Shown here: positions 1 through 64,000 of the stretch, one piece after another
Numbering within the stretch: the first letter of the stretch is position 1
How the letters are laid out: each line of letters opens with the position of its first letter
DNA from: Cymodocea nodosa
Taxonomy: Eukaryota; Streptophyta; Magnoliopsida; Alismatales; Cymodoceaceae
DNA: 64,000 nucleotides
Direction of reading: 5' to 3'
NCBI GenBank assembly: GCA_036874045.1
Contig: CM072337.1
Coordinates: forward strand, 9,548,001 to 9,612,000
Notes under the pieces: model-generated
Seen by the model: only the letters and a program-made list of their open reading frames with translations
Databases searched by the model: none
Told to the model about the DNA's origin: nothing
Position numbers and translations under genes: made by a program

Positions 1-2168
1 GTTAAATGATGGTTAATTGCATAATATTTAGCTTATCATATGAGAATTAAGCCATTATGTTATAATTGCACTGTTATATGCTTTAATTAAAGAATCTACT
101 TAATTTTGGGGAATTAATGTTAATTTAGTACATTTCTGAACTATCGGTAAGTTGCAGGCTGTGAAATTCTTAAGTATCCAAATTTTCTGATATTTCAGAC
201 AGTTATGTTTAATAGATCGAACATGTCGGATAGTTATGTTTAAATTGCCGAATAGTTATGTTTTGAAAGAATATTTTATTATTTCCTGAAGTACATGTGT
301 CAAAACCATAATGCATGACTTAAGTGAACTTTCAGTGAGTTATCTCTAACTATCCGAAATTGCAATTGAGCATGGGATAGTTATATGTGTAACTCTCCGA
401 AATATCTTTTTATTTATAAAATAGTTGTGGACACGTGTCATGTTTTGGGAAAATGACTTAAGTGGATTTTCGGTGAGTTATCTCTAACTATCCGAAATGC
501 ATTTGAGCATCAGATAGTTAGCTCTGTAACTCTCTGAAATGTTTATTTTATGATTAAACTACTGCTAACACATGTCAAGATCTGGTAGATTTATTTAAGT
601 TATATATCGGTGAGTTATCTGTAACTATTCGAAATGCTTCTAGGCATCGGATACTTAAGTTTGTAAGTATCCGAAATGCACCTAAGCATCGGATAGTTAA
701 ATTTATGCACGTGTTTTATAGTTAAATCAACGAAAAAAGTCTATTGAGTTATTTGTAACTCCACGGACTATTTATTTTCTAATATGCCACTGTAGCGGTT
801 GTAGAAACAGGGCAGTTGAAAGAAAAACCATGACTGCACGTATCGCGTAGGGAGAAGAAAGCATCACCGTTGATATGAATGAAGGAAATCCAACTAACCA
901 TTCAAGCATAAGCAGTTATTACTGAAGAAATATAAAAGAAAAGAAGAAAAAGAAGAAAAGTGTGTGATCGATGGACAACCTGTGTATATAGAGGAGGAGC
1001 ACCAAGCTTTCTGCAGACAATATCGGTAATTCTCCAAAGTACCACACCAACTATCGTTACCACCACCACAATCACCAATCATCAAAGGTCTATGAGAATA
1101 CTTTCTTGATGTCGGGTCGATTCTGAGCCAAACATAGTGCTTGACAACCACTATGAGGAGTGATCACGTCGCGGGAAGGGAAGCCATTTTCACCAAGCGC
1201 CGACTCATATTTCAGGAGATCATAAAGCTTTTAGCCTTGGCTTCGAGTTGATGTCTATATGCTAAAGAGGAGATTATCTTGCAATTCTAGACTCGTGATT
1301 CTATAGGGAGAGGAGACAGAATTGTAAGTGGTTTAATTTTCAGTGGTGTAATCGCGTTGCAAGTAGTGATGGAAGTATTTACTATCGAGTGAGATTACTT
1401 TACATTTCAACTTTCGCCCATTTCCATGTTCATATTAAAACAAAAATACCAAAAACAATTTATCTGTGTTTGTATGTTGACTTTGAGTGTTGTACTGTTT
1501 GTGTTGTATCGTGATTAATGTTATCTTTGTCAGTGTTGTGATTGTTTTATGTTTGTTTTAGTCTTACAATTACTGAAATTGGTTCGTTCAAAAGACTTAA
1601 AGATTTTAATGGTTACTGTTCGAATTATCTGAATGTTAGTATGCTTAATGATAAATCCAATGTTCACTAACATTAAAGAGCTTAATTGATGTTATTTACA
1701 AAATGTGGAATCGCCCAATGGTTGGCTGAATTCCTTTGTAAATAGCAATATTTAAAAAGAAAAGACAAGCTCATGGAGTTAACTTAAGTCCACGAGGTTA
1801 GTTCGTTGAGTTAGCCATAACTCAACGAACTTTGTCCGTTGAATTAACTGTAATTCAAAGGAGGGCTTATTGAAGATACAAATTTGATTGTTAACAAATG
1901 GACAGTTCTCAGTTCTTAAACAATTCCCTGTGGGATCAACCTGTACTTGCACATTGATAAAATAGACACTATGCACTTGCAGTTAAAGTACAAATTGGAA
2001 TTAATATCTAAATTGTATTAAAGGTTGTTTGTTTACTTCTAAAAGAAAAAAAATAGGCATAAAGCTAAATTAATTAGGTAAAAACAGAAGTAACAAATCC
2101 AAGTTTTTCTGGTATGTTATTGGAGATCTAATCATATATTTTGGTATTGTGTTGGGAAAACACAAACA
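1..2168 (+). repeat. 5' LTR of Ath-1
   Basis: Aligns throughout with 13883-16109 and with both LTRs of Ath-2. It ends in AAACA, the complement of the TGTTT start seen in the other copies. U3 (about 140-720) is packed with CGGATAGTTA / TAACTATCCG / GTGAGTTATC modules, ACACGTGT G-boxes and ACTTAAGT palindromes. Near its 3' end, 1801-1830 is a perfect inverted repeat with 13-bp arms GTTCGTTGAGTTA and a 4-nt loop. No convincing TATA box was seen. Confidence 0.92.
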
Positions 2169-2175
2169 AGTTTTA

Positions 2176-2193
2176 TGGCGCCGTTGCTAGGGA
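2176..2193 (+). other. Primer-binding site, tRNA-Asp type
   Basis: TGGCGCCGTTGCTAGGGA differs by two bases from the complement of the 3' end of plant tRNA-Asp(GUC), the usual Athila primer. It lies 7 bp after the LTR end. The Ath-2 copy at 32826 differs at other positions, so the consensus is a perfect match. Confidence 0.88.
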
Positions 2194-2246
2194 ATTGAAT
2201 TGAATTGAATTGACTAGAATAGAATAGAATTGAATTGAATTAATAT
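2191..2246 (+). repeat. GAATT microsatellite after the PBS
   Basis: Imperfect GAATT/GAATA repeat directly following the primer site. Ath-2 has a shorter version at 32841-32863, so the tract has changed length between copies. Confidence 0.75.
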
Positions 2247-2312
2247 AAGCAACTGTTAGAGTTGTTTCATTTTAATAGCTAGAGTTATGTGTTTTCTTCT
2301 GTAATTGAGAAT

Positions 2313-3408
2313 ATGGCATATGCTTATGCTCAAAGATTTCTGAAACTTGTAATTAGCATATGTGAATTCTATAATTCTAAAGGACACGATATTTCTGACT
2401 GTTTGAAACTGAGACGTTTACATATGGTTACATCCCATGAACAACAAATGAATTATCCTTAGTATAATAGAGTCGAGTATGAGAATCCTATAGTTTACCC
2501 AACTGATGGTCAGTATAGAATGTGTAATATGTTGAGAGACACTGAAGTTTGGGATAGGTATCACAGACTGGAGCATAGTATAGAGCAAAATCTGGACAAA
2601 TTAGAACACTTTATGTGTCAACAACAAGAAGTTAACCAATTAAATTATAAGGAAGCATATTCAGAACCTAAAAATGATATAATTTACGAAACTGAAAAAA
2701 CCATAATGAAAATTGATCAAAAATTGAATGCAATGAGATTAGATGATCTGGAAAGAAAATTAAAAGCATTAGACGAATATACAATGAAAATACAAGTTAT
2801 GCAGCAAGACAATGAAAATTATAATGTTATAAACCTGCATAATTTGTAAAATATACAGCAAAAAGAAAATATTAATGCAAGAGAATTTAAAGAATGCACT
2901 TTAAAACTAAAAACAATTGAAGATCATAATCACGAAAATGATATACAAAAACATCATAAGAGTAACAAAAATCTAGAAGATGTATGTGTAACATTTAGAT
3001 CTGGAACTGATATACCACCAATAACTCAAAATGAAAATGATATGAAGGTCAATAAGAGTAAAAATCAAAATGATAATGAAAATGTAATAGCTGAAAATCT
3101 AGAAATCACTGAAGAACAATCTGAATCTGCTAATGAAACTAAAAATGATCAAACAAATTAACTGAAAGAAAAAGAATTTTTTAAATCACAATCTTTAGCA
3201 CCATATCCTGAAAGATTACAACAAATAATACTTGAAAAACAAGAAAAAATCAGAGAAATTTTTGAAAAAGTACAAGTTAACATTCCTTTCTTAGATTTAT
3301 TGTAGAAAATGCCACCTTGTGCTAAATTTTTGAAGGATTGGTGTACTAAGAAAGAGAGCGAAAAGTTCTTAGAAAGATCTTTTTAGCTGAGTAAAGTAGT
3401 TCCCTATT
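2313..3408 (+). pseudogene. 5' gag remnant: zinc-knuckle-like motif and gag-protease linker (Ath-1)
   Basis: The ATG at 2313 opens a frame with a knuckle-like motif CEFYNSKGHDISDC, in which the second Cys of the CCHC pattern is Tyr. A charged, Lys/Glu/Asn-rich linker follows, with Athila-type landmarks: a degenerate V-T-(F/L)-R-S-G motif near 2990, then an APYPERLQQ-like segment and a PPCAKFLKD motif near 3310. No capsid domain is present here; it is at 10702-12045. Broken by several stops, including TAA at 2847 and at 3159-3161. The 3159 TAA is also present at the same site in Ath-2. Confidence 0.7.
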
Positions 3409-3860
3409 TCTGCCACAAATTCCTAAAAAGTTATCTGATCCTGGAATCCCTGTTATATCATGCACCATAGGAAATACCATTCTAGAAAGAACCTTAATAG
3501 ACTAAGGTATAGGTATAAATGTTATGCCAAGTGATATATTTGCATCCTTAGGATTAGAAGGCTTAACTCCTACTAGTACAGTTATTCAATTAGCTGATAG
3601 AAGTATAAGATACCCTAGAGGAAAAATAGAGGATGTCTTAATTAAAATCAAAAACTTTATATATCCTATTGATATTGTAATTTTGGATTCCCAACAAATT
3701 AAGCATAAAAATAGTGATACTTCTTTAATTTTGGGAAGACCATTTTTAGCAACATCAGGGGCTGTTATAAATTGTAAGACTAGAGTAATGAAGTTAGCAT
3801 ATGGTAATGAGGATACTCAATTAAACATTTTCAAACCAAAATGGTTTGAGGAGTTAGAAA
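3409..3860 (+). pseudogene. Aspartic protease domain (Ath-1)
   Basis: Encodes the retropepsin that would cut the polyprotein. The Athila signatures LILGRPFLATSGAVI and the following NVMPSDIFASLGLE region are readable. The active-site D-L-G-A has been lost: the Leu codon is TAA and Ala is Ile in this copy (about 3498-3510), so the enzyme is dead. Ath-2 keeps D-L-G-A at 34120-34131. Confidence 0.8.
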
Positions 3861-5170
3861 TGTCCTTACATACCATAGACTTTTTAGAGGATGAAGGAGA
3901 TATGTTAGATGATGTGATTCAAGAAGAATTAAATAGGCAAATCAATTCTGAAATTTTAGAAGAAAGTGAAAGCGTAAATATAGGAGATCTGGAAGAAACT
4001 AAAGTAGAAAATGATGATTCTCAATTAGGAGCTCTAGCTTCTAATGGGCAACATTTAGAATTAAAATCTTTACCTCCTAAATTAACCTATATATTTCTGG
4101 AAGAAAAACAAACCTGTCCAATCATTATTGCTTCAGATTTAAAAGAGGATCAAATAGCTAAATTAAAAGATGTAGTAAAAAGTTATAAAGAAGCAATAGG
4201 ATGGACTATGACTGATATAAAAGGGTTAAGTTCAACTTTATGCTGTCACCACATATATTTAGAAGAGAATGCTAAACCTATTAGAATTCCTAAGAGGAGA
4301 TTAAATCCAAATCTTAAAGAAGTAGTTAGGAAGGAAATAGTGAAATGGTTAGATAATGACATAATTTATCCGATTTCTGATAGCTCATGGGTTAGTCCAA
4401 TCCATGTAGTTCCCAAGAAATCAGGATTAACAGTTATTAAGAATGAAAGTCAAGACTTGATACCTACTAGAATTCAATCAAGCTAGAGAGTATGTATAGA
4501 CTATAGAAAGTTGAATGTTGTGACTAGGAAAGATCATTTTCCCTTACCTTTTATAGATCAAATGCTGGAAAGATTAGTAGGGCAAGAATATTTTTGTTAC
4601 CTAAACAGGTATTCAGGGTATAATCAAATTCTAGTAGCATTAGAGGATCAAGAGAAAACAACTTTCACCTGTCCTAATGGAACTTATGCTTTTAAGAGAA
4701 TGCCATTCAGATTATGCAATGCACCAGCTACCTTTCAAAGGTGTAAGCAGGGCATATTTACTAGAATGACTAAAGATTTTTTAGAATTATTTATGGATGA
4801 TTTTACTATATATGGCAACTCATATGAAGTTTGTTTAAAAAATTTAGACCTAATATTAAAACGCTGTGTGGAAAAAAATCTAGTTTTAAATTGGGAAAAA
4901 TGTCACTTCATGGTTAAACAAGGAATAGTCTTAGGGCATGTTGTTTCTAAGAAAGGGTTGGAAGTAGATAAAGCTAAAATAGAAGTAATTTCTAATCTAC
5001 CAGAACCTAAATCAGTAAAAGATATTAGATCATTTTTAGGACATGCTGGTTTTTATAGAAGATTTATTAAAGACTTTAGCAAGATAGCTATACCTTTAAC
5101 TAATCTATTAAAAGATCTTCCATTTAACTTTGATAAAAATTGCAAGGAAGCATTTTTCAGACTTAAGACT
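3861..5170 (+). pseudogene. Reverse transcriptase (Ath-1)
   Basis: Collinear with plant gypsy RT: a connecting acidic segment, an SWVSPIHVVPKK motif, FPLPFIDQMLERL, FTCPNGTYAFKRMPF, and the catalytic FMDDFTIYG (near 4790), followed by the FLGHAGFYRRFI thumb/connection region. The frame is open from 3524 to 5491 apart from a TAG at 4484-4486, a Trp codon (TGG) in Ath-2, and stops in the RNase H part. It makes cDNA from element RNA inside particles; this copy cannot make a full protein. Confidence 0.88.
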
Positions 5171-5690
5171 AGCTTAATTTCAACTCCTATAATTCAAGCA
5201 CCTAATTGGAACCATCCATTTGAATTAATGTGTGATGCTTCTGATTTTGCTATAGGAGCAGTGTTAGGATAGAAGATAGAAAAATGTCCTAGAGTGATTC
5301 ATTATGCAAGCAAAACCTTAAATGATGCTCAAGTTAATTACATAACTACTGAAAAAGAATTATTAGCTGTTGTGTTTGCTTTAAAAAAGTTTAGATCATA
5401 TCTGATTGGAGCTAAAGTAATAGTATGCACGGATCATTCAGCTCTAAAACATCTAATAAAGAAAAAAGAAACTAAACCTAGATTGATCTGATGGATATTA
5501 TTATTGCAAGAATTTGATCTAGAAAGTAAAGATAAAAAGGTTGTGAGAATGTAGTAGCAGATCATTTATCAAGATTACAGATAGAAAAATCAAATATTGA
5601 AATTAAGGATAATTTTCTTGATGAACAATTAATGATCATCAACACAATACCTTGATATGCAGACATAGTTAATTACTTAGTTACTAGTCT
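5171..5690 (+). pseudogene. RNase H domain (Ath-1)
   Basis: Contains [18 protein letters not shown], then the [13 protein letters not shown] and [10 protein letters not shown] blocks of Ty3/gypsy RNase H, and a remnant of the VVADHLSRL tail. A TAG at 5270-5272 follows GAVLG; Ath-2 has the same TAG and Ath-4 has CAA. A TGA at 5489-5491 replaces the CGA seen in Ath-2. A 1-nt deletion near 5540 shifts the frame before integrase. Confidence 0.85.
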
Positions 5691-6943
5691 AACACCTAAG
5701 GATTGGAATAGACAGGATAAGAAATTGTTTTTCTCAAGAGTAAAATATTACTATTGGGAAGACCCATACTTATTTAAGAAATGTCCTGATCTGGTTTTAA
5801 GGAGGTGTGTTCCAGAAACTGAATATCCGAGCATATTGTCTTTCTGTCAAGACCAAGCTTGTGGAGGGCATTTTGGTTTAGGGAAAACTACTGCAAAAAT
5901 TCTACAATGTGGGTTTTATTGGCCAACACTATTCAAAGATGCTCATAAATATTGCTTAAGTTGTTTAAGATATCAACAAATAGGAAGAATATCAAAGAGG
6001 AATATGATGCCTCTTAATCCTATTGTTGAAGTTGAAATCTTTGATGTGTGGGAAATAGATTTTATGGGTCCATTTCCTATGTCTAATCAATTTAATTACA
6101 TATTGTTAGGGGTGGATTATGTATCTAAATGGATAGAAGTTATTCCTACAAAAACTAATGACAACAAAGTGGTAATACAATTTATAAGAACAAATATATT
6201 TGCTAGATTTGGAATACCTAAAGCTATTATCAGTGATAGAGGAACTCATTTCTATAATAGAAGTTTTGAAGCCTTAATGAAGAAATATGGAGTAAACCAC
6301 AAAATTGCAACATCATATCATCTACAAACAAGTGGACAAGTAGAAAGTGCAAACAAACAAATTAAGTTAATCTTGGAAAAAGTAGTAAATCCTACTAGAA
6401 CAGATTGGGCTAATAGATTGATAGATGCACTTTGGGCTTATAGAACTGCTTATAAAACGAGCTTAGGTATGTCACCTTTTAGGCTGGTATATGGAAAGAG
6501 TTGTCATTTACTAGTTGAAATAGAACATAAAGCTTATTGGGCATTAAAAACTCTAAACACTAATTTAAATCAAGCTGTTGAAAATAGAAAAATGCAATTA
6601 ATTGAATTAGAAGAATTTAGAAATGAAGTTTATTCGAAGACTGTAAGAGAAAAAGAGAAAATTAAATTCTAGCATGATAGAAAATTTTTTCCAAAAAGCT
6701 TTGAAATAGGACAAGAATTATATCTTTATATGGCTAGACTCCATAACCAACCAAGAAAATTAAGACCTAGATGGGCAAGACCTTACATAGTTCGAAATAT
6801 TTATCCTTATGGGAGCTATTGAAATTGAAAATCCTAAAAATCAGAATATATTTAAAGTAAATGGACAAAGACTTAGACCTATTCTGAAAACACCAAAAGC
6901 TCCTTTGGAATTATAGAAGAAATCATAGTAGAGGACTACTAGA
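5691..6943 (+). pseudogene. Integrase (Ath-1)
   Basis: HHCC-type zinc region ([11 protein letters not shown]... with SCLRYQQ, where one Cys is Tyr), then the DDE core: D in EIDFMGPF (one Gly to Glu change), D in ISDRGTHF and E in GQVESANKQ. The C-terminal part (MARLHNQ-like, near 6730) is broken by a TAG at 6670-6672 and an indel near 6815. It would insert the cDNA into the host chromosome. Confidence 0.88.
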
Positions 6944-7524
6944 GCTTTACTTAGTAGAAAATCAGTTTTTATGTTGATATAAAAATAAATAAAAAAACAT
7001 TAAAAAAATATAAAATATAAAAATCGTTGCAGTTCAACTGACTGGATCCATCGATATGACTGAAACATAAAAAATATGTATACTAATTTTCAGAAAAAAA
7101 AATGCTGGTTTTACCGAAACATAGTATCGGTTCAACTAGAAAAAAAAATTAGGTCTGACTGAAACATCGTATCAGTTAAACCAGTAAAAAAAACAGAAAA
7201 ACTATTATCTGTAGTATTTTTATTATTATATTTGTTTATACGGGGAGTCCATTGAGTTATGCTTAACTCAACGAGCTTACTCCGTTGAGTCTTGAGTTAG
7301 TCAACGAGCTTATTCCGTTGAGTTAACTATAACTCAACAGAGTACTGTAGCTAAGACTGTGGATAAGATAGTAATAGTTGGTTCGGGAAATGACCCTATT
7401 ACCTACCTAAACTTAGGGCTTATTTAAACTAAAACCTAGGGTTTTGGGGGCATTATTCGGTAAATCATTTAGAATCTAGAATAGTAGAAATCAGAGCGAT
7501 TCCGTGCTGTTGTGTAACTCCACA
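6944..7524 (+). other. Spacer between integrase and ORF3 (Ath-1)
   Basis: Non-coding. 7020-7200 holds degenerate repeats of a TACCGAAACA / TCGGTTCAAC type motif. 7245-7345 holds three GTTGAGTTA/TAACTCAAC palindromic modules, followed by AAACCTAGGG near 7430. The same order of motifs is found at 37690-38120 in Ath-2 and, reversed, at 17580-18170 in Ath-4. Confidence 0.7.
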
Positions 7525-9751
7525 ATGAGGAAGATGACACCCGAGTTCTGGGAAGAGGTTGTTGACACATCAGAATTTCTGAAGGAATCAGAAGAATGGC
7601 ACACGTGGCAGAAGATCAGAAATACGACAAGAGAGAAAGAGCTATAGAAGGTAGAATCAGAACTTTTCAATTTCAGAAGGGATTTAGTAGAATTAGATAT
7701 ACAAATACCTCAAATAATGGAAACAAGAATAAAGGTTGCAACAGAAATTGCTGTAAGCAAGGAAAGAAAAATAAGGCCAAGTAATGAAGTTGCCCTAGAA
7801 TTAATCCAACGTATGTCCCGGCTCTGGTTCAAAAGATGAATCTATAGACGAGCTAGATGGGCGATCTGGGAGCAAGAAAGGAAAGAAAATGAAGAAGAGG
7901 CAACTAAAAAACAGGAAGAACTGACTGCTGAAAGACTTGTTCCTGAGGAACAGTAGTTAAGACCTCTAGTTCAGCCAACAAAGCCATTGTCACGAGTAGC
8001 ATTTTCTTGGCCGAGAACTGAAGAAAAAGAGAAAGAATTTACTAGCTTGGTCAAAATAGCAAGAGACCAAGGTGATACTCAAGAAATAGCTACGGCTAAG
8101 GCTCATATTTTATATGATGCCATTAAGAAAAAAAGGGTCGAAGAAAAGATGAGGGCCCAATACAAAATAAAAGTTGAACAGCATCAGGCAGAAACTAAAT
8201 CAAGTGTTGTGGGAAAGGCTGGTCCTTCGAGACTAGCAGTTATGAAGAGAATTAAACAGGAAGAGCTAGTACTTGTGACTCGAAGGCCTACAGAGCCTAC
8301 TTTTGTAGATTTAATTTCAGAAGAAGAAGAGGAAGAACAGGCACAATTAATCAAAAAAAAAAGGAAAAGAAAAAGTGCCTGAATATGAGGAAATTAAATC
8401 TGAAGTACCAATTTTCACAGGGCCTGTGGAGCAAATATTTATAAACCTGCTATCCAATTCTGAGGAGGAGCAAGAGCTGCAGTAGTAGGAGCAAAGACAA
8501 GAAGAAAAATAGGCTTAAATTAGTTTGCAGCTTGTACAACAAGAAGAAACAGAAATTAGGGCAGAAACTGAATTGCCCGTGACTCCATCCCAATCTGTTA
8601 CAGAATTAGAAAGAATAGTGATAGGACAGATTGGTAGTTAGGAGGAAGAAGAAAGAGTAGAAAATGAAGAGGCTGAAAGAAGCCATTTGGACAAAAATAA
8701 CTTTATGGATTCCACTAAAGAGCAAGAAACTCTTCAGCAATTTATGGAAAGAATTCAAGATAGAGTGGAGAGTTCTGCCAGCTCACCACCACAAACAAAA
8801 GTAAAAGCAAAAATTTAGGAATCTATAGAGAATGTTCAAATGCAGCCTATGTTAGAGGAAGAGCAAGTACAAACCCCTCTGGAACAACAAAGTCACCTTC
8901 CTAACCTGACTGAAACAACAATTTTGAATGAAGTACATTTTTGTAGTTAGGAAGCTTATACCAAATACCAAGAAATAAGGGGTTACGACATTATTTACAG
9001 TAGACCAGTAAATTGGGATGGAATGCAAGAAATCAAAGATTTATTTGAATTCCAAGGTCTACTGCAATTCATTTCTCAAGAAAGAGGGCATGCAGTTTAT
9101 GAGAATTTAGTGCCCTGTTTTTATGCAAATTTAAGAGAAAGAGAAGGAGGATTAATTTCCAACGTGGAGGAAGCAGATGTATAGATAACACCAGAGCTTC
9201 CCCACAACATTTTTGGTTTAAAGAATGAAGGAATAAAAATTTTGGAAGATACAATTGCAGTCAAATGGACAGAACAACAAATTAAAGATTGTTTAGCTAT
9301 CAATCCTAGTGTGCCTTTATTAAACAGATTGAAGCATTTAAATGGTAAAGCACACATGGTAGCTAACATTCTGATTAAGAATATCTATCAACGACAAGGC
9401 CATGACATAGAATTAAGTCAATTTGTCAAATGGGTCACGTATGCAGTTGTAAACAGGATTCAAATAAATTGGTCTGCAGTTTTTATCTCCAAGCTAAAAA
9501 TAGTAAAGAAAAAATTGTTTTATGAAGATTTGATTCCACTACTAATGGTGGACTGTATCGATTTCACTAAATGGACATCAAAAAGGATCAGATCTAGAAC
9601 CATTTCAGTGAAAGAATACAAAAATTTTGTAGCTGTAGAACTAGCTATACCTTCTGGAGGAATTACAGGAGCAGTAGAGAGGATTAATCAATTAGAGCTT
9701 CAATTAGAAAAACTCCAGAAGGAAGTAGATGAACTTAGGAATAGAGATTAA
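7525..9751 (+). pseudogene. ORF3 of Ath-1, broken
   Basis: The start MRKMTPEFWEE at 7525 is shared with Ath-2 (38205). N-terminal part: charged, coiled-coil-like region (EEWHTWQKIRNTTREKE). Middle: acidic region with two hydrophobic-acidic motifs, FVDLISEEEEEE near 8305 and INLLSNSEEE near 8450. C-terminal part: the domain starting with MQEIKDLFEFQGLLQF and ending in a Leu-heptad-like tail QLELQLEKLQKEVDEL. Stops and indels divide it. The last part, 9242-9751, is open for 169 codons. The C-terminal domain is homologous to the extra ORF of the copia element S1-B. The position matches env-like ORFs of Athila, but no signal peptide or membrane segment is visible. Confidence 0.75.
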
Positions 9752-10701
9752 ATTGTATTGTTCATCTACTTGTATAATTGTATGAAAAATTGTATGATGT
9801 ACTTGTATTGTAAATTGATTCAGATTAATGAATATAATTTTTCAGATGTAATTTTCATACGTATTTTGAATGTGAAAATGAATGGAATGTATTGAATGTT
9901 ATATATATATTTTGTGAAAAATTATGAATGAATGTTTAACAGATTTACAATTTCCTGAATGACAGGATAAATGCTTAAAAATTTCTGCATGTTGCAAGGT
10001 AAAATGTAAATTCTGCATAACATAAAATGACCTGCAAGTTAAATCTTTATATAATGTTCAGATTTAAACAAATTTTGATTAGAAGGATGCATTAATGACA
10101 TAGATTTAACTTTATTGCAGTTAGCAGAATGAAAAAGAAAAAAAAACTGAGAGGAACTTACGAGAGTAAAACTTAGAGGTTGCTAAGTGTTAACTCAATG
10201 AAGTAAGTTTGTTGAGTTAAACGTAACTCCATGAGATCAGTAATATAGTATAAGGTCACTCCATTGAGTTATCTGTAACTCAACGAAGTTAGTCTGTGGA
10301 GTTAGCAACAGTAATCGACTTTGTTCTGTTGAGTTATTTGTAACTCAACGAGGTTAGTTTGTGGATTAAGCAGAACGGTTATTCTTTTAACCACGAACGA
10401 AACTTCGTCGGTTTAGCGGTTACCAAAATTTGAAATTAGTAGTGGTACACATACCCATAAAACAGGAACCACGATGCACGTTGCAAGACACGTTCTTGCA
10501 ACGAGATTTATTCACTTTATGGATGTGCATTATATATATAAAATAGAATGTTATTTATGAGTTACCAACACTTTTAAAAGAAAGGAGAATGTGTTGGAGG
10601 AACTGGAAGGAGAAGCAGGTGATTCAACTTCATCTGACAACAAATATTTATTGAATGGAAAGCTTCAGACTGGTATGTAATTAATCTTCTGCTATTTATT
10701 T
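9752..10701 (+). other. Spacer between ORF3 and gag (Ath-1), with promoter-like part
   Basis: AT-rich non-coding DNA. 10190-10370 carries four GTTGAGTTA/TAACTCAAC-like modules. 10480-10502 is a near-perfect palindrome with arms GTTGCAAGA. TATATATATAAAA follows at 10531. A GT splice-donor-like site (CTG|GTATGT) is at 10673; the matching acceptor of Ath-2 is mutated here (CAG to CGG). Confidence 0.6.
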
Positions 10702-12045
10702 ATGAGCACATGGACCCATTCTCTAAGCACTAAATGATTAGTAAGAACACCTACCCAAGAATTTTCATCGCGGAGGAGTATTGAAAAATTTTCTAAACTG
10801 AACTTTAACAAAATTCTTTGGGGTGTAGCTAACCTTTCTTTAAAAGAGAATGTAGAATTGGCTTCTCCAGTAGAAAAACCATTAGGAGAGATTCTGTATC
10901 CTGAATTAGTTGATGAACCTTCATGTATTCGATTGCCAAACTTTGAGGGAGATAGGTTTGAACTGAAATCTAATTATATTAGTTAATTGCCACATTTTCA
11001 TGGATTAAAAAGAGAGGATGCCTATTATTTCCTTAGAGAATTTAATGAAGTTTGTCGAATGATGAAAATGCCGAACATGAGTATAGATGCTATTAAACTT
11101 AGATATATCCCTTTTTCTTTAAAAGACACAGCTAAGAGATGATTATATACTTTGTCGCCTAATTCAATTTCTACATGGACTGAATTTTGCTTTGTTTTTC
11201 TGGAAAAATATTATCCAACACATCAAACGATTAAAAAGAAGAAAGAAATATTAATGTGTAGCCAAAAACAAGGTGAATCATTCTAGAAATATTTTGAAAA
11301 AATTAAAGATTTACTGACTCAATGTCTGCATCATGCAATGAGTAAGGCACAATTAATAGGTATAATTTATGAAGGCATAGATGTTTCAACAAAATCTTTA
11401 TTAGAATCTACTTGTCAAAATGGATTTTTAAAGTTATGTAGTGAAGAAGTATGGGCATATTTAGAAAACTTTGCAAACAGAACTACACAATGGGAAAACT
11501 CGACTGAAGCTATTGTAGATAAAAAAATATTGCCAAGAGGAATGCATGAAATAGATTCAAGTACTTTGCTTGAGGTGAAATTAAACGAATTAACAAAGAA
11601 AATAGAAGAGTTATCATTAAATCAAAGGCTAGCAGAAAAGAATGCAAACATAAATGATTTAGATATTATTTATGCTAGAAACTAGAGAGATAACTTGGGA
11701 AATTCTTATAATCCTAATTAGAGAAATCACCTGAATTTATCTTGGAGAAACAACAATTTCCAGGGAGGAGAAAATGTAAATGAGAAGAACATAAGTTATG
11801 AAGCATTAATTGAACAAGGATCTAGAATAGAGAAATTAGAAAAGATAATCCAACAATTAAACAATCGTCTAGATTTTGTATTTGGAAATGCTGCAATTCA
11901 AAATCCGAATAGAAATATACCACTTAGACAGAAGGAACCAATGGAAGTTAGACCTACTTGAGGATTGCCAATGCAAGCAATACCTAACCCTATCAATAGA
12001 ACTGTTAATGAAATTGATACCTCTTTTAGGAGGGTAGCTGAATGA
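10702..12045 (+). pseudogene. Relocated gag capsid ORF (Ath-1), broken
   Basis: Same length (448 codons including stop) and same frame as the intact Ath-2 gag, so only substitutions have inactivated it. Stops include TGA at 10735-10737, TAA at 10984-10986 and TGA in RW-L (about 11140). The retrotransposon gag fold is clear: LRYIPFSLKDTAKR, NSISTW..FC..FLEKYYP, and QCLHHAMSKAQLIGIIYEGID. It lies downstream of integrase and ORF3, not in the canonical 5' position. Confidence 0.85.
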
Positions 12046-12246
12046 AGCAGCATATCTAAAGCAACTATCTATGTATATATATGTTTTTATTTATTTTTAT
12101 TTTTTAGTTAATAGTATCATAGAGTTAGTCCTTAACTCAACGAACTTAGTCCGTTGAGTTATGCTTTAACTCCACGAGGGTGTGCAGTAGTTATGTTAAT
12201 TTTTTGTCACTACTAAATTTTTGTTTGTGTTATATAGAATCGACAA
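12046..12246 (+). other. Spacer between gag and F-box ORF (Ath-1)
   Basis: Contains a GTTGAGTTA/TAACTCAAC palindrome pair (12120-12180) and a pyrimidine-rich tract ending TTATATAG just before the F-box ORF, a splice-acceptor-like site also seen in Ath-2. Confidence 0.55.
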
Positions 12247-12876
12247 ATGGAATTGATGCAATTACCGTTGGATGCACTAAGGGAAGTACTGAGTAATTTA
12301 TCAGCTAAAGATCTATGCAGGCTATGTTGTGTATCAAAAGAAATTAAAGACTGTATTGAAGAAAAATATTTTTAGGGACTACAAGCTGCAAAAATGACTA
12401 ATATTAGAGATGGATTTATATGGAGGTCATTTAATCGTAGTTCAATTAACCATGAATATCTTGCTATGGAAGAAACTACTGGAATTCCACCCAATACATT
12501 AGAAGGAATAAATCATATTATGAGGATAGATGAAGGATTAATCATATACATGATGAGACCAAGGTATGCAAGTTTATTATTACCTGATATTTTAATAAGA
12601 AATCTTATAACAGGAGAAGAATGGAATATAGGAAGACCTAATAGATTTGAAGTACCAACTGTAAATTGTGGGTCAGCTTTAATATTTTCTGATAAAAATT
12701 TTGTAATTCTTGAAAAATTATATTATTGGAGACCTATAGGAAATTGGGGTGAAGATTTACGCTTAAGTGTGTATAACTTTCTGAATAGATCTTGGAATGA
12801 AAATATTATGATATATTTGGGACGAAAATCATTAATTAACCAAACACATGTCATACTTGATTATCTAAAGTCCTGA
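12247..12876 (+). pseudogene. F-box gene carried by Ath-1, 3'-truncated
   Basis: MELMQLPLDALREVLSNL begins a canonical F-box (LSAKDLCRLCCVSKEIKDC). A TAG at about 12373 replaces the Gln (CAG) of Ath-2. The frame is then open for 160 codons through ILIRNLITGEEWNIG and LSVYNFLNRSW. It ends abruptly where a deletion of about 1.24 kb, relative to Ath-2, joins HVILD to the 3' untranslated region. Probably non-functional. Confidence 0.82.
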
Positions 12877-13869
12877 AAGAGCTGAGATGTGAATTCTAGA
12901 TTAAATGAAACACATATGATTAAAGATACATTTAATTTGACTTATTGAACTTGTAGAATGATTTATGTGTAGATCTTATTAAACTACAGAAAAAGTATGA
13001 GCTTATTGTTATGGATTCATATTTACAGTAAATGATAGAAGCAAGACTACATGAGATTGGTGTTTTACTACATCTGTATTAATGAAATACATACATATAT
13101 AGTATGTGATTAATGCTTTGTTTTGTGTGTATGTTAATTGAAAAAAAAAGAAAAAAAAAAGAAGGGAAATTTGAGAGTTTATTGACTTGTTTGATCACGA
13201 GCCTTTTGTACTTGAGCAGATAGGTATGTAAGGATTGTTGACCTAAAAAAGGATTCTTGAAATCTGGCAACCTAAGATCCTGATCAGATCTAGGATTGTT
13301 GACTGAAAGCTCGTTACATAGGTACATTAGAAAGCTCTTGTATGATTCAAGCTTGTCAAATTAACTTTTAAAGTATAAAAAAAAAAGAAAAAAAAAAAAT
13401 ACATACATTGTTCTAAAAAGATACAAGTGTTTTGTGAAATACAGATATCTTATGAATCAAGTATATTTTCTGTTATCTAGAATTGCTGTAATATGAATCT
13501 AGAATTGACTTTTGAAGTTGTTTTAATGGAGATACAATTCTTTATTCTACTTGTCTTAATCATATTGAATTGGATTGTACTTTGATTTGTATGTTATTGA
13601 GATTTCTTCTAGAAATCTTATTGGAAAATTCAGGATGATAGATGATGAAAAGAAGAAAAAAATGATAATACAATTAACACCTATGTGATGATGATATACT
13701 TTGTATGTAATTTACATATATTCTAAGTATATTTGCAGGTTAATTACTGAAACATACAAAATATATTTTTATGCTAAACAAAAGAAAAAAAAAGGGAAGT
13801 ATTAATTCTAGCACTTTTTGAAAGACCAATTAATTAGATCTTAGTTTGCTAAGGGACTAGCAAAATTTA
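12877..13869 (+). other. 3' untranslated region of Ath-1
   Basis: Matches 44780-45762 of Ath-2. No ORF of note. A-rich tracts near 13140 and 13380. It ends in the conserved AGGGACTAGCAAAATTTA sequence immediately before the polypurine tract. Confidence 0.75.
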
Positions 13870-13882
13870 GGTATGGGGGAAG
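13870..13882 (+). other. Polypurine tract of Ath-1
   Basis: GGTATGGGGGAAG directly abuts the TGTTT start of the 3' LTR, the expected position for plus-strand priming. Confidence 0.88.
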
Positions 13883-16109
13883 TGTTTATAATGAAAAAGT
13901 GCATATTATTAATGGTTAAATGATGGTTAATTGCATAATGTTTAGCTTATCATATTAGAATTAAGCCATTATGTTATAATTGTACTATTATATGCTTTAA
14001 TTTAAGAATCTACTTAATTTTGGGGAATTAATGTTAATTTAGTACATTTCTAAACTGTCGGTAAGTTGTAGGCTGTGAAATTCTTAAGTATCCGAATTTT
14101 CTAATATTTCAGACAGTTATGTTTAATATACCGAACATATTTCAGACAGTTATGTTTAACAGACCGAACATGTCAGATAGTTATGTTTAAATTACCGAAT
14201 AGTTATATTTTGAAAGAATATTTTATTATTTCCTAAAGTACACGTGTCAAAACCATAATGCATGACTTAAGTGAACTTTCGGTGAGTTATCTCTGACTAT
14301 CCGAAATTGCAGTTGAGCATCAGATAGTTATATGTGTAACTCTCCAAAATATCTTTTTATTTATAAAATAGTTGTGGACACGTGTCATGTTCTAGGAAAA
14401 TGACTTAAGAGGATTTTTGGTGAGTTATCTCTAACTATCTGAAATGCATCTGAGCATCGGATAGTTAGCTCTGTAACTCTTCGAAATGTTTATTTTATGA
14501 TTAAATTGCTGTTGACATGTGTCAAGATCTGGTGGATTTATTTAAGTTATATATCGGTGAGTTATCTATAAGTATCCAAAATGCATCTAGGCATCGAATA
14601 GTTAAGTTTCTAAGTATTCGAAATGCACTTGAGCATCGGATAGTTAAATTTATGCACGTGTTTTATAGTTAAATCAAAGAAGAAAGTTTGTTGAGTTATC
14701 TATAACTCCATAGACTATTTATTTTCTAATATGCCACTATAGCGGTTGCAGAAACAAGACAGTTGGAAGAAAAACCATGACTACACATATCGCGTAGGGA
14801 GAAGAAAACATCGCCGTTGATATGAATGAAGGAAATCCAACCGACCATTCAAGCATAAGAAATTATTACTAAAGAAATATAAACGAAAAGAAGAAAAAGA
14901 AGAAAAGTGTGTGATCGATGGACGGCCAGTGTATACAGAGGAGGAGCACCAAGCTTTCTGCAGACAGTATCGGCAATTCTCCAAAGTACCACACCAACTA
15001 TCGTTACCACCACCACAATCACCAACCATCGGAGGTCTATGAGAATACTTTCTTGATGTCAGGTCGATTCCAAGCCAAACACAATGTCTGACAACCATTG
15101 TGAGGAGTGATTGTGTCGCGGGAAGGGAAACCATTTTCACCAAGTGCTGACTCATATTTCAGGAGATCATAGAGCTTTTAGCCTTGGCTTCGGGTTGATG
15201 CCTGTATGCTGAAGAGGAGATCATCTTGCAATTCTGGACTCGTGATTCTATAGGGAGAGGAGACAGAATTGCAAGTGGTTTAATTTTCAGTGGTGTAATC
15301 GCGTTGCAAGTAGTGACGAAAGTATTTACTATCGAGTGAGATTACTTTACATTTCACCTTTCGCCCATTTCCATGTTCATATTAAAACAAAAATACCAAA
15401 AACAATTTATCTATGTTTGTATGTTGACTTTGAGTGTTGTATTGTTTGTGTTGTATCGTGATTTATGTTATCTTTGTCAATGTTGTGATTGTTTTATGTT
15501 TGTTTTAGTTTTACAGTTACTGAAAATGGTTCGTTCAAAAGACTTAAAGATTTTAATGGTTATTGTTTGAATTATCTGAATGTTAGTATGCTTAATGATA
15601 AATCCAATGTTCACTAACATTAAAGAGCTTAATTGATGTTATTTACAATCTATGGAACCGCCCAATGGTTGGCTGAATTCCTCTGTAAATAGTAGTATTT
15701 AAAAAGAAAAGACAGGCTCGTGGAGTTAACTTAAGTCCACGAGGTTAGTCCGTTGAGTTAGCCATAACTCAACGAACTTTGTCCGTTGAATTAAATGTAA
15801 TTCAACGGAGGGCTTATTGAAGATATAAATTTGATTGTTAACAAACGGACAGTTCTCAGTTCTTAAACAATTCCTTGTGGGATCGACCTGTACTTGCACA
15901 CTAATACAATAAACACTATGCACTTGTAGTTAAAGCACAAATTGGAATTAATATCTAAATTGTATTAAAGGTTGTTTGTTTACTTCTAAAAGAAAAAGAA
16001 TAGGCATAAAGCTAAATTAACTAAGTAAAAATAGAAGTAACAAATCCAAGTTTTTCTAGTACGTTATTGGAGATCTAATCAGATATTCTAGTATAGTGTT
16101 GGGAAAACA
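13883..16109 (+). repeat. 3' LTR of Ath-1
   Basis: Starts TGTTTATAATG after the polypurine tract and aligns with 1-2168. It has an extra ATATTTCAGACAG unit near 14125 absent from the 5' copy, as in Ath-2. On the minus strand 14781-15155 is an open 124-codon frame, partly conserved in the other LTR copies. The scattered differences between the two LTRs indicate an old insertion. Confidence 0.92.
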
Positions 16110-17431
16110 AATGTTGTACCCCTTGATTTCTTGATATTTATCATATGCTTCTTGACTCTAGAAATGAACTACATTTAGTACTATTGCTTTAGTCAAGTTA
16201 GGAATCTAAATTTATTGCTCTTCAAGGGTTTGTTTTTGAATTTCTTCTTCAGAATGTTGAACTTGTTGTTGGGGAGAAAATCCATCCAGAGATTCCCGCT
16301 CTTTAGTTCCTAATTGTGGTGGAGAGCCTGTAGAACTTTCTATTTCTATGCTTTTTTGTTCAACTTCTTCTCTTTCTTCTTCCTCCTCACAATCAATCTG
16401 CATTATTACTGTCTTTTTTGAATCACTTGCAGATTGGGATGTGGATTCTACCCTTACTTCCTTTTCAGTTTCTTCAAGCTGTAGACTAATTTCAACTTGT
16501 TTTTCTTCTTCTCTTATGCTGCTGCACTAACTCTTCTTCTTCTTCTGATAATAAATCTACAAAAATGGGCTCTTTATGCCTTATTGTAAATATTATAAGC
16601 TCAGGTTTTATTTCTTCTTGAGCCTTAGTCACTATTTGTTTTCCTTTTCTTTTTCTAACTAATTGTGTCTGTTCTTCTTCCTCCTCGTTTGATATTACAT
16701 TAACAAAATTAGGCTCTTCAAGCCCTCAAGTCATAGGTACTAGCTCTTCTTCCTTAATATTGACTATCTCAAAGGACCAGCCTTAAATTCTTTAGCAACT
16801 GATACTCCAGCTACTGCTTGATGTTGTTCTAATTTGATTTTATATTTTGCTCTTACTCTTTCTTAGATCCTTCTCTTCTGGATTTCGTCAAACAGAATGA
16901 GTGCTTTAACTCATGCTAGGGCTTCATCAGCACCTTGATCTTTCTAGAGTTTTACTAACTCTTCTAATTCTTTTTCCTCCTCTTCAAATCTTGGACCTAC
17001 CATTAAAACTTTATCTCCTTGTTGTGGTTGATATGAAGGTCCCAGCTACAGCTCTACTACTATTGGTGCTTTTGTCTATTCTCTCTTTTGTTCTTCTCTT
17101 TGTTGAATCCTCACATGAGCAACTATAGTTCTTACAAACCAAAGTCTTGACTTTCATCTAATAAGTTCTAGCCAAACTTCATTGTTAGGTTTGATTCTTC
17201 TTTCCTTATTAGTAGTTGTCTCTATTGCCACTCGTATTCTCGTTTTCATTATCTCAAGTATCCTGACATTCAAATCCACTAATACCCTCATAAAGTGAAA
17301 AATGTCTGCCTCTACCTGTTCTAGCTCCTTCTCCCTGGTGGTATTCCAGATTTTCTGCCTTGAATGCCACTCTTTTGATTCTCTAAGGAACCTTGTCATG
17401 TCAATCAAATCCCATAAGCTCTATGCCATCT
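16110..17431 (-). pseudogene. ORF3 fragment of Ath-4
   Basis: The charged N-terminal block (EWHSRQKIWNTTREKELEQVE, 17154-17408) matches Ath-2 38259-38480. The initiator region ATGAGG is altered to GAAGGAG, so the original start is lost. Further on, the tandem acidic motifs FVNVISNEEEEEQ (about 16715) and FVDLLSEEEEE (about 16565) are kept. The C-terminal domain is missing: Ath-1 inserted before it. Several stops and frameshifts. Confidence 0.72.
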
Positions 17432-18204
17432 TCTCCTTCGTGGTGTTACAGAATGGAATGGAACGGGTTTGATCTATTCTATTCTAAGTTTTAAACGATT
17501 TCTATAGATAATGCCCTCAAATCCTAAGTTTTTGTTTAAATAAACCCTAAGTTTTTGGCAGGTAATCAAGTCATTTCCTACGTAATCTTCCACTACTCTC
17601 ACTTACCTCTCCGTGGAGTTATAGTTAACTCCACAGACTTAGTTCATGGACTTACCTATAGTACTCCATTGAGTTATAGTTAACTCAACGGAGTAAGTTT
17701 GTTAAGTTAAGCTTAACTCAACGGACTTCCTATAAAGTTATAACTAATAAAATAATGCTAATATACTAATTTTTATTCGGTCAAAATTGAAAAATCTCTG
17801 GTCTGACCGACTCTTGATTTTTACTCTTTTCTTAACTTTGGTTAGATTGTGTTCTTCCTCAGTCAAACCAAAATTACATTTTCTTAAATTCTCAGTTAAA
17901 CTGCTATTATGTTTCAGTTAAACCGACACTTTTACTTAATATATAAAAAATTTCTTTTTGCTTCGGTCAGACTAATGGATCCTTTCAATGCTACCGAAAT
18001 TTTTTTTTCTTTTTCTTTTAATACTTAGTTTTTTTTCTCTTTTTCCCTACTTTGGTAAAATCATTGATTTCTCTTGATTTTACCAAACAAATTAAAAGTT
18101 TAGATTATTTATTTTGGTTAGACCGAAAACTATTCTCAATTAAATCGTTAAAATAATAATAATATATATAATCTTTTTTTTTATATAGAGATATTTATAT
18201 CTAC
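17432..18204 (-). other. Spacer between integrase and ORF3 of Ath-4
   Basis: Non-coding. 17600-17730 has GTTGAGTTA/TAACTCAAC modules and 17770-18150 has many CGGTC/GACCG and TACCGAAA-like motifs, the counterpart of 6944-7524 and 37576-38204. Confidence 0.65.
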
Positions 18205-19460
18205 TTAACAGGGCATTGAGTGGTCCTCTACTTTTACCTCTTCTATCATTCTAAAGAAACTTTTTGGAAATTTCAGAATAGGTCTAAGTCTTTGTCCATT
18301 CACTTTAAATATATTCTGATTTTTAGAATTTTCAATTTTAATAGCTCCATAGGAATAAATGTTTCTCATTATGTAAGGTTCTACCCATCTAGATCTTAAT
18401 TTCTGTAAATGGTTATGAAGTCTAGTCATGTAAAGATATACTTCCTAGCCTAGTTCAAAAGTTTTTGAAATAATTTTCTTGTTATGCCACAACTTCAACT
18501 TCTCTTTTTTTATTACAGTTTTCAAATAAGCTTCATTCCTAAATTCTTCTAACTCAATTAATTGTATCTTTCTATTTTCAATAGCTTGATTTAAATTAAT
18601 GTTCAAAGTTTTTATTGCCCAATAAGCTTTATGTTCAATTTCAGTTGGTAAGTGACAACCTTTTCCATATACTATCCTAAAAGGTGACATACCTAGGCTT
18701 GTTTTATAAGCTGTTCTATAAGCCTAGACTGCATCTATTAGTCTCTTAGTCCAATCTTTTCTAGTAGGATTCACTACTTTTTCTAAGATTAACTTAACTT
18801 GTTTGTCTACACTTTCTACTTGTCCACTTGTTTGCAGATGATATGATGTTGCAATTTTGTGATTTACTCCATATTTCTTCATTAAGATTTCAAAACTTCT
18901 ATTACAGAAATGAGTTCCTCTATCATTAATAATAGCTTTAAGTATTCCAAATCTAGTAATTATATGAGTTCTTATAAAATGTATTACTACTTTATTGTCA
19001 TTAGTTTTTGTAGGAATAGCTTCTATCCACTTAGATACATAATCCACCCCCAACAATATATAATTAAAGTGATTAGATGTAGAAAATGGACCCATAAAAT
19101 CTATTCCCCACACATCAAAGATTTCAACCTCAATAATAGGATTCAAAGGCATCATATTCCTTTTTGATATCCATCCTATTTGTTGACATCTCAAACAACT
19201 TACGTAGTATTTGTGAGCATCTTTAAATAATGTTGGCCAATAGAATCCACATTGTAGAATTTTGGCAACAGTTTTCCCTAAACCAAAATGTCCTCCACAT
19301 GCTTGATCATGGCAGAAAGATAATATGCTCTAATATTCAGTTTCTAAAACACACCTCCTTATCACTAAATCAGGACATTTCTTAAATAAGTATGGGTCTT
19401 CCCAATAGTAATATTTTACTCTTGAAAAGAACAATTTCTTATCTTGTCTATTCCAATCTT
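18205..19460 (-). pseudogene. Integrase (Ath-4)
   Basis: Zinc region near 19200-19330, DDE core with GIDFMGPF (first D), INDRGTHF (second D) and GQVESVDKQ (E), then the [24 protein letters not shown] block (18445-18690) and C-terminal MTRLHNHLQKLRSRWVEPY (18205-18429). Stops split it at about 18722 and 18443. Catalytic residues are preserved but no full-length frame remains. Confidence 0.87.
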
Positions 19461-19499
19461 TAGGTGATAAACCTATAACTTAGTTAACTATGTTTGCAT

Positions 19500-19980
19500 A
19501 ATAAGGCATTGTGTTTATGGGCATTAATTGTTCATCAAGAAAATGATCTTTAATTTCAATGTTTGCTTTTTCTATTTGTAACCTTGATAAATGGTCTGCT
19601 ACTACATTTTTACATCCTTTTTTATCTTTAATTTCTATATCAAATTCTTGCTATAATAATATCCATCGGATCAGTCTAGGTTTAGTTTCTTTCTTTGCTA
19701 TTAAGTGATTTAAAGTTAAATGATTCGTGTATACTATCACTTTAGCTCTTATTAAGTATGATCTAAATTTTTCTAAAGCAAACACCACAGCTAATAATTC
19801 TTTTTCAATGGTTGTGTAATTAACTTGAGCATCATTTAAAGTTTTGCTTGCATAATGAATCACTCTAGGAGATTTTTCTATCTTTTGTCCCAACACTACT
19901 CCTACAACAAAATCAGATGCATCACACATTAACTCCAATGGATAGCTCCAATTAGGTGCTTGTATTATAGGAGTTGAAAT
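19500..19980 (-). pseudogene. RNase H domain (Ath-4)
   Basis: [26 protein letters not shown] then [20 protein letters not shown] and [15 protein letters not shown]. This copy has Gln (CAA) after VLG, where Ath-1 and Ath-2 have TAG, so it shows the ancestral reading frame. Confidence 0.85.
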
Positions 19981-21110
19981 TAAGCTAGTTTTAAGCTTAA
20001 AGGAAGCTTCTTTGCAATCTTATCAAAGTTGAATGGAACATCTTTTAATAAATTAGTTAAAGGTCTAACTATTTTGCTAAAGTTTTAATAAATCTCCTAT
20101 AAAATCTTGCATGTCCAAGAAATGATCTAATATCTTTTACTAATTTAGGTTCTGATAGATTAAAAATTACTTCTATCTTAGCTTTGTTTACCTCTAGCCC
20201 TTTTATTTAAACAACATGTCCCAAGACTATTCCTTGTTTTACATGAAGTGACATTTTTCCCTATTTAGAACCAAACTTTTTTCCACACAGCATTTTAATA
20301 CTTGGTCTAAATTGTTTAAACATACTTCATATCAAATTCCATATATAGTAAAATCATCCATAAATATTTCTAAAAAATCATCAGTCATTCTAGTGAATAT
20401 GCCTTGCATATACCTTTGAAAGGTGGCTAGTGCGTTGTATAATCCAAATGGCATCCTTTTAAAAGCATAAGTTTCATTAGGACATGTGAAAGTTGTTTTC
20501 TCTTGATCCTCTAATGCTACTAGGACTTGGTTATACCCTGAATACCTGTCTAGGAAACAAAAATATTATTGCCTTGCTAATTTCTCTAACATCTGATCTA
20601 TAAAAGGTAAAGGAAAATGATCTTTCCTAGTCACAGTATTCAGCTTTCTATAATCTATACACACTCTCCAACCTAATTGAATTCTAGTAGGTATCAAGTC
20701 TTGACTTTCATTCTTATTAACAGTTAATCTTGATTTCTTAGGAACTACATGGATTGGACTAACCCATGAGCTATCAAAAATTGGATATATTATGTCATTA
20801 TCTACCCATTTCACAATTTCCTTCCTCACTACTTCTTTAAGGTTTGGATTTAATCTCCTTTCAAGAATTCTAACTAGTTTAGCATTCTCTTCTAAATATA
20901 TATGATGACGGCATAAAGTAGAACTTAACCCTTTTATATTAGCCATAGTCCATCTTATTTCTTCTTTATAGGTCTTTCTACATCTTTTAATTTAGATATT
21001 TGATACTCTTTTAAATCTGATGCAATAATAATTGGACAAGTCCATTCATCTTCCAGAAATATATAGGTCAATTCATGAGGTCTAAATTGTTTAAACTTTT
21101 TTCCAGACAG
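19981..21110 (-). pseudogene. RT copy 1 of the triplication (joined to RNase H)
   Basis: Holds the full downstream RT including the thumb region near 20040-20200 and the palm with FMDDFTIYG (about 20360). The upstream part (20566-20946) reads SSTLCRHHIYLEENAKLV to FPLPFIDQMLEKLARQ. Single-base indels break the frame between 19975 and 20560. It is the only one of the three copies connected to RNase H and integrase. Confidence 0.82.
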
Positions 21111-21930
21111 CGTTTTAATACTTGGTCTAAATTGTTTAAACATACTTCATATGAAATTCCATATATAGTAAAATCATCCATAAATATTTCTAAAAAATCA
21201 TCAGTCATTCTAGTGAATATGCCTTGCATATATATTTGAAAGTTGGCTGGTGCATTGCATAATCCAAATGGCATCATTTTAAAAGCATAAGTTCCATTAG
21301 GACATGTGAAAGTTGTTTTCTCTTGATCCTCTAATGCTATTAGGACTTGGTTATATCTTGAATACCTGTCTAGGAAACAAAAATATTTTTGCCTTGCTAA
21401 TTTCTCTAACATCTGATCTATAAAAGGTAAGGGAAAATGATCTTTCCTAGTCACAATATTCAGCTTTCTATAATCTAAACACACTCTCCAACCTAATTGA
21501 ATTCTAGTAGGTATCAAGTCTTGACTTTCATTCTTATTAATAGTTAATCTTGATTTCTTAGGAACTACATGGATTGGACTAACCCATGAGCTATCAAAAA
21601 TCGGATATATTATGTCATTATCTACCCATTTCACAATTTCCTTCCTCACTACTTCTTTAAGGTTTGGATTTAATCTCCTTTCAAGAATTCTAACTGGTTT
21701 AGCATTCTCTTCTAAATATATATGATGACGGCATAAAGTAGAACTTAACCCTTTTATGTTAGCCATAGTCCATCTTATTTCTTCTTTATAGGTCTTTCTA
21801 CATCTTTTAATTTAGATATTTGATACTCTTTTAAATCTGATGCAATAATAATTGGACAAGTCCATTCATCTTCTAGAAATATATAGGTCAATTCATGAGG
21901 TCTAAATTGTTTAAACTTTTTTCCAGACAA
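21068..21930 (-). pseudogene. RT copy 2 of the triplication
   Basis: Encodes RT fingers and palm (21068-21766, 232 codons open) from MANIKGLSSTLCRHHIYLEE to the catalytic FMDDFTIYG. It then runs into the repeat junction instead of the thumb. Preceded by a 62-codon frame (21775-21963) identical in protein sequence to that at 20955-21143. Confidence 0.85.
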
Positions 21931-22750
21931 CGTTTTAATACTTGGTCTAAATTGTTTAAACATACTTCATATCAAATTCCATATATAGTAAAATCATCCA
22001 TAAATATTTCTAAAAAATCATCAGTCATTCTAGTGAATATGCCTTGCATATATCTTTGAAAGGTGGCTAGTGCATTGCATAATCCAAATGGTATCATTTT
22101 AAAAGCATAAGTTCCATTAGGACATGTGAAAGTTGTTTTCTCTTGATCCTCTAATGCTACTAGGACTTGGTTATATCCTGAATACCTGTCTAGGAAACAA
22201 AAATATTCTTGCCTTGCTAATTTCTCTAACATTTGATCTATAAAAGGTAAGGGAAAATGATCTTTCCTAGTCACAATATTCAGCTTTCTATAATCTAAAC
22301 ACACTCTCCAACCTAATTGAATTCTAGTAGGTATCAAATCTTGACTTTCATTCTTATTAACAGTTAATCTTGATTTCTTAGGAACTACATGGATTTGACT
22401 AACCCATGAGCTATCAAAAATCAGATATATTATGTCATTATCTACCCATTTCACAATTTCCTTCCTCACTACTTCTTTAAGGTTTGGATTTAATCTCCTT
22501 TCAAGAATTCTAACTGGTTTAGCATTCTCTTCTAAATATATATGATGACGGCATAAAGTAGAACTTAACCCTTTTATGTTAGCCATAGTCCATCCTATTG
22601 CTTCTTTATAGGTTTTTCTACATCTTTTAATTTAGATATTTGATCCTCTTTTAAATCTGATGCAATAATAATTGGACAAGTCCATTCATCTTCTAGAAAT
22701 ATATAGGTCAATTCATGAGGTAAAGGTTTTAAATCTATATGTTGACCATC
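21931..22750 (-). pseudogene. RT copy 3 of the triplication
   Basis: Most upstream copy in element orientation; 21972-22586 is open for 204 codons up to FMDDFTIYG. At its upstream side (about 22720) it continues without interruption into the normal protease-RT linker, so this copy holds the original upstream junction. Confidence 0.85.
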
Positions 22751-22823
22751 AGAAGTTAGAGATCCTAATTTAACATTTTCATCTTTGATATTAAACTCTT
22801 CTTGATCTCCTTCTACTTCTATG

Positions 22824-24189
22824 TGTTAGTTCATTATTTTATAAGTTAATTTTGATGATGAAAAATATGTGTTTAATATCTCTAAAATAATTTTAGCAAT
22901 CATTCTACTAAAATTGACATTATCTAACTACTATATATTTAGAAATCTTTTGAAAATAGATTTCAGAAGGTTTCCATTTTTTGTCTAGTGGCTAATCAGA
23001 GAGTTACACTACAAGTCACTGAACAAAACAAGTAAATCAGATAATTAACTCTTTCTCTTGGTTGATTAGAGAGTTATTTCTGTAACTATTTGAAAAAAAA
23101 ATTTCTTCAGTGAGTTAAGCTTTTCCCTGTTTAGATGGTTTTATTTCTAAGTATTTGAAATGCCTATGGTTTCGGATAGTTAAGTTTTTAAGTTCTAAAC
23201 GATTAGCAGTTTTCTGATTTAATGTATTTTTGGTTACTTCCTTCTGAAGGACACGTGTCATGCCCTTATCACATGACTTAAGTAGCTTTTTAGAAGGTTA
23301 CAAATGTAACTATCCGAAAACCATTAAGAATCGGAGAGTTACCTTTAGTAAGTATCCAAAATCTATTTTAACCTTCAGATAGTTAATTTTAATGTTATTT
23401 CTAACTTAAGTAACTTTTTGGAAGGTTACAAATGTAACTATCCGAAATTCCTTGAGAATCAGAGAGTTATCTTTTGTAAGTATCCAAAACACGTTTTCTC
23501 CATCGGATAGTTTATTTTTAATGTTTTATGCTACTATTTCAAAAGGACATGTGTTTTAATTTAAATGCATGACTTAAGTGGCCTTTTGGAATGCTAGCTC
23601 TAACTATCTGAAATGTTTTTAAGTTTCGGCAAGTTATCTTTCTAAGTCTCCGATTTTTAAAAAACCTCCGAAGATTTTATTTTTACAAAATCTGCAACAA
23701 CTATTTGTTGACTAACTATTTTGGCAAGATATCTCTTTATTGCAAATCTCAAATTAATTATGATTGAACATTATTAGAAATGGATTACTACACAAGGAAT
23801 CTAACTATTTCAGAATCCTTTCCATATATGCAAATCTCAAAGGAAGAATAGAAGGGATTTAAGAAAAACAGAAAAATAGAGAACACATAGATTTTAAGCA
23901 CATAGAAGGAGAAATTGGTTTTTCAGCAATCCTGCAAACACTCTAAAGATTCATCTACAACAAAGCATTGAAGATTAAAGCCTACAAATCAATTAGGATT
24001 TCTCCCAGAGCTTCATCAAATGACTCCCCACAGGAGTTGTCTGTGTTGTGTGTTTTTAATCTTTTTGTGTTTGACTCCTATAATCAAACTATTTTCTCAT
24101 TTGTTTGAAAACCCTAACTCACAAGGGTGTTGTGAGTATACCTTCACAAGGTCAGGGCCTTGGTGAAGAGAGTGAAGTGTGATACTTCA
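22824..24189 (+). repeat. Sx: SIRE-type copia LTR, plus strand, right side cut
   Basis: Starts TGTTAGTTCATT with TTTTGATGATG soon after, as in SIRE/Maximus LTRs. U3 (22985-23660) has repeated TAACTATCCGAAA, GGATAGTTA, GACTTAAGTGG and ACACGTGTCA motifs. The later part (24100-24189) has a CTTCACAAGG...CCTTGGTGAAG inverted repeat typical of this LTR type. It lies in Ath-4 (flank CTATG at 22819-22823) and is cut at 24190 by Ath-3. No coding part is visible, so it may be a solo LTR or the 5' LTR of a longer element. Confidence 0.6.
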
Positions 24190-25370
24190 TGTTTGGGATT
24201 GTTAAGTTAATTCTTAAACTTGTTTAATTTGCTTTTATGCTTATATAAATAATTACTTTTAGAAGTAAACAAACAACCTTTCACACAAATTAGATATTAA
24301 TTCCAATTTGTATTTTAATTACAAGTGCACAGTGTATATTGTATTTATGTGCAAGTATAGGTTGATCCCATAGAGATTGATTAAGAATTGTGTACTGTTC
24401 CGATTTTTATATTGGAGTTTATATGTGTTCAGTTAAGTACTCCGTTGAGTTACAATTAGCACAACGGACCTAGTTCGTGGAGTTATGGCTAACTCAACGG
24501 GCTGACCTCGTGGACTTAAGTTAACTCCATGAGCCTACATTTCTAGTTAAATACTGCTATTTACAAAGGAATTTGGCCAACCATTGGGTGGTTCCATAGA
24601 ATGTAAATAACATCAATTAAGCTCTTTAATGTTAGTTAATATTAGATTTGTCATTAAGCAACACTAACATTCTGATATTTCAAACAGTAACCATTAAAAT
24701 CTTTAAGTATCTGGAACGAATCAATTTCAGTAAACTGTAAAACTATTTTCTATTTTCTGAATCAAACAAACATAAAACATTCACAATACTAACAATGATA
24801 ACATTAATCACGATACAAAACAAACAATACAACACTCTAATACTAAATGTAAACACAGATAATTTCTTGTTTTTGGTATTTTTGTTTTGATTTGTTCTTG
24901 AAGATGAATGAAAGGTGAAATGTAAAAATCTCTATCGATAGTAAAAACTTCCGTCACTACATGTGACACGATTACACTACTAAAAACTTAATCACTTACA
25001 ATCTTGCCTCCTCTCCCTATAGAATTGCGAATCAAGAATTGTAAGATGATCTCCTCTTTAGCATACTAGCATCAACCCAAAACCAAGGCTAGAAGCTTTA
25101 CGATCTCTTGAGATATGAGTCGGTGCTTGGTGAAAATGGCTTCCCTTCCTACAACGCGATCACTCCTCACAATGGTTGTTAGTCATCGTGTTTAGCTCAG
25201 AATCGACTCGACATCAGGAAAGTATTTTCATAGACCTCTGATGGTTGGTGATTTTGGTGGTGGTGTGGAGCTTCAGGGAACTTCCGACGCTTCCTACAAT
25301 TAGCGCGGTTCTCCACCTTTGCACATAGACTTTCTTTGTCTTTCTCCTCTTCTTTTATATTTCTTTTCCA
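24190..25370 (-). repeat. 3' LTR of Ath-3, U3 deleted
   Basis: Reverse complement matches the R/U5 half of the Ath LTR, including the GTTGTTTGTTTACTTCTAAAAG segment (about 24255) and the region near 25130 around AAAATGGCTTCCC. At about 25370 it jumps to the 3' untranslated region (counterpart of 45225), so the end of that region, the polypurine tract and about 900 bp of U3 are deleted. The outer end, TGTTTGGG at 24190, is less certain. Confidence 0.7.
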
Positions 25371-26822
25371 TGTATCGAGCTTTTAGTCAACAATCCCAAA
25401 TCTAATCAAGATCTTAGGTTGCTAGATTTAAAGAGTCCTTTTTCAGGTCAACAATCCTTACATACCTATCTACTCAAGTACAAAAGGCTCGTGATCAAAC
25501 AAGTCAATAAACTCTCAAAGTTTTTCTCTCTTTTTTTCTTTTCTTTTCAACACAGTATATATACGTATTTTATTAATACAGATACAATAAAACACAAATC
25601 TCGTATAATCATGCTTCTATTATTTACTAAAAATATGAATTCATATCAATCAACCCATACTTTTTCTGTAGTTTAATAAGATTTACACATAAATCATTCT
25701 ACAAGTTTAACCAATCAAATTAAATGTATCCTTGATCATATTATTTCATTTAATCCAAAAATCAACATTTTAGCTCTTTCAGGATTTCAAATAATTTACT
25801 AAGTTTCAATTAAGCATTCAGATTTCTTTTTTAAAATCGTGAAACTGTTAAACTCATAAAATTCAGTAAAAACATAAGATACTATATCTAGATATGTATT
25901 AATAATAAAATTTTGTAGCATCTTATATAAGATTCTAACATTCAAGTAGTTACAATTCTTAAAAATTTGATAGTCTCAATTATCGGATAGTTACAGCAAA
26001 TTCATAAAAAAATTTTAATTTCCACAAAACTTTGCAGCACCATTCTAATTCCTCTAATTAACAAAATTACTTGGCTTTTAATTAAATTACCTCCCCCCAA
26101 TACCTACATTTTGCATTGTCCTCAATGTAAAAGATTTTACAGTAAATATAGTAAATGTTAGCAGGCATGAATATTGTTTCATTGACTTAGCACCTAACTC
26201 AACGAACCAAGTTCGTTGAGTTAATGAATAACTCCACAAACAAAGTTTAAATGTAAATTTAGGATAAGTAATCAATTACATACCTTATTCTTTTGTATCT
26301 CCTTCAATATCTTTCGATTTTTGATTCTAAAAAACTTTTCATTCACACATAAAAGTAGAATATATAACAAAATAACAACTTAACAACAAAACATAAATTG
26401 TTAATTCAATGTCTTGTTTGGAACCTAAGCTCCTATGCCTTTGGTGGCTCATAAGCAAGTCAGTTCGTTTCCCAGAATAGATACCAACAAACTGGATTGA
26501 TATTTTGTTTTTCTTTTCTTTTTATAAAATAAAACTAAAATTAAAATTTTTCTTTCTTCTCTTTTTCTAAAAATAAATGCAGAATACACACAACATTAAA
26601 AGCATAGAATCACAATTTAAGAAGATGATTGAAAAGTAGTAACAAATGGAATAAACATGTCAGTCTAAGCAAACTTTTTAAGCATAATTCTTCTTACTAT
26701 TAATTTTGTTTTAATGCAGTCCGTTTTCCTTTTCAACTTGTAAACTTGCAGTATGTTATCAATACTAAATATAAGTGTATTTCCATTAATGAATTGAAAT
26801 GAAGAAGGGATCCTCTTTTCTT
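25371..26822 (-). other. 3' untranslated region of Ath-3
   Basis: Collinear, reversed, with Ath-2 43852-45225. Contains the CATTGAGGACAATG motif followed by a G-run at 26090-26127 and the CCTATGCCTTTGGTGG word near 26430. No supported ORF. Confidence 0.72.
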
Positions 26823-27755
26823 CTAAGATAATGTAGCTATTTCTATTTCTACATCTATTTCAATATATTCCTCTTCCCACTTCCATTCATTTAGGTCTTT
26901 TATAATCCATATTTGAAATTTCATTAATTCATCCCACCATCTTATTAGACATAAAATAGGATCATCATATTCATTATACCACATTCCTAATTGAATTTTA
27001 TCATATTTTGCAAATGATGGTTTAGCTATATCACTCGGTATAGGTAATATTTCTATAAAGTCATCATCATAACTATCTATGCTTACTACGTATAAATCAG
27101 ATCTAAATGCAACTGATATATCTGTGACTAGATATATATATCCATCAAGTATGACATATATGTTGTTAATTAATGCTTTCTGTCCTAGATATATCATAGT
27201 ATTTTCAGTCCAAGATCTATTCAGAAAATTATACACACTTAAACATAAATCTTCATCCCAATTTCTAGTTGGTCTCCAATAATACAATTTTTCAGGAATG
27301 GTCGAATTTCTATTAGAAAATGTTAAAGCTGACCCATAATTTTTAGTTGGTACTTCAAATCTATTAGGCCTTCCTATATTCCATTCTTCTCTAGTGATAT
27401 GATTTCTAATCAAAATATCGAGTAATAGAATTGCATACCTTGGTTTGGTTCTGTAAATAATTAATCATTCATCTATCCCCATAATATGATCTATTCCTTC
27501 TAATGTGTAGGGTCGAATTCCAACATTTTCTTCCATATTCAGATATTCATAGTTGATTGAACTGCGATTAAATGACTTCCATAAAAATCCATCTCTAATC
27601 TTAGTCATTTTTGCAACTTGTAGTCCATGAAAATATTTTTCTCTAACATAGTCTTTAATTTCTTTTAATACACAACACAATCTGCACAGATCTTTAGCTG
27701 ATAGGTTACTTAGTACTTCCCTAAGTGCATTCAGTGGTAATTTCATCAATTCCAT
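26823..27755 (-). pseudogene. F-box gene carried by Ath-3, one stop codon
   Basis: Starts MELMKLPLNALREVLSNL (F-box, residues about 5-45) and runs 311 codons to ...IDVEIEIATLS. It is collinear with the 310-aa Ath-2 protein without net frameshift. Apart from one TGA at 27465-27467 (GGA in Ath-2) I see no break. The F-box-associated-type part keeps ILIRNHIT, LSVYNFLNRSW, VILDGYIYLVT and SIDSYDDDFIEILPIP. In SCF ubiquitin ligases the F-box binds SKP1 and the C-terminal part recruits a target; the target here is unknown. An upstream 18-codon extension of the frame is not used, because homology starts at this Met. Confidence 0.85.
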
Positions 27756-27980
27756 CTGTTGTGATTTTGTATAACATAAATAAAAATTTAATAGAGACAA
27801 AATCAACATAGCTACTTACTTACCCTCGTGGAGTTAGGTCATAACTCAACAGACTAAGTTTGTTGAGTTAAATAATAACTCTACAATACTACTAACTGTA
27901 ATTAATACTTATATATTCTTTTCTTTTTATATATTTTTTCTACTTACTATATTATACATAGTTGCTTCAGTTATACTACT

Positions 27981-28130
27981 TCATTCAGCTTCCCTCCCAT
28001 AGGAGGTATCAATTTCATTAATAGTTTTGTTGACAGGGTTAGGCACTACTTGCATTGGCAATCCTCTAGTAGGTTTAACTTCTATTGATTCCTTTTGTTT
28101 AGGGGGTATATTTCTATTCATATTTCATTC
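27981..28130 (-). pseudogene. 3' end of relocated gag (Ath-3)
   Basis: Last ~50 codons of the gag ORF (RNIPPKQKE..., IPNPVNK, NEIDTSYGREAE then stop), immediately upstream of the F-box ORF as in Ath-1 and Ath-2. It is cut at its 5' side by insertion of Z. This is the evidence that the gag-F-box order also holds in this third copy. Confidence 0.75.
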
Positions 28131-28135
28131 ACTCA

Positions 28136-28996
28136 TGTGAAAGCCCCACCAATACACGTGAATAGAGGATGCAAATTAGAAGTTGAAAAGAAGAATTAAA
28201 CATTCATATACATTCATTGAACTCTATCTAGCTAAGAAGACATATAATTGAGACGTTTACCACCATTTCTCATCAATTCTTCCTTCTATACAAGAAAATA
28301 ATAAACTCTAAGGGCTGTCACTACCTTAGGAGCTTCTTCTCTTCTTCTCTTCTTCTTTAGAGCTTTGAATTCAATGGAACTTGGCAGCAACCTCACCTCC
28401 AAGCTTGGACGTCTTTTCCTTAGCCCTTGGAATGGTGAATAGCATTAATGGATGGTCTCTCGTTGGAAGCACAAGACTCACCTCCAAGCTTCTTCTCCTT
28501 TGGTATTCTCTCGTTGGAAGCACCCCAAGTTGTTGGCCAAAATTTCTCTCCCCTTGTATTTATGTTGTTGTGTCTTCTCTCTCTTTGATGTGGCACCTTG
28601 GTTTTATCGCCAAGCCAATAAGATGCCATAGATCTAGGAGGGCTAATAAGGTGTTGGCATGTCCTCTTCTTTAAAGTTTAGTCTACCAACTTTTGATTCT
28701 TTACATCTTCTTTGGTCTTTTGCATTAAGCTCCTTCCATATGTATGTTACCTACAATTAATGGAAGTTGAACTACAAGAGACGTTAGCCAACATAGGACA
28801 TTCAAAATAAATCAATGTGTTCCATGTAAAATTATATCCAATGGGGGATGCACTTGTTAATTAAATTTCTATATTGTACTATATTTCAAGACTTATATTA
28901 CCCATAATTAATATCATTTATCCACCATAGATAGATAATATCATGCAAAATTACTTATAAAATTCATTAAAAATGGGCAAAATTAAAGCTTGAACA
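28136..28996 (-). repeat. 3' LTR of Z
   Basis: On the minus strand it starts TGTTCAAGCTTTAA directly after a G-run polypurine tract and ends GGCTTTCACA, giving TG...CA ends and 861 bp. It is shorter than and unrelated to the Ath LTR, and has no palindrome arrays. It contains two internal repeated words (TCTCTCGTTGGAAGCAC and CACCTCCAAGCTT). The outer flank is ACTCA (28131-28135). Confidence 0.75.
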
Positions 28997-29016
28997 CCCC
29001 CCTGCACTTAAACTTT
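28997..29016 (-). other. Polypurine tract of Z
   Basis: Minus strand reads AAGTGCAGGGGGG immediately before the LTR, preceded by GGACTAGCAAAGTTT, the same lead-in as in Ath-1 and Ath-2. Confidence 0.8.
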
Positions 29017-29111
29017 GCTAGTCCTTTGGCAAAATTTAGAGAAGAAAAGATTAAGGAACCCTTTGAAACAAACAAACACAATAAAGAAAATTAAGGCAAA
29101 TCAAATTCTCA

Positions 29112-29116
29112 CCAAG
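29112..29116. other. Target-site duplication of Ath-2, left copy
   Basis: CCAAG here and again at 47979-47983, flanking the TGTTT...AAACA ends of Ath-2 exactly. Confidence 0.93.
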
Positions 29117-30143
29117 TGTTTAGAATGAAAAAGTGCATATTATTAACGGTTAAATGATGGTTAATTACATAATATTTAGCTTATCATATAAAAATTAAGC
29201 CATTATGTTATAATTGCACTGTTATATACTTTAATTGAAGAATCTGCTTAAATTGGGGGAATTAATGTTAATTTAGTACATTTATGAACTGTCGGTAAGT
29301 TGCAGGCTATGAAATTCTTAAGTATCCGAATTTTTTGATATTTCGGACAGTTATGTTTAACATACAAAACATATTTCGGATAGTTATGTTTAACAGACCG
29401 AATATGTCGGATAGTTATGTTTATATTGTCGAACAATTATATTTTGAAGGAATATTTTATTATTTCCAGAAGTACATGTGTCAAAACCATAATGAATGAC
29501 TTAAGTGAACTTTCGGTGAGTTATCTATAACTATCCGAAATTGCAGTTGGGCATCGGATAGTTATCCCTTTAACTCTCTGAAATCTCTTTTTATTTATAA
29601 AATAGCTGAGGACACGTGTCATGTTCTGGGAAATTGACTTAAGTGGATTTTCGGTGAGTTAGCTGTAACTATCTGAAATGCATTTGAGCATTGGATAGTT
29701 AGACCTGCAACTCTCCGAAATGTTATTTTATGATTAAACTACTGCTGACACGTGTTGATATCTAGTAGATATACTTAAGTTATATATCGGTGAGTTATTT
29801 GTAACTATCCTAAATGCATCTAAGCATCAGATAGTGTTGAGTATTTTTGTTTTGATGATGTGTGCTGAATGAAAATAATCATATTTGCTCAATTACTATT
29901 GCTTGTGAAAAGAAATTAAAATCATCAATTAATACAGAAAAAGCTTACTGATATAAATACTTGTCTGTATTGGATCTAAAGTTAATAACTAGTCGTTTCG
30001 TTGCATTAATTTCTCATTTAGCTAAACGTTAAGTTAACGTGTGTTTTTATTGAAAAGCATGGTATGTTTTAATGTTATATCTTTTGTATCATGAATAGTG
30101 CACGTTTAGACAACTCGTTAAGTTAGAGTTTTGTTTGTATAGA

Positions 30144-30240
30144 GGTCACGTGAGAACTCGTTAAGTTAGAGGCTTAAAGGTTAAAATAGGTCACGTGAGA
30201 ACTCGTTAAGTTAGAGGCTTAAAGGTTAAAATAGGTCACG
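30144..30240 (+). repeat. 45-bp G-box tandem repeat in the S1 solo LTR
   Basis: GGTCACGTGAGAACTCG starts at 30144 and 30189, and a third, partial unit starts at 30234 (period 45 bp). S1-A and S1-B have one full unit fewer at the matching place. Confidence 0.85.
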
Positions 30241-30923
30241 TGATAACTCGTTAAGTTAGTGAGTAAAAGAAGAGACGAACTCGTTAAGTTAGTGTTATAC
30301 ACGTGGTGAAATTATAAGTTACGAATGTTGTATTGTATCACGTGAGGTGCACATGTTTAACTCGTTAAGTTAACATAACTAAATGCGTTGAGTTGCTATA
30401 TTGAACACTAAGGCAACGCGTTAGGTTAGCGTTATAAACTTAAGTTGTTATTTTTGCACGTGGTAAAATTCTTATTATAAAAACATTTGTTTATTACTGG
30501 TTCATTGAGTTATCATAACACAACGGAGATGGTTCGTTGAGTTATCATAACACAATGGAGATGGTTCATTGAGATAGCATAACACCACGGACATAGTTCG
30601 TTGAGTTAGCTATAGTTCTTGTCACGTGAAATGGCACATGAGGAACTCGTTAAGTTAGAAACGTTAAGTTATATATATACTTGTGTTACTTGTTTAGTTA
30701 ACATTAAAGTAACGACTTCTTATTACACTGATGAAAAACTTTTGGACGAGAAAGTTTATTTTGCAGGAAATTATTCAGAGATCCAGGACTGATGATTAAA
30801 GAAAATTTGAAATATAAACGTGGGTTAGAACGTGTGTTTCGATAAAGGAAAAAGAAAAGACGTGGAGAAGTGGAAAACTAGTGGTGGTTAAACGTGAAGG
30901 ATATGCATGAAATGAAGATATAG

Positions 30924-30930
30924 TATAAAA
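30924..30930 (+). promoter_or_regulatory. TATA box of S1 LTR
   Basis: TATAAAA in AGTATAAAAGGC, conserved in position and context in the two other S1 LTRs. RNA start would be expected about 25-35 bp downstream. Confidence 0.65.
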
Positions 30931-32825
30931 GGCATAGAATTCTCGTTGATCAATTTATCCTTGCGCACAAAACAAAAAATCTTTTCAAGGATCAAATTCG
31001 GTGAAGCATGAAAAGACAAGATATTCATCACTGAAGAATTGCTGAAGAAGAAAAAGAAGAAGAAAGATCTCAAACAAGGAGAAAAGTTTTAAATTCCGCA
31101 AATTAGTTTTCTCTGTTTGTAGTTATGAAATTGTTTAGATAATACATGGTATCGAAATATAATTGCATCAACAATTTCTGAGGAGAATTGAATTGTATAT
31201 TGTAATTGAAACCTTGAATAAAAATGATTTTATGAAAACAATGTCTCGACTTGTTTTTGAGTTTTAAAGTTTCAATTATATTTTAGAAAATATTAAAAAT
31301 ACACAATTCACCCCCCTCTTGTGTAGCCATACGATCCTACAGATAGTTAAGTTTATAAGTATCTGAAATGCACCTAAGCATCGGATAGTTAAATTTATGC
31401 ATGTGTTTTATAGTTAAATCAACGAAGAAAGTCCGTTGGGTTATCTGTAACTCCACGGACTATATATTTTCTAATATGCCACTATAGCAGTTGCAGGAAC
31501 AGACAATTGGATGAGAAAAACCACATTTGCATGTATCACGCAGGAATTCAATCGTGCAGGGAGAAGAAAGCATCGCCATTGATATGAATGAAGGAAATAC
31601 AACCGACCATTCAAGTAGAAGCAGTTACTGCTGAAGAAATATAAAAGAAAAGAAAAAAAAAAGAAGTGTGTGATCGATGGAAGGACAGTGTATGTAGAGG
31701 AGGATCGGTGTCACAATTCTCTGAAGTACCACACCAACTATCATCATCACCATCATCACCACCATAATCACCAACCATCGGAGGTCTGTGAGGATACTTG
31801 CCTGATGTCGAGTCGATTCTGAGCCAAACATAGTGCTTGACAACCATTGTGAGGAGTGATCGCGTCGCGGGAAGGGAAGCCATTTTCACCAAGCGCCGAC
31901 TCATATTTCAAGAGATCATAAAGCTTTTAGCCTTGGCTTCGGGTTGATGCCTGTATGCTGAAGAGGAGATTATCTTGCAATTCTGGACTCGCGATTCTAT
32001 AGGGAGAGGAAACAGAATTGTAAATGGTTTAATTTTCAGTGGTGTAATCGCGTTGCAAGTAATGTCAGAAGTATTTACTGTCAAGTGAGATTACTTTACA
32101 TTTCACCTATCGCCCATTTCCATGTTCATATTAAAACAAAAATACCAAAAACAATTTATCTATGTTTGTATGTTGTATTTGAGTGTTGTATTGTTTGTGT
32201 TGTATCGTGATTAATGTTACCTTTGTCAGTGTTGTGATTGTTTTATGTTTATTTTAGTTTTACAGTTTACTGAAATTGGTTCGTTCCAAAGACTTAAAGA
32301 TTTTAATGGTTACTGTTTGAATTATCTGAATGTTAGTATTGCTTAATGATAAATCCAATGTTAACTAGCATTAAAGAGCTTAATTGATGTTATTTACAAT
32401 CTATGGAATCACCCAATGGTTGGCCGAATTCCTCTGTAAATAGTAGTATTAAAAAGAAAAGTCAGGCTCGTGGAGTTAACTTAAGTCCACGAGGTTAGTC
32501 CGTTGAGTTAGCCATAACTCAACGAACTTAACTATAAATTAACGGAGAGCTTATTGAATATATAAATTTGGTTGTTAACAAACAAACAGTTCTCAAATTC
32601 GTCAGCAATTCCCTCTGGGATCGACTGGTACTTGAACATTGATACAATAGACACTGTGCACTTGCAGTTAAAGTACAAATTGGAATTAATATCTAAATTG
32701 TATTAAAGGTTGTTTGTTTACTTCTAAAAGAGAGAATAGGCATAAAGATAAATTAACTAAGTAAAAACAGAAGTAACAAATCCAAGTTTTTCTAGTGTAG
32801 TGTTGGGAAAACCAAACAAGTTTTA

Positions 32826-32843
32826 TGGCGCCATTGTCGGGGA
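32826..32843 (+). other. Primer-binding site of Ath-2, tRNA-Asp type
   Basis: TGGCGCCATTGTCGGGGA: two transitions from the perfect tRNA-Asp complement, 7 bp after the LTR. Confidence 0.9.
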
Positions 32844-32932
32844 ATTGAATTGAATTGAATTGATATAAGCAACTGTTAGAGCTGTTTCATTTTAATAGCC
32901 AGAGTTGTGTGTTTTCTTCTGTAATTGAGAAT

Positions 32933-34030
32933 ATGGCATATGCTTATGCTCAAAGATTTCTGAAACTTGTAATTAGCATATGTGAATTCTACAATTCTAA
33001 AGGACACGACATTTCTGATTGTTTGAAATTGAGACGTTTACAGATGGTTATATCCCATGAACAACAAATGAATTATCCTCAATATAATAGAGCCTAGTAT
33101 GAGAATCCTATAGTTTACCCAACTGATGGTCAGTATAGAATGTGCAACATGATAAGAGACACTGAAGTTTGGGATAGCTATGATAGACTGGAGCATAGTA
33201 TAGAGCAAAATCTAGACAAACTGGAACACTTTGTGTGTTAACAACAAGAAGTCAACCAATTAAATTATAAGAAATCATATTCAGAACCTAAAAGGGATAT
33301 AATTTACGAAACTGAAAAAACCATAAAGAAAATTGATCAAAAATTGAATGTAATGAAATTAGATGATCTGGAAACAAAATTAAAAGCATTAGACGATAAT
33401 TCAATGAAAATACAAGTTATGCAACAGGACAATGAAAATTATAATGTTATAAACCTGCATAATTTGCAAAATATACAGCAAACAGAAAATACTAATGTAA
33501 GAGAATTTAAAGAATGTACTTTAAAACTAAAAACAATTGAAGATCATAATCACAAAAATGATATGAAAAAACATCATGAAAGTAACGAAAATCTAGAAGA
33601 TGTATGTGTAACTTTAAGATCTGGAACTGATATACCACCAAGAACTCAAAATGAAAATGATATGAAGGTGGATAAGAGTAAAAATCAAAATGATAATGAA
33701 AATGTAATAGCTGAAAATCTAGAAATCACTAAAGAACAATCTGAATCTATAAATGAAGCTAAAAATGATCAAACAAATTAATTGAAAGAAAAAGAGTCTT
33801 TGAAATCAAAATCTTTAGCACCCTATCCTGAAAGATTACAACAAACAATACCTGAAAGACAAGAGAAAATTAGAGAAATTTTTGAAAAAGTACAAGTTAA
33901 CATTCCTTTGTTAAATCTATTACAGAAAATGCCACCTTGTGCTAAATTTCTTAAAGATTGGTGTACTAAGAAAAGAGAGCGAAAAGTTCTTAGAAAGGTC
34001 TTTTTAGCTGAGCAAAGTAGTTCCTATTTC
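32933..34030 (+). pseudogene. 5' gag remnant and gag-protease linker (Ath-2)
   Basis: The ATG at 32933 (MAYAYAQRFLKLV) opens a frame with CEFYNSKGHDISDC, a CCHC knuckle lacking the second Cys. A Lys/Glu/Asn-rich stretch follows, then VTLRSGTDIPPR and APYPERLQQTIPERQ...MPPCAKFLKDW, the typical Athila linker before protease. No capsid domain is present. The frame is continuous from 32933 to about 34015 with stops at 33095, about 33239 and 33779, then a frameshift. The 33779 TAA is shared with Ath-1, so it may be ancestral, possibly the normal end of a short 5' ORF. Confidence 0.75.
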
Positions 34031-34461
34031 TGCCACAAATTCCTAAAAAGTTATCTGATCCTAGAATTCCTGTTATATCATGCACCATTGGAAATACCAT
34101 TCTAGAAAGAACATTAATAGACCTAGGTGCAAGTATAAATGTTATGCCAAGTGATATATTTGCATCCTTAGGATTAGAAGGCTTAACTCCTACTAGTACG
34201 GTTATTCAATTAGCTGATAGAAGTATAAGATACCTTAGAGGAACAATAGAGGATGTCTTAATTAAAATCAAAAATTTTATATATCCTATTGATATTGAAA
34301 TTTTGGATTCCCAACAAATTAAGCATAAAAATAGTGATACAACTTTAATTTTGGGAAGGCCATTTTTAGCAACATCAGGGGCTGTTATAAATTGTAAAAC
34401 TGGAGTAATGAAGTTAGCATATGGTAATGAGGACTCAATTAAATATTTTCAAACCAGATAG
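34031..34461 (+). pseudogene. Aspartic protease (Ath-2)
   Basis: Reads ...ISCTIGNTILERTLIDLGASINVMPSD, with the active-site D-L-G-A at 34120-34131, then LILGRPFLATSGAVINCKTG. The active site is intact. The frame is lost upstream (about 34015) and at about 34433, where 2 nt are deleted relative to Ath-1. Confidence 0.87.
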
Positions 34462-35817
34462 GTTTGAGGAGTTAGAAATGTCCTTACATACCATAAACTT
34501 TTTAGAGGATGAATGAGATATGTTAGATGATGTGATTCAAGAAGAATTAAATAGGAAAATTAATTCTAAAACTTTATAAGAAAGTGAAAGCATAAATATA
34601 GAAGGAGATCAGGAAGAAATTAATTTAAAAAATGATGATGTTCAACTAGGAGCTCTAGCTTTTGATGGGTAGCATTTAGAATTAAAACCTTTACCTCCTG
34701 AATTAACCTATATATTTCTGAAAGATAAACGAACCTGTCCAATCATTGTTGCTTCAGATTTAAAAGAGGATCAAATAGCTAAATTAAAAGATGTAGTAAA
34801 AAGTTATAAAGAAGCAATAGGATGGACTATGACTGATATAAAAGGGTTAAGTTCAACTTTATGCTGTCACCACATATATTTAGATGAGAATGCTAAACCT
34901 GTTAGAATTCCTGAGAGGGGATTAAATCCAAACCTTAAAGAAGTAGTCAGGAAGGAAATAGTTAAATGGTTAGATAATGATATAATTTATCCGATTTCTG
35001 ATAGCTCGTGGGTTAGTCCAATCCATGTAGTTCCCAAGAAATCAGGATTAACAGTTATTAGGAATAAAAGTCAAGACTTGATACCTACTAGAATTCAATC
35101 AGGCTGGAGAGTATGTATAGACTATAAAAAGCTGAATGCTATGACTAGGAAAGATCATTTTCCCTTACCTTTTATAGATCAAATACTGGAAAGATTAGCA
35201 AGGCAAAAATATTTTGTTTCCTAGACGGGTATTCAGGGTATAACCAAATTCCAGTAGCATTAGAGGATTAAGAGAAAACAACTTTCACCTGTCTTAATGG
35301 AACTTATGCTTTTAAAAGAATGCCATTCGGATTATGCAATGTGCCAGCTACCTTTCAAAGGTGTGTGCAGAGCATATTTACTGGAATGACTGAAGATTTT
35401 TTAGAAATATTTATGGATGATTTTACTGTGTATGGCAACTCATATGAAGTGTGTTTAAGCAATTTAGACCAAATATTAAAACGCTGTATGGAAAAAAATT
35501 TGGTTTTAAATTGGGAAAAATGTCACTTCATGGTTAAGCAAGGAATAGTTTTAGGGCATGTTGTTTCTAAAAAAGGGTTGGAAGTAGATAAAGCTAAAAT
35601 AGAAGTAATTTCTAATCTACCAGAACCTAAATCAGTAAAAGATATTAGATCATTTTTAGGACATGCTGGTTTTTATAGAAGATTTATTAAAGACTTTAGC
35701 AAGATAGCTAGACCTTTAACTAATCTGTTAAAAGATGTTCCATTTAACTTTGATAAAAATTGCAAGGAAGCATTTTTCAGACTTAAGACTAGCTTAATTT
35801 CAATTCCTATAATTCAA
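34462..35817 (+). pseudogene. Reverse transcriptase (Ath-2)
   Basis: 34829-35224 and 35320-35892 hold the RT: SWVSPIHVVPKK, RVCIDYKKLNAMTRKDHFPL, the catalytic FMDDFTVYG near 35410, and RSFLGHAGFYRRFIKDF. A 1-nt deletion near 35213 and nearby stops break the frame. Other changes are substitutions. Confidence 0.9.
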
Positions 35818-36330
35818 GCACCTGATTGGAACTATCCATTTGAATTAATGTGCGATGGTTCTGATTTTGCTGTAGGAGCAGTGTTGGGATAGAAGATAGA
35901 AAAATCTCCTAGAGTGATTCATTACGCAAGCAAAACCTTAAATGATGCTCAAGTTAATTACACAACTACTGAAAAAGAATTATTAGCTGTTGTGTTTGCT
36001 TTAGAAAAGTTTAGATCATATCTGATTGGAGCTAAGGTAATAGTATACATGGATCATTCAGCTCTAAAACATCTAATAAAGAAAAAAGAAACTAAACCTA
36101 GATTGATCCGATGGATATTATTATTACAAGAATTTGATCTAGAAATTAAAGATAAAAAAGGTTGTGAGAATGTAGTAGCAGATCATTTATCAAGATTACA
36201 AATAGAAAAATCAAATATTGAAATTAAGGATAATTTTCCTAATGAACAATTAATGACCATTAACACAATGCCTTGGTATGTAGACATAGTTAATTACTTA
36301 GTTACTGGTTTAACACCTAAGGATTGGAAT
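35818..36330 (+). pseudogene. RNase H (Ath-2)
   Basis: Begins in the PFELMCDGSDFAVGAVLG block. A TAG at 35890-35892 follows directly, as in Ath-1, then the frame is open 35914-36336: [51 protein letters not shown]. It removes RNA from the RNA-DNA hybrid during reverse transcription. Except for the TAG the domain is intact. Confidence 0.88.
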
Positions 36331-36336
36331 AGATAG

Positions 36337-37575
36337 TATAAGAAATTGTTTTTCTCAAGAGTAAAATATTACTATTGGGAAGACCCATACTTATTTAAGA
36401 AATGTCCTGATCCGGTTTTAAGGAGGTGTGTTCCAGAAACTGAATATCCGAGCATATTGTCTTTCTGTCATGACCAAGCTTGTGGAGGACATTTTGGTTC
36501 AGGGAAAACTGCTGCAAAAATTCTGCAATGTGAGTTTTATTGGTCAACACTATTCAAAGATGCTCATAAATATTGCTTAAGTTGTTTATGATGTCAACAA
36601 ATAGGAAGAATATCAAAGAGGAATATGATGCCTCTTAATCCTATTGTTGAGGTTGAAATCTTTGATGTGTGGGGAATAGATTTTATGGGTCCATTTCCTA
36701 TGTCTAATCAATTTAATTACATATTGTTGGGGGTGGATTATGTATCTAAATGGATAGAAGCTATTCCTACAAAAACTAATGATAACAAAGTGGTAATACA
36801 ATTTATAAGAACAAATATATTTGCCAGATTTGGAATACCTAAAGCTATTATCAGTGATAGAGGAACTCATTTTTGTAATAGAAGTTTTGAAGCCTTAATG
36901 AAAAAATATGGAGTAAACCACAAAATTGCAACATCATATCATTTGCAAATAAATGGACAAGTAGAAAGTGCAAACAAACAAATTAAATTAATCTTGGAAA
37001 AAGTAGTAAATCCTACTAGAACAGATTGGGCTAATAGATTGATAGATGCACTTTGGGCTTATAGAACTACTTATAAAACGAGCTTAGGTATGTCACTTTT
37101 TAGGCTAGTATATGGAAAAAGTTGTCATTTACCTGCTGAAATATAACATAAAGCTTATTGCGCATTAAAAACTCTGAACACTAATTTAAATCAAGCTGTT
37201 GAAAATAGGAAAATGCAACTAATTGAATTAGAAGAATTTAGAAATGAAGCTTATTCGAATACTGTAAGAGAAAAAGAAAAAATTAAATTTTGGCATGATA
37301 GAAAATTTATTCCTAAAAGCTTTGAAATAGGACAATAAGTATATCTTTATATGGCTAGACTCCATAACCATCCAGGAAAATTGAAATCTAGATGGGCAGG
37401 ACCTTACATAGTTCGAAATGTTTATCCTTATGAAGCTATTGAAATTGAAAATCCTAAAAATCAGAATATATTTAAAGTAAATGGACAAAGACTTAAACCT
37501 ATTCTGAAAACACCAAAAAGCTCCTTTGGAATTATAGATGAAGTCAGAGTAGAGGATTACTCGAGCTTTATTTAG
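36337..37575 (+). pseudogene. Integrase (Ath-2)
   Basis: The zinc-binding region ([14 protein letters not shown]) is interrupted by a stop at about 36590. The DDE core is 36625-37146 with [18 protein letters not shown] and GQVESANKQ. The C-terminal part MARLHNHPGKLKSRWAGPY is 37351-37575. All parts are in one frame, broken by only a few stops. No chromodomain is visible, as expected for the Athila lineage. Confidence 0.9.
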
Positions 37576-38204
37576 TAATAAATCAGTTTTTATGTTTATA
37601 TATAAAAAAAAAAAAATATCGCAAAAATGTTGAAAAAAAAAAAAACATTAAAAATATATATAAAACATAAAAATCGTTGCAGTTCAATCGACTGGATCCA
37701 TCGGTATGACCGGAACATAAAAAATATATGAATATTAATTTTCAGAAAAAATTTTGGTTTTACCGAAATATAATATCGATTCAACCGAAAGAAAAAGTAA
37801 AAATAAAAAAATAAAAAATATATATATATTTAGGTTTGACTGAAACATAGTATCAATTAAATCGGTAACAAAACAGAAAAACTATTCTCTGTAATATTTT
37901 TATTATTATATTTGCTTGTACGGGAAGTCCGTTGAGTTACGCTTAACTCAATGAGCTTACTCCGTTGAGTCTTGAGTTAGTCAACGACCTTATTCCGTTG
38001 AGTTAACTGTAACTCAAGGGAGTACTGTAGCTAGGACCGCAGATAAAATAGTAATAGTTGGTTCGGGAATTGACCCAATTACCCGCCTAAACTTAGGGCT
38101 TATTTAAACTAAAACCTAGGGTTTAGGGGGCATTATCCAGCAAATCATTTAGAATCTAGAATAGTAGCAATCAAAGTGATTCCATGCTGTTGTGTAACTC
38201 CACG
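37576..38204 (+). other. Spacer between integrase and ORF3 (Ath-2)
   Basis: A-rich, non-coding. TACCGAAA / TCGGTT motifs at 37690-37880, GTTGAGTTA/TAACTCAAC modules at 37925-38025. Confidence 0.7.
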
Positions 38205-40436
38205 ATGAGGAAGATAACGCCTGAATTCTGGGAAGAGGCAGTGGACACCGCATAGTTTTTGAAGGAATCTGAAGAATGGCACACGAGGAAGAAGATTAGA
38301 AATACAACAAGAGAGAAAGAGCTACAAAAGGTAGAATCAGAACTCTTTAATTTGAGAAAAATTCTAGTTGAGTTAGAAATACAGATACTGCAGATAATGG
38401 AGACACGAATTAGAGTGGCAACTGAAATTGCATTAAGTAAAGAAAGAAAGATACAGCCAAACAATGAAGTAGCCCTAGAATTAATCCAACGTAAGTCCCG
38501 ACTCTGGTTCAAAAGACAAATCTGTAGACGAGCTAAATGGGTGATCTGGGAGCAAGAAAGGAAAGAAAATGAACAACGTGAGGCAACTAAAGGATAAGAG
38601 GAGACGACTGTTGAAAGACCTGTTCTTGAGGAACAGCAGTTAGGACCTTCAATTCCACCATTTAAGCCATTGGCACGAGCAGAAATGATGGGGCCTTCGA
38701 CTAAAGAAGAGAAAAGAGAATTTGCAGAACTAGTTCAAGTTGGGAAGAACTAAGGAGAATCAGAAGATTTGGTAGTGGCCAAAGCACACCTAGTGTTTGA
38801 TGCACTTTACAAAAAGAGGGTTGTAGAAAAGTTGAAAGCCCAATATAAAATCAAATTGGAATAGCATCATGAAGCTAATGCCAGAACTGCTACCAAATCT
38901 GCTGCAAAAGAAGCTGAAGCTGGTCCTTCGAGACCAGTAGTTATAAAAAAAGTTAAATAGGAAGAGACAATACTTGTGGCTCGAAGACCTGCAGAGCCTA
39001 TTTTTGTGGATTTAATTTCAGAAGATGAAGAGAAAGAACAAGCACAACTAATCAGAAAAAGGAAAGGAAAAGAAAAAGTGCCTGAATATGAGGAAATTAA
39101 ATCTGAAGTACCAATTTTTACAGGGCCTATGGAGCAAATTTTTATTAACTTGCTATCCGATTCTGAGGAGCAGGAGGAGCAAAGAAAAGAAGAAAATCAG
39201 GCTGAAATTAGTTTGTAGCCTGTATAAGAAGAAACAAAAATTAGGGCAGAAACTGAATTGCCTGTGACTCCATCCCAATCTGTTACAGAATTAGAAAGAA
39301 CAATAACAAAACAGATTGGTAGTTAGGAGGAGCAAGAAAGTGAAGAAAATGAAGAGGCTGAAAGAAGCTATTTGGACAAAAATAATTTCATAGATTCCAT
39401 TGAAGAACAAGAAACTCTTCAACAATTTATGGAGAGAATTCAAGACAAAGTGGAGAGTTCTGCCGGCTCACCACCACAGACAGAAGCAAAAGCAAAAATC
39501 CAGGAATCTGAAGAGAATGTCCAAATGCAACCTATGCTAGAGGAAGATCAAGAACAAACCCCTCAGAAGCAACAAAGTCACCTTCTTGACCCGATTGAAA
39601 TAATAATTTTGAATGAAGTACATTTTTGAAGACAGGAAGCTTATACCAAATACCAAGAAATAAGGGGTTACAATATTATTTATAGTAGACCAGTAAATTG
39701 GGATAGAATGCAAGAAATCAAAGAATTATTTGAATTCCAAGGTCTACTGCAATTTATATCTCAAGAAAGAGGGCATGCAATATATGAAAATTTAGTGCCC
39801 TGTTTCTATGCAAATTTGAGAGAAAGAGAAGGAGGATTAATTTCAAACGTGGAGGAAGCTGATGTAAAGATAACACCAGAGCTTCTCCACAATATTTTTG
39901 GTTTAAAGAATGAAGGAATAACAATTTTGGAAGATATAACTGCCGTCGAGTGGACTGAACAGGAAATCAAGGATTGTTTAGCTATCAATCCTGGTGTGCC
40001 ATTACCAAACAGATTGAAACATTTAAATGGTAAAGCACACATGATAGCTAACATTCTGATTAAGAATGTCTATCAACGATAGGGCCATGACATAGAATTA
40101 AGTCAATTTGTCAAATGAGCCACATATGCAGTTGTAAATAAGATCCAAATAAATTGGTCTGCAGTTTTTATCTCCAAGCTAAAAACAGTGAAGAAGAAAT
40201 TATTTTATGGAGATTTGATTCCACTGTTGATGGTGGACTGTATTGATTTCACTAAATGGACATCAAAAAGGATCAAATCAAGAACCATTTTAGTGAAAGA
40301 ATACAGAAATTTTGTAGCTGCAGAACTAGTTGTACCTTTTAGAGGAATTACAGGAGCAGTAGAGAGGATTAATCAATTAGAGCTTCAATTAAAAAAACTC
40401 CAGAAGGAAGTAGATGAACTTAGGCATAGAGATTAA
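38205..40436 (+). pseudogene. ORF3 of Ath-2: 744-codon frame with about eleven stops and no frameshift
   Basis: Starts MRKITPEFWEEA at 38205 and stays in one frame for 2,232 bp. Parts: charged helical N-terminus (EEWHTRKKIRNTTREKELQKVE); acidic middle with FVDLISEDEEKEQ (about 39000) and FINLLSDSEEQEE (about 39135) separated by a basic IRKRKGKEKV; C-terminal domain from about 39705 (MQEIKELFEFQGLLQF, NIFGLKNEG, IQINW, KLFYGDL) and a Leu-heptad-like end. The stops lie at Gln- or Trp-type codons where they can be compared. It occupies the place of the Athila env-like ORF, but there is no signal peptide or transmembrane segment, so I do not call it an envelope. The C-terminal domain resembles the group known as putative plant transposon protein. 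Confidence 0.78.
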
Positions 40437-41383
40437 ATTGTATTGTTCGTCTACTTATGTAAAACTGTATGAAATTGTATGATGTACTTGTATTGTAATT
40501 GATTCATATTAATGAATGTAAATTTTTCAGATGCAATTCTCATACTTGTTTTGAATGTGAAATGAATGGAAATTATTGAATATTATGTTATTGTGAAACT
40601 TTATGAATGAATATGTAACAGATTTACAATTTGTTGAATGACAGGATAACTGCTTAAAAATTTCTACATGTTATAAGGTAAAAGGTAAATTCTGCATAAC
40701 ATAAAATGACCTACAAGTTAAATCTTTATATAAGATTTAGATTTAAATAAATTTTAATCAAAATGATGCATTAATGACATAGATTTAACTTTATTTTAGT
40801 TAGCAGAATAAAAAAAAAGAAGAAGAACAGAGAGGAACTTATGAGAGTAAAACTTAGAAGTTGCTAAGTGTTAACTCAACGAAGTAAGTTCGTTGAGTTA
40901 ACCTTAACTTCGCGAGGTCAGTAATATAATATAAGGTCACTCCGTTGAGTTATCTGTAACTCAACGAAGTTAGTCCGTGGAGTTAGCAACAGTAACCGAC
41001 TGTGTTTCGTTGAGTAATCTGTAACTCAACAAGGTTAGTTCGTGGATTAAGCAGAAGAGTTATTCTTTTAACCACGAACGAAGCTTCGTCGGTTTAGCAG
41101 TTACCAAAATTTGAAATTAGTAGTGGTACACGTACCCATATAAACAGGAACCACGATGCATGTTGCAAGACACGTTCTTGCAACGTGATTTATTCACTTT
41201 ATCGATGCGTAGTATATATATAAAACAAAATGTTATTTACGAGTTACCAGCACTTTTAAAAGAAAGGGGAAGGCGTTGGAGGAACTGGAAGGAGAAGCAG
41301 GTGATTCAACTTCATCTAACAACAAATATTTATAGAATGGAAAGCTTCAGACTGGTATGTAATTAATTTTCTGCTATTTATTT
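40437..41383 (+). other. Spacer between ORF3 and gag (Ath-2)
   Basis: AT-rich. 40870-41045 has GTTGAGTTA/TAACTCAAC modules, including a perfect 10-bp-arm CGTTGAGTTA inverted repeat at 40943-40966. 41060-41380 is promoter-like (see next entries). Confidence 0.65.
41162..41225 (+). promoter_or_regulatory. Possible internal promoter upstream of gag (Ath-2)
   Basis: A palindrome with arms GTTGCAAGA and loop CACG (41162-41184) lies about 30 bp before a TATA box TATATATATAAAA (41213-41225). Both parts are kept in Ath-1 (10480-10543). It would start RNA near 41250, just before the relocated gag ORF. Confidence 0.45.
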
Positions 41384-41455
41384 ATGAGCACATGGACTCG
41401 TTCTCTAAGCACTAAACGATTAGTAAGAACACCTACCCAAGAATTTTCATTGCAG
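41355..41455 (+). other. Possible 101-bp intron at the start of gag (Ath-2)
   Basis: Donor CTG|GTATGT at 41355 and acceptor TTTTCATTGCAG|ATG ending at 41455. Splicing would join an upstream frame (41160-41354, exactly 65 codons) in phase 0 to the gag Met at 41456 (codon 25 of the unspliced ORF). Ath-1 keeps the donor but lost the acceptor. Confidence 0.35.
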
Positions 41456-42727
41456 ATGAGTACTGAAAAATTTTCGGAACTGAACTTTAACGAAATTCTT
41501 TGGGGTGTAGCTAACCTTTCATTAAAAGAGAACGTAGAGATGGTTGCTCTAGTAGAAAAACCATTAGGAGAGATTCTGTATCCTGAATTAGTTGATGAAC
41601 CTTCATGTATTCGATTGTCAAACTTTGAGGGAGATAGGTTTGAACTGAAATCTAATTATATTAGTCAATTGCCACATTTTCATGGATTAGAAAGAGAGTA
41701 TGCCTATTATTTTCTTAGAGAATTTAATGAAGTTTGTCAAATGATGAAAATGCCAAACATGAGTATAGATGCTATTAAACTTAGATATATCCCTTTTTCT
41801 TTAAAAGACACAGCTAAGAGATGGTTATATACTCTGTCGCCTGATTCAATTTCTACATGGAAGGAATTTTGCTCTGTTTTTCTGGAAGAATATTATCCAA
41901 CACATCAAATGATTAAAAAGAAGAAAGAAATATTAATGTGTAGCCAAAAACAGGGTGAATCATTTTGGAAATATTTTGAAAGATTTAAAGATTTACTGAC
42001 TCAATGTCCACATCATGCAATGAGTAAAGCACAATTAATAGGTATAATTTATGAAGGCATAGATGTTTCAATGAAATCTTTATTAGAATCTACTTGTCAA
42101 AATGGATTTTTAAAATTATGTAGTGAAGGAGCATGGGCATATTTAGAAAATTTTGCAAAAAGAACTGCACAGTGGGAAAATTCGGTTGAAGCTATTGTAG
42201 ATAAAAAAATATTGCCAAGAGGAATGCTTGAAATAGATTCAAGTACTATGCTTGAGGTGAAATTAAATGAATTAACAAAGAAAATAGAAGAGTTATCATT
42301 AAATCAAAAGCTAGTAGAAAAGAATGCAAACATAAATGACTTAGATATTATTTATACTAGAAACCAAAGAGATAACTTGGGAAATTCTTATCATCCTAAT
42401 TGGAGAAATCACCCGAATTTATCTTGGAGAAACAACAATTTCCAAGGAGGAGAAAATATAAATGAGAAAAACATAAGTTATGAAGTATTAATTGAACAAG
42501 GAGCTAGAATAGAGAAATTAGAAAAGATAATCCAACAAGTAAACAATCGTCTAGAATTTATATTTGGAAATGGTGCAATTCAAAATCAGAATAGAAATAT
42601 ATCACTTAGACAGAAGGAACCAATGGAAGTTAGACCTACTGGAGGATTTCCAATACAAGCTATACCTAATCCTGTCAATAGAACGGTTAATGAAATTGAT
42701 ACCTCTTCTAGGAGGGCAGCTGAATGA
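41384..42727 (+). CDS. gag: Gag capsid protein, relocated downstream of pol (Ath-2), intact
   Basis: 447 aa, open throughout. Residues about 90-230 form the retrotransposon gag (capsid) domain: FEGDRFELKSNYISQLPHF, LRYIPFSLKDTAKRWLYTL, SISTWKEFCSVFLEEYYP, ILMCSQKQGESFWKYFERF, CPHHAMSKAQLIGIIYEGI. Residues about 325-345 hold YHPNWRNHPNLSWRNNNF, which in Athila gag follows the zinc knuckle; the knuckle itself is absent here but present in the Z gag. The C-terminus ends near where the usual gag-protease linker begins (NEIDTSSRR). Capsid would assemble the particle around element RNA. Met 25 (41456) is an alternative start if the proposed intron is used. A genuine capsid, but in an unusual place. 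Confidence 0.9.
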   Translation: MSTWTRSLSTKRLVRTPTQEFSLQMSTEKFSELNFNEILWGVANLSLKENVEMVALVEKPLGEILYPELVDEPSCIRLSNFEGDRFELKSNYISQLPHFHGLEREYAYYFLREFNEVCQMMKMPNMSIDAIKLRYIPFSLKDTAKRWLYTLSPDSISTWKEFCSVFLEEYYPTHQMIKKKKEILMCSQKQGESFWKYFERFKDLLTQCPHHAMSKAQLIGIIYEGIDVSMKSLLESTCQNGFLKLCSEGAWAYLENFAKRTAQWENSVEAIVDKKILPRGMLEIDSSTMLEVKLNELTKKIEELSLNQKLVEKNANINDLDIIYTRNQRDNLGNSYHPNWRNHPNLSWRNNNFQGGENINEKNISYEVLIEQGARIEKLEKIIQQVNNRLEFIFGNGAIQNQNRNISLRQKEPMEVRPTGGFPIQAIPNPVNRTVNEIDTSSRRAAE

Positions 42728-42918
42728 AGCAGCATATCTGAAGCAACTATCTGTATGTATATATGTTTTTTATTTTTAGTTAATAGTATCATAGAGTTAA
42801 TTTTTAACTCAATGAACTTAGTCCATTGAGTTATGCCTTAACTCCACGAGGGTGTGCAGTAGTTATGTTAATTTTTTGTCTCTGCTAAATTTTTGTTTGT
42901 GTTATACAGAATCGAAAA
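42728..42918 (+). other. Spacer between gag and F-box ORF (Ath-2), with splice-acceptor-like site
   Basis: Contains a GTTAATTTTTAACTC / GTTGAGTTATGCC module pair (42795-42850). A pyrimidine-rich TTTTTGTTTGTGTTATACAG, a good plant 3' splice site, ends at 42909, ten bases before the F-box ATG. Confidence 0.5.
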
Positions 42919-43851
42919 ATGAAATTGATGCAATTACCAATGGATGCACTAAGGGAAGTACTAAGTAACTTGTCAGCTAAAGATCTGTGTAGGCTGTGTT
43001 GTGTATCAAAGGAAATTAAAGACTGTATTGAAGAAAAATATTTTCAGGGACTACAAGCTGCAAAAATGACTAAGATTAGAGATGGATTCATATGGAGATC
43101 ATTTAATCGTAGTTCAAATACCCATGAATATCTAGCTATGGAAGAAACTACTGGAATTCCACCCAATGCATTAGAAGGAATAAATCATATTATGGGGATA
43201 GATGAAGGATTAATCATATACAAGACGAGACCAAGGTATACAAGTTTATTATTACCTGATATTTTGATAAGAAATCCTATAACAGGAGAAGAATGGAATA
43301 TAGGAAGACCTAATAGATTTAAAGCACCAACTATAAATTATGGGTCAGCTTTAATATTTTCTGATAAAAATTCTACAATTCCTGAAAAATTATATTATTG
43401 GAGACCTATAGGAAATTGGGTTGAAGATTTACGCTTAAGTGTGTATAATTTTCTAAACAGATCTTGGAATGAAAATATTATGATATATCTAGGACAGAAA
43501 TCATTAATTAACCAAACACATGTCATACTTGATGAATATATATATCTAGTCACTAGGATATCAATAGCATATGGATCTGATTTATGCATAGTGAGCATAG
43601 ACAGTTATGATGAATATATAGAAATTTTACCTGTACCGAGTGAAATAGCTAAACCACCATCTGTAGAATTTAATGAAATTCAAATAGGAATGTGGTATAA
43701 TGAAGAAGATGATCCTACTTTATGTCTGATAAGATGGTGGGATGAACTGATGAAATTTCAAATATGGATTATGGAAGACATAAATGAATGGAAGTGGGAA
43801 GAGGAGTATATTGAAATAGATGTAGAAATAGAAACTTCTACATTACCTTGA
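42919..43851 (+). CDS. F-box protein encoded by a retrotransposon (Ath-2), intact
   Basis: 310 aa. Residues about 5-45 are an F-box: LPMDALREVLSNLSAKDLCR, then LCCVSKEIKDCI. Residues about 105-275 resemble an F-box-associated interaction region: LLLPDILIRNPITGEEW, KLYYWRP, LRLSVYNFLNRSWNENIM, HVILDEYIYLVTR, LCIVSIDSYDEYIEILPVP. The C-terminus is acidic and Trp-rich. By family knowledge, F-box proteins dock on SKP1/CUL1 and bring substrates for ubiquitination. Here the gene lies in the same strand and place as in Ath-1 and Ath-3, between gag and the 3' untranslated region, so it is an element gene captured from a host F-box gene. No intron or poly-A trace of capture is visible. Substrate unknown. 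Confidence 0.9.
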   Translation: MKLMQLPMDALREVLSNLSAKDLCRLCCVSKEIKDCIEEKYFQGLQAAKMTKIRDGFIWRSFNRSSNTHEYLAMEETTGIPPNALEGINHIMGIDEGLIIYKTRPRYTSLLLPDILIRNPITGEEWNIGRPNRFKAPTINYGSALIFSDKNSTIPEKLYYWRPIGNWVEDLRLSVYNFLNRSWNENIMIYLGQKSLINQTHVILDEYIYLVTRISIAYGSDLCIVSIDSYDEYIEILPVPSEIAKPPSVEFNEIQIGMWYNEEDDPTLCLIRWWDELMKFQIWIMEDINEWKWEEEYIEIDVEIETSTLP

Positions 43852-45762
43852 AATCAAAAAGGATCCCTTTCTGCATTACATATCATTAATGGTAATACAC
43901 TCGTATTTGGAATTTATAATATATTGCATGTTTACAAATTAAAAAGGAACAAAAATTGCATTAAAACAGAATTAATAGTAAGAAGAACTATGCCTAAAAA
44001 GTTTGTTTGGACTGATACATTTATTCCATTTGTTTCTACTTTTCAATCATGTTCTTAAGCTATGATTTTGTGTGTTTAATGTTGTGTGTATTTTGCATTT
44101 ATTATTAAAAAAAAAATTATTTTTCATTTTTATTTTATAAAAGAAAAAAAAAATATCAATCTAGTTTGTTAGTATCTGTTCTGGGAAACCAACTGGCTTG
44201 CTTGTAAGCCACCAAAGGCATAGGAGCCTAGGTTCCACACAAGATACTGAATTATCAATATCTATTAAATGTTATTTTGTTATATATTCTGTGTTTATCT
44301 AGGAATGAAAAGTTTTTCAGAATCAAAAATCGGAATATGTAGAAGGAGATACAAATGGAACAAGTTATGTAACTAATTACTCATCCTGAATTTTAAATCA
44401 AACAAAACTGTATTCATGCTTGCTACAATTACTGTATTTATTGTCAAATCTTTTACATTGAGGACAATGCAAAATGTAGGTATGGGGGGGAGGTAATTAA
44501 AGTAATAGCCATGTAAGTTTGTTAATTAAAGGAATTAAAATGGTACTGTAAAGTTTTGAGGAAATTGAAAATGAACTTGCTGTAACTATTTGATAGTTGA
44601 GACTGTAAAATTTTTATAAACTACTTGAATGTTATATTTAGAAGGCTATATAAGATGCTATTGAATTTATTATTTATGTAAATCTAGATATAGTATCTTA
44701 TGTTTTTTCTGAATTTCATGAGTTTAACAGTTTCATGATTTTAAAATGAAATCAAAATGCTTAATGAAAAATCAGTAAATTATCTAAAGTCCTGAAAGAG
44801 CTGAGATGTGAATTCTAGATTAAATGAAACACATATGATTAAAGATACATTTAATTTAACTGATTGAACTTGTAGAATGATCTATGTGTAGATCTTATTA
44901 AACTACAGAAAAAGTATGAGCTTATTGTTATGGATTCATATTTTCAGTAACTGATAGAAGCAGGACTATATGAGATTGGTGATTACAGCATCTGTATTAA
45001 TGAAATACATACATATATAGTATGTGATTAATGTTTTGTTTTGTGTTTGTAGTTTTGGAAAAAAAAAGAAAATTTGAGAGTTTATTGACGTGTTTGATCA
45101 TGAGCCTTTTGTACTTGAGCAGATAAGTATGTAAGGATTGTTGACCTGAAAAAGGACTCTTAAAATCTGGCAACCTAAGATCTTGATCAGATCTGGGATT
45201 GTTGACTGAAAGCTCGTTACATGGGTACATTAGAAAGCTCTTGTATGATTCAAGCTTGTTAAATTAACTTTTAAAGTTAGAGAAAAAAAAAAAATATACA
45301 TATACTGTTCTTAAAAGATACAAGTGTTTTTTGAAATACAGATATCTTATGAATTGAGTATATTTTCTATTATCTAGAATTGCTGAAATATAAATCTGGA
45401 ATTGACTTTTGAAGTTGTTTAATGGAGATACAATTCTTTATTCTACTTGTCTTAATCAGATTGAATTGGATTGTACTCTGATTCGTATGTTGTTGAAAAT
45501 TCTTCTAGAAATCTTATTGGAAAATTCAGGATGACAGATGATGAAAAGAAGAACAAACGATAATATAATTAACACCTATATAATGATGATATACTTGGTA
45601 TGTAATTTACATATATTCTAAGTATATTTGCAGGTTGATTACTGAAACATACAGAATATATTTTTTGCTAAACAGAAGAAAAACAAAGGGGAAGAATTAA
45701 TTCTAGCACTTTTAAAGACCAATTAATTAGATCTTAGTTTGCTAAGGGACTAGCAAAATTTA
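43852..45762 (+). other. 3' untranslated region of Ath-2
   Basis: About 1.9 kb without a supported ORF. Carries CATTGAGGACAATG followed by TATGGGGGGGAGG at 44456-44494, a second polypurine-like tract seen also in Ath-3 and Z. Other landmarks: AGCCACCAAAGGCATAGGAG near 44208, a GGATTGTTGACCTGAAAAAG block near 45137 and A-rich tracts near 44110, 45060 and 45285. Confidence 0.72.
44456..44494 (+). other. Conserved GAGGACAATG motif with internal polypurine tract
   Basis: CATTGAGGACAATG, then a 7-G run. Equivalent sites: 26090-26127 (minus, Ath-3) and 49071-49109 (minus, Z). In Athila-type elements this motif usually lies after pol; here it always lies after the relocated genes. Confidence 0.7.
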
Positions 45763-45775
45763 GGTATGGGGGAAG
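45763..45775 (+). other. Polypurine tract of Ath-2
   Basis: GGTATGGGGGAAG immediately before the 3' LTR, identical to Ath-1. Confidence 0.9.
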
Positions 45776-47978
45776 TGTTTAGAATGAAAAAGTACATATT
45801 ATTAACGGTTAAATGATGGTTAATTGCATAATATTTAGCTTATCATATAAGAATTAAGCCATTATGTTATAATTGCACTGTTATATGCTTTAATTGAAGA
45901 ATCTGCTTAAATAGGGGGAATTAATGTTAATTTAGTACATTTATGAACTGTTGGTAAGTTGCAGGCTATGAAATTCTTAAGTATCCAAATTTTCTAATAT
46001 TTCGGACAGTTATGTTTAACATACCAAACATATTTTGGATAGTTATGTTTAACAGACCGAATATGTCAGATAGTTATGTTTATATTGCCGAATAGTTATG
46101 TTTTGAAAGAATATTTTATTATTTCCAGAAGTACACGTGTCAAAACCATAATGAATGACTTAAGTGAACTTTCGGTGAGTTATCTATAATTATTCGAAAT
46201 TGCAGCTGGGCATTAGATAGTTATCCCTATAACTCTTCGAAATCTCTTTTTATTTATAAAATAGCTAAGGGCACGTGTCATGTTCTAGGAAATTGACTTA
46301 AGTGGATTTTCGGTGAGTTAGCTATAACTATCCGAAATGCATCTGAGTATCGGATAGTTAGACCTGTAACTCTTCGAAATGTTATTTTATGATTAAACTG
46401 CTGCTGACACGTGTTGAGATCTGGTAGATTTACTTAAGTTATATATCGGTGAGTTATTTGTAACTATCCGAAATGCATCTAAGCATCGAATAGTTAAGTT
46501 TATAAGTATCCGAAATGCACCTAAGCATCGAATAGTTAAATTTATGCATGTGTTTTATAGTTAAATTAACAAAGAAAGTCCGTTGGGTTATCTTTAACTC
46601 CACAGATTATATATTTTCTAATATGCCACTGTAGCGGTTGTAGGAACAGACAGTTGGAAGAGAAAAACTACGTTTGCACGTATCACGCAGGAATTCAATC
46701 ACGTAGGGAGAAGAAAGCATCGCCGTTGATATGAATGAAGGAAATACAACTAACCATTCAAGCAGAAGTAGTTATTACTGAAGAAATATAAAAGAAAAGA
46801 AGAAAAAAAGAAGTGTGTGATCGATAGAAGGATAGTGTGTGCAGAGGAGGATCAGTGTCGCAATTCTTTGAAGTACCACACCAACCATCATCATCACCAT
46901 CATCACCACCATAATCACCAACCATCGAAGGTCTGTGAGGATACTTGCCTGATGTCGGATCGATTCCGAGCCAAACACAGTGCCTGACAACCACTGTGAG
47001 GAGTGATCGCGTCACGGGAAGGGAAGCCATTTTCACCAAGCGCCGACTCATATTTCAAGAGATCGTAAAGCTTTTAGCCTTGGCTTCGGGTTGATGCCTG
47101 TATGCTGAAGAGGAGATTATCTTGCAATTCTGGACTCGCAATTCTATAGGGAGAGGAGACAGAATTGTAAGTGGTTTAATTTTCAGTGGTGTAATCGCAT
47201 TGCAAGTAGTGTCGGAAGTATTTACTGTCAAGTGAGATTACTTTACATTTCACTTGTCGCCCATTTCCATGTTCATAGTAAAACAAAAATACCAAAAACA
47301 ATTTATCTATGTTTGTATGTTGTATTTAAGTGTTGTATTGTTTGTGTTGTATTGTGATTAATGTTATCTTTGTAAGTGTTGTGATTGTTTTATGTTTATT
47401 TTAGTTTTACAGTTTACTGAAATTGGTTCGTTCAAAAGACTTAAAGATTTTAATGGTTACTGTTTGAATTATCTGAATGTTAGTATTGCTTAATGATAAA
47501 TCCAATGTTAACTAGCATTAAAGAGCTTAATTGATGTTATTTACAATCTGTGGAATCACCCAATGGTTGGCCGAATTCCTCTGTAAATAGTAGTATTAAA
47601 AAGAAAAGTCAGGCTCGTGGAGTTAACTTAAGTCCACGAGGTTAGTCCGTTGAGTTAGCCATAACTCAACGAACTTAGTCCATTGAGTTAACTATAAATC
47701 AACAGAGAGCTTATTGAATATATAAATTTGATTGTTAACAAACGAACAGTTCTCAAATTCATTAACAGTTCCCTGTGGGATCGACCTGTACTTGCACACT
47801 GATACAATAGACACTGTGCACTTGCAGTTAAAGTATAAATTGGAATTAATATCTAAATTGTATTAAAGGTTGTTTGTTTACTTCTAAAAGAGAGAATAGG
47901 CATAAAGATAAATTAACTAAGTAAAAACAGAAGTAACAAATCCAAGTTTTTCTAGTGTAGTGTTGGGAAAACCAAACA
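45776..47978 (+). repeat. 3' LTR of Ath-2
   Basis: 2,203 bp, TGTTT...AAACA. Aligns end to end with 29117-32818 minus the solo LTR and lies next to the CCAAG duplication (47979-47983). A 10-bp-arm CGTTGAGTTA inverted repeat at 47648-47671. Several substitutions per 100 bp against the 5' LTR in the U3 stretch I compared by eye, so the insertion is not recent. Confidence 0.94.
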
Positions 47979-47983
47979 CCAAG
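47979..47983. other. Target-site duplication of Ath-2, right copy
   Basis: CCAAG, matching 29112-29116. Confidence 0.93.
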
Positions 47984-49463
47984 TAATGCAACAATACTTA
48001 TAGATAATCTCCACTCACAAGTTGAGTTCCTGTAATGGTGAGGAATTTAGAATAGACATCTAATGCCAACCTAAGGAAAATAAGTTTTTAAGATACTATT
48101 AAGTGCAAAGTGCTTAGACCCATAATCAATAGCACCTAGGTTCATCTCACTTAATCTAAGAATACATGAAGGTTTCTTTAGGCTTCTATCCTCTAGTACA
48201 TTGCCCCTTTATTTTCAATTGAGTTTTTCTTCTTTTTGATTCTATAAAAGTATTTTCTTTATTCATTCTATAGAACAACTTCTTCTTTCTTTCTTTCTTT
48301 TTTCTTTCTCTCTCTTTTTTTTTTATTTTTTTTTATTTTTTATTTATAGATACCTCTCTTTTCTCACATCCTACCCCTACCCTTAGGATACCTCCCATAA
48401 AGGGTTTACATGTGAAGACTAAGAGGTTACTTAGCCTCCGTCCCCAGCAACCTTATGAGAACGGGTATCAAACCTTATTCCCAAATTCATATATCTACCC
48501 TTCTCATGGGACAACCTATTGGAAAGATGTCCTAAGCCACTCCTCAAGATTCATGTCATAAGAAGAGTCCTCTAGATACCACATGATTAAGAGTCTAGTG
48601 CAAGAATGTGTATATGTTATAAGTAAGAAACTATGGTTGGCATTTCAAATGCATATTCTTATCCTCACCTTAAAGATAAGCTCAGCTCTAAGTGTAAGAC
48701 ATCATAAGGAAAGAACATTACTAAGGAAAATTCAACATGCCACAAAAAGAAATTAAGTTCAAATGAAAACAAAGCTAAAAATAATAAAGAATTAATGATC
48801 TTAACCTTAAGAGCATACAATGGAGATTGAGTAGCATGCTAGTAAGGCTAAAGTGCAATAATTCAAAATCAAAATTAAACTAACAAAGCTATTTCCTAAA
48901 AAAAATTGACATGCAAGTTCTTATCATGGATACATATAAAACATGGTGGCATGCAACATATAGAACTAATTTTCAAACTTACCACCAACATGCTTGTGAC
49001 AGAAACTTACATTTGGAAAATTTTCAATTTCATTGCTATAGTATGCACCCTAAAACAATTTTTTACTTTCTCCTCCCCCCCGCAATTAGTTCTTGCATTG
49101 TCCTCAATGTAGAAAGGATTGTTTCAACAATAAGAATAAGTAAAAAATGTTAGCGCATACCTGTTGTGCATTGCTCTTCATGTGGTGTAGATAAAATGTA
49201 TTTAGCTCTAATTGTGGTTGAACATCAATTTGTCAAACAAACATATGATATCATGATAAAGTCTTTCAACCCAATCTACACGCTTCAAGTATTTGAAAAT
49301 CATACATCTAACTACTTTCAAATATATCATCAACTTCTGTTCTTTAAAATTAAACATCTCAAGCATGAAATAAAATAAGTCTCTTATCAAATAAGCCAAG
49401 CATAAGTCGTGGAGATAAAAGGTTGACTCTAGCTATCTTGTTGGTTGCAAGTGATTCTTCTCT
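47984..49463 (-). other. 3' untranslated region of Z
   Basis: No supported ORF. Holds a 48280-48350 pyrimidine tract (purine-rich on the element strand) and the GAGGACAATG motif with a G-run at 49071-49109. It continues at 29111-28997 on the other side of Ath-2. Confidence 0.7.
48280..48350 (-). repeat. Purine-rich low-complexity tract in Z
   Basis: CTTT/CT repeats then T-runs on the plus strand. Not next to an LTR, so not the priming tract. Confidence 0.7.
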
Positions 49464-50825
49464 TTACTCTTCTCCTGAAGTTATCTCCACTTGGTTGACA
49501 CGTGGATTTGTTATAGCTTGGCTTGGAATGGTTCCTTTCTCCCTCTCGCAAAGCCTTGTTGATATTTGGGATAGTTGCGCCTCTATCTTGCTGATTGATT
49601 GTGCATTAGCATGCACAATTGGTTGATACTTAGCATTGTTCATGGCAAATGCTTCTATGCCTTTGATCAAGCTGTCTATCTTCTTTCCCATGTCTTCTAT
49701 TGCTGCTGAATGATCATTTTTCTTAGCCAATTCCATAGTATTTCGTGTAGGTTGATTGCCTTGAAAATTTGAGGATTCACCATGTTGATTATCTTGAAAA
49801 TGTGAGTTTCTCCATGAAAAGTTTGGGTGGTTCCTCCAAGATGGGTTGTAGGTGTTGCCATAAACTTCTTGCCTTTGATTGTTCCTTGTGTATATTTCCT
49901 GAACATCAACAGAAGGGTTAGCCAATATAGGACATTCATTCACAATATGGCTTACCATATTACATCCCAAGCACTTGAGTGGTTCTTTCCCTTTTCCTTC
50001 TATTGCTTCAACCCTTTTCAATAGGCTTCCATATTTCATTTCAAGGGTTGTGGTTGCATTTATGGAATGAATGCCCTTCTCTTGCCTTGTTTCAGATCTT
50101 GGAGAGGATTTTTCCCAACTTAATGTCTTTGCCGCCAACTCTCCCAAGAAGTTCCATGCCACTATGTCTTCAAGATCTACAAAGTCTCCTTGCACCATGG
50201 ATTCCAGCAAACCCTTTACTGATGTAGGGATTCCATCATACATGATTTGGCATTGTCTCCATAAGGGTATCTCATGATGTGGACACCTCACAAGCAATTC
50301 ATTGAACCTACTAAAGAAATTAGCAAATGATTCTTTTGGCATTTGATAGCAAGAATTAATAACCTTTCTCATCTCATTTGTTTTGGCAATTGGATAGAAT
50401 CTTTTCAAAAAGATGGCACTAAATTTCTCCCATGAAGTAATAGAGTTGGGTGGTAAACTTTGAAGACACCTTCTTGCTCCATCTCTTAAGGCGAAGGGAA
50501 CAAATCTCAATAGGATGGAATCATTTGTCAGATTTTGTATCTTCATTAAGTTGTATACATCTTCAAATTCTTCAAGGAAGCCATAAGCATCCTCATCATC
50601 GTTTCCCATGAACTTTGGTAATTGGCTAATGTAGTGGGATTTCAACTCAAAATGTGCTCCATTCTCATCTGGTAGTTGAATGCAAGTGATCCTACTTCTT
50701 TGTGTAGGATAGAACATGTCTTTGAGCACCACCCTCCTCTCATTGTTGTTTGCTGCCATGTGTGTTTCTTTTTGATTCTCGATGTGTATCAACCTGTTAT
50801 CTGCGCCTCTCTTCCAACTTTTCAT
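49464..50825 (-). CDS. gag: Gag of Z, with zinc knuckle, intact and downstream of integrase
   Basis: 453 aa, fully open. Residues about 55-205 are the capsid domain (HFELKSHYISQLPKFMGND, LLRFVPFALRDGARR, SITSWEKFSAIFLKRFYP, CPHHEIPLWRQCQIMYDGI). Residues 285-298 are a perfect CCHC zinc knuckle, C-L-G-C-x4-H-x4-C. Then YNPSWRNHPNFSWRNSHF, a coiled-coil-like stretch, and a C-terminus VNQVEITSGEE where the linker to protease normally continues. It packages element RNA. On the minus strand it follows integrase by 309 bp, and the 3' motif and polypurine tract follow it, so it is the last gene of Z. It is the best-preserved gene of Z. Confidence 0.9.
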   Translation of the reverse strand: MKSWKRGADNRLIHIENQKETHMAANNNERRVVLKDMFYPTQRSRITCIQLPDENGAHFELKSHYISQLPKFMGNDDEDAYGFLEEFEDVYNLMKIQNLTNDSILLRFVPFALRDGARRCLQSLPPNSITSWEKFSAIFLKRFYPIAKTNEMRKVINSCYQMPKESFANFFSRFNELLVRCPHHEIPLWRQCQIMYDGIPTSVKGLLESMVQGDFVDLEDIVAWNFLGELAAKTLSWEKSSPRSETRQEKGIHSINATTTLEMKYGSLLKRVEAIEGKGKEPLKCLGCNMVSHIVNECPILANPSVDVQEIYTRNNQRQEVYGNTYNPSWRNHPNFSWRNSHFQDNQHGESSNFQGNQPTRNTMELAKKNDHSAAIEDMGKKIDSLIKGIEAFAMNNAKYQPIVHANAQSISKIEAQLSQISTRLCEREKGTIPSQAITNPRVNQVEITSGEE

Positions 50826-51134
50826 GCACTAAGACATTCACATCAGTTATGTAATTCAAGAGTATATGCAAGAGTTATTTACATGGTGAAATATCACCAA
50901 AGTATACAAGTACCATCATATATGATAAAATTTCAGCATGAATGGTTGACCATATAAACTCAAGATGACATGAAACAACAAGGATAGATGCATGATAATA
51001 AGCATATAAAATTTTGACGTGAACTTGCAATAATCAATTTTATTGTTAACTACTAACACAATAATACATAGAATGAAAAATTACTAAGAATTAAGAAAAG
51101 AAAAACTACATCTACAACTAAATACATATAAAAA
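50826..51134 (-). other. Spacer between integrase and gag of Z
   Basis: AT-rich, with no LTR ends, PBS or polypurine tract, so there is no sign that integrase and gag belong to two different elements. Confidence 0.6.
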
Positions 51135-52210
51135 CTAATTATAATTGGGTTCCAACAACAAAGCACTCTCTCCATGATTGTAGGTTTTTCTAGGATAATA
51201 TTCTTTAAGTCTTTGACCATTCACTACAGTTTTAAATCCTGTCTTACAATTTTCTATAGCTATAGCTCCATGATTATATATATGTTTAATGATGAATGGT
51301 CCTGTCCATCTAGTCTTAAATTTTCCAGGGAACAAATGTAATCTAGAGTTATATAATAAAACTTCTTGTCCCTCATGAAAGTCCTTTCTCAAAATTTTCT
51401 TGTCATGGAATGCTTTTGCTCGTTCTTTTGCGATCTTTGCATTTTCATAAGCCTCTTTTCTTATTTCTTCCAACTAATTGAATTGATATTTTCTTACTTT
51501 TCCTACATCATCAACACACATGCTAAATGTTCTAATAGCCCATTCTGCTTTATGTTCTATTTCTATAGGTAAATGACATGCTTGCCCATAAACTACTCTA
51601 AATGGTGACATTCCCAACACAGTTTTATGGGCAGTCCTATAACCCCAAAGTGCATCATTAAGCTTTTCTTCCCAATCCTTCTTACTTGGTTTGATTACTT
51701 TTTCAAGCATGTGCTTGATTTGTCTATTGGATACCTCAACTTGCCCACTTATTTGAGGATGATATGGTGTTGCTAACTTGTGAGTAACCCCATACTTCCT
51801 CAAAGTCATTTGAAATACTTTGTTGCAAAAGTGAGGTCCATTATCACTAATTATAGCTCTTGGAATACCAAATCTAGCAAAAATGTTAGATCTAAGAAAA
51901 TCAACAACAACTTTAGCATCATTTCTCTTAGTTGGGATAGCTTCAATCTATTTAGAAACATAATCGACAGCCAACAAAATATAAGAATAACCAAAAGAAA
52001 TGGGAAATGCTCCCAAGAAATCAATGCCCCAAACATCAAAAATTTCAACTTCAATGATAGGATTCAAAGGCATCATATTTCGTTTGGAAATTTTTCCCAT
52101 TCTTTGGCATCTATCACAATGTCTATAATGATCTTTAGAGTCTTTAATTAGAGAAGGCCAATAAAATCCACATTCAAAAATTTTCAAAGAAGTTTTTCTA
52201 TGGCTAAGAT
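51135..52210 (-). pseudogene. Integrase of Z, cut by S2
   Basis: One frame from 52187 to 51135 with two stops: TAG at about 51948 (Trp of SKWIEA) and TAG at 51474 (Gln expected). Zinc part CDRCQRMGKISKRNMM, core D in GIDFLGAFP, E in SGQVEVSNRQ, then GMSPFRVVYGQACHLPIE and the C-terminal FKTRWTGPFIIKHIYNHGAI. The N-terminal end is removed at 52211 by S2, flank AAGAT. Closer to standard Athila integrase than the Ath-1/2 proteins. Confidence 0.88.
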
Positions 52211-52375
52211 TGTTAGGATCGATAGGCTCACCAAAGGAGGGGTGAATAGTGAAAGTGTGTAGTTTTAAAATTCTTTTAATGTTGAATCAAATGATTCAAC
52301 TGAAATGAAATAAGATGAAACTAATCTAATGCAAATCAATAGGGATAAGAAACACACAACAAAATTTTTTAGGTG
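52211..52375 (-). repeat. S2 3' LTR, piece 1 (U5 end)
   Basis: Plus strand starts TGTTAGGATCGATAGGC; reversed it reads CACCCCTC...GATCCTAACA, the usual SIRE LTR end. Ends at AGGTG, which is repeated at 57554-57558 after S1-A. Confidence 0.82.
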
Positions 52376-54161
52376 TGTAGGATTGTATGGCTACACAAAA
52401 GGAGGGTGAATTGTGTATTTTTAATATTTTCTGAAATATAATTGAAACTTTAATTCTCAAAAACAAGTCGAGACAATGTTTTCATAAAATCATTTTTATT
52501 CAAGGTTTCAATTACAATATACAATTCAATTCTCCTCAGAAATTGTAGATGCAATTATATCTTGATACCATGTATCATCTAAACAATTTCATAACTACAA
52601 ACAGAGAAAACTAATTTGCGAAATTTAAAATATTTCTCCCTGTTTGAGATCTTTCTTCTTCTTCTTTCTTCTTTAGAAATTCTTCAGTGATGAATATTTT
52701 GTCTTTCTATGCTTTACCGAATTTGCTTTCTTCTGATACTTCAAATCTTCAGTGACGAAAATCTTACCTTTTTATGCTTCACTGAATTTTCTTCCACTTG
52801 AGAGATTTTGCCTGAAGAGGTGTTTTTGATCCCTGAAAAAGATTTTTCTTTTGGTGTACAGGGATGGTTTGATCCTTGAAAAGATTTTTCTTTTTGTGTG
52901 CAAGGATGGTTTGATCCTTGAAAAGATTTTTCTTTTTGTGTGCAAGGATGGTTTGATCAACGAGAACTCTATGCCTTTTATACTATATCTTCATTTCATG
53001 CATATCCTCCACGTTTAATCACTACCAGTTTTCCACTTTTCCATGTCTTTTCTTTTCCTTCATCGAAACACATGTTCCAACCCACGTTTATATTTCGAAT
53101 TTCCTTTAATCATTAGTCTTGGATCTCTGAAAAATTTCCTGCAAAATAAACTTTCTCGTCCAAAATTTTTTCATCAGTGTAATAAGTTGTTACTTTAATG
53201 TTAACTAAATGAGTAACACAAGTATATATATATAACTTAACGTTTCTAACTTAACGAGTTCACCATGTGCCATTTCACGTGACAAGTACTGTAGCTAACT
53301 CAACGAACTAAGTCCGTGGTATTATGCTATCTCAACGAACCAGCTTAACCTTTCTTTCGGAAGGTTAAACGATAACTCATAGAAAACAGTTTAAGTTTCG
53401 GATAGTTACGGATGTAAGTCACTGAAAAACTCTTTATATGATAAAACTAGTGAGACACGTGTCAATACCTGAAAACATGACTTAAGTTACCTTTCAGAGA
53501 GTTACGACTATAAGTCTCCGAAAAGCTTTAACTCACCGATTTAGTAATAAACAAATGTTTTTATAATAAGAATTTTACCACGTGCAAAAATAACAACTTA
53601 AGTTTATAACGCTAACCTAACGCATTGCCTTAGTGTTCAATATAGCAACTCAACGCGTTTAGTTATGTTAACTTAACGAGTTAAACATGTGCACCTCACG
53701 TGATACAATACAACATTCGTAACTTATAATTTCACCACATGTATAACACTAACTTAACGAGTTCGTCTCTTCTTTTACTCACTAACTTAACGAGTTACCA
53801 CGTGACCTATTTTAACCTTTAAGCCTCTAACTTAACGAGTTCTCACGTGACCTCTATACAAACAAAACTCTAACTTAACGAGTTGTCTAAACGTGCACTG
53901 TTCATGATACAGAAGATATAACTTTAAAACATATCATGCTTTTCAATAAAACCACACGTTAACTTAACGTTTAGCTAAATGAGAAATTAATGCAACGAAA
54001 CGACTAGTTATTAACTTCAGATCCAATACAGACAAGTATTTATATCAGTAAGCTTTTTCTGTATTAATTGATGATTTTAATTTCTTTTCAGAAGCAATAG
54101 TAATTGAGCAAATATGATTATTTTCATTCAGCACACATCATCAAAACAAAAATACTCAACA
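52376..54161 (-). repeat. 3' LTR of S1-A
   Basis: 1,786 bp, TGTAGG...CTCAACA on the plus strand. TATA box (reversed TTTTATA) at 52976-52982. A 42-bp tandem repeat (GATGGTTTGATCCTTG at 52863, 52905 and 52947). The module region 53345-53548 has CGGATAGTTA-type units not found at this place in the solo LTR or S1-B. Confidence 0.93.
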
Positions 54162-54655
54162 ATCTCCCCCTTCTTGATGATGACAAAACCATATTAAATC
54201 AATTATGAAATATGTTTAACTCAACAAAGCACCTTCGTTGAGTTAACTTTTAATTCAACAAACTTGTTTGTTGACTTAAGTTCACTTAAGCTTATTTATA
54301 TTGTTTGTGTAAATTTTACCTCTCAGAACTAAAACTCTCAGATGTCAATAATTATATAAGTATCAGTTTTCTAATTATCATCTGTCAGATTACAATAACC
54401 ATTCAATAGCATCTCCTTTTATAATATATATATGCAATTAAGATCATAATCATCTTTTTATAATATTTCTCCCCCTTTTTGTCATTAATCAAAAAGATAA
54501 TTACAGAGAATATATATACATATATAAGAGAATTACAACAACAATTTCTGTAAACATGAATAATAATTGAACACATTTACAGAAAAATGTATTGTTCAAT
54601 GAATCAAACAAGTAATACAAACATTACATTTTGTATTCAGAAACAAACAAAAATA
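54162..54655 (-). other. S1-A polypurine tract and 3' untranslated region
   Basis: Polypurine tract reversed at 54162-54176 (ATCTCCCCCTTCTTG). A second copy-like tract at 54468-54480 (TCTCCCCCTTTTT). A GTTGAGTTA module near 54236. Confidence 0.8.
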
Positions 54656-54820
54656 GTTATCGACCCCTCCTAAGTATATCACTTATAGCATTACATATTT
54701 TATCTCCTAGATGCCTAATATCATTTCTAATGTCGTTAAGCACTACATCTAAGTCAGGAGGTAGCTGGGTTTGTTGTTCTGCTTGAACTGAATAACTTTG
54801 TTGTTGTTGTATATGGTCTG
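54656..54820 (-). pseudogene. C-terminal piece of the S1 extra ORF (S1-A)
   Basis: Matches the last ~55 codons of 60041-60862 (poly-Gln, AEQQTQLPPDLD, GDKICNAISDILRR). At 54821 it joins abruptly to RT through a 23-bp repeat. Not functional. Confidence 0.82.
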
Positions 54821-54836
54821 TTACATATTTTATCTC

Positions 54837-55935
54837 CTAGATGTCATCAATATCTAACTTTAAAGTAGTACTCATAGGAGTTCCTCGAATCCTTGTATCA
54901 TTAAAATTAAATTTCTTAAGCATTTCATATGCATATTTTTCCTGATTTAAAAATATACCTTTATCCATTTGTTTAATTTGAAGTCCTAGAAAATATGAAT
55001 GTTCTCCTATCATACTCATTTCAAACTGATGAGTCATCTCTTCAGAGAATATTTCTATCAACTTATCAGAGGTTGCTCCAAAGATTATATCATCCACGTA
55101 TATTTGAACAACAATCTGATCTTTACCATCCCTCTTAATAAATAGAGTAGGATCCACTTTTCCCATGATATTAGCCTTTTTCTATTAAAAAAGTAGACAA
55201 TCTTTCATACCATGATCTAGGTGCTGGCTTCAAACCATATAAGGCTTTCTTCAATTTATACACAAAGTTAGGATTTTTAATATCTTCAAATCCAGGTGGT
55301 TGTTTTACATAGACTTCTTCATTAATTAAACCATTTAGAAATGCACTCTTTACATCCATTTGATATAATTTAAAATCCATATAACAAGCATAGGCCAATA
55401 ATATTCTAATACTTTCTAACCTAGCCATAGGAGCAAATGTTTCATCATAATCTAATCCTTCTTCCTGTGTATACCCTTGTGCAACTAATCTAGCTTTATT
55501 CCTTATAATTTGACCAGTTTCGTTTGTTTTGTTTCTAAAGATCCACTTTGTACCTATTATGGACTGATTTTCTAGTAGAGAGACTAATTCCCATACATCA
55601 TTTCTGATGAATTGATTTAGTTCTTCTTGCATTGCCACTATCCAATTTTCATTAGATAATGCTTCTTGTATATTCCTTGGTTCCACCATAGAAACAAACA
55701 TACACATACTATTTAAATTTACTGAAGCTCTAGTTTTAACTCCCTCATTAATATTACCAATGACTTGAGTAATGGGATGTGATGAAGAATAATGCCAATT
55801 TCTCTGATTTTCCTCAATATTTTCATCAACATCTGAAAGTCCATCACTTTCATCATTAGTTTGATCCTTTAAGTTCATATTTTTGATTTTTTCAGATAAA
55901 TCATCAATCTCTAACTCATTTGGAAAATTGATCAT
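54837..55935 (-). pseudogene. Copia reverse transcriptase (S1-A)
   Basis: Order N to C: WIVAMQEELNQFIRNDVWEL, GTKWIFRNK, KARLVAQGYTQEEGLDYDET, KLYQMDVKSAFLNGLINEEV, KALYGLKPAPRSWYERL, a frameshift and stop at 55166-55171, then the catalytic YVDDIIFGATS and EMSMIGEHSYFLGLQIKQ. Ends at LDIDDI, where RNase H should follow but is deleted. Typical Ty1/copia, closest in motif style to SIRE/Maximus. Confidence 0.9.
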
Positions 55936-56540
55936 ATCATCATTATCAGCTTTAGATTGAGATTATCTGAGAGAATTTTCATTGAAACTTACATGGAGGG
56001 TTTCTTCAATAGTCCTAGAAGTCTTATTATATACTCTATGGGCTTTACTTCTAGTAGAGTAACCTACAAAAATTCCTTCATCCGATTTGGCTTGAAATTT
56101 ATCCCTTTTATCCTTAGTATTAAGAATAAAACACTTGCAGCCAAATGGTTTCATATAGGAAATTTTTAGAACCCTATTAAACATAATTTCAAAAGGAGTT
56201 TTATTAACATGAGGTCTTAAATGACTTTTGTTAATAACATAACAAGCTGTATTTACTGCTTCAACCCAAAGATTTTGAGGTAACTTATATTCATTCAACA
56301 TAGTTCTGGCCATTTCTTGAAGTGATCTATTCTTTCTCTCAACAACACCATTTTGACACGGTGCTCTTGGAAAAGAAAATCTGTGATCAATGCCATGCTC
56401 ATTACAATAGTTATCCATTTGATCATTATCAAATTCAGTTCCATGATCACTCCTAAGTTTCTGAATAGAGACACTTTGCTCATTTTGAACAAAATTGCAA
56501 AACATTTTAAATTTTTCAAATTATGTCTTAGATGCAAAAG
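55936..56540 (-). pseudogene. Copia integrase, C-terminal two thirds (S1-A)
   Basis: Retains the second D (LRSDHGTEFDN) and E (NGVVERKNRSLQEMARTML) of the DDE triad and the GKR-like FGCKCFILNTKDKRDKF tail. The first D and the HHCC zinc region are gone: at about 56540 it joins LTR sequence. In the same frame as RT, separated by a single TAA near 55960. Confidence 0.88.
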
Positions 56541-57553
56541 TTTCTCGTCCAAAAGTTTTTCAATAGTGTAATAATAAGTTGTTACTTTAATGTTAACTAA
56601 ACGAGTAACGCAAGTATATATATATAACTTAACATTTCTAACTTAACGAGTTCACCATGTGCCATTTCACGTGACAAGTACTGTAGCTAACTCAACGAAC
56701 TAAGTCCGTGGTGTTATGCTATCTCAACGAACCAGCTTAACCTTTCTTTCGAAAGGTTAAACGATAACTCATGGAAAACAGTTTAAGTTTCGGATAGTTA
56801 CGGATGTAAGTCACCAAAAAACTCTTTATATGATAAAACTAGTGAAACACGTGTTAAGACCTGAAAACATGACTTAAGTTACCTTTCGGATAGTTACGAC
56901 TATAAGTCTCCGAAAAGCTTTAACTCACCGATTTAGTAATAAACAAATGTTTTTATAATAAGAATTTTACCACGTGCAAAAATAACAACTTAAGTTTATA
57001 ACGCTAACCTAACGCGTTGCCTTAGTGTTCAATATAGCAACTCAACGCGTTTAGTTATGTTAACTTAACGAGTTAAACATGTGCACCTCACATGATACAA
57101 TACAACATTCGTAACTTATAATTTCACCACGTGTATAACACTAACTTAACGAGTTTGTCTCTTCTTTTAATCACTAACTTAACGAGTTATCATGTGACCT
57201 ATTTTAACCTTTAAGCCTCTAACTTAACGAGTTCTCACGTAACCTCTATACAAATAAGACTCTAACTTAACGAGTTGTCTAAACGTGCACTGTTCATGAT
57301 ACAGAAGATATAACTTTAAAACATATCATGCTTTTCAATAAAACCACACGTTAACTTAACGTTTAGCTAAATGAGAAATTAATGCAACGAAATGACTAGT
57401 TATTAACTTCAGATCCAATACAGACAAGTATTTATATCAATAAGCTTTTTCTGTATTAATTGATGATTTTAATTTCTTTTCAGAAGCAATAGTAATTGAG
57501 CAAATATGATTATTTTCATTCAGCACACATCATCAAAACAAAAATACTCAACC
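56541..57553 (-). repeat. 5' LTR fragment of S1-A
   Basis: First ~1,010 bp of the LTR in element orientation, matching 53150-54161. It has the same CGGATAGTTA-type module block (56740-56935) as its own 3' LTR, as expected for two LTRs of one insertion. Confidence 0.9.
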
Positions 57554-57558
57554 AGGTG
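57554..57558. other. Target-site duplication of S1-A, right copy
   Basis: AGGTG, matching 52371-52375. Confidence 0.88.
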
Positions 57559-57924
57559 GTTCACCAATTTGGCTAGTCCACCCCCAAGATTCACTTGGGC
57601 TTCACTAAGTGTTTCAACACTTACACACTTGCTTTCAGGACAAAGCAAGAACCAACTACAGAGAAGTTTTCAGGTAAAAACTTCAGTAAACCAACCTTTA
57701 GAGTTTTCAGGTCGAAACTCAAACCAACACTGTATGCAGCTTTTAGGTTGAAGCCACGAACCAACAACTTTAAACCTTCAATCAGAGTTTTGGCGCAAGA
57801 GTTTTTTCTATAGTAGATCTTTAGAATATGCTTCACTATTTGCAAACTTGAGTGTCAATGGAATAGAAGTGTAGCTCACTGTATATCTCTGTCGTATCTC
57901 CGTTGTCTGTATTTTGAATATATA
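57559..57924 (-). repeat. S2 3' LTR, piece 2
   Basis: Continues from AGGTG|GTTCACC. Joined across S1-A by the AGGTG duplication (57554-57558) and across S1-B by the ATATA duplication (57920-57924). Confidence 0.78.
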
Positions 57925-59539
57925 TGTAGGATTGTATGGCTACACAAGATGGGGGTGAATTGTGTATCTTTAATATTTTCTGAAATATAATTGAAAATTT
58001 AAAACTCAAAAACAAGTCGAGACATTGTTTATATAAAATCATTTTTATTCAAGGTTTCAATTAAAATATACAATTCAATTCTCCTCAGAAATTGTAGATG
58101 CAATTATATTTCGATACCATGTATCATCTAAACAATTTCATAACTACAAACAGAGAAAACTAATTTGCGGAATTTAAAACTTTTCTCTCTGTTTGAGATC
58201 TTTCTTCTTCTTCTTTTTGTTCTTCACCAATTCTTCAGTGACGAATATCTTATCCTTTCATGCTTCACCGAATTTGCTTTCTTCTAATACTTCAAATCTT
58301 AAGTGACGAAAATCTTACCTTTTTATGCTTCATTGAACTTTCTTCCACTTGAGAGATTTTCCCCGAGAAGAGGTGTTTTTGATCTAGGAAAAAGATTTTT
58401 CTTTTGGTGTGCAAGGATGGTTTGATCCTTGAAAAGATTTTTCATTTTGTGTGCAAGGATAAATTGATCAACTAGAATTCTATGCCTTTTATACTGTATC
58501 TTTATTTCATGCATATCCTTCACGTTTAACCACTACCAATTTTCCACTTCTCCACGTCTTTTCTTTTTCCTTCATCGAAACACACACGTTCTAACCCACG
58601 TTTATATTTCGAATTTTCTTTAATCATCAGTCCTGGATCTTTGAAAAATTTTTTGCAAAATAAACTTTCTCGTCTAAAAGTTTTTCATCAGTGTAATAAG
58701 AAGTCGTTACTTTAATGTTAACTAAACGAGTAACACAAGTATATATATAACTTAACGTTTCTAACTTAAAGAGTTCCTCATGTGCCATTTCACGTGACAA
58801 GTACTGCAGCTAACTCAACAAACTAAGTTCGTGGTGCTATGCTATCTCAACGAACCATCTCCGTTGTGTTATGATAACTCAATGAACAATTTCCGTTGTG
58901 TTATGATATCTCAACGAACCAATAATAAACAAATGTTTTTATAATAAGAATTTTACCACATGCAAAAATAACAACTTAAGTTTATAACATTAACCTAACG
59001 CGTTGCCTTAGTGTTCAATATAGTAACTCAACGCGTTTAGTTATGTTAATTTAATGAGTTAAACATGTGCACCTCACGTGATACAATACAACATTCGTAA
59101 CTTATAATTTCACCACGTGTATAACACTAACTTAACGAGTTCGTCTCTTCTTTTACTCACTAACTTAACGAGTTATCACGTGACCTATTTTAACCTTTAA
59201 GCTTCTAACTTAACGAGTTCTCACGTGACCTCTATACAAACAAAACTCTAACTTAACGAGTTGTCTAAACGTGCACTGTTCATGATACAGAAGATATAAC
59301 ATTAAAACATATCATGCTTTTCAATCAAAACACACGTTAACTTAACGTTTAGCTAAATGAGAAATTAATGCAACGAAACTACTAGATATTAACTTCAGAT
59401 CCAATACAGACAAGTATTTATATTAGTAAGCTTTTTCTGTATTAATTGATGATTTTAATTTCTTTTCACAAGCAATAGTAATTGAGCAAATATGATTATT
59501 TTCATTCAGCACACATCATCAAAACAAAAATACTCAACA
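57925..59539 (-). repeat. 3' LTR of S1-B
   Basis: 1,615 bp, TGTAGG...CTCAACA on the plus strand. TATA box (reversed TTTTATA) at 58487-58493. Module region 58855-58922 has the GTTGTGTTATGATA / GTTGAG type, like the solo LTR at 30498-30573 and unlike S1-A. Confidence 0.93.
58487..58493 (-). promoter_or_regulatory. TATA box of S1-B 3' LTR
   Basis: TATAAAA on the minus strand, same context as 30924 and 52976. Confidence 0.6.
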
Positions 59540-60040
59540 ATCTCCCCCTTTTTGATGATGACAAAACCATATTAAATCAATTATGAAATATGTTTAACTC
59601 AACAAAGCACCTTCGTTGGGTTAACTTTTAATTCAACAAACTTATTTGTTGACTTAAGTTCTCTTAAGCTTATTTCTATTGTTTGTGTAAATTTTACCTC
59701 TTAGAACTAAAACTCTTAGATGTCAATAATTATATAAGTATCAGTTTTCTAATTATCATCTGTCAAACTACAATAACCATTTAAATAGCATCTCCTTTTA
59801 TAATATATATATGCAATTAAGATCATAATCATCTTTTTATAATATTTCTCCCCCTTTTTGTCATTAATCAAAAAGATAATTACAGAGAATATATATATGT
59901 ATATAAGAGATATAATTACAACAACTCTTTCTGTAAACAAGAATAATAATTGAAGACATTTACAAAAAAATGTATTGTTCAATCAAATCAAACAAGTAAT
60001 ACAAGCATTACATTTTGTATTCAGAAACAAATAAAAACAG
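59540..60040 (-). other. S1-B polypurine tract and 3' untranslated region
   Basis: Polypurine tract at 59540-59553 (reversed ATCTCCCCCTTTTT) and a second at 59847-59859. Collinear with 54162-54655. Confidence 0.8.
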
Positions 60041-61512
60041 TTATCGACTCCTCCTAAGTATATCACTTATAGCATTACATATTTTATCTCCTAGATGCCA
60101 AATATCATTTCCGATGTCGTTAAGCACTGCATCTAAGTCAGGAGGTAGTTGGGTTTGCTGTTCTGCTTGAACTGAATAACTTTGTTGTTGTTGTTGTTGT
60201 TGTATGTGGTCTGTATCAGGTTGTTGTTGTTGTTGTCGTTGAGGTTTATGCATGGCGTGGAATTTTTGCAAATCTTTGACACTAAATGCTCTCATGCCTT
60301 TAGTTTCAGAGGGCCAGTCGGATAAATTCAATTGGCTTGCAAGGATTCTACATGCAACATCACCATAAAATAACTTTGAACTCATATGCTGTAGTTGAGA
60401 AGTGAAAACATCAAACCAATTGATTTGAATTCTATTCAGCAAGCTATAAGTCGCATATAAACAACTTCTGCTGACTTCCATATTGTGTCCAACTCTCTGA
60501 AATAAATTTGCGTGTAATATATTTACAATAAACCTTGCCTCTGCATTCAGATTTTCCATTAATCTCATTTCAGAATATACATCTGGAATTTTTGATAAAG
60601 GCTGAATGTTCCATTCCAGTTGTCTTATTATGTCAAATCTGTTGGTAACAACAACACCTTCATTCTTTAATCCTAAAACTTCAAAAATTAACTCAGGAGA
60701 CAATATAAACTCTTGTTCATTTATTTGAGTTTTCAGAAAATTTCCATTCTTGACCAGATTGCTATAAAAAGCTGCAATAAGCTCTATGTATTGCTTCCAT
60801 TTCGTTCCTACTAGCAAGAATTTAATGAGGCCTTGAAACTCAAACAGATCTCTTATTTCCATGAAATTTCTAAATTTTATTGGACGAGCATGCAGAATCT
60901 GACTTGTAATCAGATTATTGTATTTCTACAATGCTTCTTCAAATCTAAAATGAATTGTAATACCTTGAATTTTTAATATTGTACACAAAGAAGGTGATAC
61001 CTGAAGTCGTGATTCAGAGTTTAATTCATCTTCAGGAACCTCTTCTGCAAAATGAATGTCATGTTGTTCCTCTTCCAAAATATTATCTTGAAGCTGCTCA
61101 GGTAAGCTTGATTCTTCAGCTTCAACAGTGTTAGGAACATTGTCAATATGCTCAACATTCATCTGTTTAGTCTCTATAGAATGTTCAGAGTACAATTTTT
61201 CCACAAATTCTACAACCGGTGTATCTGTCTATAATTGTTCATTTTGTTCAACAGTATTTCCATTGATTCATGCTATGAATTCTCAGACTCTGCTTCTATA
61301 GATTCTGTAGAAGGCTGGTTAACTTTTAGCTCTTCTGGAGTCTTAACATTTTCAATATCTGCTACTCTAGACAATTTAGCCTTTGAACTAGTTACTGCCT
61401 CAACATTGTCAATTATATCTGCAATAACTTGTTCAATGTCAGGTGCCTGATGCTCTGATTTGTCAATTTCTGCATCATCAGGACTTGTACTAATAGAAAA
61501 GCTTGAGCTCAT
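60041..61512 (-). pseudogene. Extra (env-position) ORF of S1-B, nearly intact, homologous to Ath ORF3
   Basis: 61512-61273 starts MSSSFSISTSPDDAEIDK, an acidic Ser/Glu-rich region. A frameshift near 61250, then 61204-60926, a TAG, and 60862-60041 (273 aa). The last part begins MEIRDLFEFQGLIKF, continues with LIFEVLGLKNEG, ANLFQRVGHNMEVS, LLNRIQINWFDVF and SKLFYGDV, then poly-Gln and a C-terminal helix. The same landmarks in the same order are in Ath-2 ORF3 (39708-40436). It lies between pol and the 3' LTR like the SIRE env-like ORF. No membrane segment or signal peptide is seen. Function unknown. Confidence 0.82.
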
Positions 61513-61529
61513 ATTTGACTTTGACTTGT

Positions 61530-61729
61530 ACTTAACGTTTAGCTAAATGAGAAATTAATGCAACGAAACGACTAGATATTAACTTCAGATCCAATACAGA
61601 CAAGTATTTATATTAGTAAGTTTTTTCTGTATTAATTGATGATTTTAATTTCTTTTCACAAGCAATAGTAATTGAGTAAATATGATTATTTTCATTCAGC
61701 ACACATCATCAAAACAAAAATACTCAACA
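61530..61729 (-). repeat. 5' LTR fragment of S1-B
   Basis: First 200 bp of the LTR in element orientation, matching 59340-59539, joined at 61530 directly to the start of the extra ORF. Followed by ATATA. Confidence 0.9.
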
Positions 61730-61734
61730 ATATA
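61730..61734. other. Target-site duplication of S1-B, right copy
   Basis: ATATA, matching 57920-57924. Confidence 0.85.
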
Positions 61735-63105
61735 CTTGATATGTACAATGATCATATTTTCCTCCAACGGATGTATTCTACTGTACTTAATTAGGATCAA
61801 GTCCCAATACAGCAAGCGACCGTTCAAAATATCGTTTCAAGATATCTTACTGATTTTCCTATTCTGTCGGATGGTTAGCTATGCAACTCTCCGAAGAGTA
61901 ACTATAACTCACCGAATAGTTAAATACTTGTCGGATAGTTTGACTCTGTCAACTTTCCAATTGCTATAATTTGGCACGTGCTTAAAGGGCTGACTTAAGT
62001 TTCAGAAGTTTATCCTTGTAACTCATCGAAATGCTTCAGGATTTTGGATAGTTATTTTTCTAACTCTCCGAAAACTTATTTGAGCCTCTTTGGAATTCTG
62101 CACGTGGGAAATTCAATGACTTAAGTTTCAGATGGTTAAATTGTAACTCACCGAAACTCTTTTGAAATCTCGGATTATTATCTTTCTAACTCTTCGAAAA
62201 ACCCATCTGAGCATCTGTTTGGATTTCTACACGTGGGAAATTCACTTACTTAAGTTTCAGATGGTTAAATTGTAACTCACCGAAACTCTCTTGAAATTTC
62301 GGATAGTTATCTTTCTAACTCTCTGAAAACTTAAATGATCTTCTTTCTGGAATTCTGCACGTGGCAATTTCAGTAACTTAAGTTTCAGATAGTTAAATTG
62401 TAACTTATCGAAACACTCTCTTTGAAATTTCGAATAGTTATCTAACTCTCCAATTTTCCCTTTTAAGCTTTCAGCTACCAACTTCTCCATTTTACACGTG
62501 CGTAATAAAATGACTTAAGTTCTGGAAAGTTATGCCTATAACTTACCGAAAAACTCGAATAGTTATCTAACTCTCTGAAAAGAAAACTCGGATAATTATC
62601 TAACTCTCCGAAAAGAAAACTCGGATAATTATCTAACTCTCCGACAAGTCCTTTAAGCTTCCGTTCTGTATTTCTGCACGTGGTTTATTGAATGACTTAA
62701 CTCTTGGATAGTTATACCTGTAACTCTCCGAAAAGTCCTTTAAGCTTCCGGATAGTTAACTCCTTAACTATCCGATCATTCAATCCCCTTAACTACCTGA
62801 TTAAATAACTCTCTGAAGGCTTTGTAAAATCGGATAGTTATTCTTCTAACTGTCCGATAGTATTGCTGTTGCTTTAAACTTGCTCTTCGGATACTTAGAC
62901 CTGTAACTGTCCGATTTTGCTGTATCTTCTTGATCTGTTCATCTAGAACATTCTTGATCTGTTCATTTGGAACCTTATTGATCTGTTCATCTGCTTGGAA
63001 ATTGTTCTAACAGCCTTCTAATCTAATGCAGTACAGACTTAACTGTGAAATACAATATGTTTCCTCACATAGGTTTTGCATTATCAAAATACTCAGGTTC
63101 TAACA
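61735..63105 (-). repeat. S2 3' LTR, piece 3 (U3)
   Basis: Ends CTAACA at 63105 next to the polypurine tract. 61850-62900 is a dense array of CGGATAGTTA / TAACTCTCCGAAA / GACTTAAGTTT / CACGTG modules, at least eight units. AACTCGGATAATTATC occurs twice in tandem at 62586-62640. Confidence 0.82.
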
Positions 63106-63504
63106 ATCTCCCCCTTTTTGATAATGACAAAAACCTTTACAATTATTTACATGTATTTCACTCCCTAGTGTATTTCTATACATTTAGTCACACAGAGAAA
63201 CATAAAACAGGAATTTATCAATACTGTACTGACGAGGAGGGATTCCTCCCCTTGACTTTGAGTAGACTTCTCTCCCTATCTGTGTGTTGAGTTTTTCTTC
63301 TCTTTTAATGATTCTCTTTTAGTGCTTGTTGGAAATACTGTAAGTGACCAAATTTCCAAATTCTTCTCCCCCTTTTTATCATTATATAAAAAGGTAAGGA
63401 CTGTAAAACTAAGTTTCTGTAAAATTGATATTGACTCTATCCTGCTCGAGTAAGTTAACAGAAAAACAAGCTCCCATATGGTGAGCTTGATGAAAAAAAA
63501 AAAT
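63106..63504 (-). other. S2 polypurine tract and 3' untranslated region
   Basis: Polypurine tract reversed at 63106-63120 (ATCTCCCCCTTTTTG) next to the LTR. A second tract at 63365-63377. An imperfect palindrome AAGCTCCCATATGGTGAGCTT lies near 63469, just after the pol stop. Confidence 0.8.
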
Positions 63505-64000
63505 TTAAAGATCTTGTAAAGAACATAATCCTAGATTTCGTCTAATATGATTAAAAGTTGATTCATTTAAAGGTTTGGTGAAAATATCTACAAGTTGATT
63601 TTCTGTTGGCACAAACTTAAGTGAAATGTTCCCTTTCTCCACATGATCTTTCAGAAAATGATGTCTGATCTCGATATGCTTGGCTCTGGAATGAAGTACT
63701 GTATTCTTAGATAGACTGATTGCACTATTATTATCACAAAATATGATTGAATTTTGAATATTCAATCTATAATCTGCTAGAGTTTGCTGCATCCAAAGGA
63801 TTTGTCTATAGCATAATCCAGCTGCAATATACTCGGCTTCAGTAGTAGATAAAGCTATACAATTTTGTTTCCTACTGAACCATGAGATTAAAGAACATCC
63901 AAGTAATTGACAAGTACCACTGGTGCTTTTTCTATCAGATCTGCTCCCTGCATAATCTACATCATTATAGCTTGTTAAAATCAAACTACTATCAGCTGAG
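63505..64000 (-). CDS. pol: Copia pol C-terminus: RNase H (S2), partial at window edge
   Basis: 159 codons open, ending SLQDL-stop. DYAGSRSDRKSTSGTCQLLG, SWFSRKQNCIALSTTEAEY, AAGLCYRQILWMQQTL, IIFCDNNSAISLSKN, HIEIRHHFLKDHVEKG and FVPTENQLVDIFTKPL are the RNase H blocks of the SIRE/Maximus lineage, with the catalytic D, E and D visible. The reading frame continues to the right edge. No stops are seen, so S2 may be the best-preserved copia element here. Confidence 0.92.
   Translation of the reverse strand, partial: SADSSLILTSYNDVDYAGSRSDRKSTSGTCQLLGCSLISWFSRKQNCIALSTTEAEYIAAGLCYRQILWMQQTLADYRLNIQNSIIFCDNNSAISLSKNTVLHSRAKHIEIRHHFLKDHVEKGNISLKFVPTENQLVDIFTKPLNESTFNHIRRNLGLCSLQDL

Follow-up and report, generated by a model that had tools for sequence, protein, structure and literature searches.

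The window, i.e. the whole 64,000-nucleotide stretch of Cymodocea nodosa DNA that was analysed, contains a complete LTR retrotransposon of 18.9 kb, Ath-2 (29117-47978), the last gene of which is an F-box ORF. This gene has the domain content of an F-box/FBA-like protein, holds its position in many copies of the family, has been maintained as a reading frame and is carried along in derivatives that have common junctions. By analogy with known F-box proteins, we give an even chance to the reading that the captured gene would act for the element as a substrate receptor of an SCF ubiquitin ligase, directed against a host protein.

All the hallmarks of an LTR retrotransposon are present, i.e. TG...CA LTRs, target-site duplication, primer-binding site, polypurine tract, RT, RNase H and integrase (Table 1). 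In the Ath-1 counterpart of pol, Pfam matched RVT_1, RT_RNaseH_2, rve and Integrase_H2C2, while the protease region of the Ath-2 pol was assigned by resemblance. The ORF at 60041-60862, which is the relative of the third ORF, has a Transposase_32 match below the cut-off. The two LTRs of Ath-2 have diverged by 0.05-0.06 substitutions per site, those of Ath-1 by 0.07. The type of the primer-binding site presumably agrees with that of Athila. Neither Rfam families nor tRNA genes were matched when the window was scanned for them.

Table 1. Features of Ath-2 and the F-box copies of Ath-1 and Ath-3, in window coordinates.
Feature	Position	Strand	Remarks
5' LTR of Ath-2	29117..32818	+	TGTTTAG...CCAAACA; split by a foreign insertion (29836-31342)
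Target-site duplication CCAAG	29112-29116 and 47979-47983		both flanks of Ath-2
Primer-binding site TGGCGCCATTGTCGGGGA	32826..32843	+	2 matches in the window vs 0.00 expected by chance
5' coding region with a single zinc knuckle at its start	32933..33781	+	broken by stops in Ath-2
pol: protease, RT, RNase H, integrase regions	34021..37575	+	interrupted in Ath-2
Third ORF	39630..40436	+	interrupted in Ath-2; 35% identity to ORF 60041-60862
gag ORF of the capsid type (447 aa), 3' of pol and lacking a zinc knuckle	41384..42727	+	Retrotrans_gag, E=1.5e-20
F-box/FBA-like gene, 310 aa, intact	42919..43851	+	ORF and profile searches
3' untranslated region (UTR)	43852..45765	+	served as neutral control
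Polypurine tract ATGGGGGAAG	45766..45775	+	directly before the 3' LTR
3' LTR of Ath-2	45776..47978	+	94-95% identity to the 5' LTR
Ath-1 F-box	12247..12861	+	covers residues 1-205, with one stop; C-terminal part lost to a deletion
Ath-3 F-box	26829..27755	-	76% aa identity; one stop

An intact 310-aa ORF with an F-box, lying after gag and before the 3' UTR, had been described in an earlier, sequence-only reading, which also named a profile search for the F-box as a check. Both were confirmed: the ORF runs from ATG to stop with zero internal stops, and the Pfam F-box profile PF00646 matches residues 4-41 with 39.5 bits against a cut-off of 20.5 (E=4.3e-10). The same reading had assigned the C-terminus to the F-box-associated type. 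This agrees with TIGR01640 (F_box_assoc_1), which, like PF00646, matched every one of nine stop-free copies in an alignment (best E=5.5e-8); the E-value is 0.0019 for the window copy and 1.7e-7 for a relative, L064 (residues 114-304), and the printed scores of 17.6 and 30.8 are under the curated cut-off of 37.9. The Pfam profiles FBA_1 and FBA_3 were matched in 6 (best E 0.012) and 2 (best E 1.2) of the nine stop-free copies, respectively, and the C-terminal half of the window copy had no Pfam match. The gene resembles host plant F-box/FBA proteins (TIGR01640, PF07734) in as much as an N-terminal F-box is followed by an FBA-type region, here in one uninterrupted ORF, but it is encoded inside an LTR element, and since its FBA scores are weak, we consider its FBA-type region diverged from that of the host proteins. 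An AF2 model from a 5-row alignment of window sequences was uninformative (mean pLDDT 32), the best E-value in PDB sequence searches was 0.098 (F-box only protein 4 followed at E 0.79), and a search of viral contigs gave no match. The search for a host donor with PF07734 gave 0 matches among 31 candidates in the plant's own genome, and likewise none in the control genomes; with PF00646 no donor was singled out among the best 150 of 4220 candidates, which mix host and element copies.

The claim that the same gene is found, in diverged form, in Ath-1 and Ath-3, and that it is intact in Ath-2 with one stop in Ath-3, is borne out as well. For the Ath-1 copy the proposed start (12247) stands, but the homology ends at 12861 rather than at 12876. 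In the genome (374.6 Mb, 28 contigs) the best 128 of 6450 candidates for the F-box protein are full-length or nearly so, and 56 of the 128 scored are stop-free, with 107 stops in all. A search with the Ath-3 piece gave matches of 83-90%, apart from the self-match, among the best 150 of 5594 candidates; the two lists may overlap and their counts are not additive. The same UTR lies behind the F-box in 20 of 20 loci picked by F-box similarity (in L035 it is split by an insertion), an LTR start in the same sense follows in 19 of them (L022 runs into an inverted LTR), and gag or part of it precedes the F-box in 16. With gag as query, the best 94 of 8041 candidates include 2 stop-free ones, the query among them. 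To avoid choosing copies by the F-box itself, we took the 7 best gag matches that the F-box query had not already listed; the window copy and two copies from its list were left aside. The presence of the gene in other family members, which the sequence-only reading had made a test of its proposal, was seen here in 6 of 7 copies, with the F-box at the expected offset; L073 had no F-box at the expected place. If the window copy and the two passed-over copies are counted, the F-box is present in 9 of the 10 best gag matches.

The F-box is also retained in derivatives that lack gag or pol, all of which were picked by F-box similarity. Three of them, located on three contigs (L024, L029 and L038), have the common junction 41354|42902-42906, where the excision of gag begins 30 bp upstream of the gag start and ends 13-17 bp upstream of that of the F-box, and the F-box occupies the place of gag behind the same leader. 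L033 and L034 have a common pol deletion, and L034 and L039 have another common junction. Such common junctions suggest that the derivatives were copied onward.

The frame of the gene has been kept. Between Ath-2 and Ath-3 there are only 2 indels over 936 columns of the F-box, both of 3 bp, as opposed to 14 over 1477 columns of the UTR, eight of which are of 1 bp and 12 are not multiples of 3. Since the indels of the F-box are all in-frame and those of the UTR mostly frame-breaking, the F-box was kept as a reading frame, which is shown to have stayed open while at least two subfamilies diverged. In the 6 gag-picked F-boxes we found 0 indels, vs 8.5 expected at a UTR deletion rate that was obtained from F-box-picked copies and includes old common deletions (P 0.0002), and vs 1.9 expected at the gag rate, which is unremarkable (P 0.14).

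The substitutions gave a mixed answer to the dN/dS check proposed by the sequence-only reading: pairwise omega is below the UTR controls, but omega on a tree equals them. The pairwise value for the F-box of Ath-2 and Ath-3 is 0.51 (0.33-0.71 in 40 bootstraps) vs 0.70-1.14 for six readings of the UTR; for comparison, it is 0.23 for RT/RH and 0.25 for INT. For Ath-2 and Ath-1, the N-terminal part of the F-box gave 0.37 (0.19-0.70) vs 0.72-1.13 for the UTR, with 0.74 for gag and 0.33 for the third ORF. On a tree of 41 copies, the omega of the F-box is 0.72 at the tips and 0.66 inside, and that of the UTR read as codons is 0.66-0.69; when Ath-3 and seven diverged copies were added (49 copies), omega was 0.68 both inside and at the tips. 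An omega below 1 was therefore rejected as a sign of selection, since a codon reading of the UTR yields like values. Near-fixed and common variants of the F-box together differ from singletons (N/S 60/38 vs 136/40, P 0.005), and near-fixed differences alone gave P=0.07; the odds ratio of the frequency classes is 0.36-0.61 for the F-box and 0.60-0.85 for the UTR control, i.e. the control tends in the same direction and the signal of the F-box is only modestly stronger. Group differences in the F-box had no clear third-position excess. In F-box-picked copies, the contrast in shared stops, 1 of 84 in the F-box vs 9-10% in the UTR, is weak. Some fits were not relied on, namely a single one for one UTR frame (omega 1.79, and 0.81 after a refit from two starts) and two single, unrefitted ones (1.36 for an RT piece of Ath-2/Ath-1, 2.55 for the integrase when paired with the diverged relative described below). 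The frame is thus kept while the substitution signal is mixed, so the gene is under weak amino-acid constraint or evolves fast.

The sequence-only reading had also considered the F-box better preserved than pol. With respect to gag, better preservation was not borne out, as stop densities are alike in the gag-picked copies (8 stops over 6 F-boxes, 310 codons each, vs 14 over the gags of the same 6 copies, 447 codons each); with respect to pol the comparison is confined to the window's own copies. Fewer stops in the F-box than in gag were seen in the F-box-picked copies, and given the like densities in the gag-picked ones, the apparent better preservation rests partly on the choice of copies. 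At eight gag positions a stop is found in at least three copies, and because 6 of the 8 are CAG codons, they point to recurrent decay after insertion. The idea that shared gag stops are inherited defects of a master copy was rejected, as these CAG positions are scattered over the copies. Recurrent stops at CAG codons would fit decay in a CHG context. In Ath-2 there are 2 CAG codons in the F-box and 5 in gag, while codons that a single C>T or G>A change would turn into a stop occur at equal density in both (29 of 310 in the F-box, 41 of 447 in gag). The share of C>T plus G>A among singleton changes is 42% in the F-box, 43% in gag and 63% in the third ORF.

The gene order of the element is different from the Athila order gag-pol-3' ORF. 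As the capsid-type gag lies 3' of pol, we term the element only 'Athila-like'. A zinc knuckle stands alone 5' of protease-pol, and the capsid-type gag, which has no knuckle, is found 3' of the integrase and the third ORF (32933-33097 and 41384-42727 in Ath-2, 10702-12042 in Ath-1; also in L033, L034 and L040). Pol precedes gag in Ath-1, Ath-2 and L040, as well as in L033 and L034, in which pol is partly deleted. The CX2CX4HX4C knuckle is complete in L033 and L034 according to a by-eye reading of tblastn output in a different frame, and its second Cys is altered in Ath-1 and Ath-2; no capsid domain was detected in the 5' coding region. A Gag split in this way is unusual for a Ty3/gypsy element and, if functional, it would mean that an element of this type can encode capsid and nucleocapsid apart. 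A literature search, mainly of titles and abstract openings, revealed no report of Athila-like elements with their capsid gene 3' of pol. A diverged relative on the minus strand (49464-52286; 69% aa for INT, 36% aa for gag) has, some 300 bp past its integrase, a gag that includes a CX2CX4HX4C knuckle, and there is no F-box match in the next 1.5 kb up to Ath-2. Being a single case, this integrase-gag order may be a junction of two elements.

It is useful to compare Ath-2 with known systems. Like Athila, it combines a Ty3/gypsy pol with additional 3' ORFs, e.g. Athila ORF-1/Transposase_32 (PMC6317226, PMC11728184), but the gag-pol order is broken and there is an extra F-box gene; the likeness is one of such features. 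In a screen of 121 angiosperm genomes, 15 domains uncommon in LTR elements are described, and extra domains are considered to become fixed only rarely in plant LTR retrotransposons (PMC9289625). The same paper reports giant Gypsy elements of Phalaenopsis with an AlkB/2-ODD m6A demethylase that is active in vitro, and in the literature searched this orchid AlkB is the only extra domain with a reported activity test. Both are large plant Gypsy elements with a captured host-type regulatory domain and many copies, and the Phalaenopsis domain is likewise proposed to bear on host control; unlike there, the domain of Ath-2 is an F-box/FBA-like protein known from sequence, not an RNA demethylase, and separate coding regions specify its capsid and its zinc knuckle. 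The P0 protein of poleroviruses is a viral F-box silencing suppressor that assembles a host SCF and acts on AGO1 (PMC11371168). Ath-2, like a polerovirus, is a plant-cell parasite with an F-box protein of its own, but P0 is the suppressor of an RNA virus, and the likeness lies in the F-box. The term F-box does not occur in the main text of PMC9289625 or, supplements apart, in PMC6317226, PMC7264820, PMC11963269 and PMC11728184, and titles and abstract openings, which made up most of the literature search, reported no F-box gene in an LTR retrotransposon.

The course of events that we favour is as follows. A plant-type F-box/FBA gene would have been captured, presumably from the host, by an Athila-like LTR retrotransposon and would have become its 3'-most gene; along with the element it has since spread to many sites. 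F-box proteins are the substrate receptors of SCF ligases. Provided that the protein is made, its F-box is likely to bind host SKP1 and may thereby join an SCF ubiquitin ligase, to which the FBA-like C-terminus would bring an element-limiting host protein for ubiquitination. By analogy with polerovirus P0, our first guess for the target is an RNA-silencing or chromatin factor; the silencing factor is a guess, an anti-silencing role of the protein as such is plausible. We are more tentative about an extended version, in which the element would also have rearranged its genome, with capsid and F-box as a 3' module set apart from zinc knuckle and pol and the receptor retained in derivatives lacking gag or pol, and in which its own SCF receptor would degrade a host restriction factor and so aid its spread. 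The gene might thus let the element tamper with the protein-disposal system of its host, and, through the predicted binding to SKP1 and a predicted host substrate, it offers a testable handle on active counter-defence by plant retroelements.

It might also be argued, and we hold this to be possible though doubtful, that the gene is a passenger without current function, once useful or merely carried near the 3' end of active sources. The tree omega, which equals the UTR control, agrees with this, and a place near the 3' end may shield the F-box from loss in derivatives with internal deletions, but a passenger does not account well for a pairwise omega below the controls, nor for the lack of frame-breaking indels both between Ath-2 and Ath-3 and in the 6 gag-picked copies. 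The protein could also act on the element's own products, e.g. in the turnover of Gag or integrase or in the make-up of the particle, as the F-box lies directly behind the relocated capsid gene and replaces gag in L024, L029 and L038; yet these gag-less derivatives retain the F-box, and we find such a role rather unlikely. Family members adjoin and nest in one another within the window, hence they share cells and sites, and a weapon or exclusion factor that removes the proteins of rival retroelements or limits kin copies would fit this setting, although we regard it as very improbable. Captures confined to a single copy or a few have been described (PMC7264820), but for the F-box the idea of a host gene nested by chance in a few copies is scarcely credible and is refuted by the copy survey, in which the same UTR follows the gene at every F-box-picked locus and the gene is in place in nearly all gag-picked copies.

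Several further repeats were found in the window. The 1.5-kb insertion in the 5' LTR of Ath-2 belongs to a separate repeat family, several relatives of which, about 87-98% alike, lie on the minus strand at 52376-61731. Copia-type integrase, RT and RNase H pieces are presumably present on the minus strand at 55171-56505 and 63505-63984, as judged by eye from their resemblance. In Ath-3, also on the minus strand (18174-25264 and 25368-28125), an LTR-like sequence separates the F-box part from the pol part, as if two elements stood in tandem, and the RT segment at 20273-22721 consists of three tandem copies of 820 bp that are 95-98% alike.
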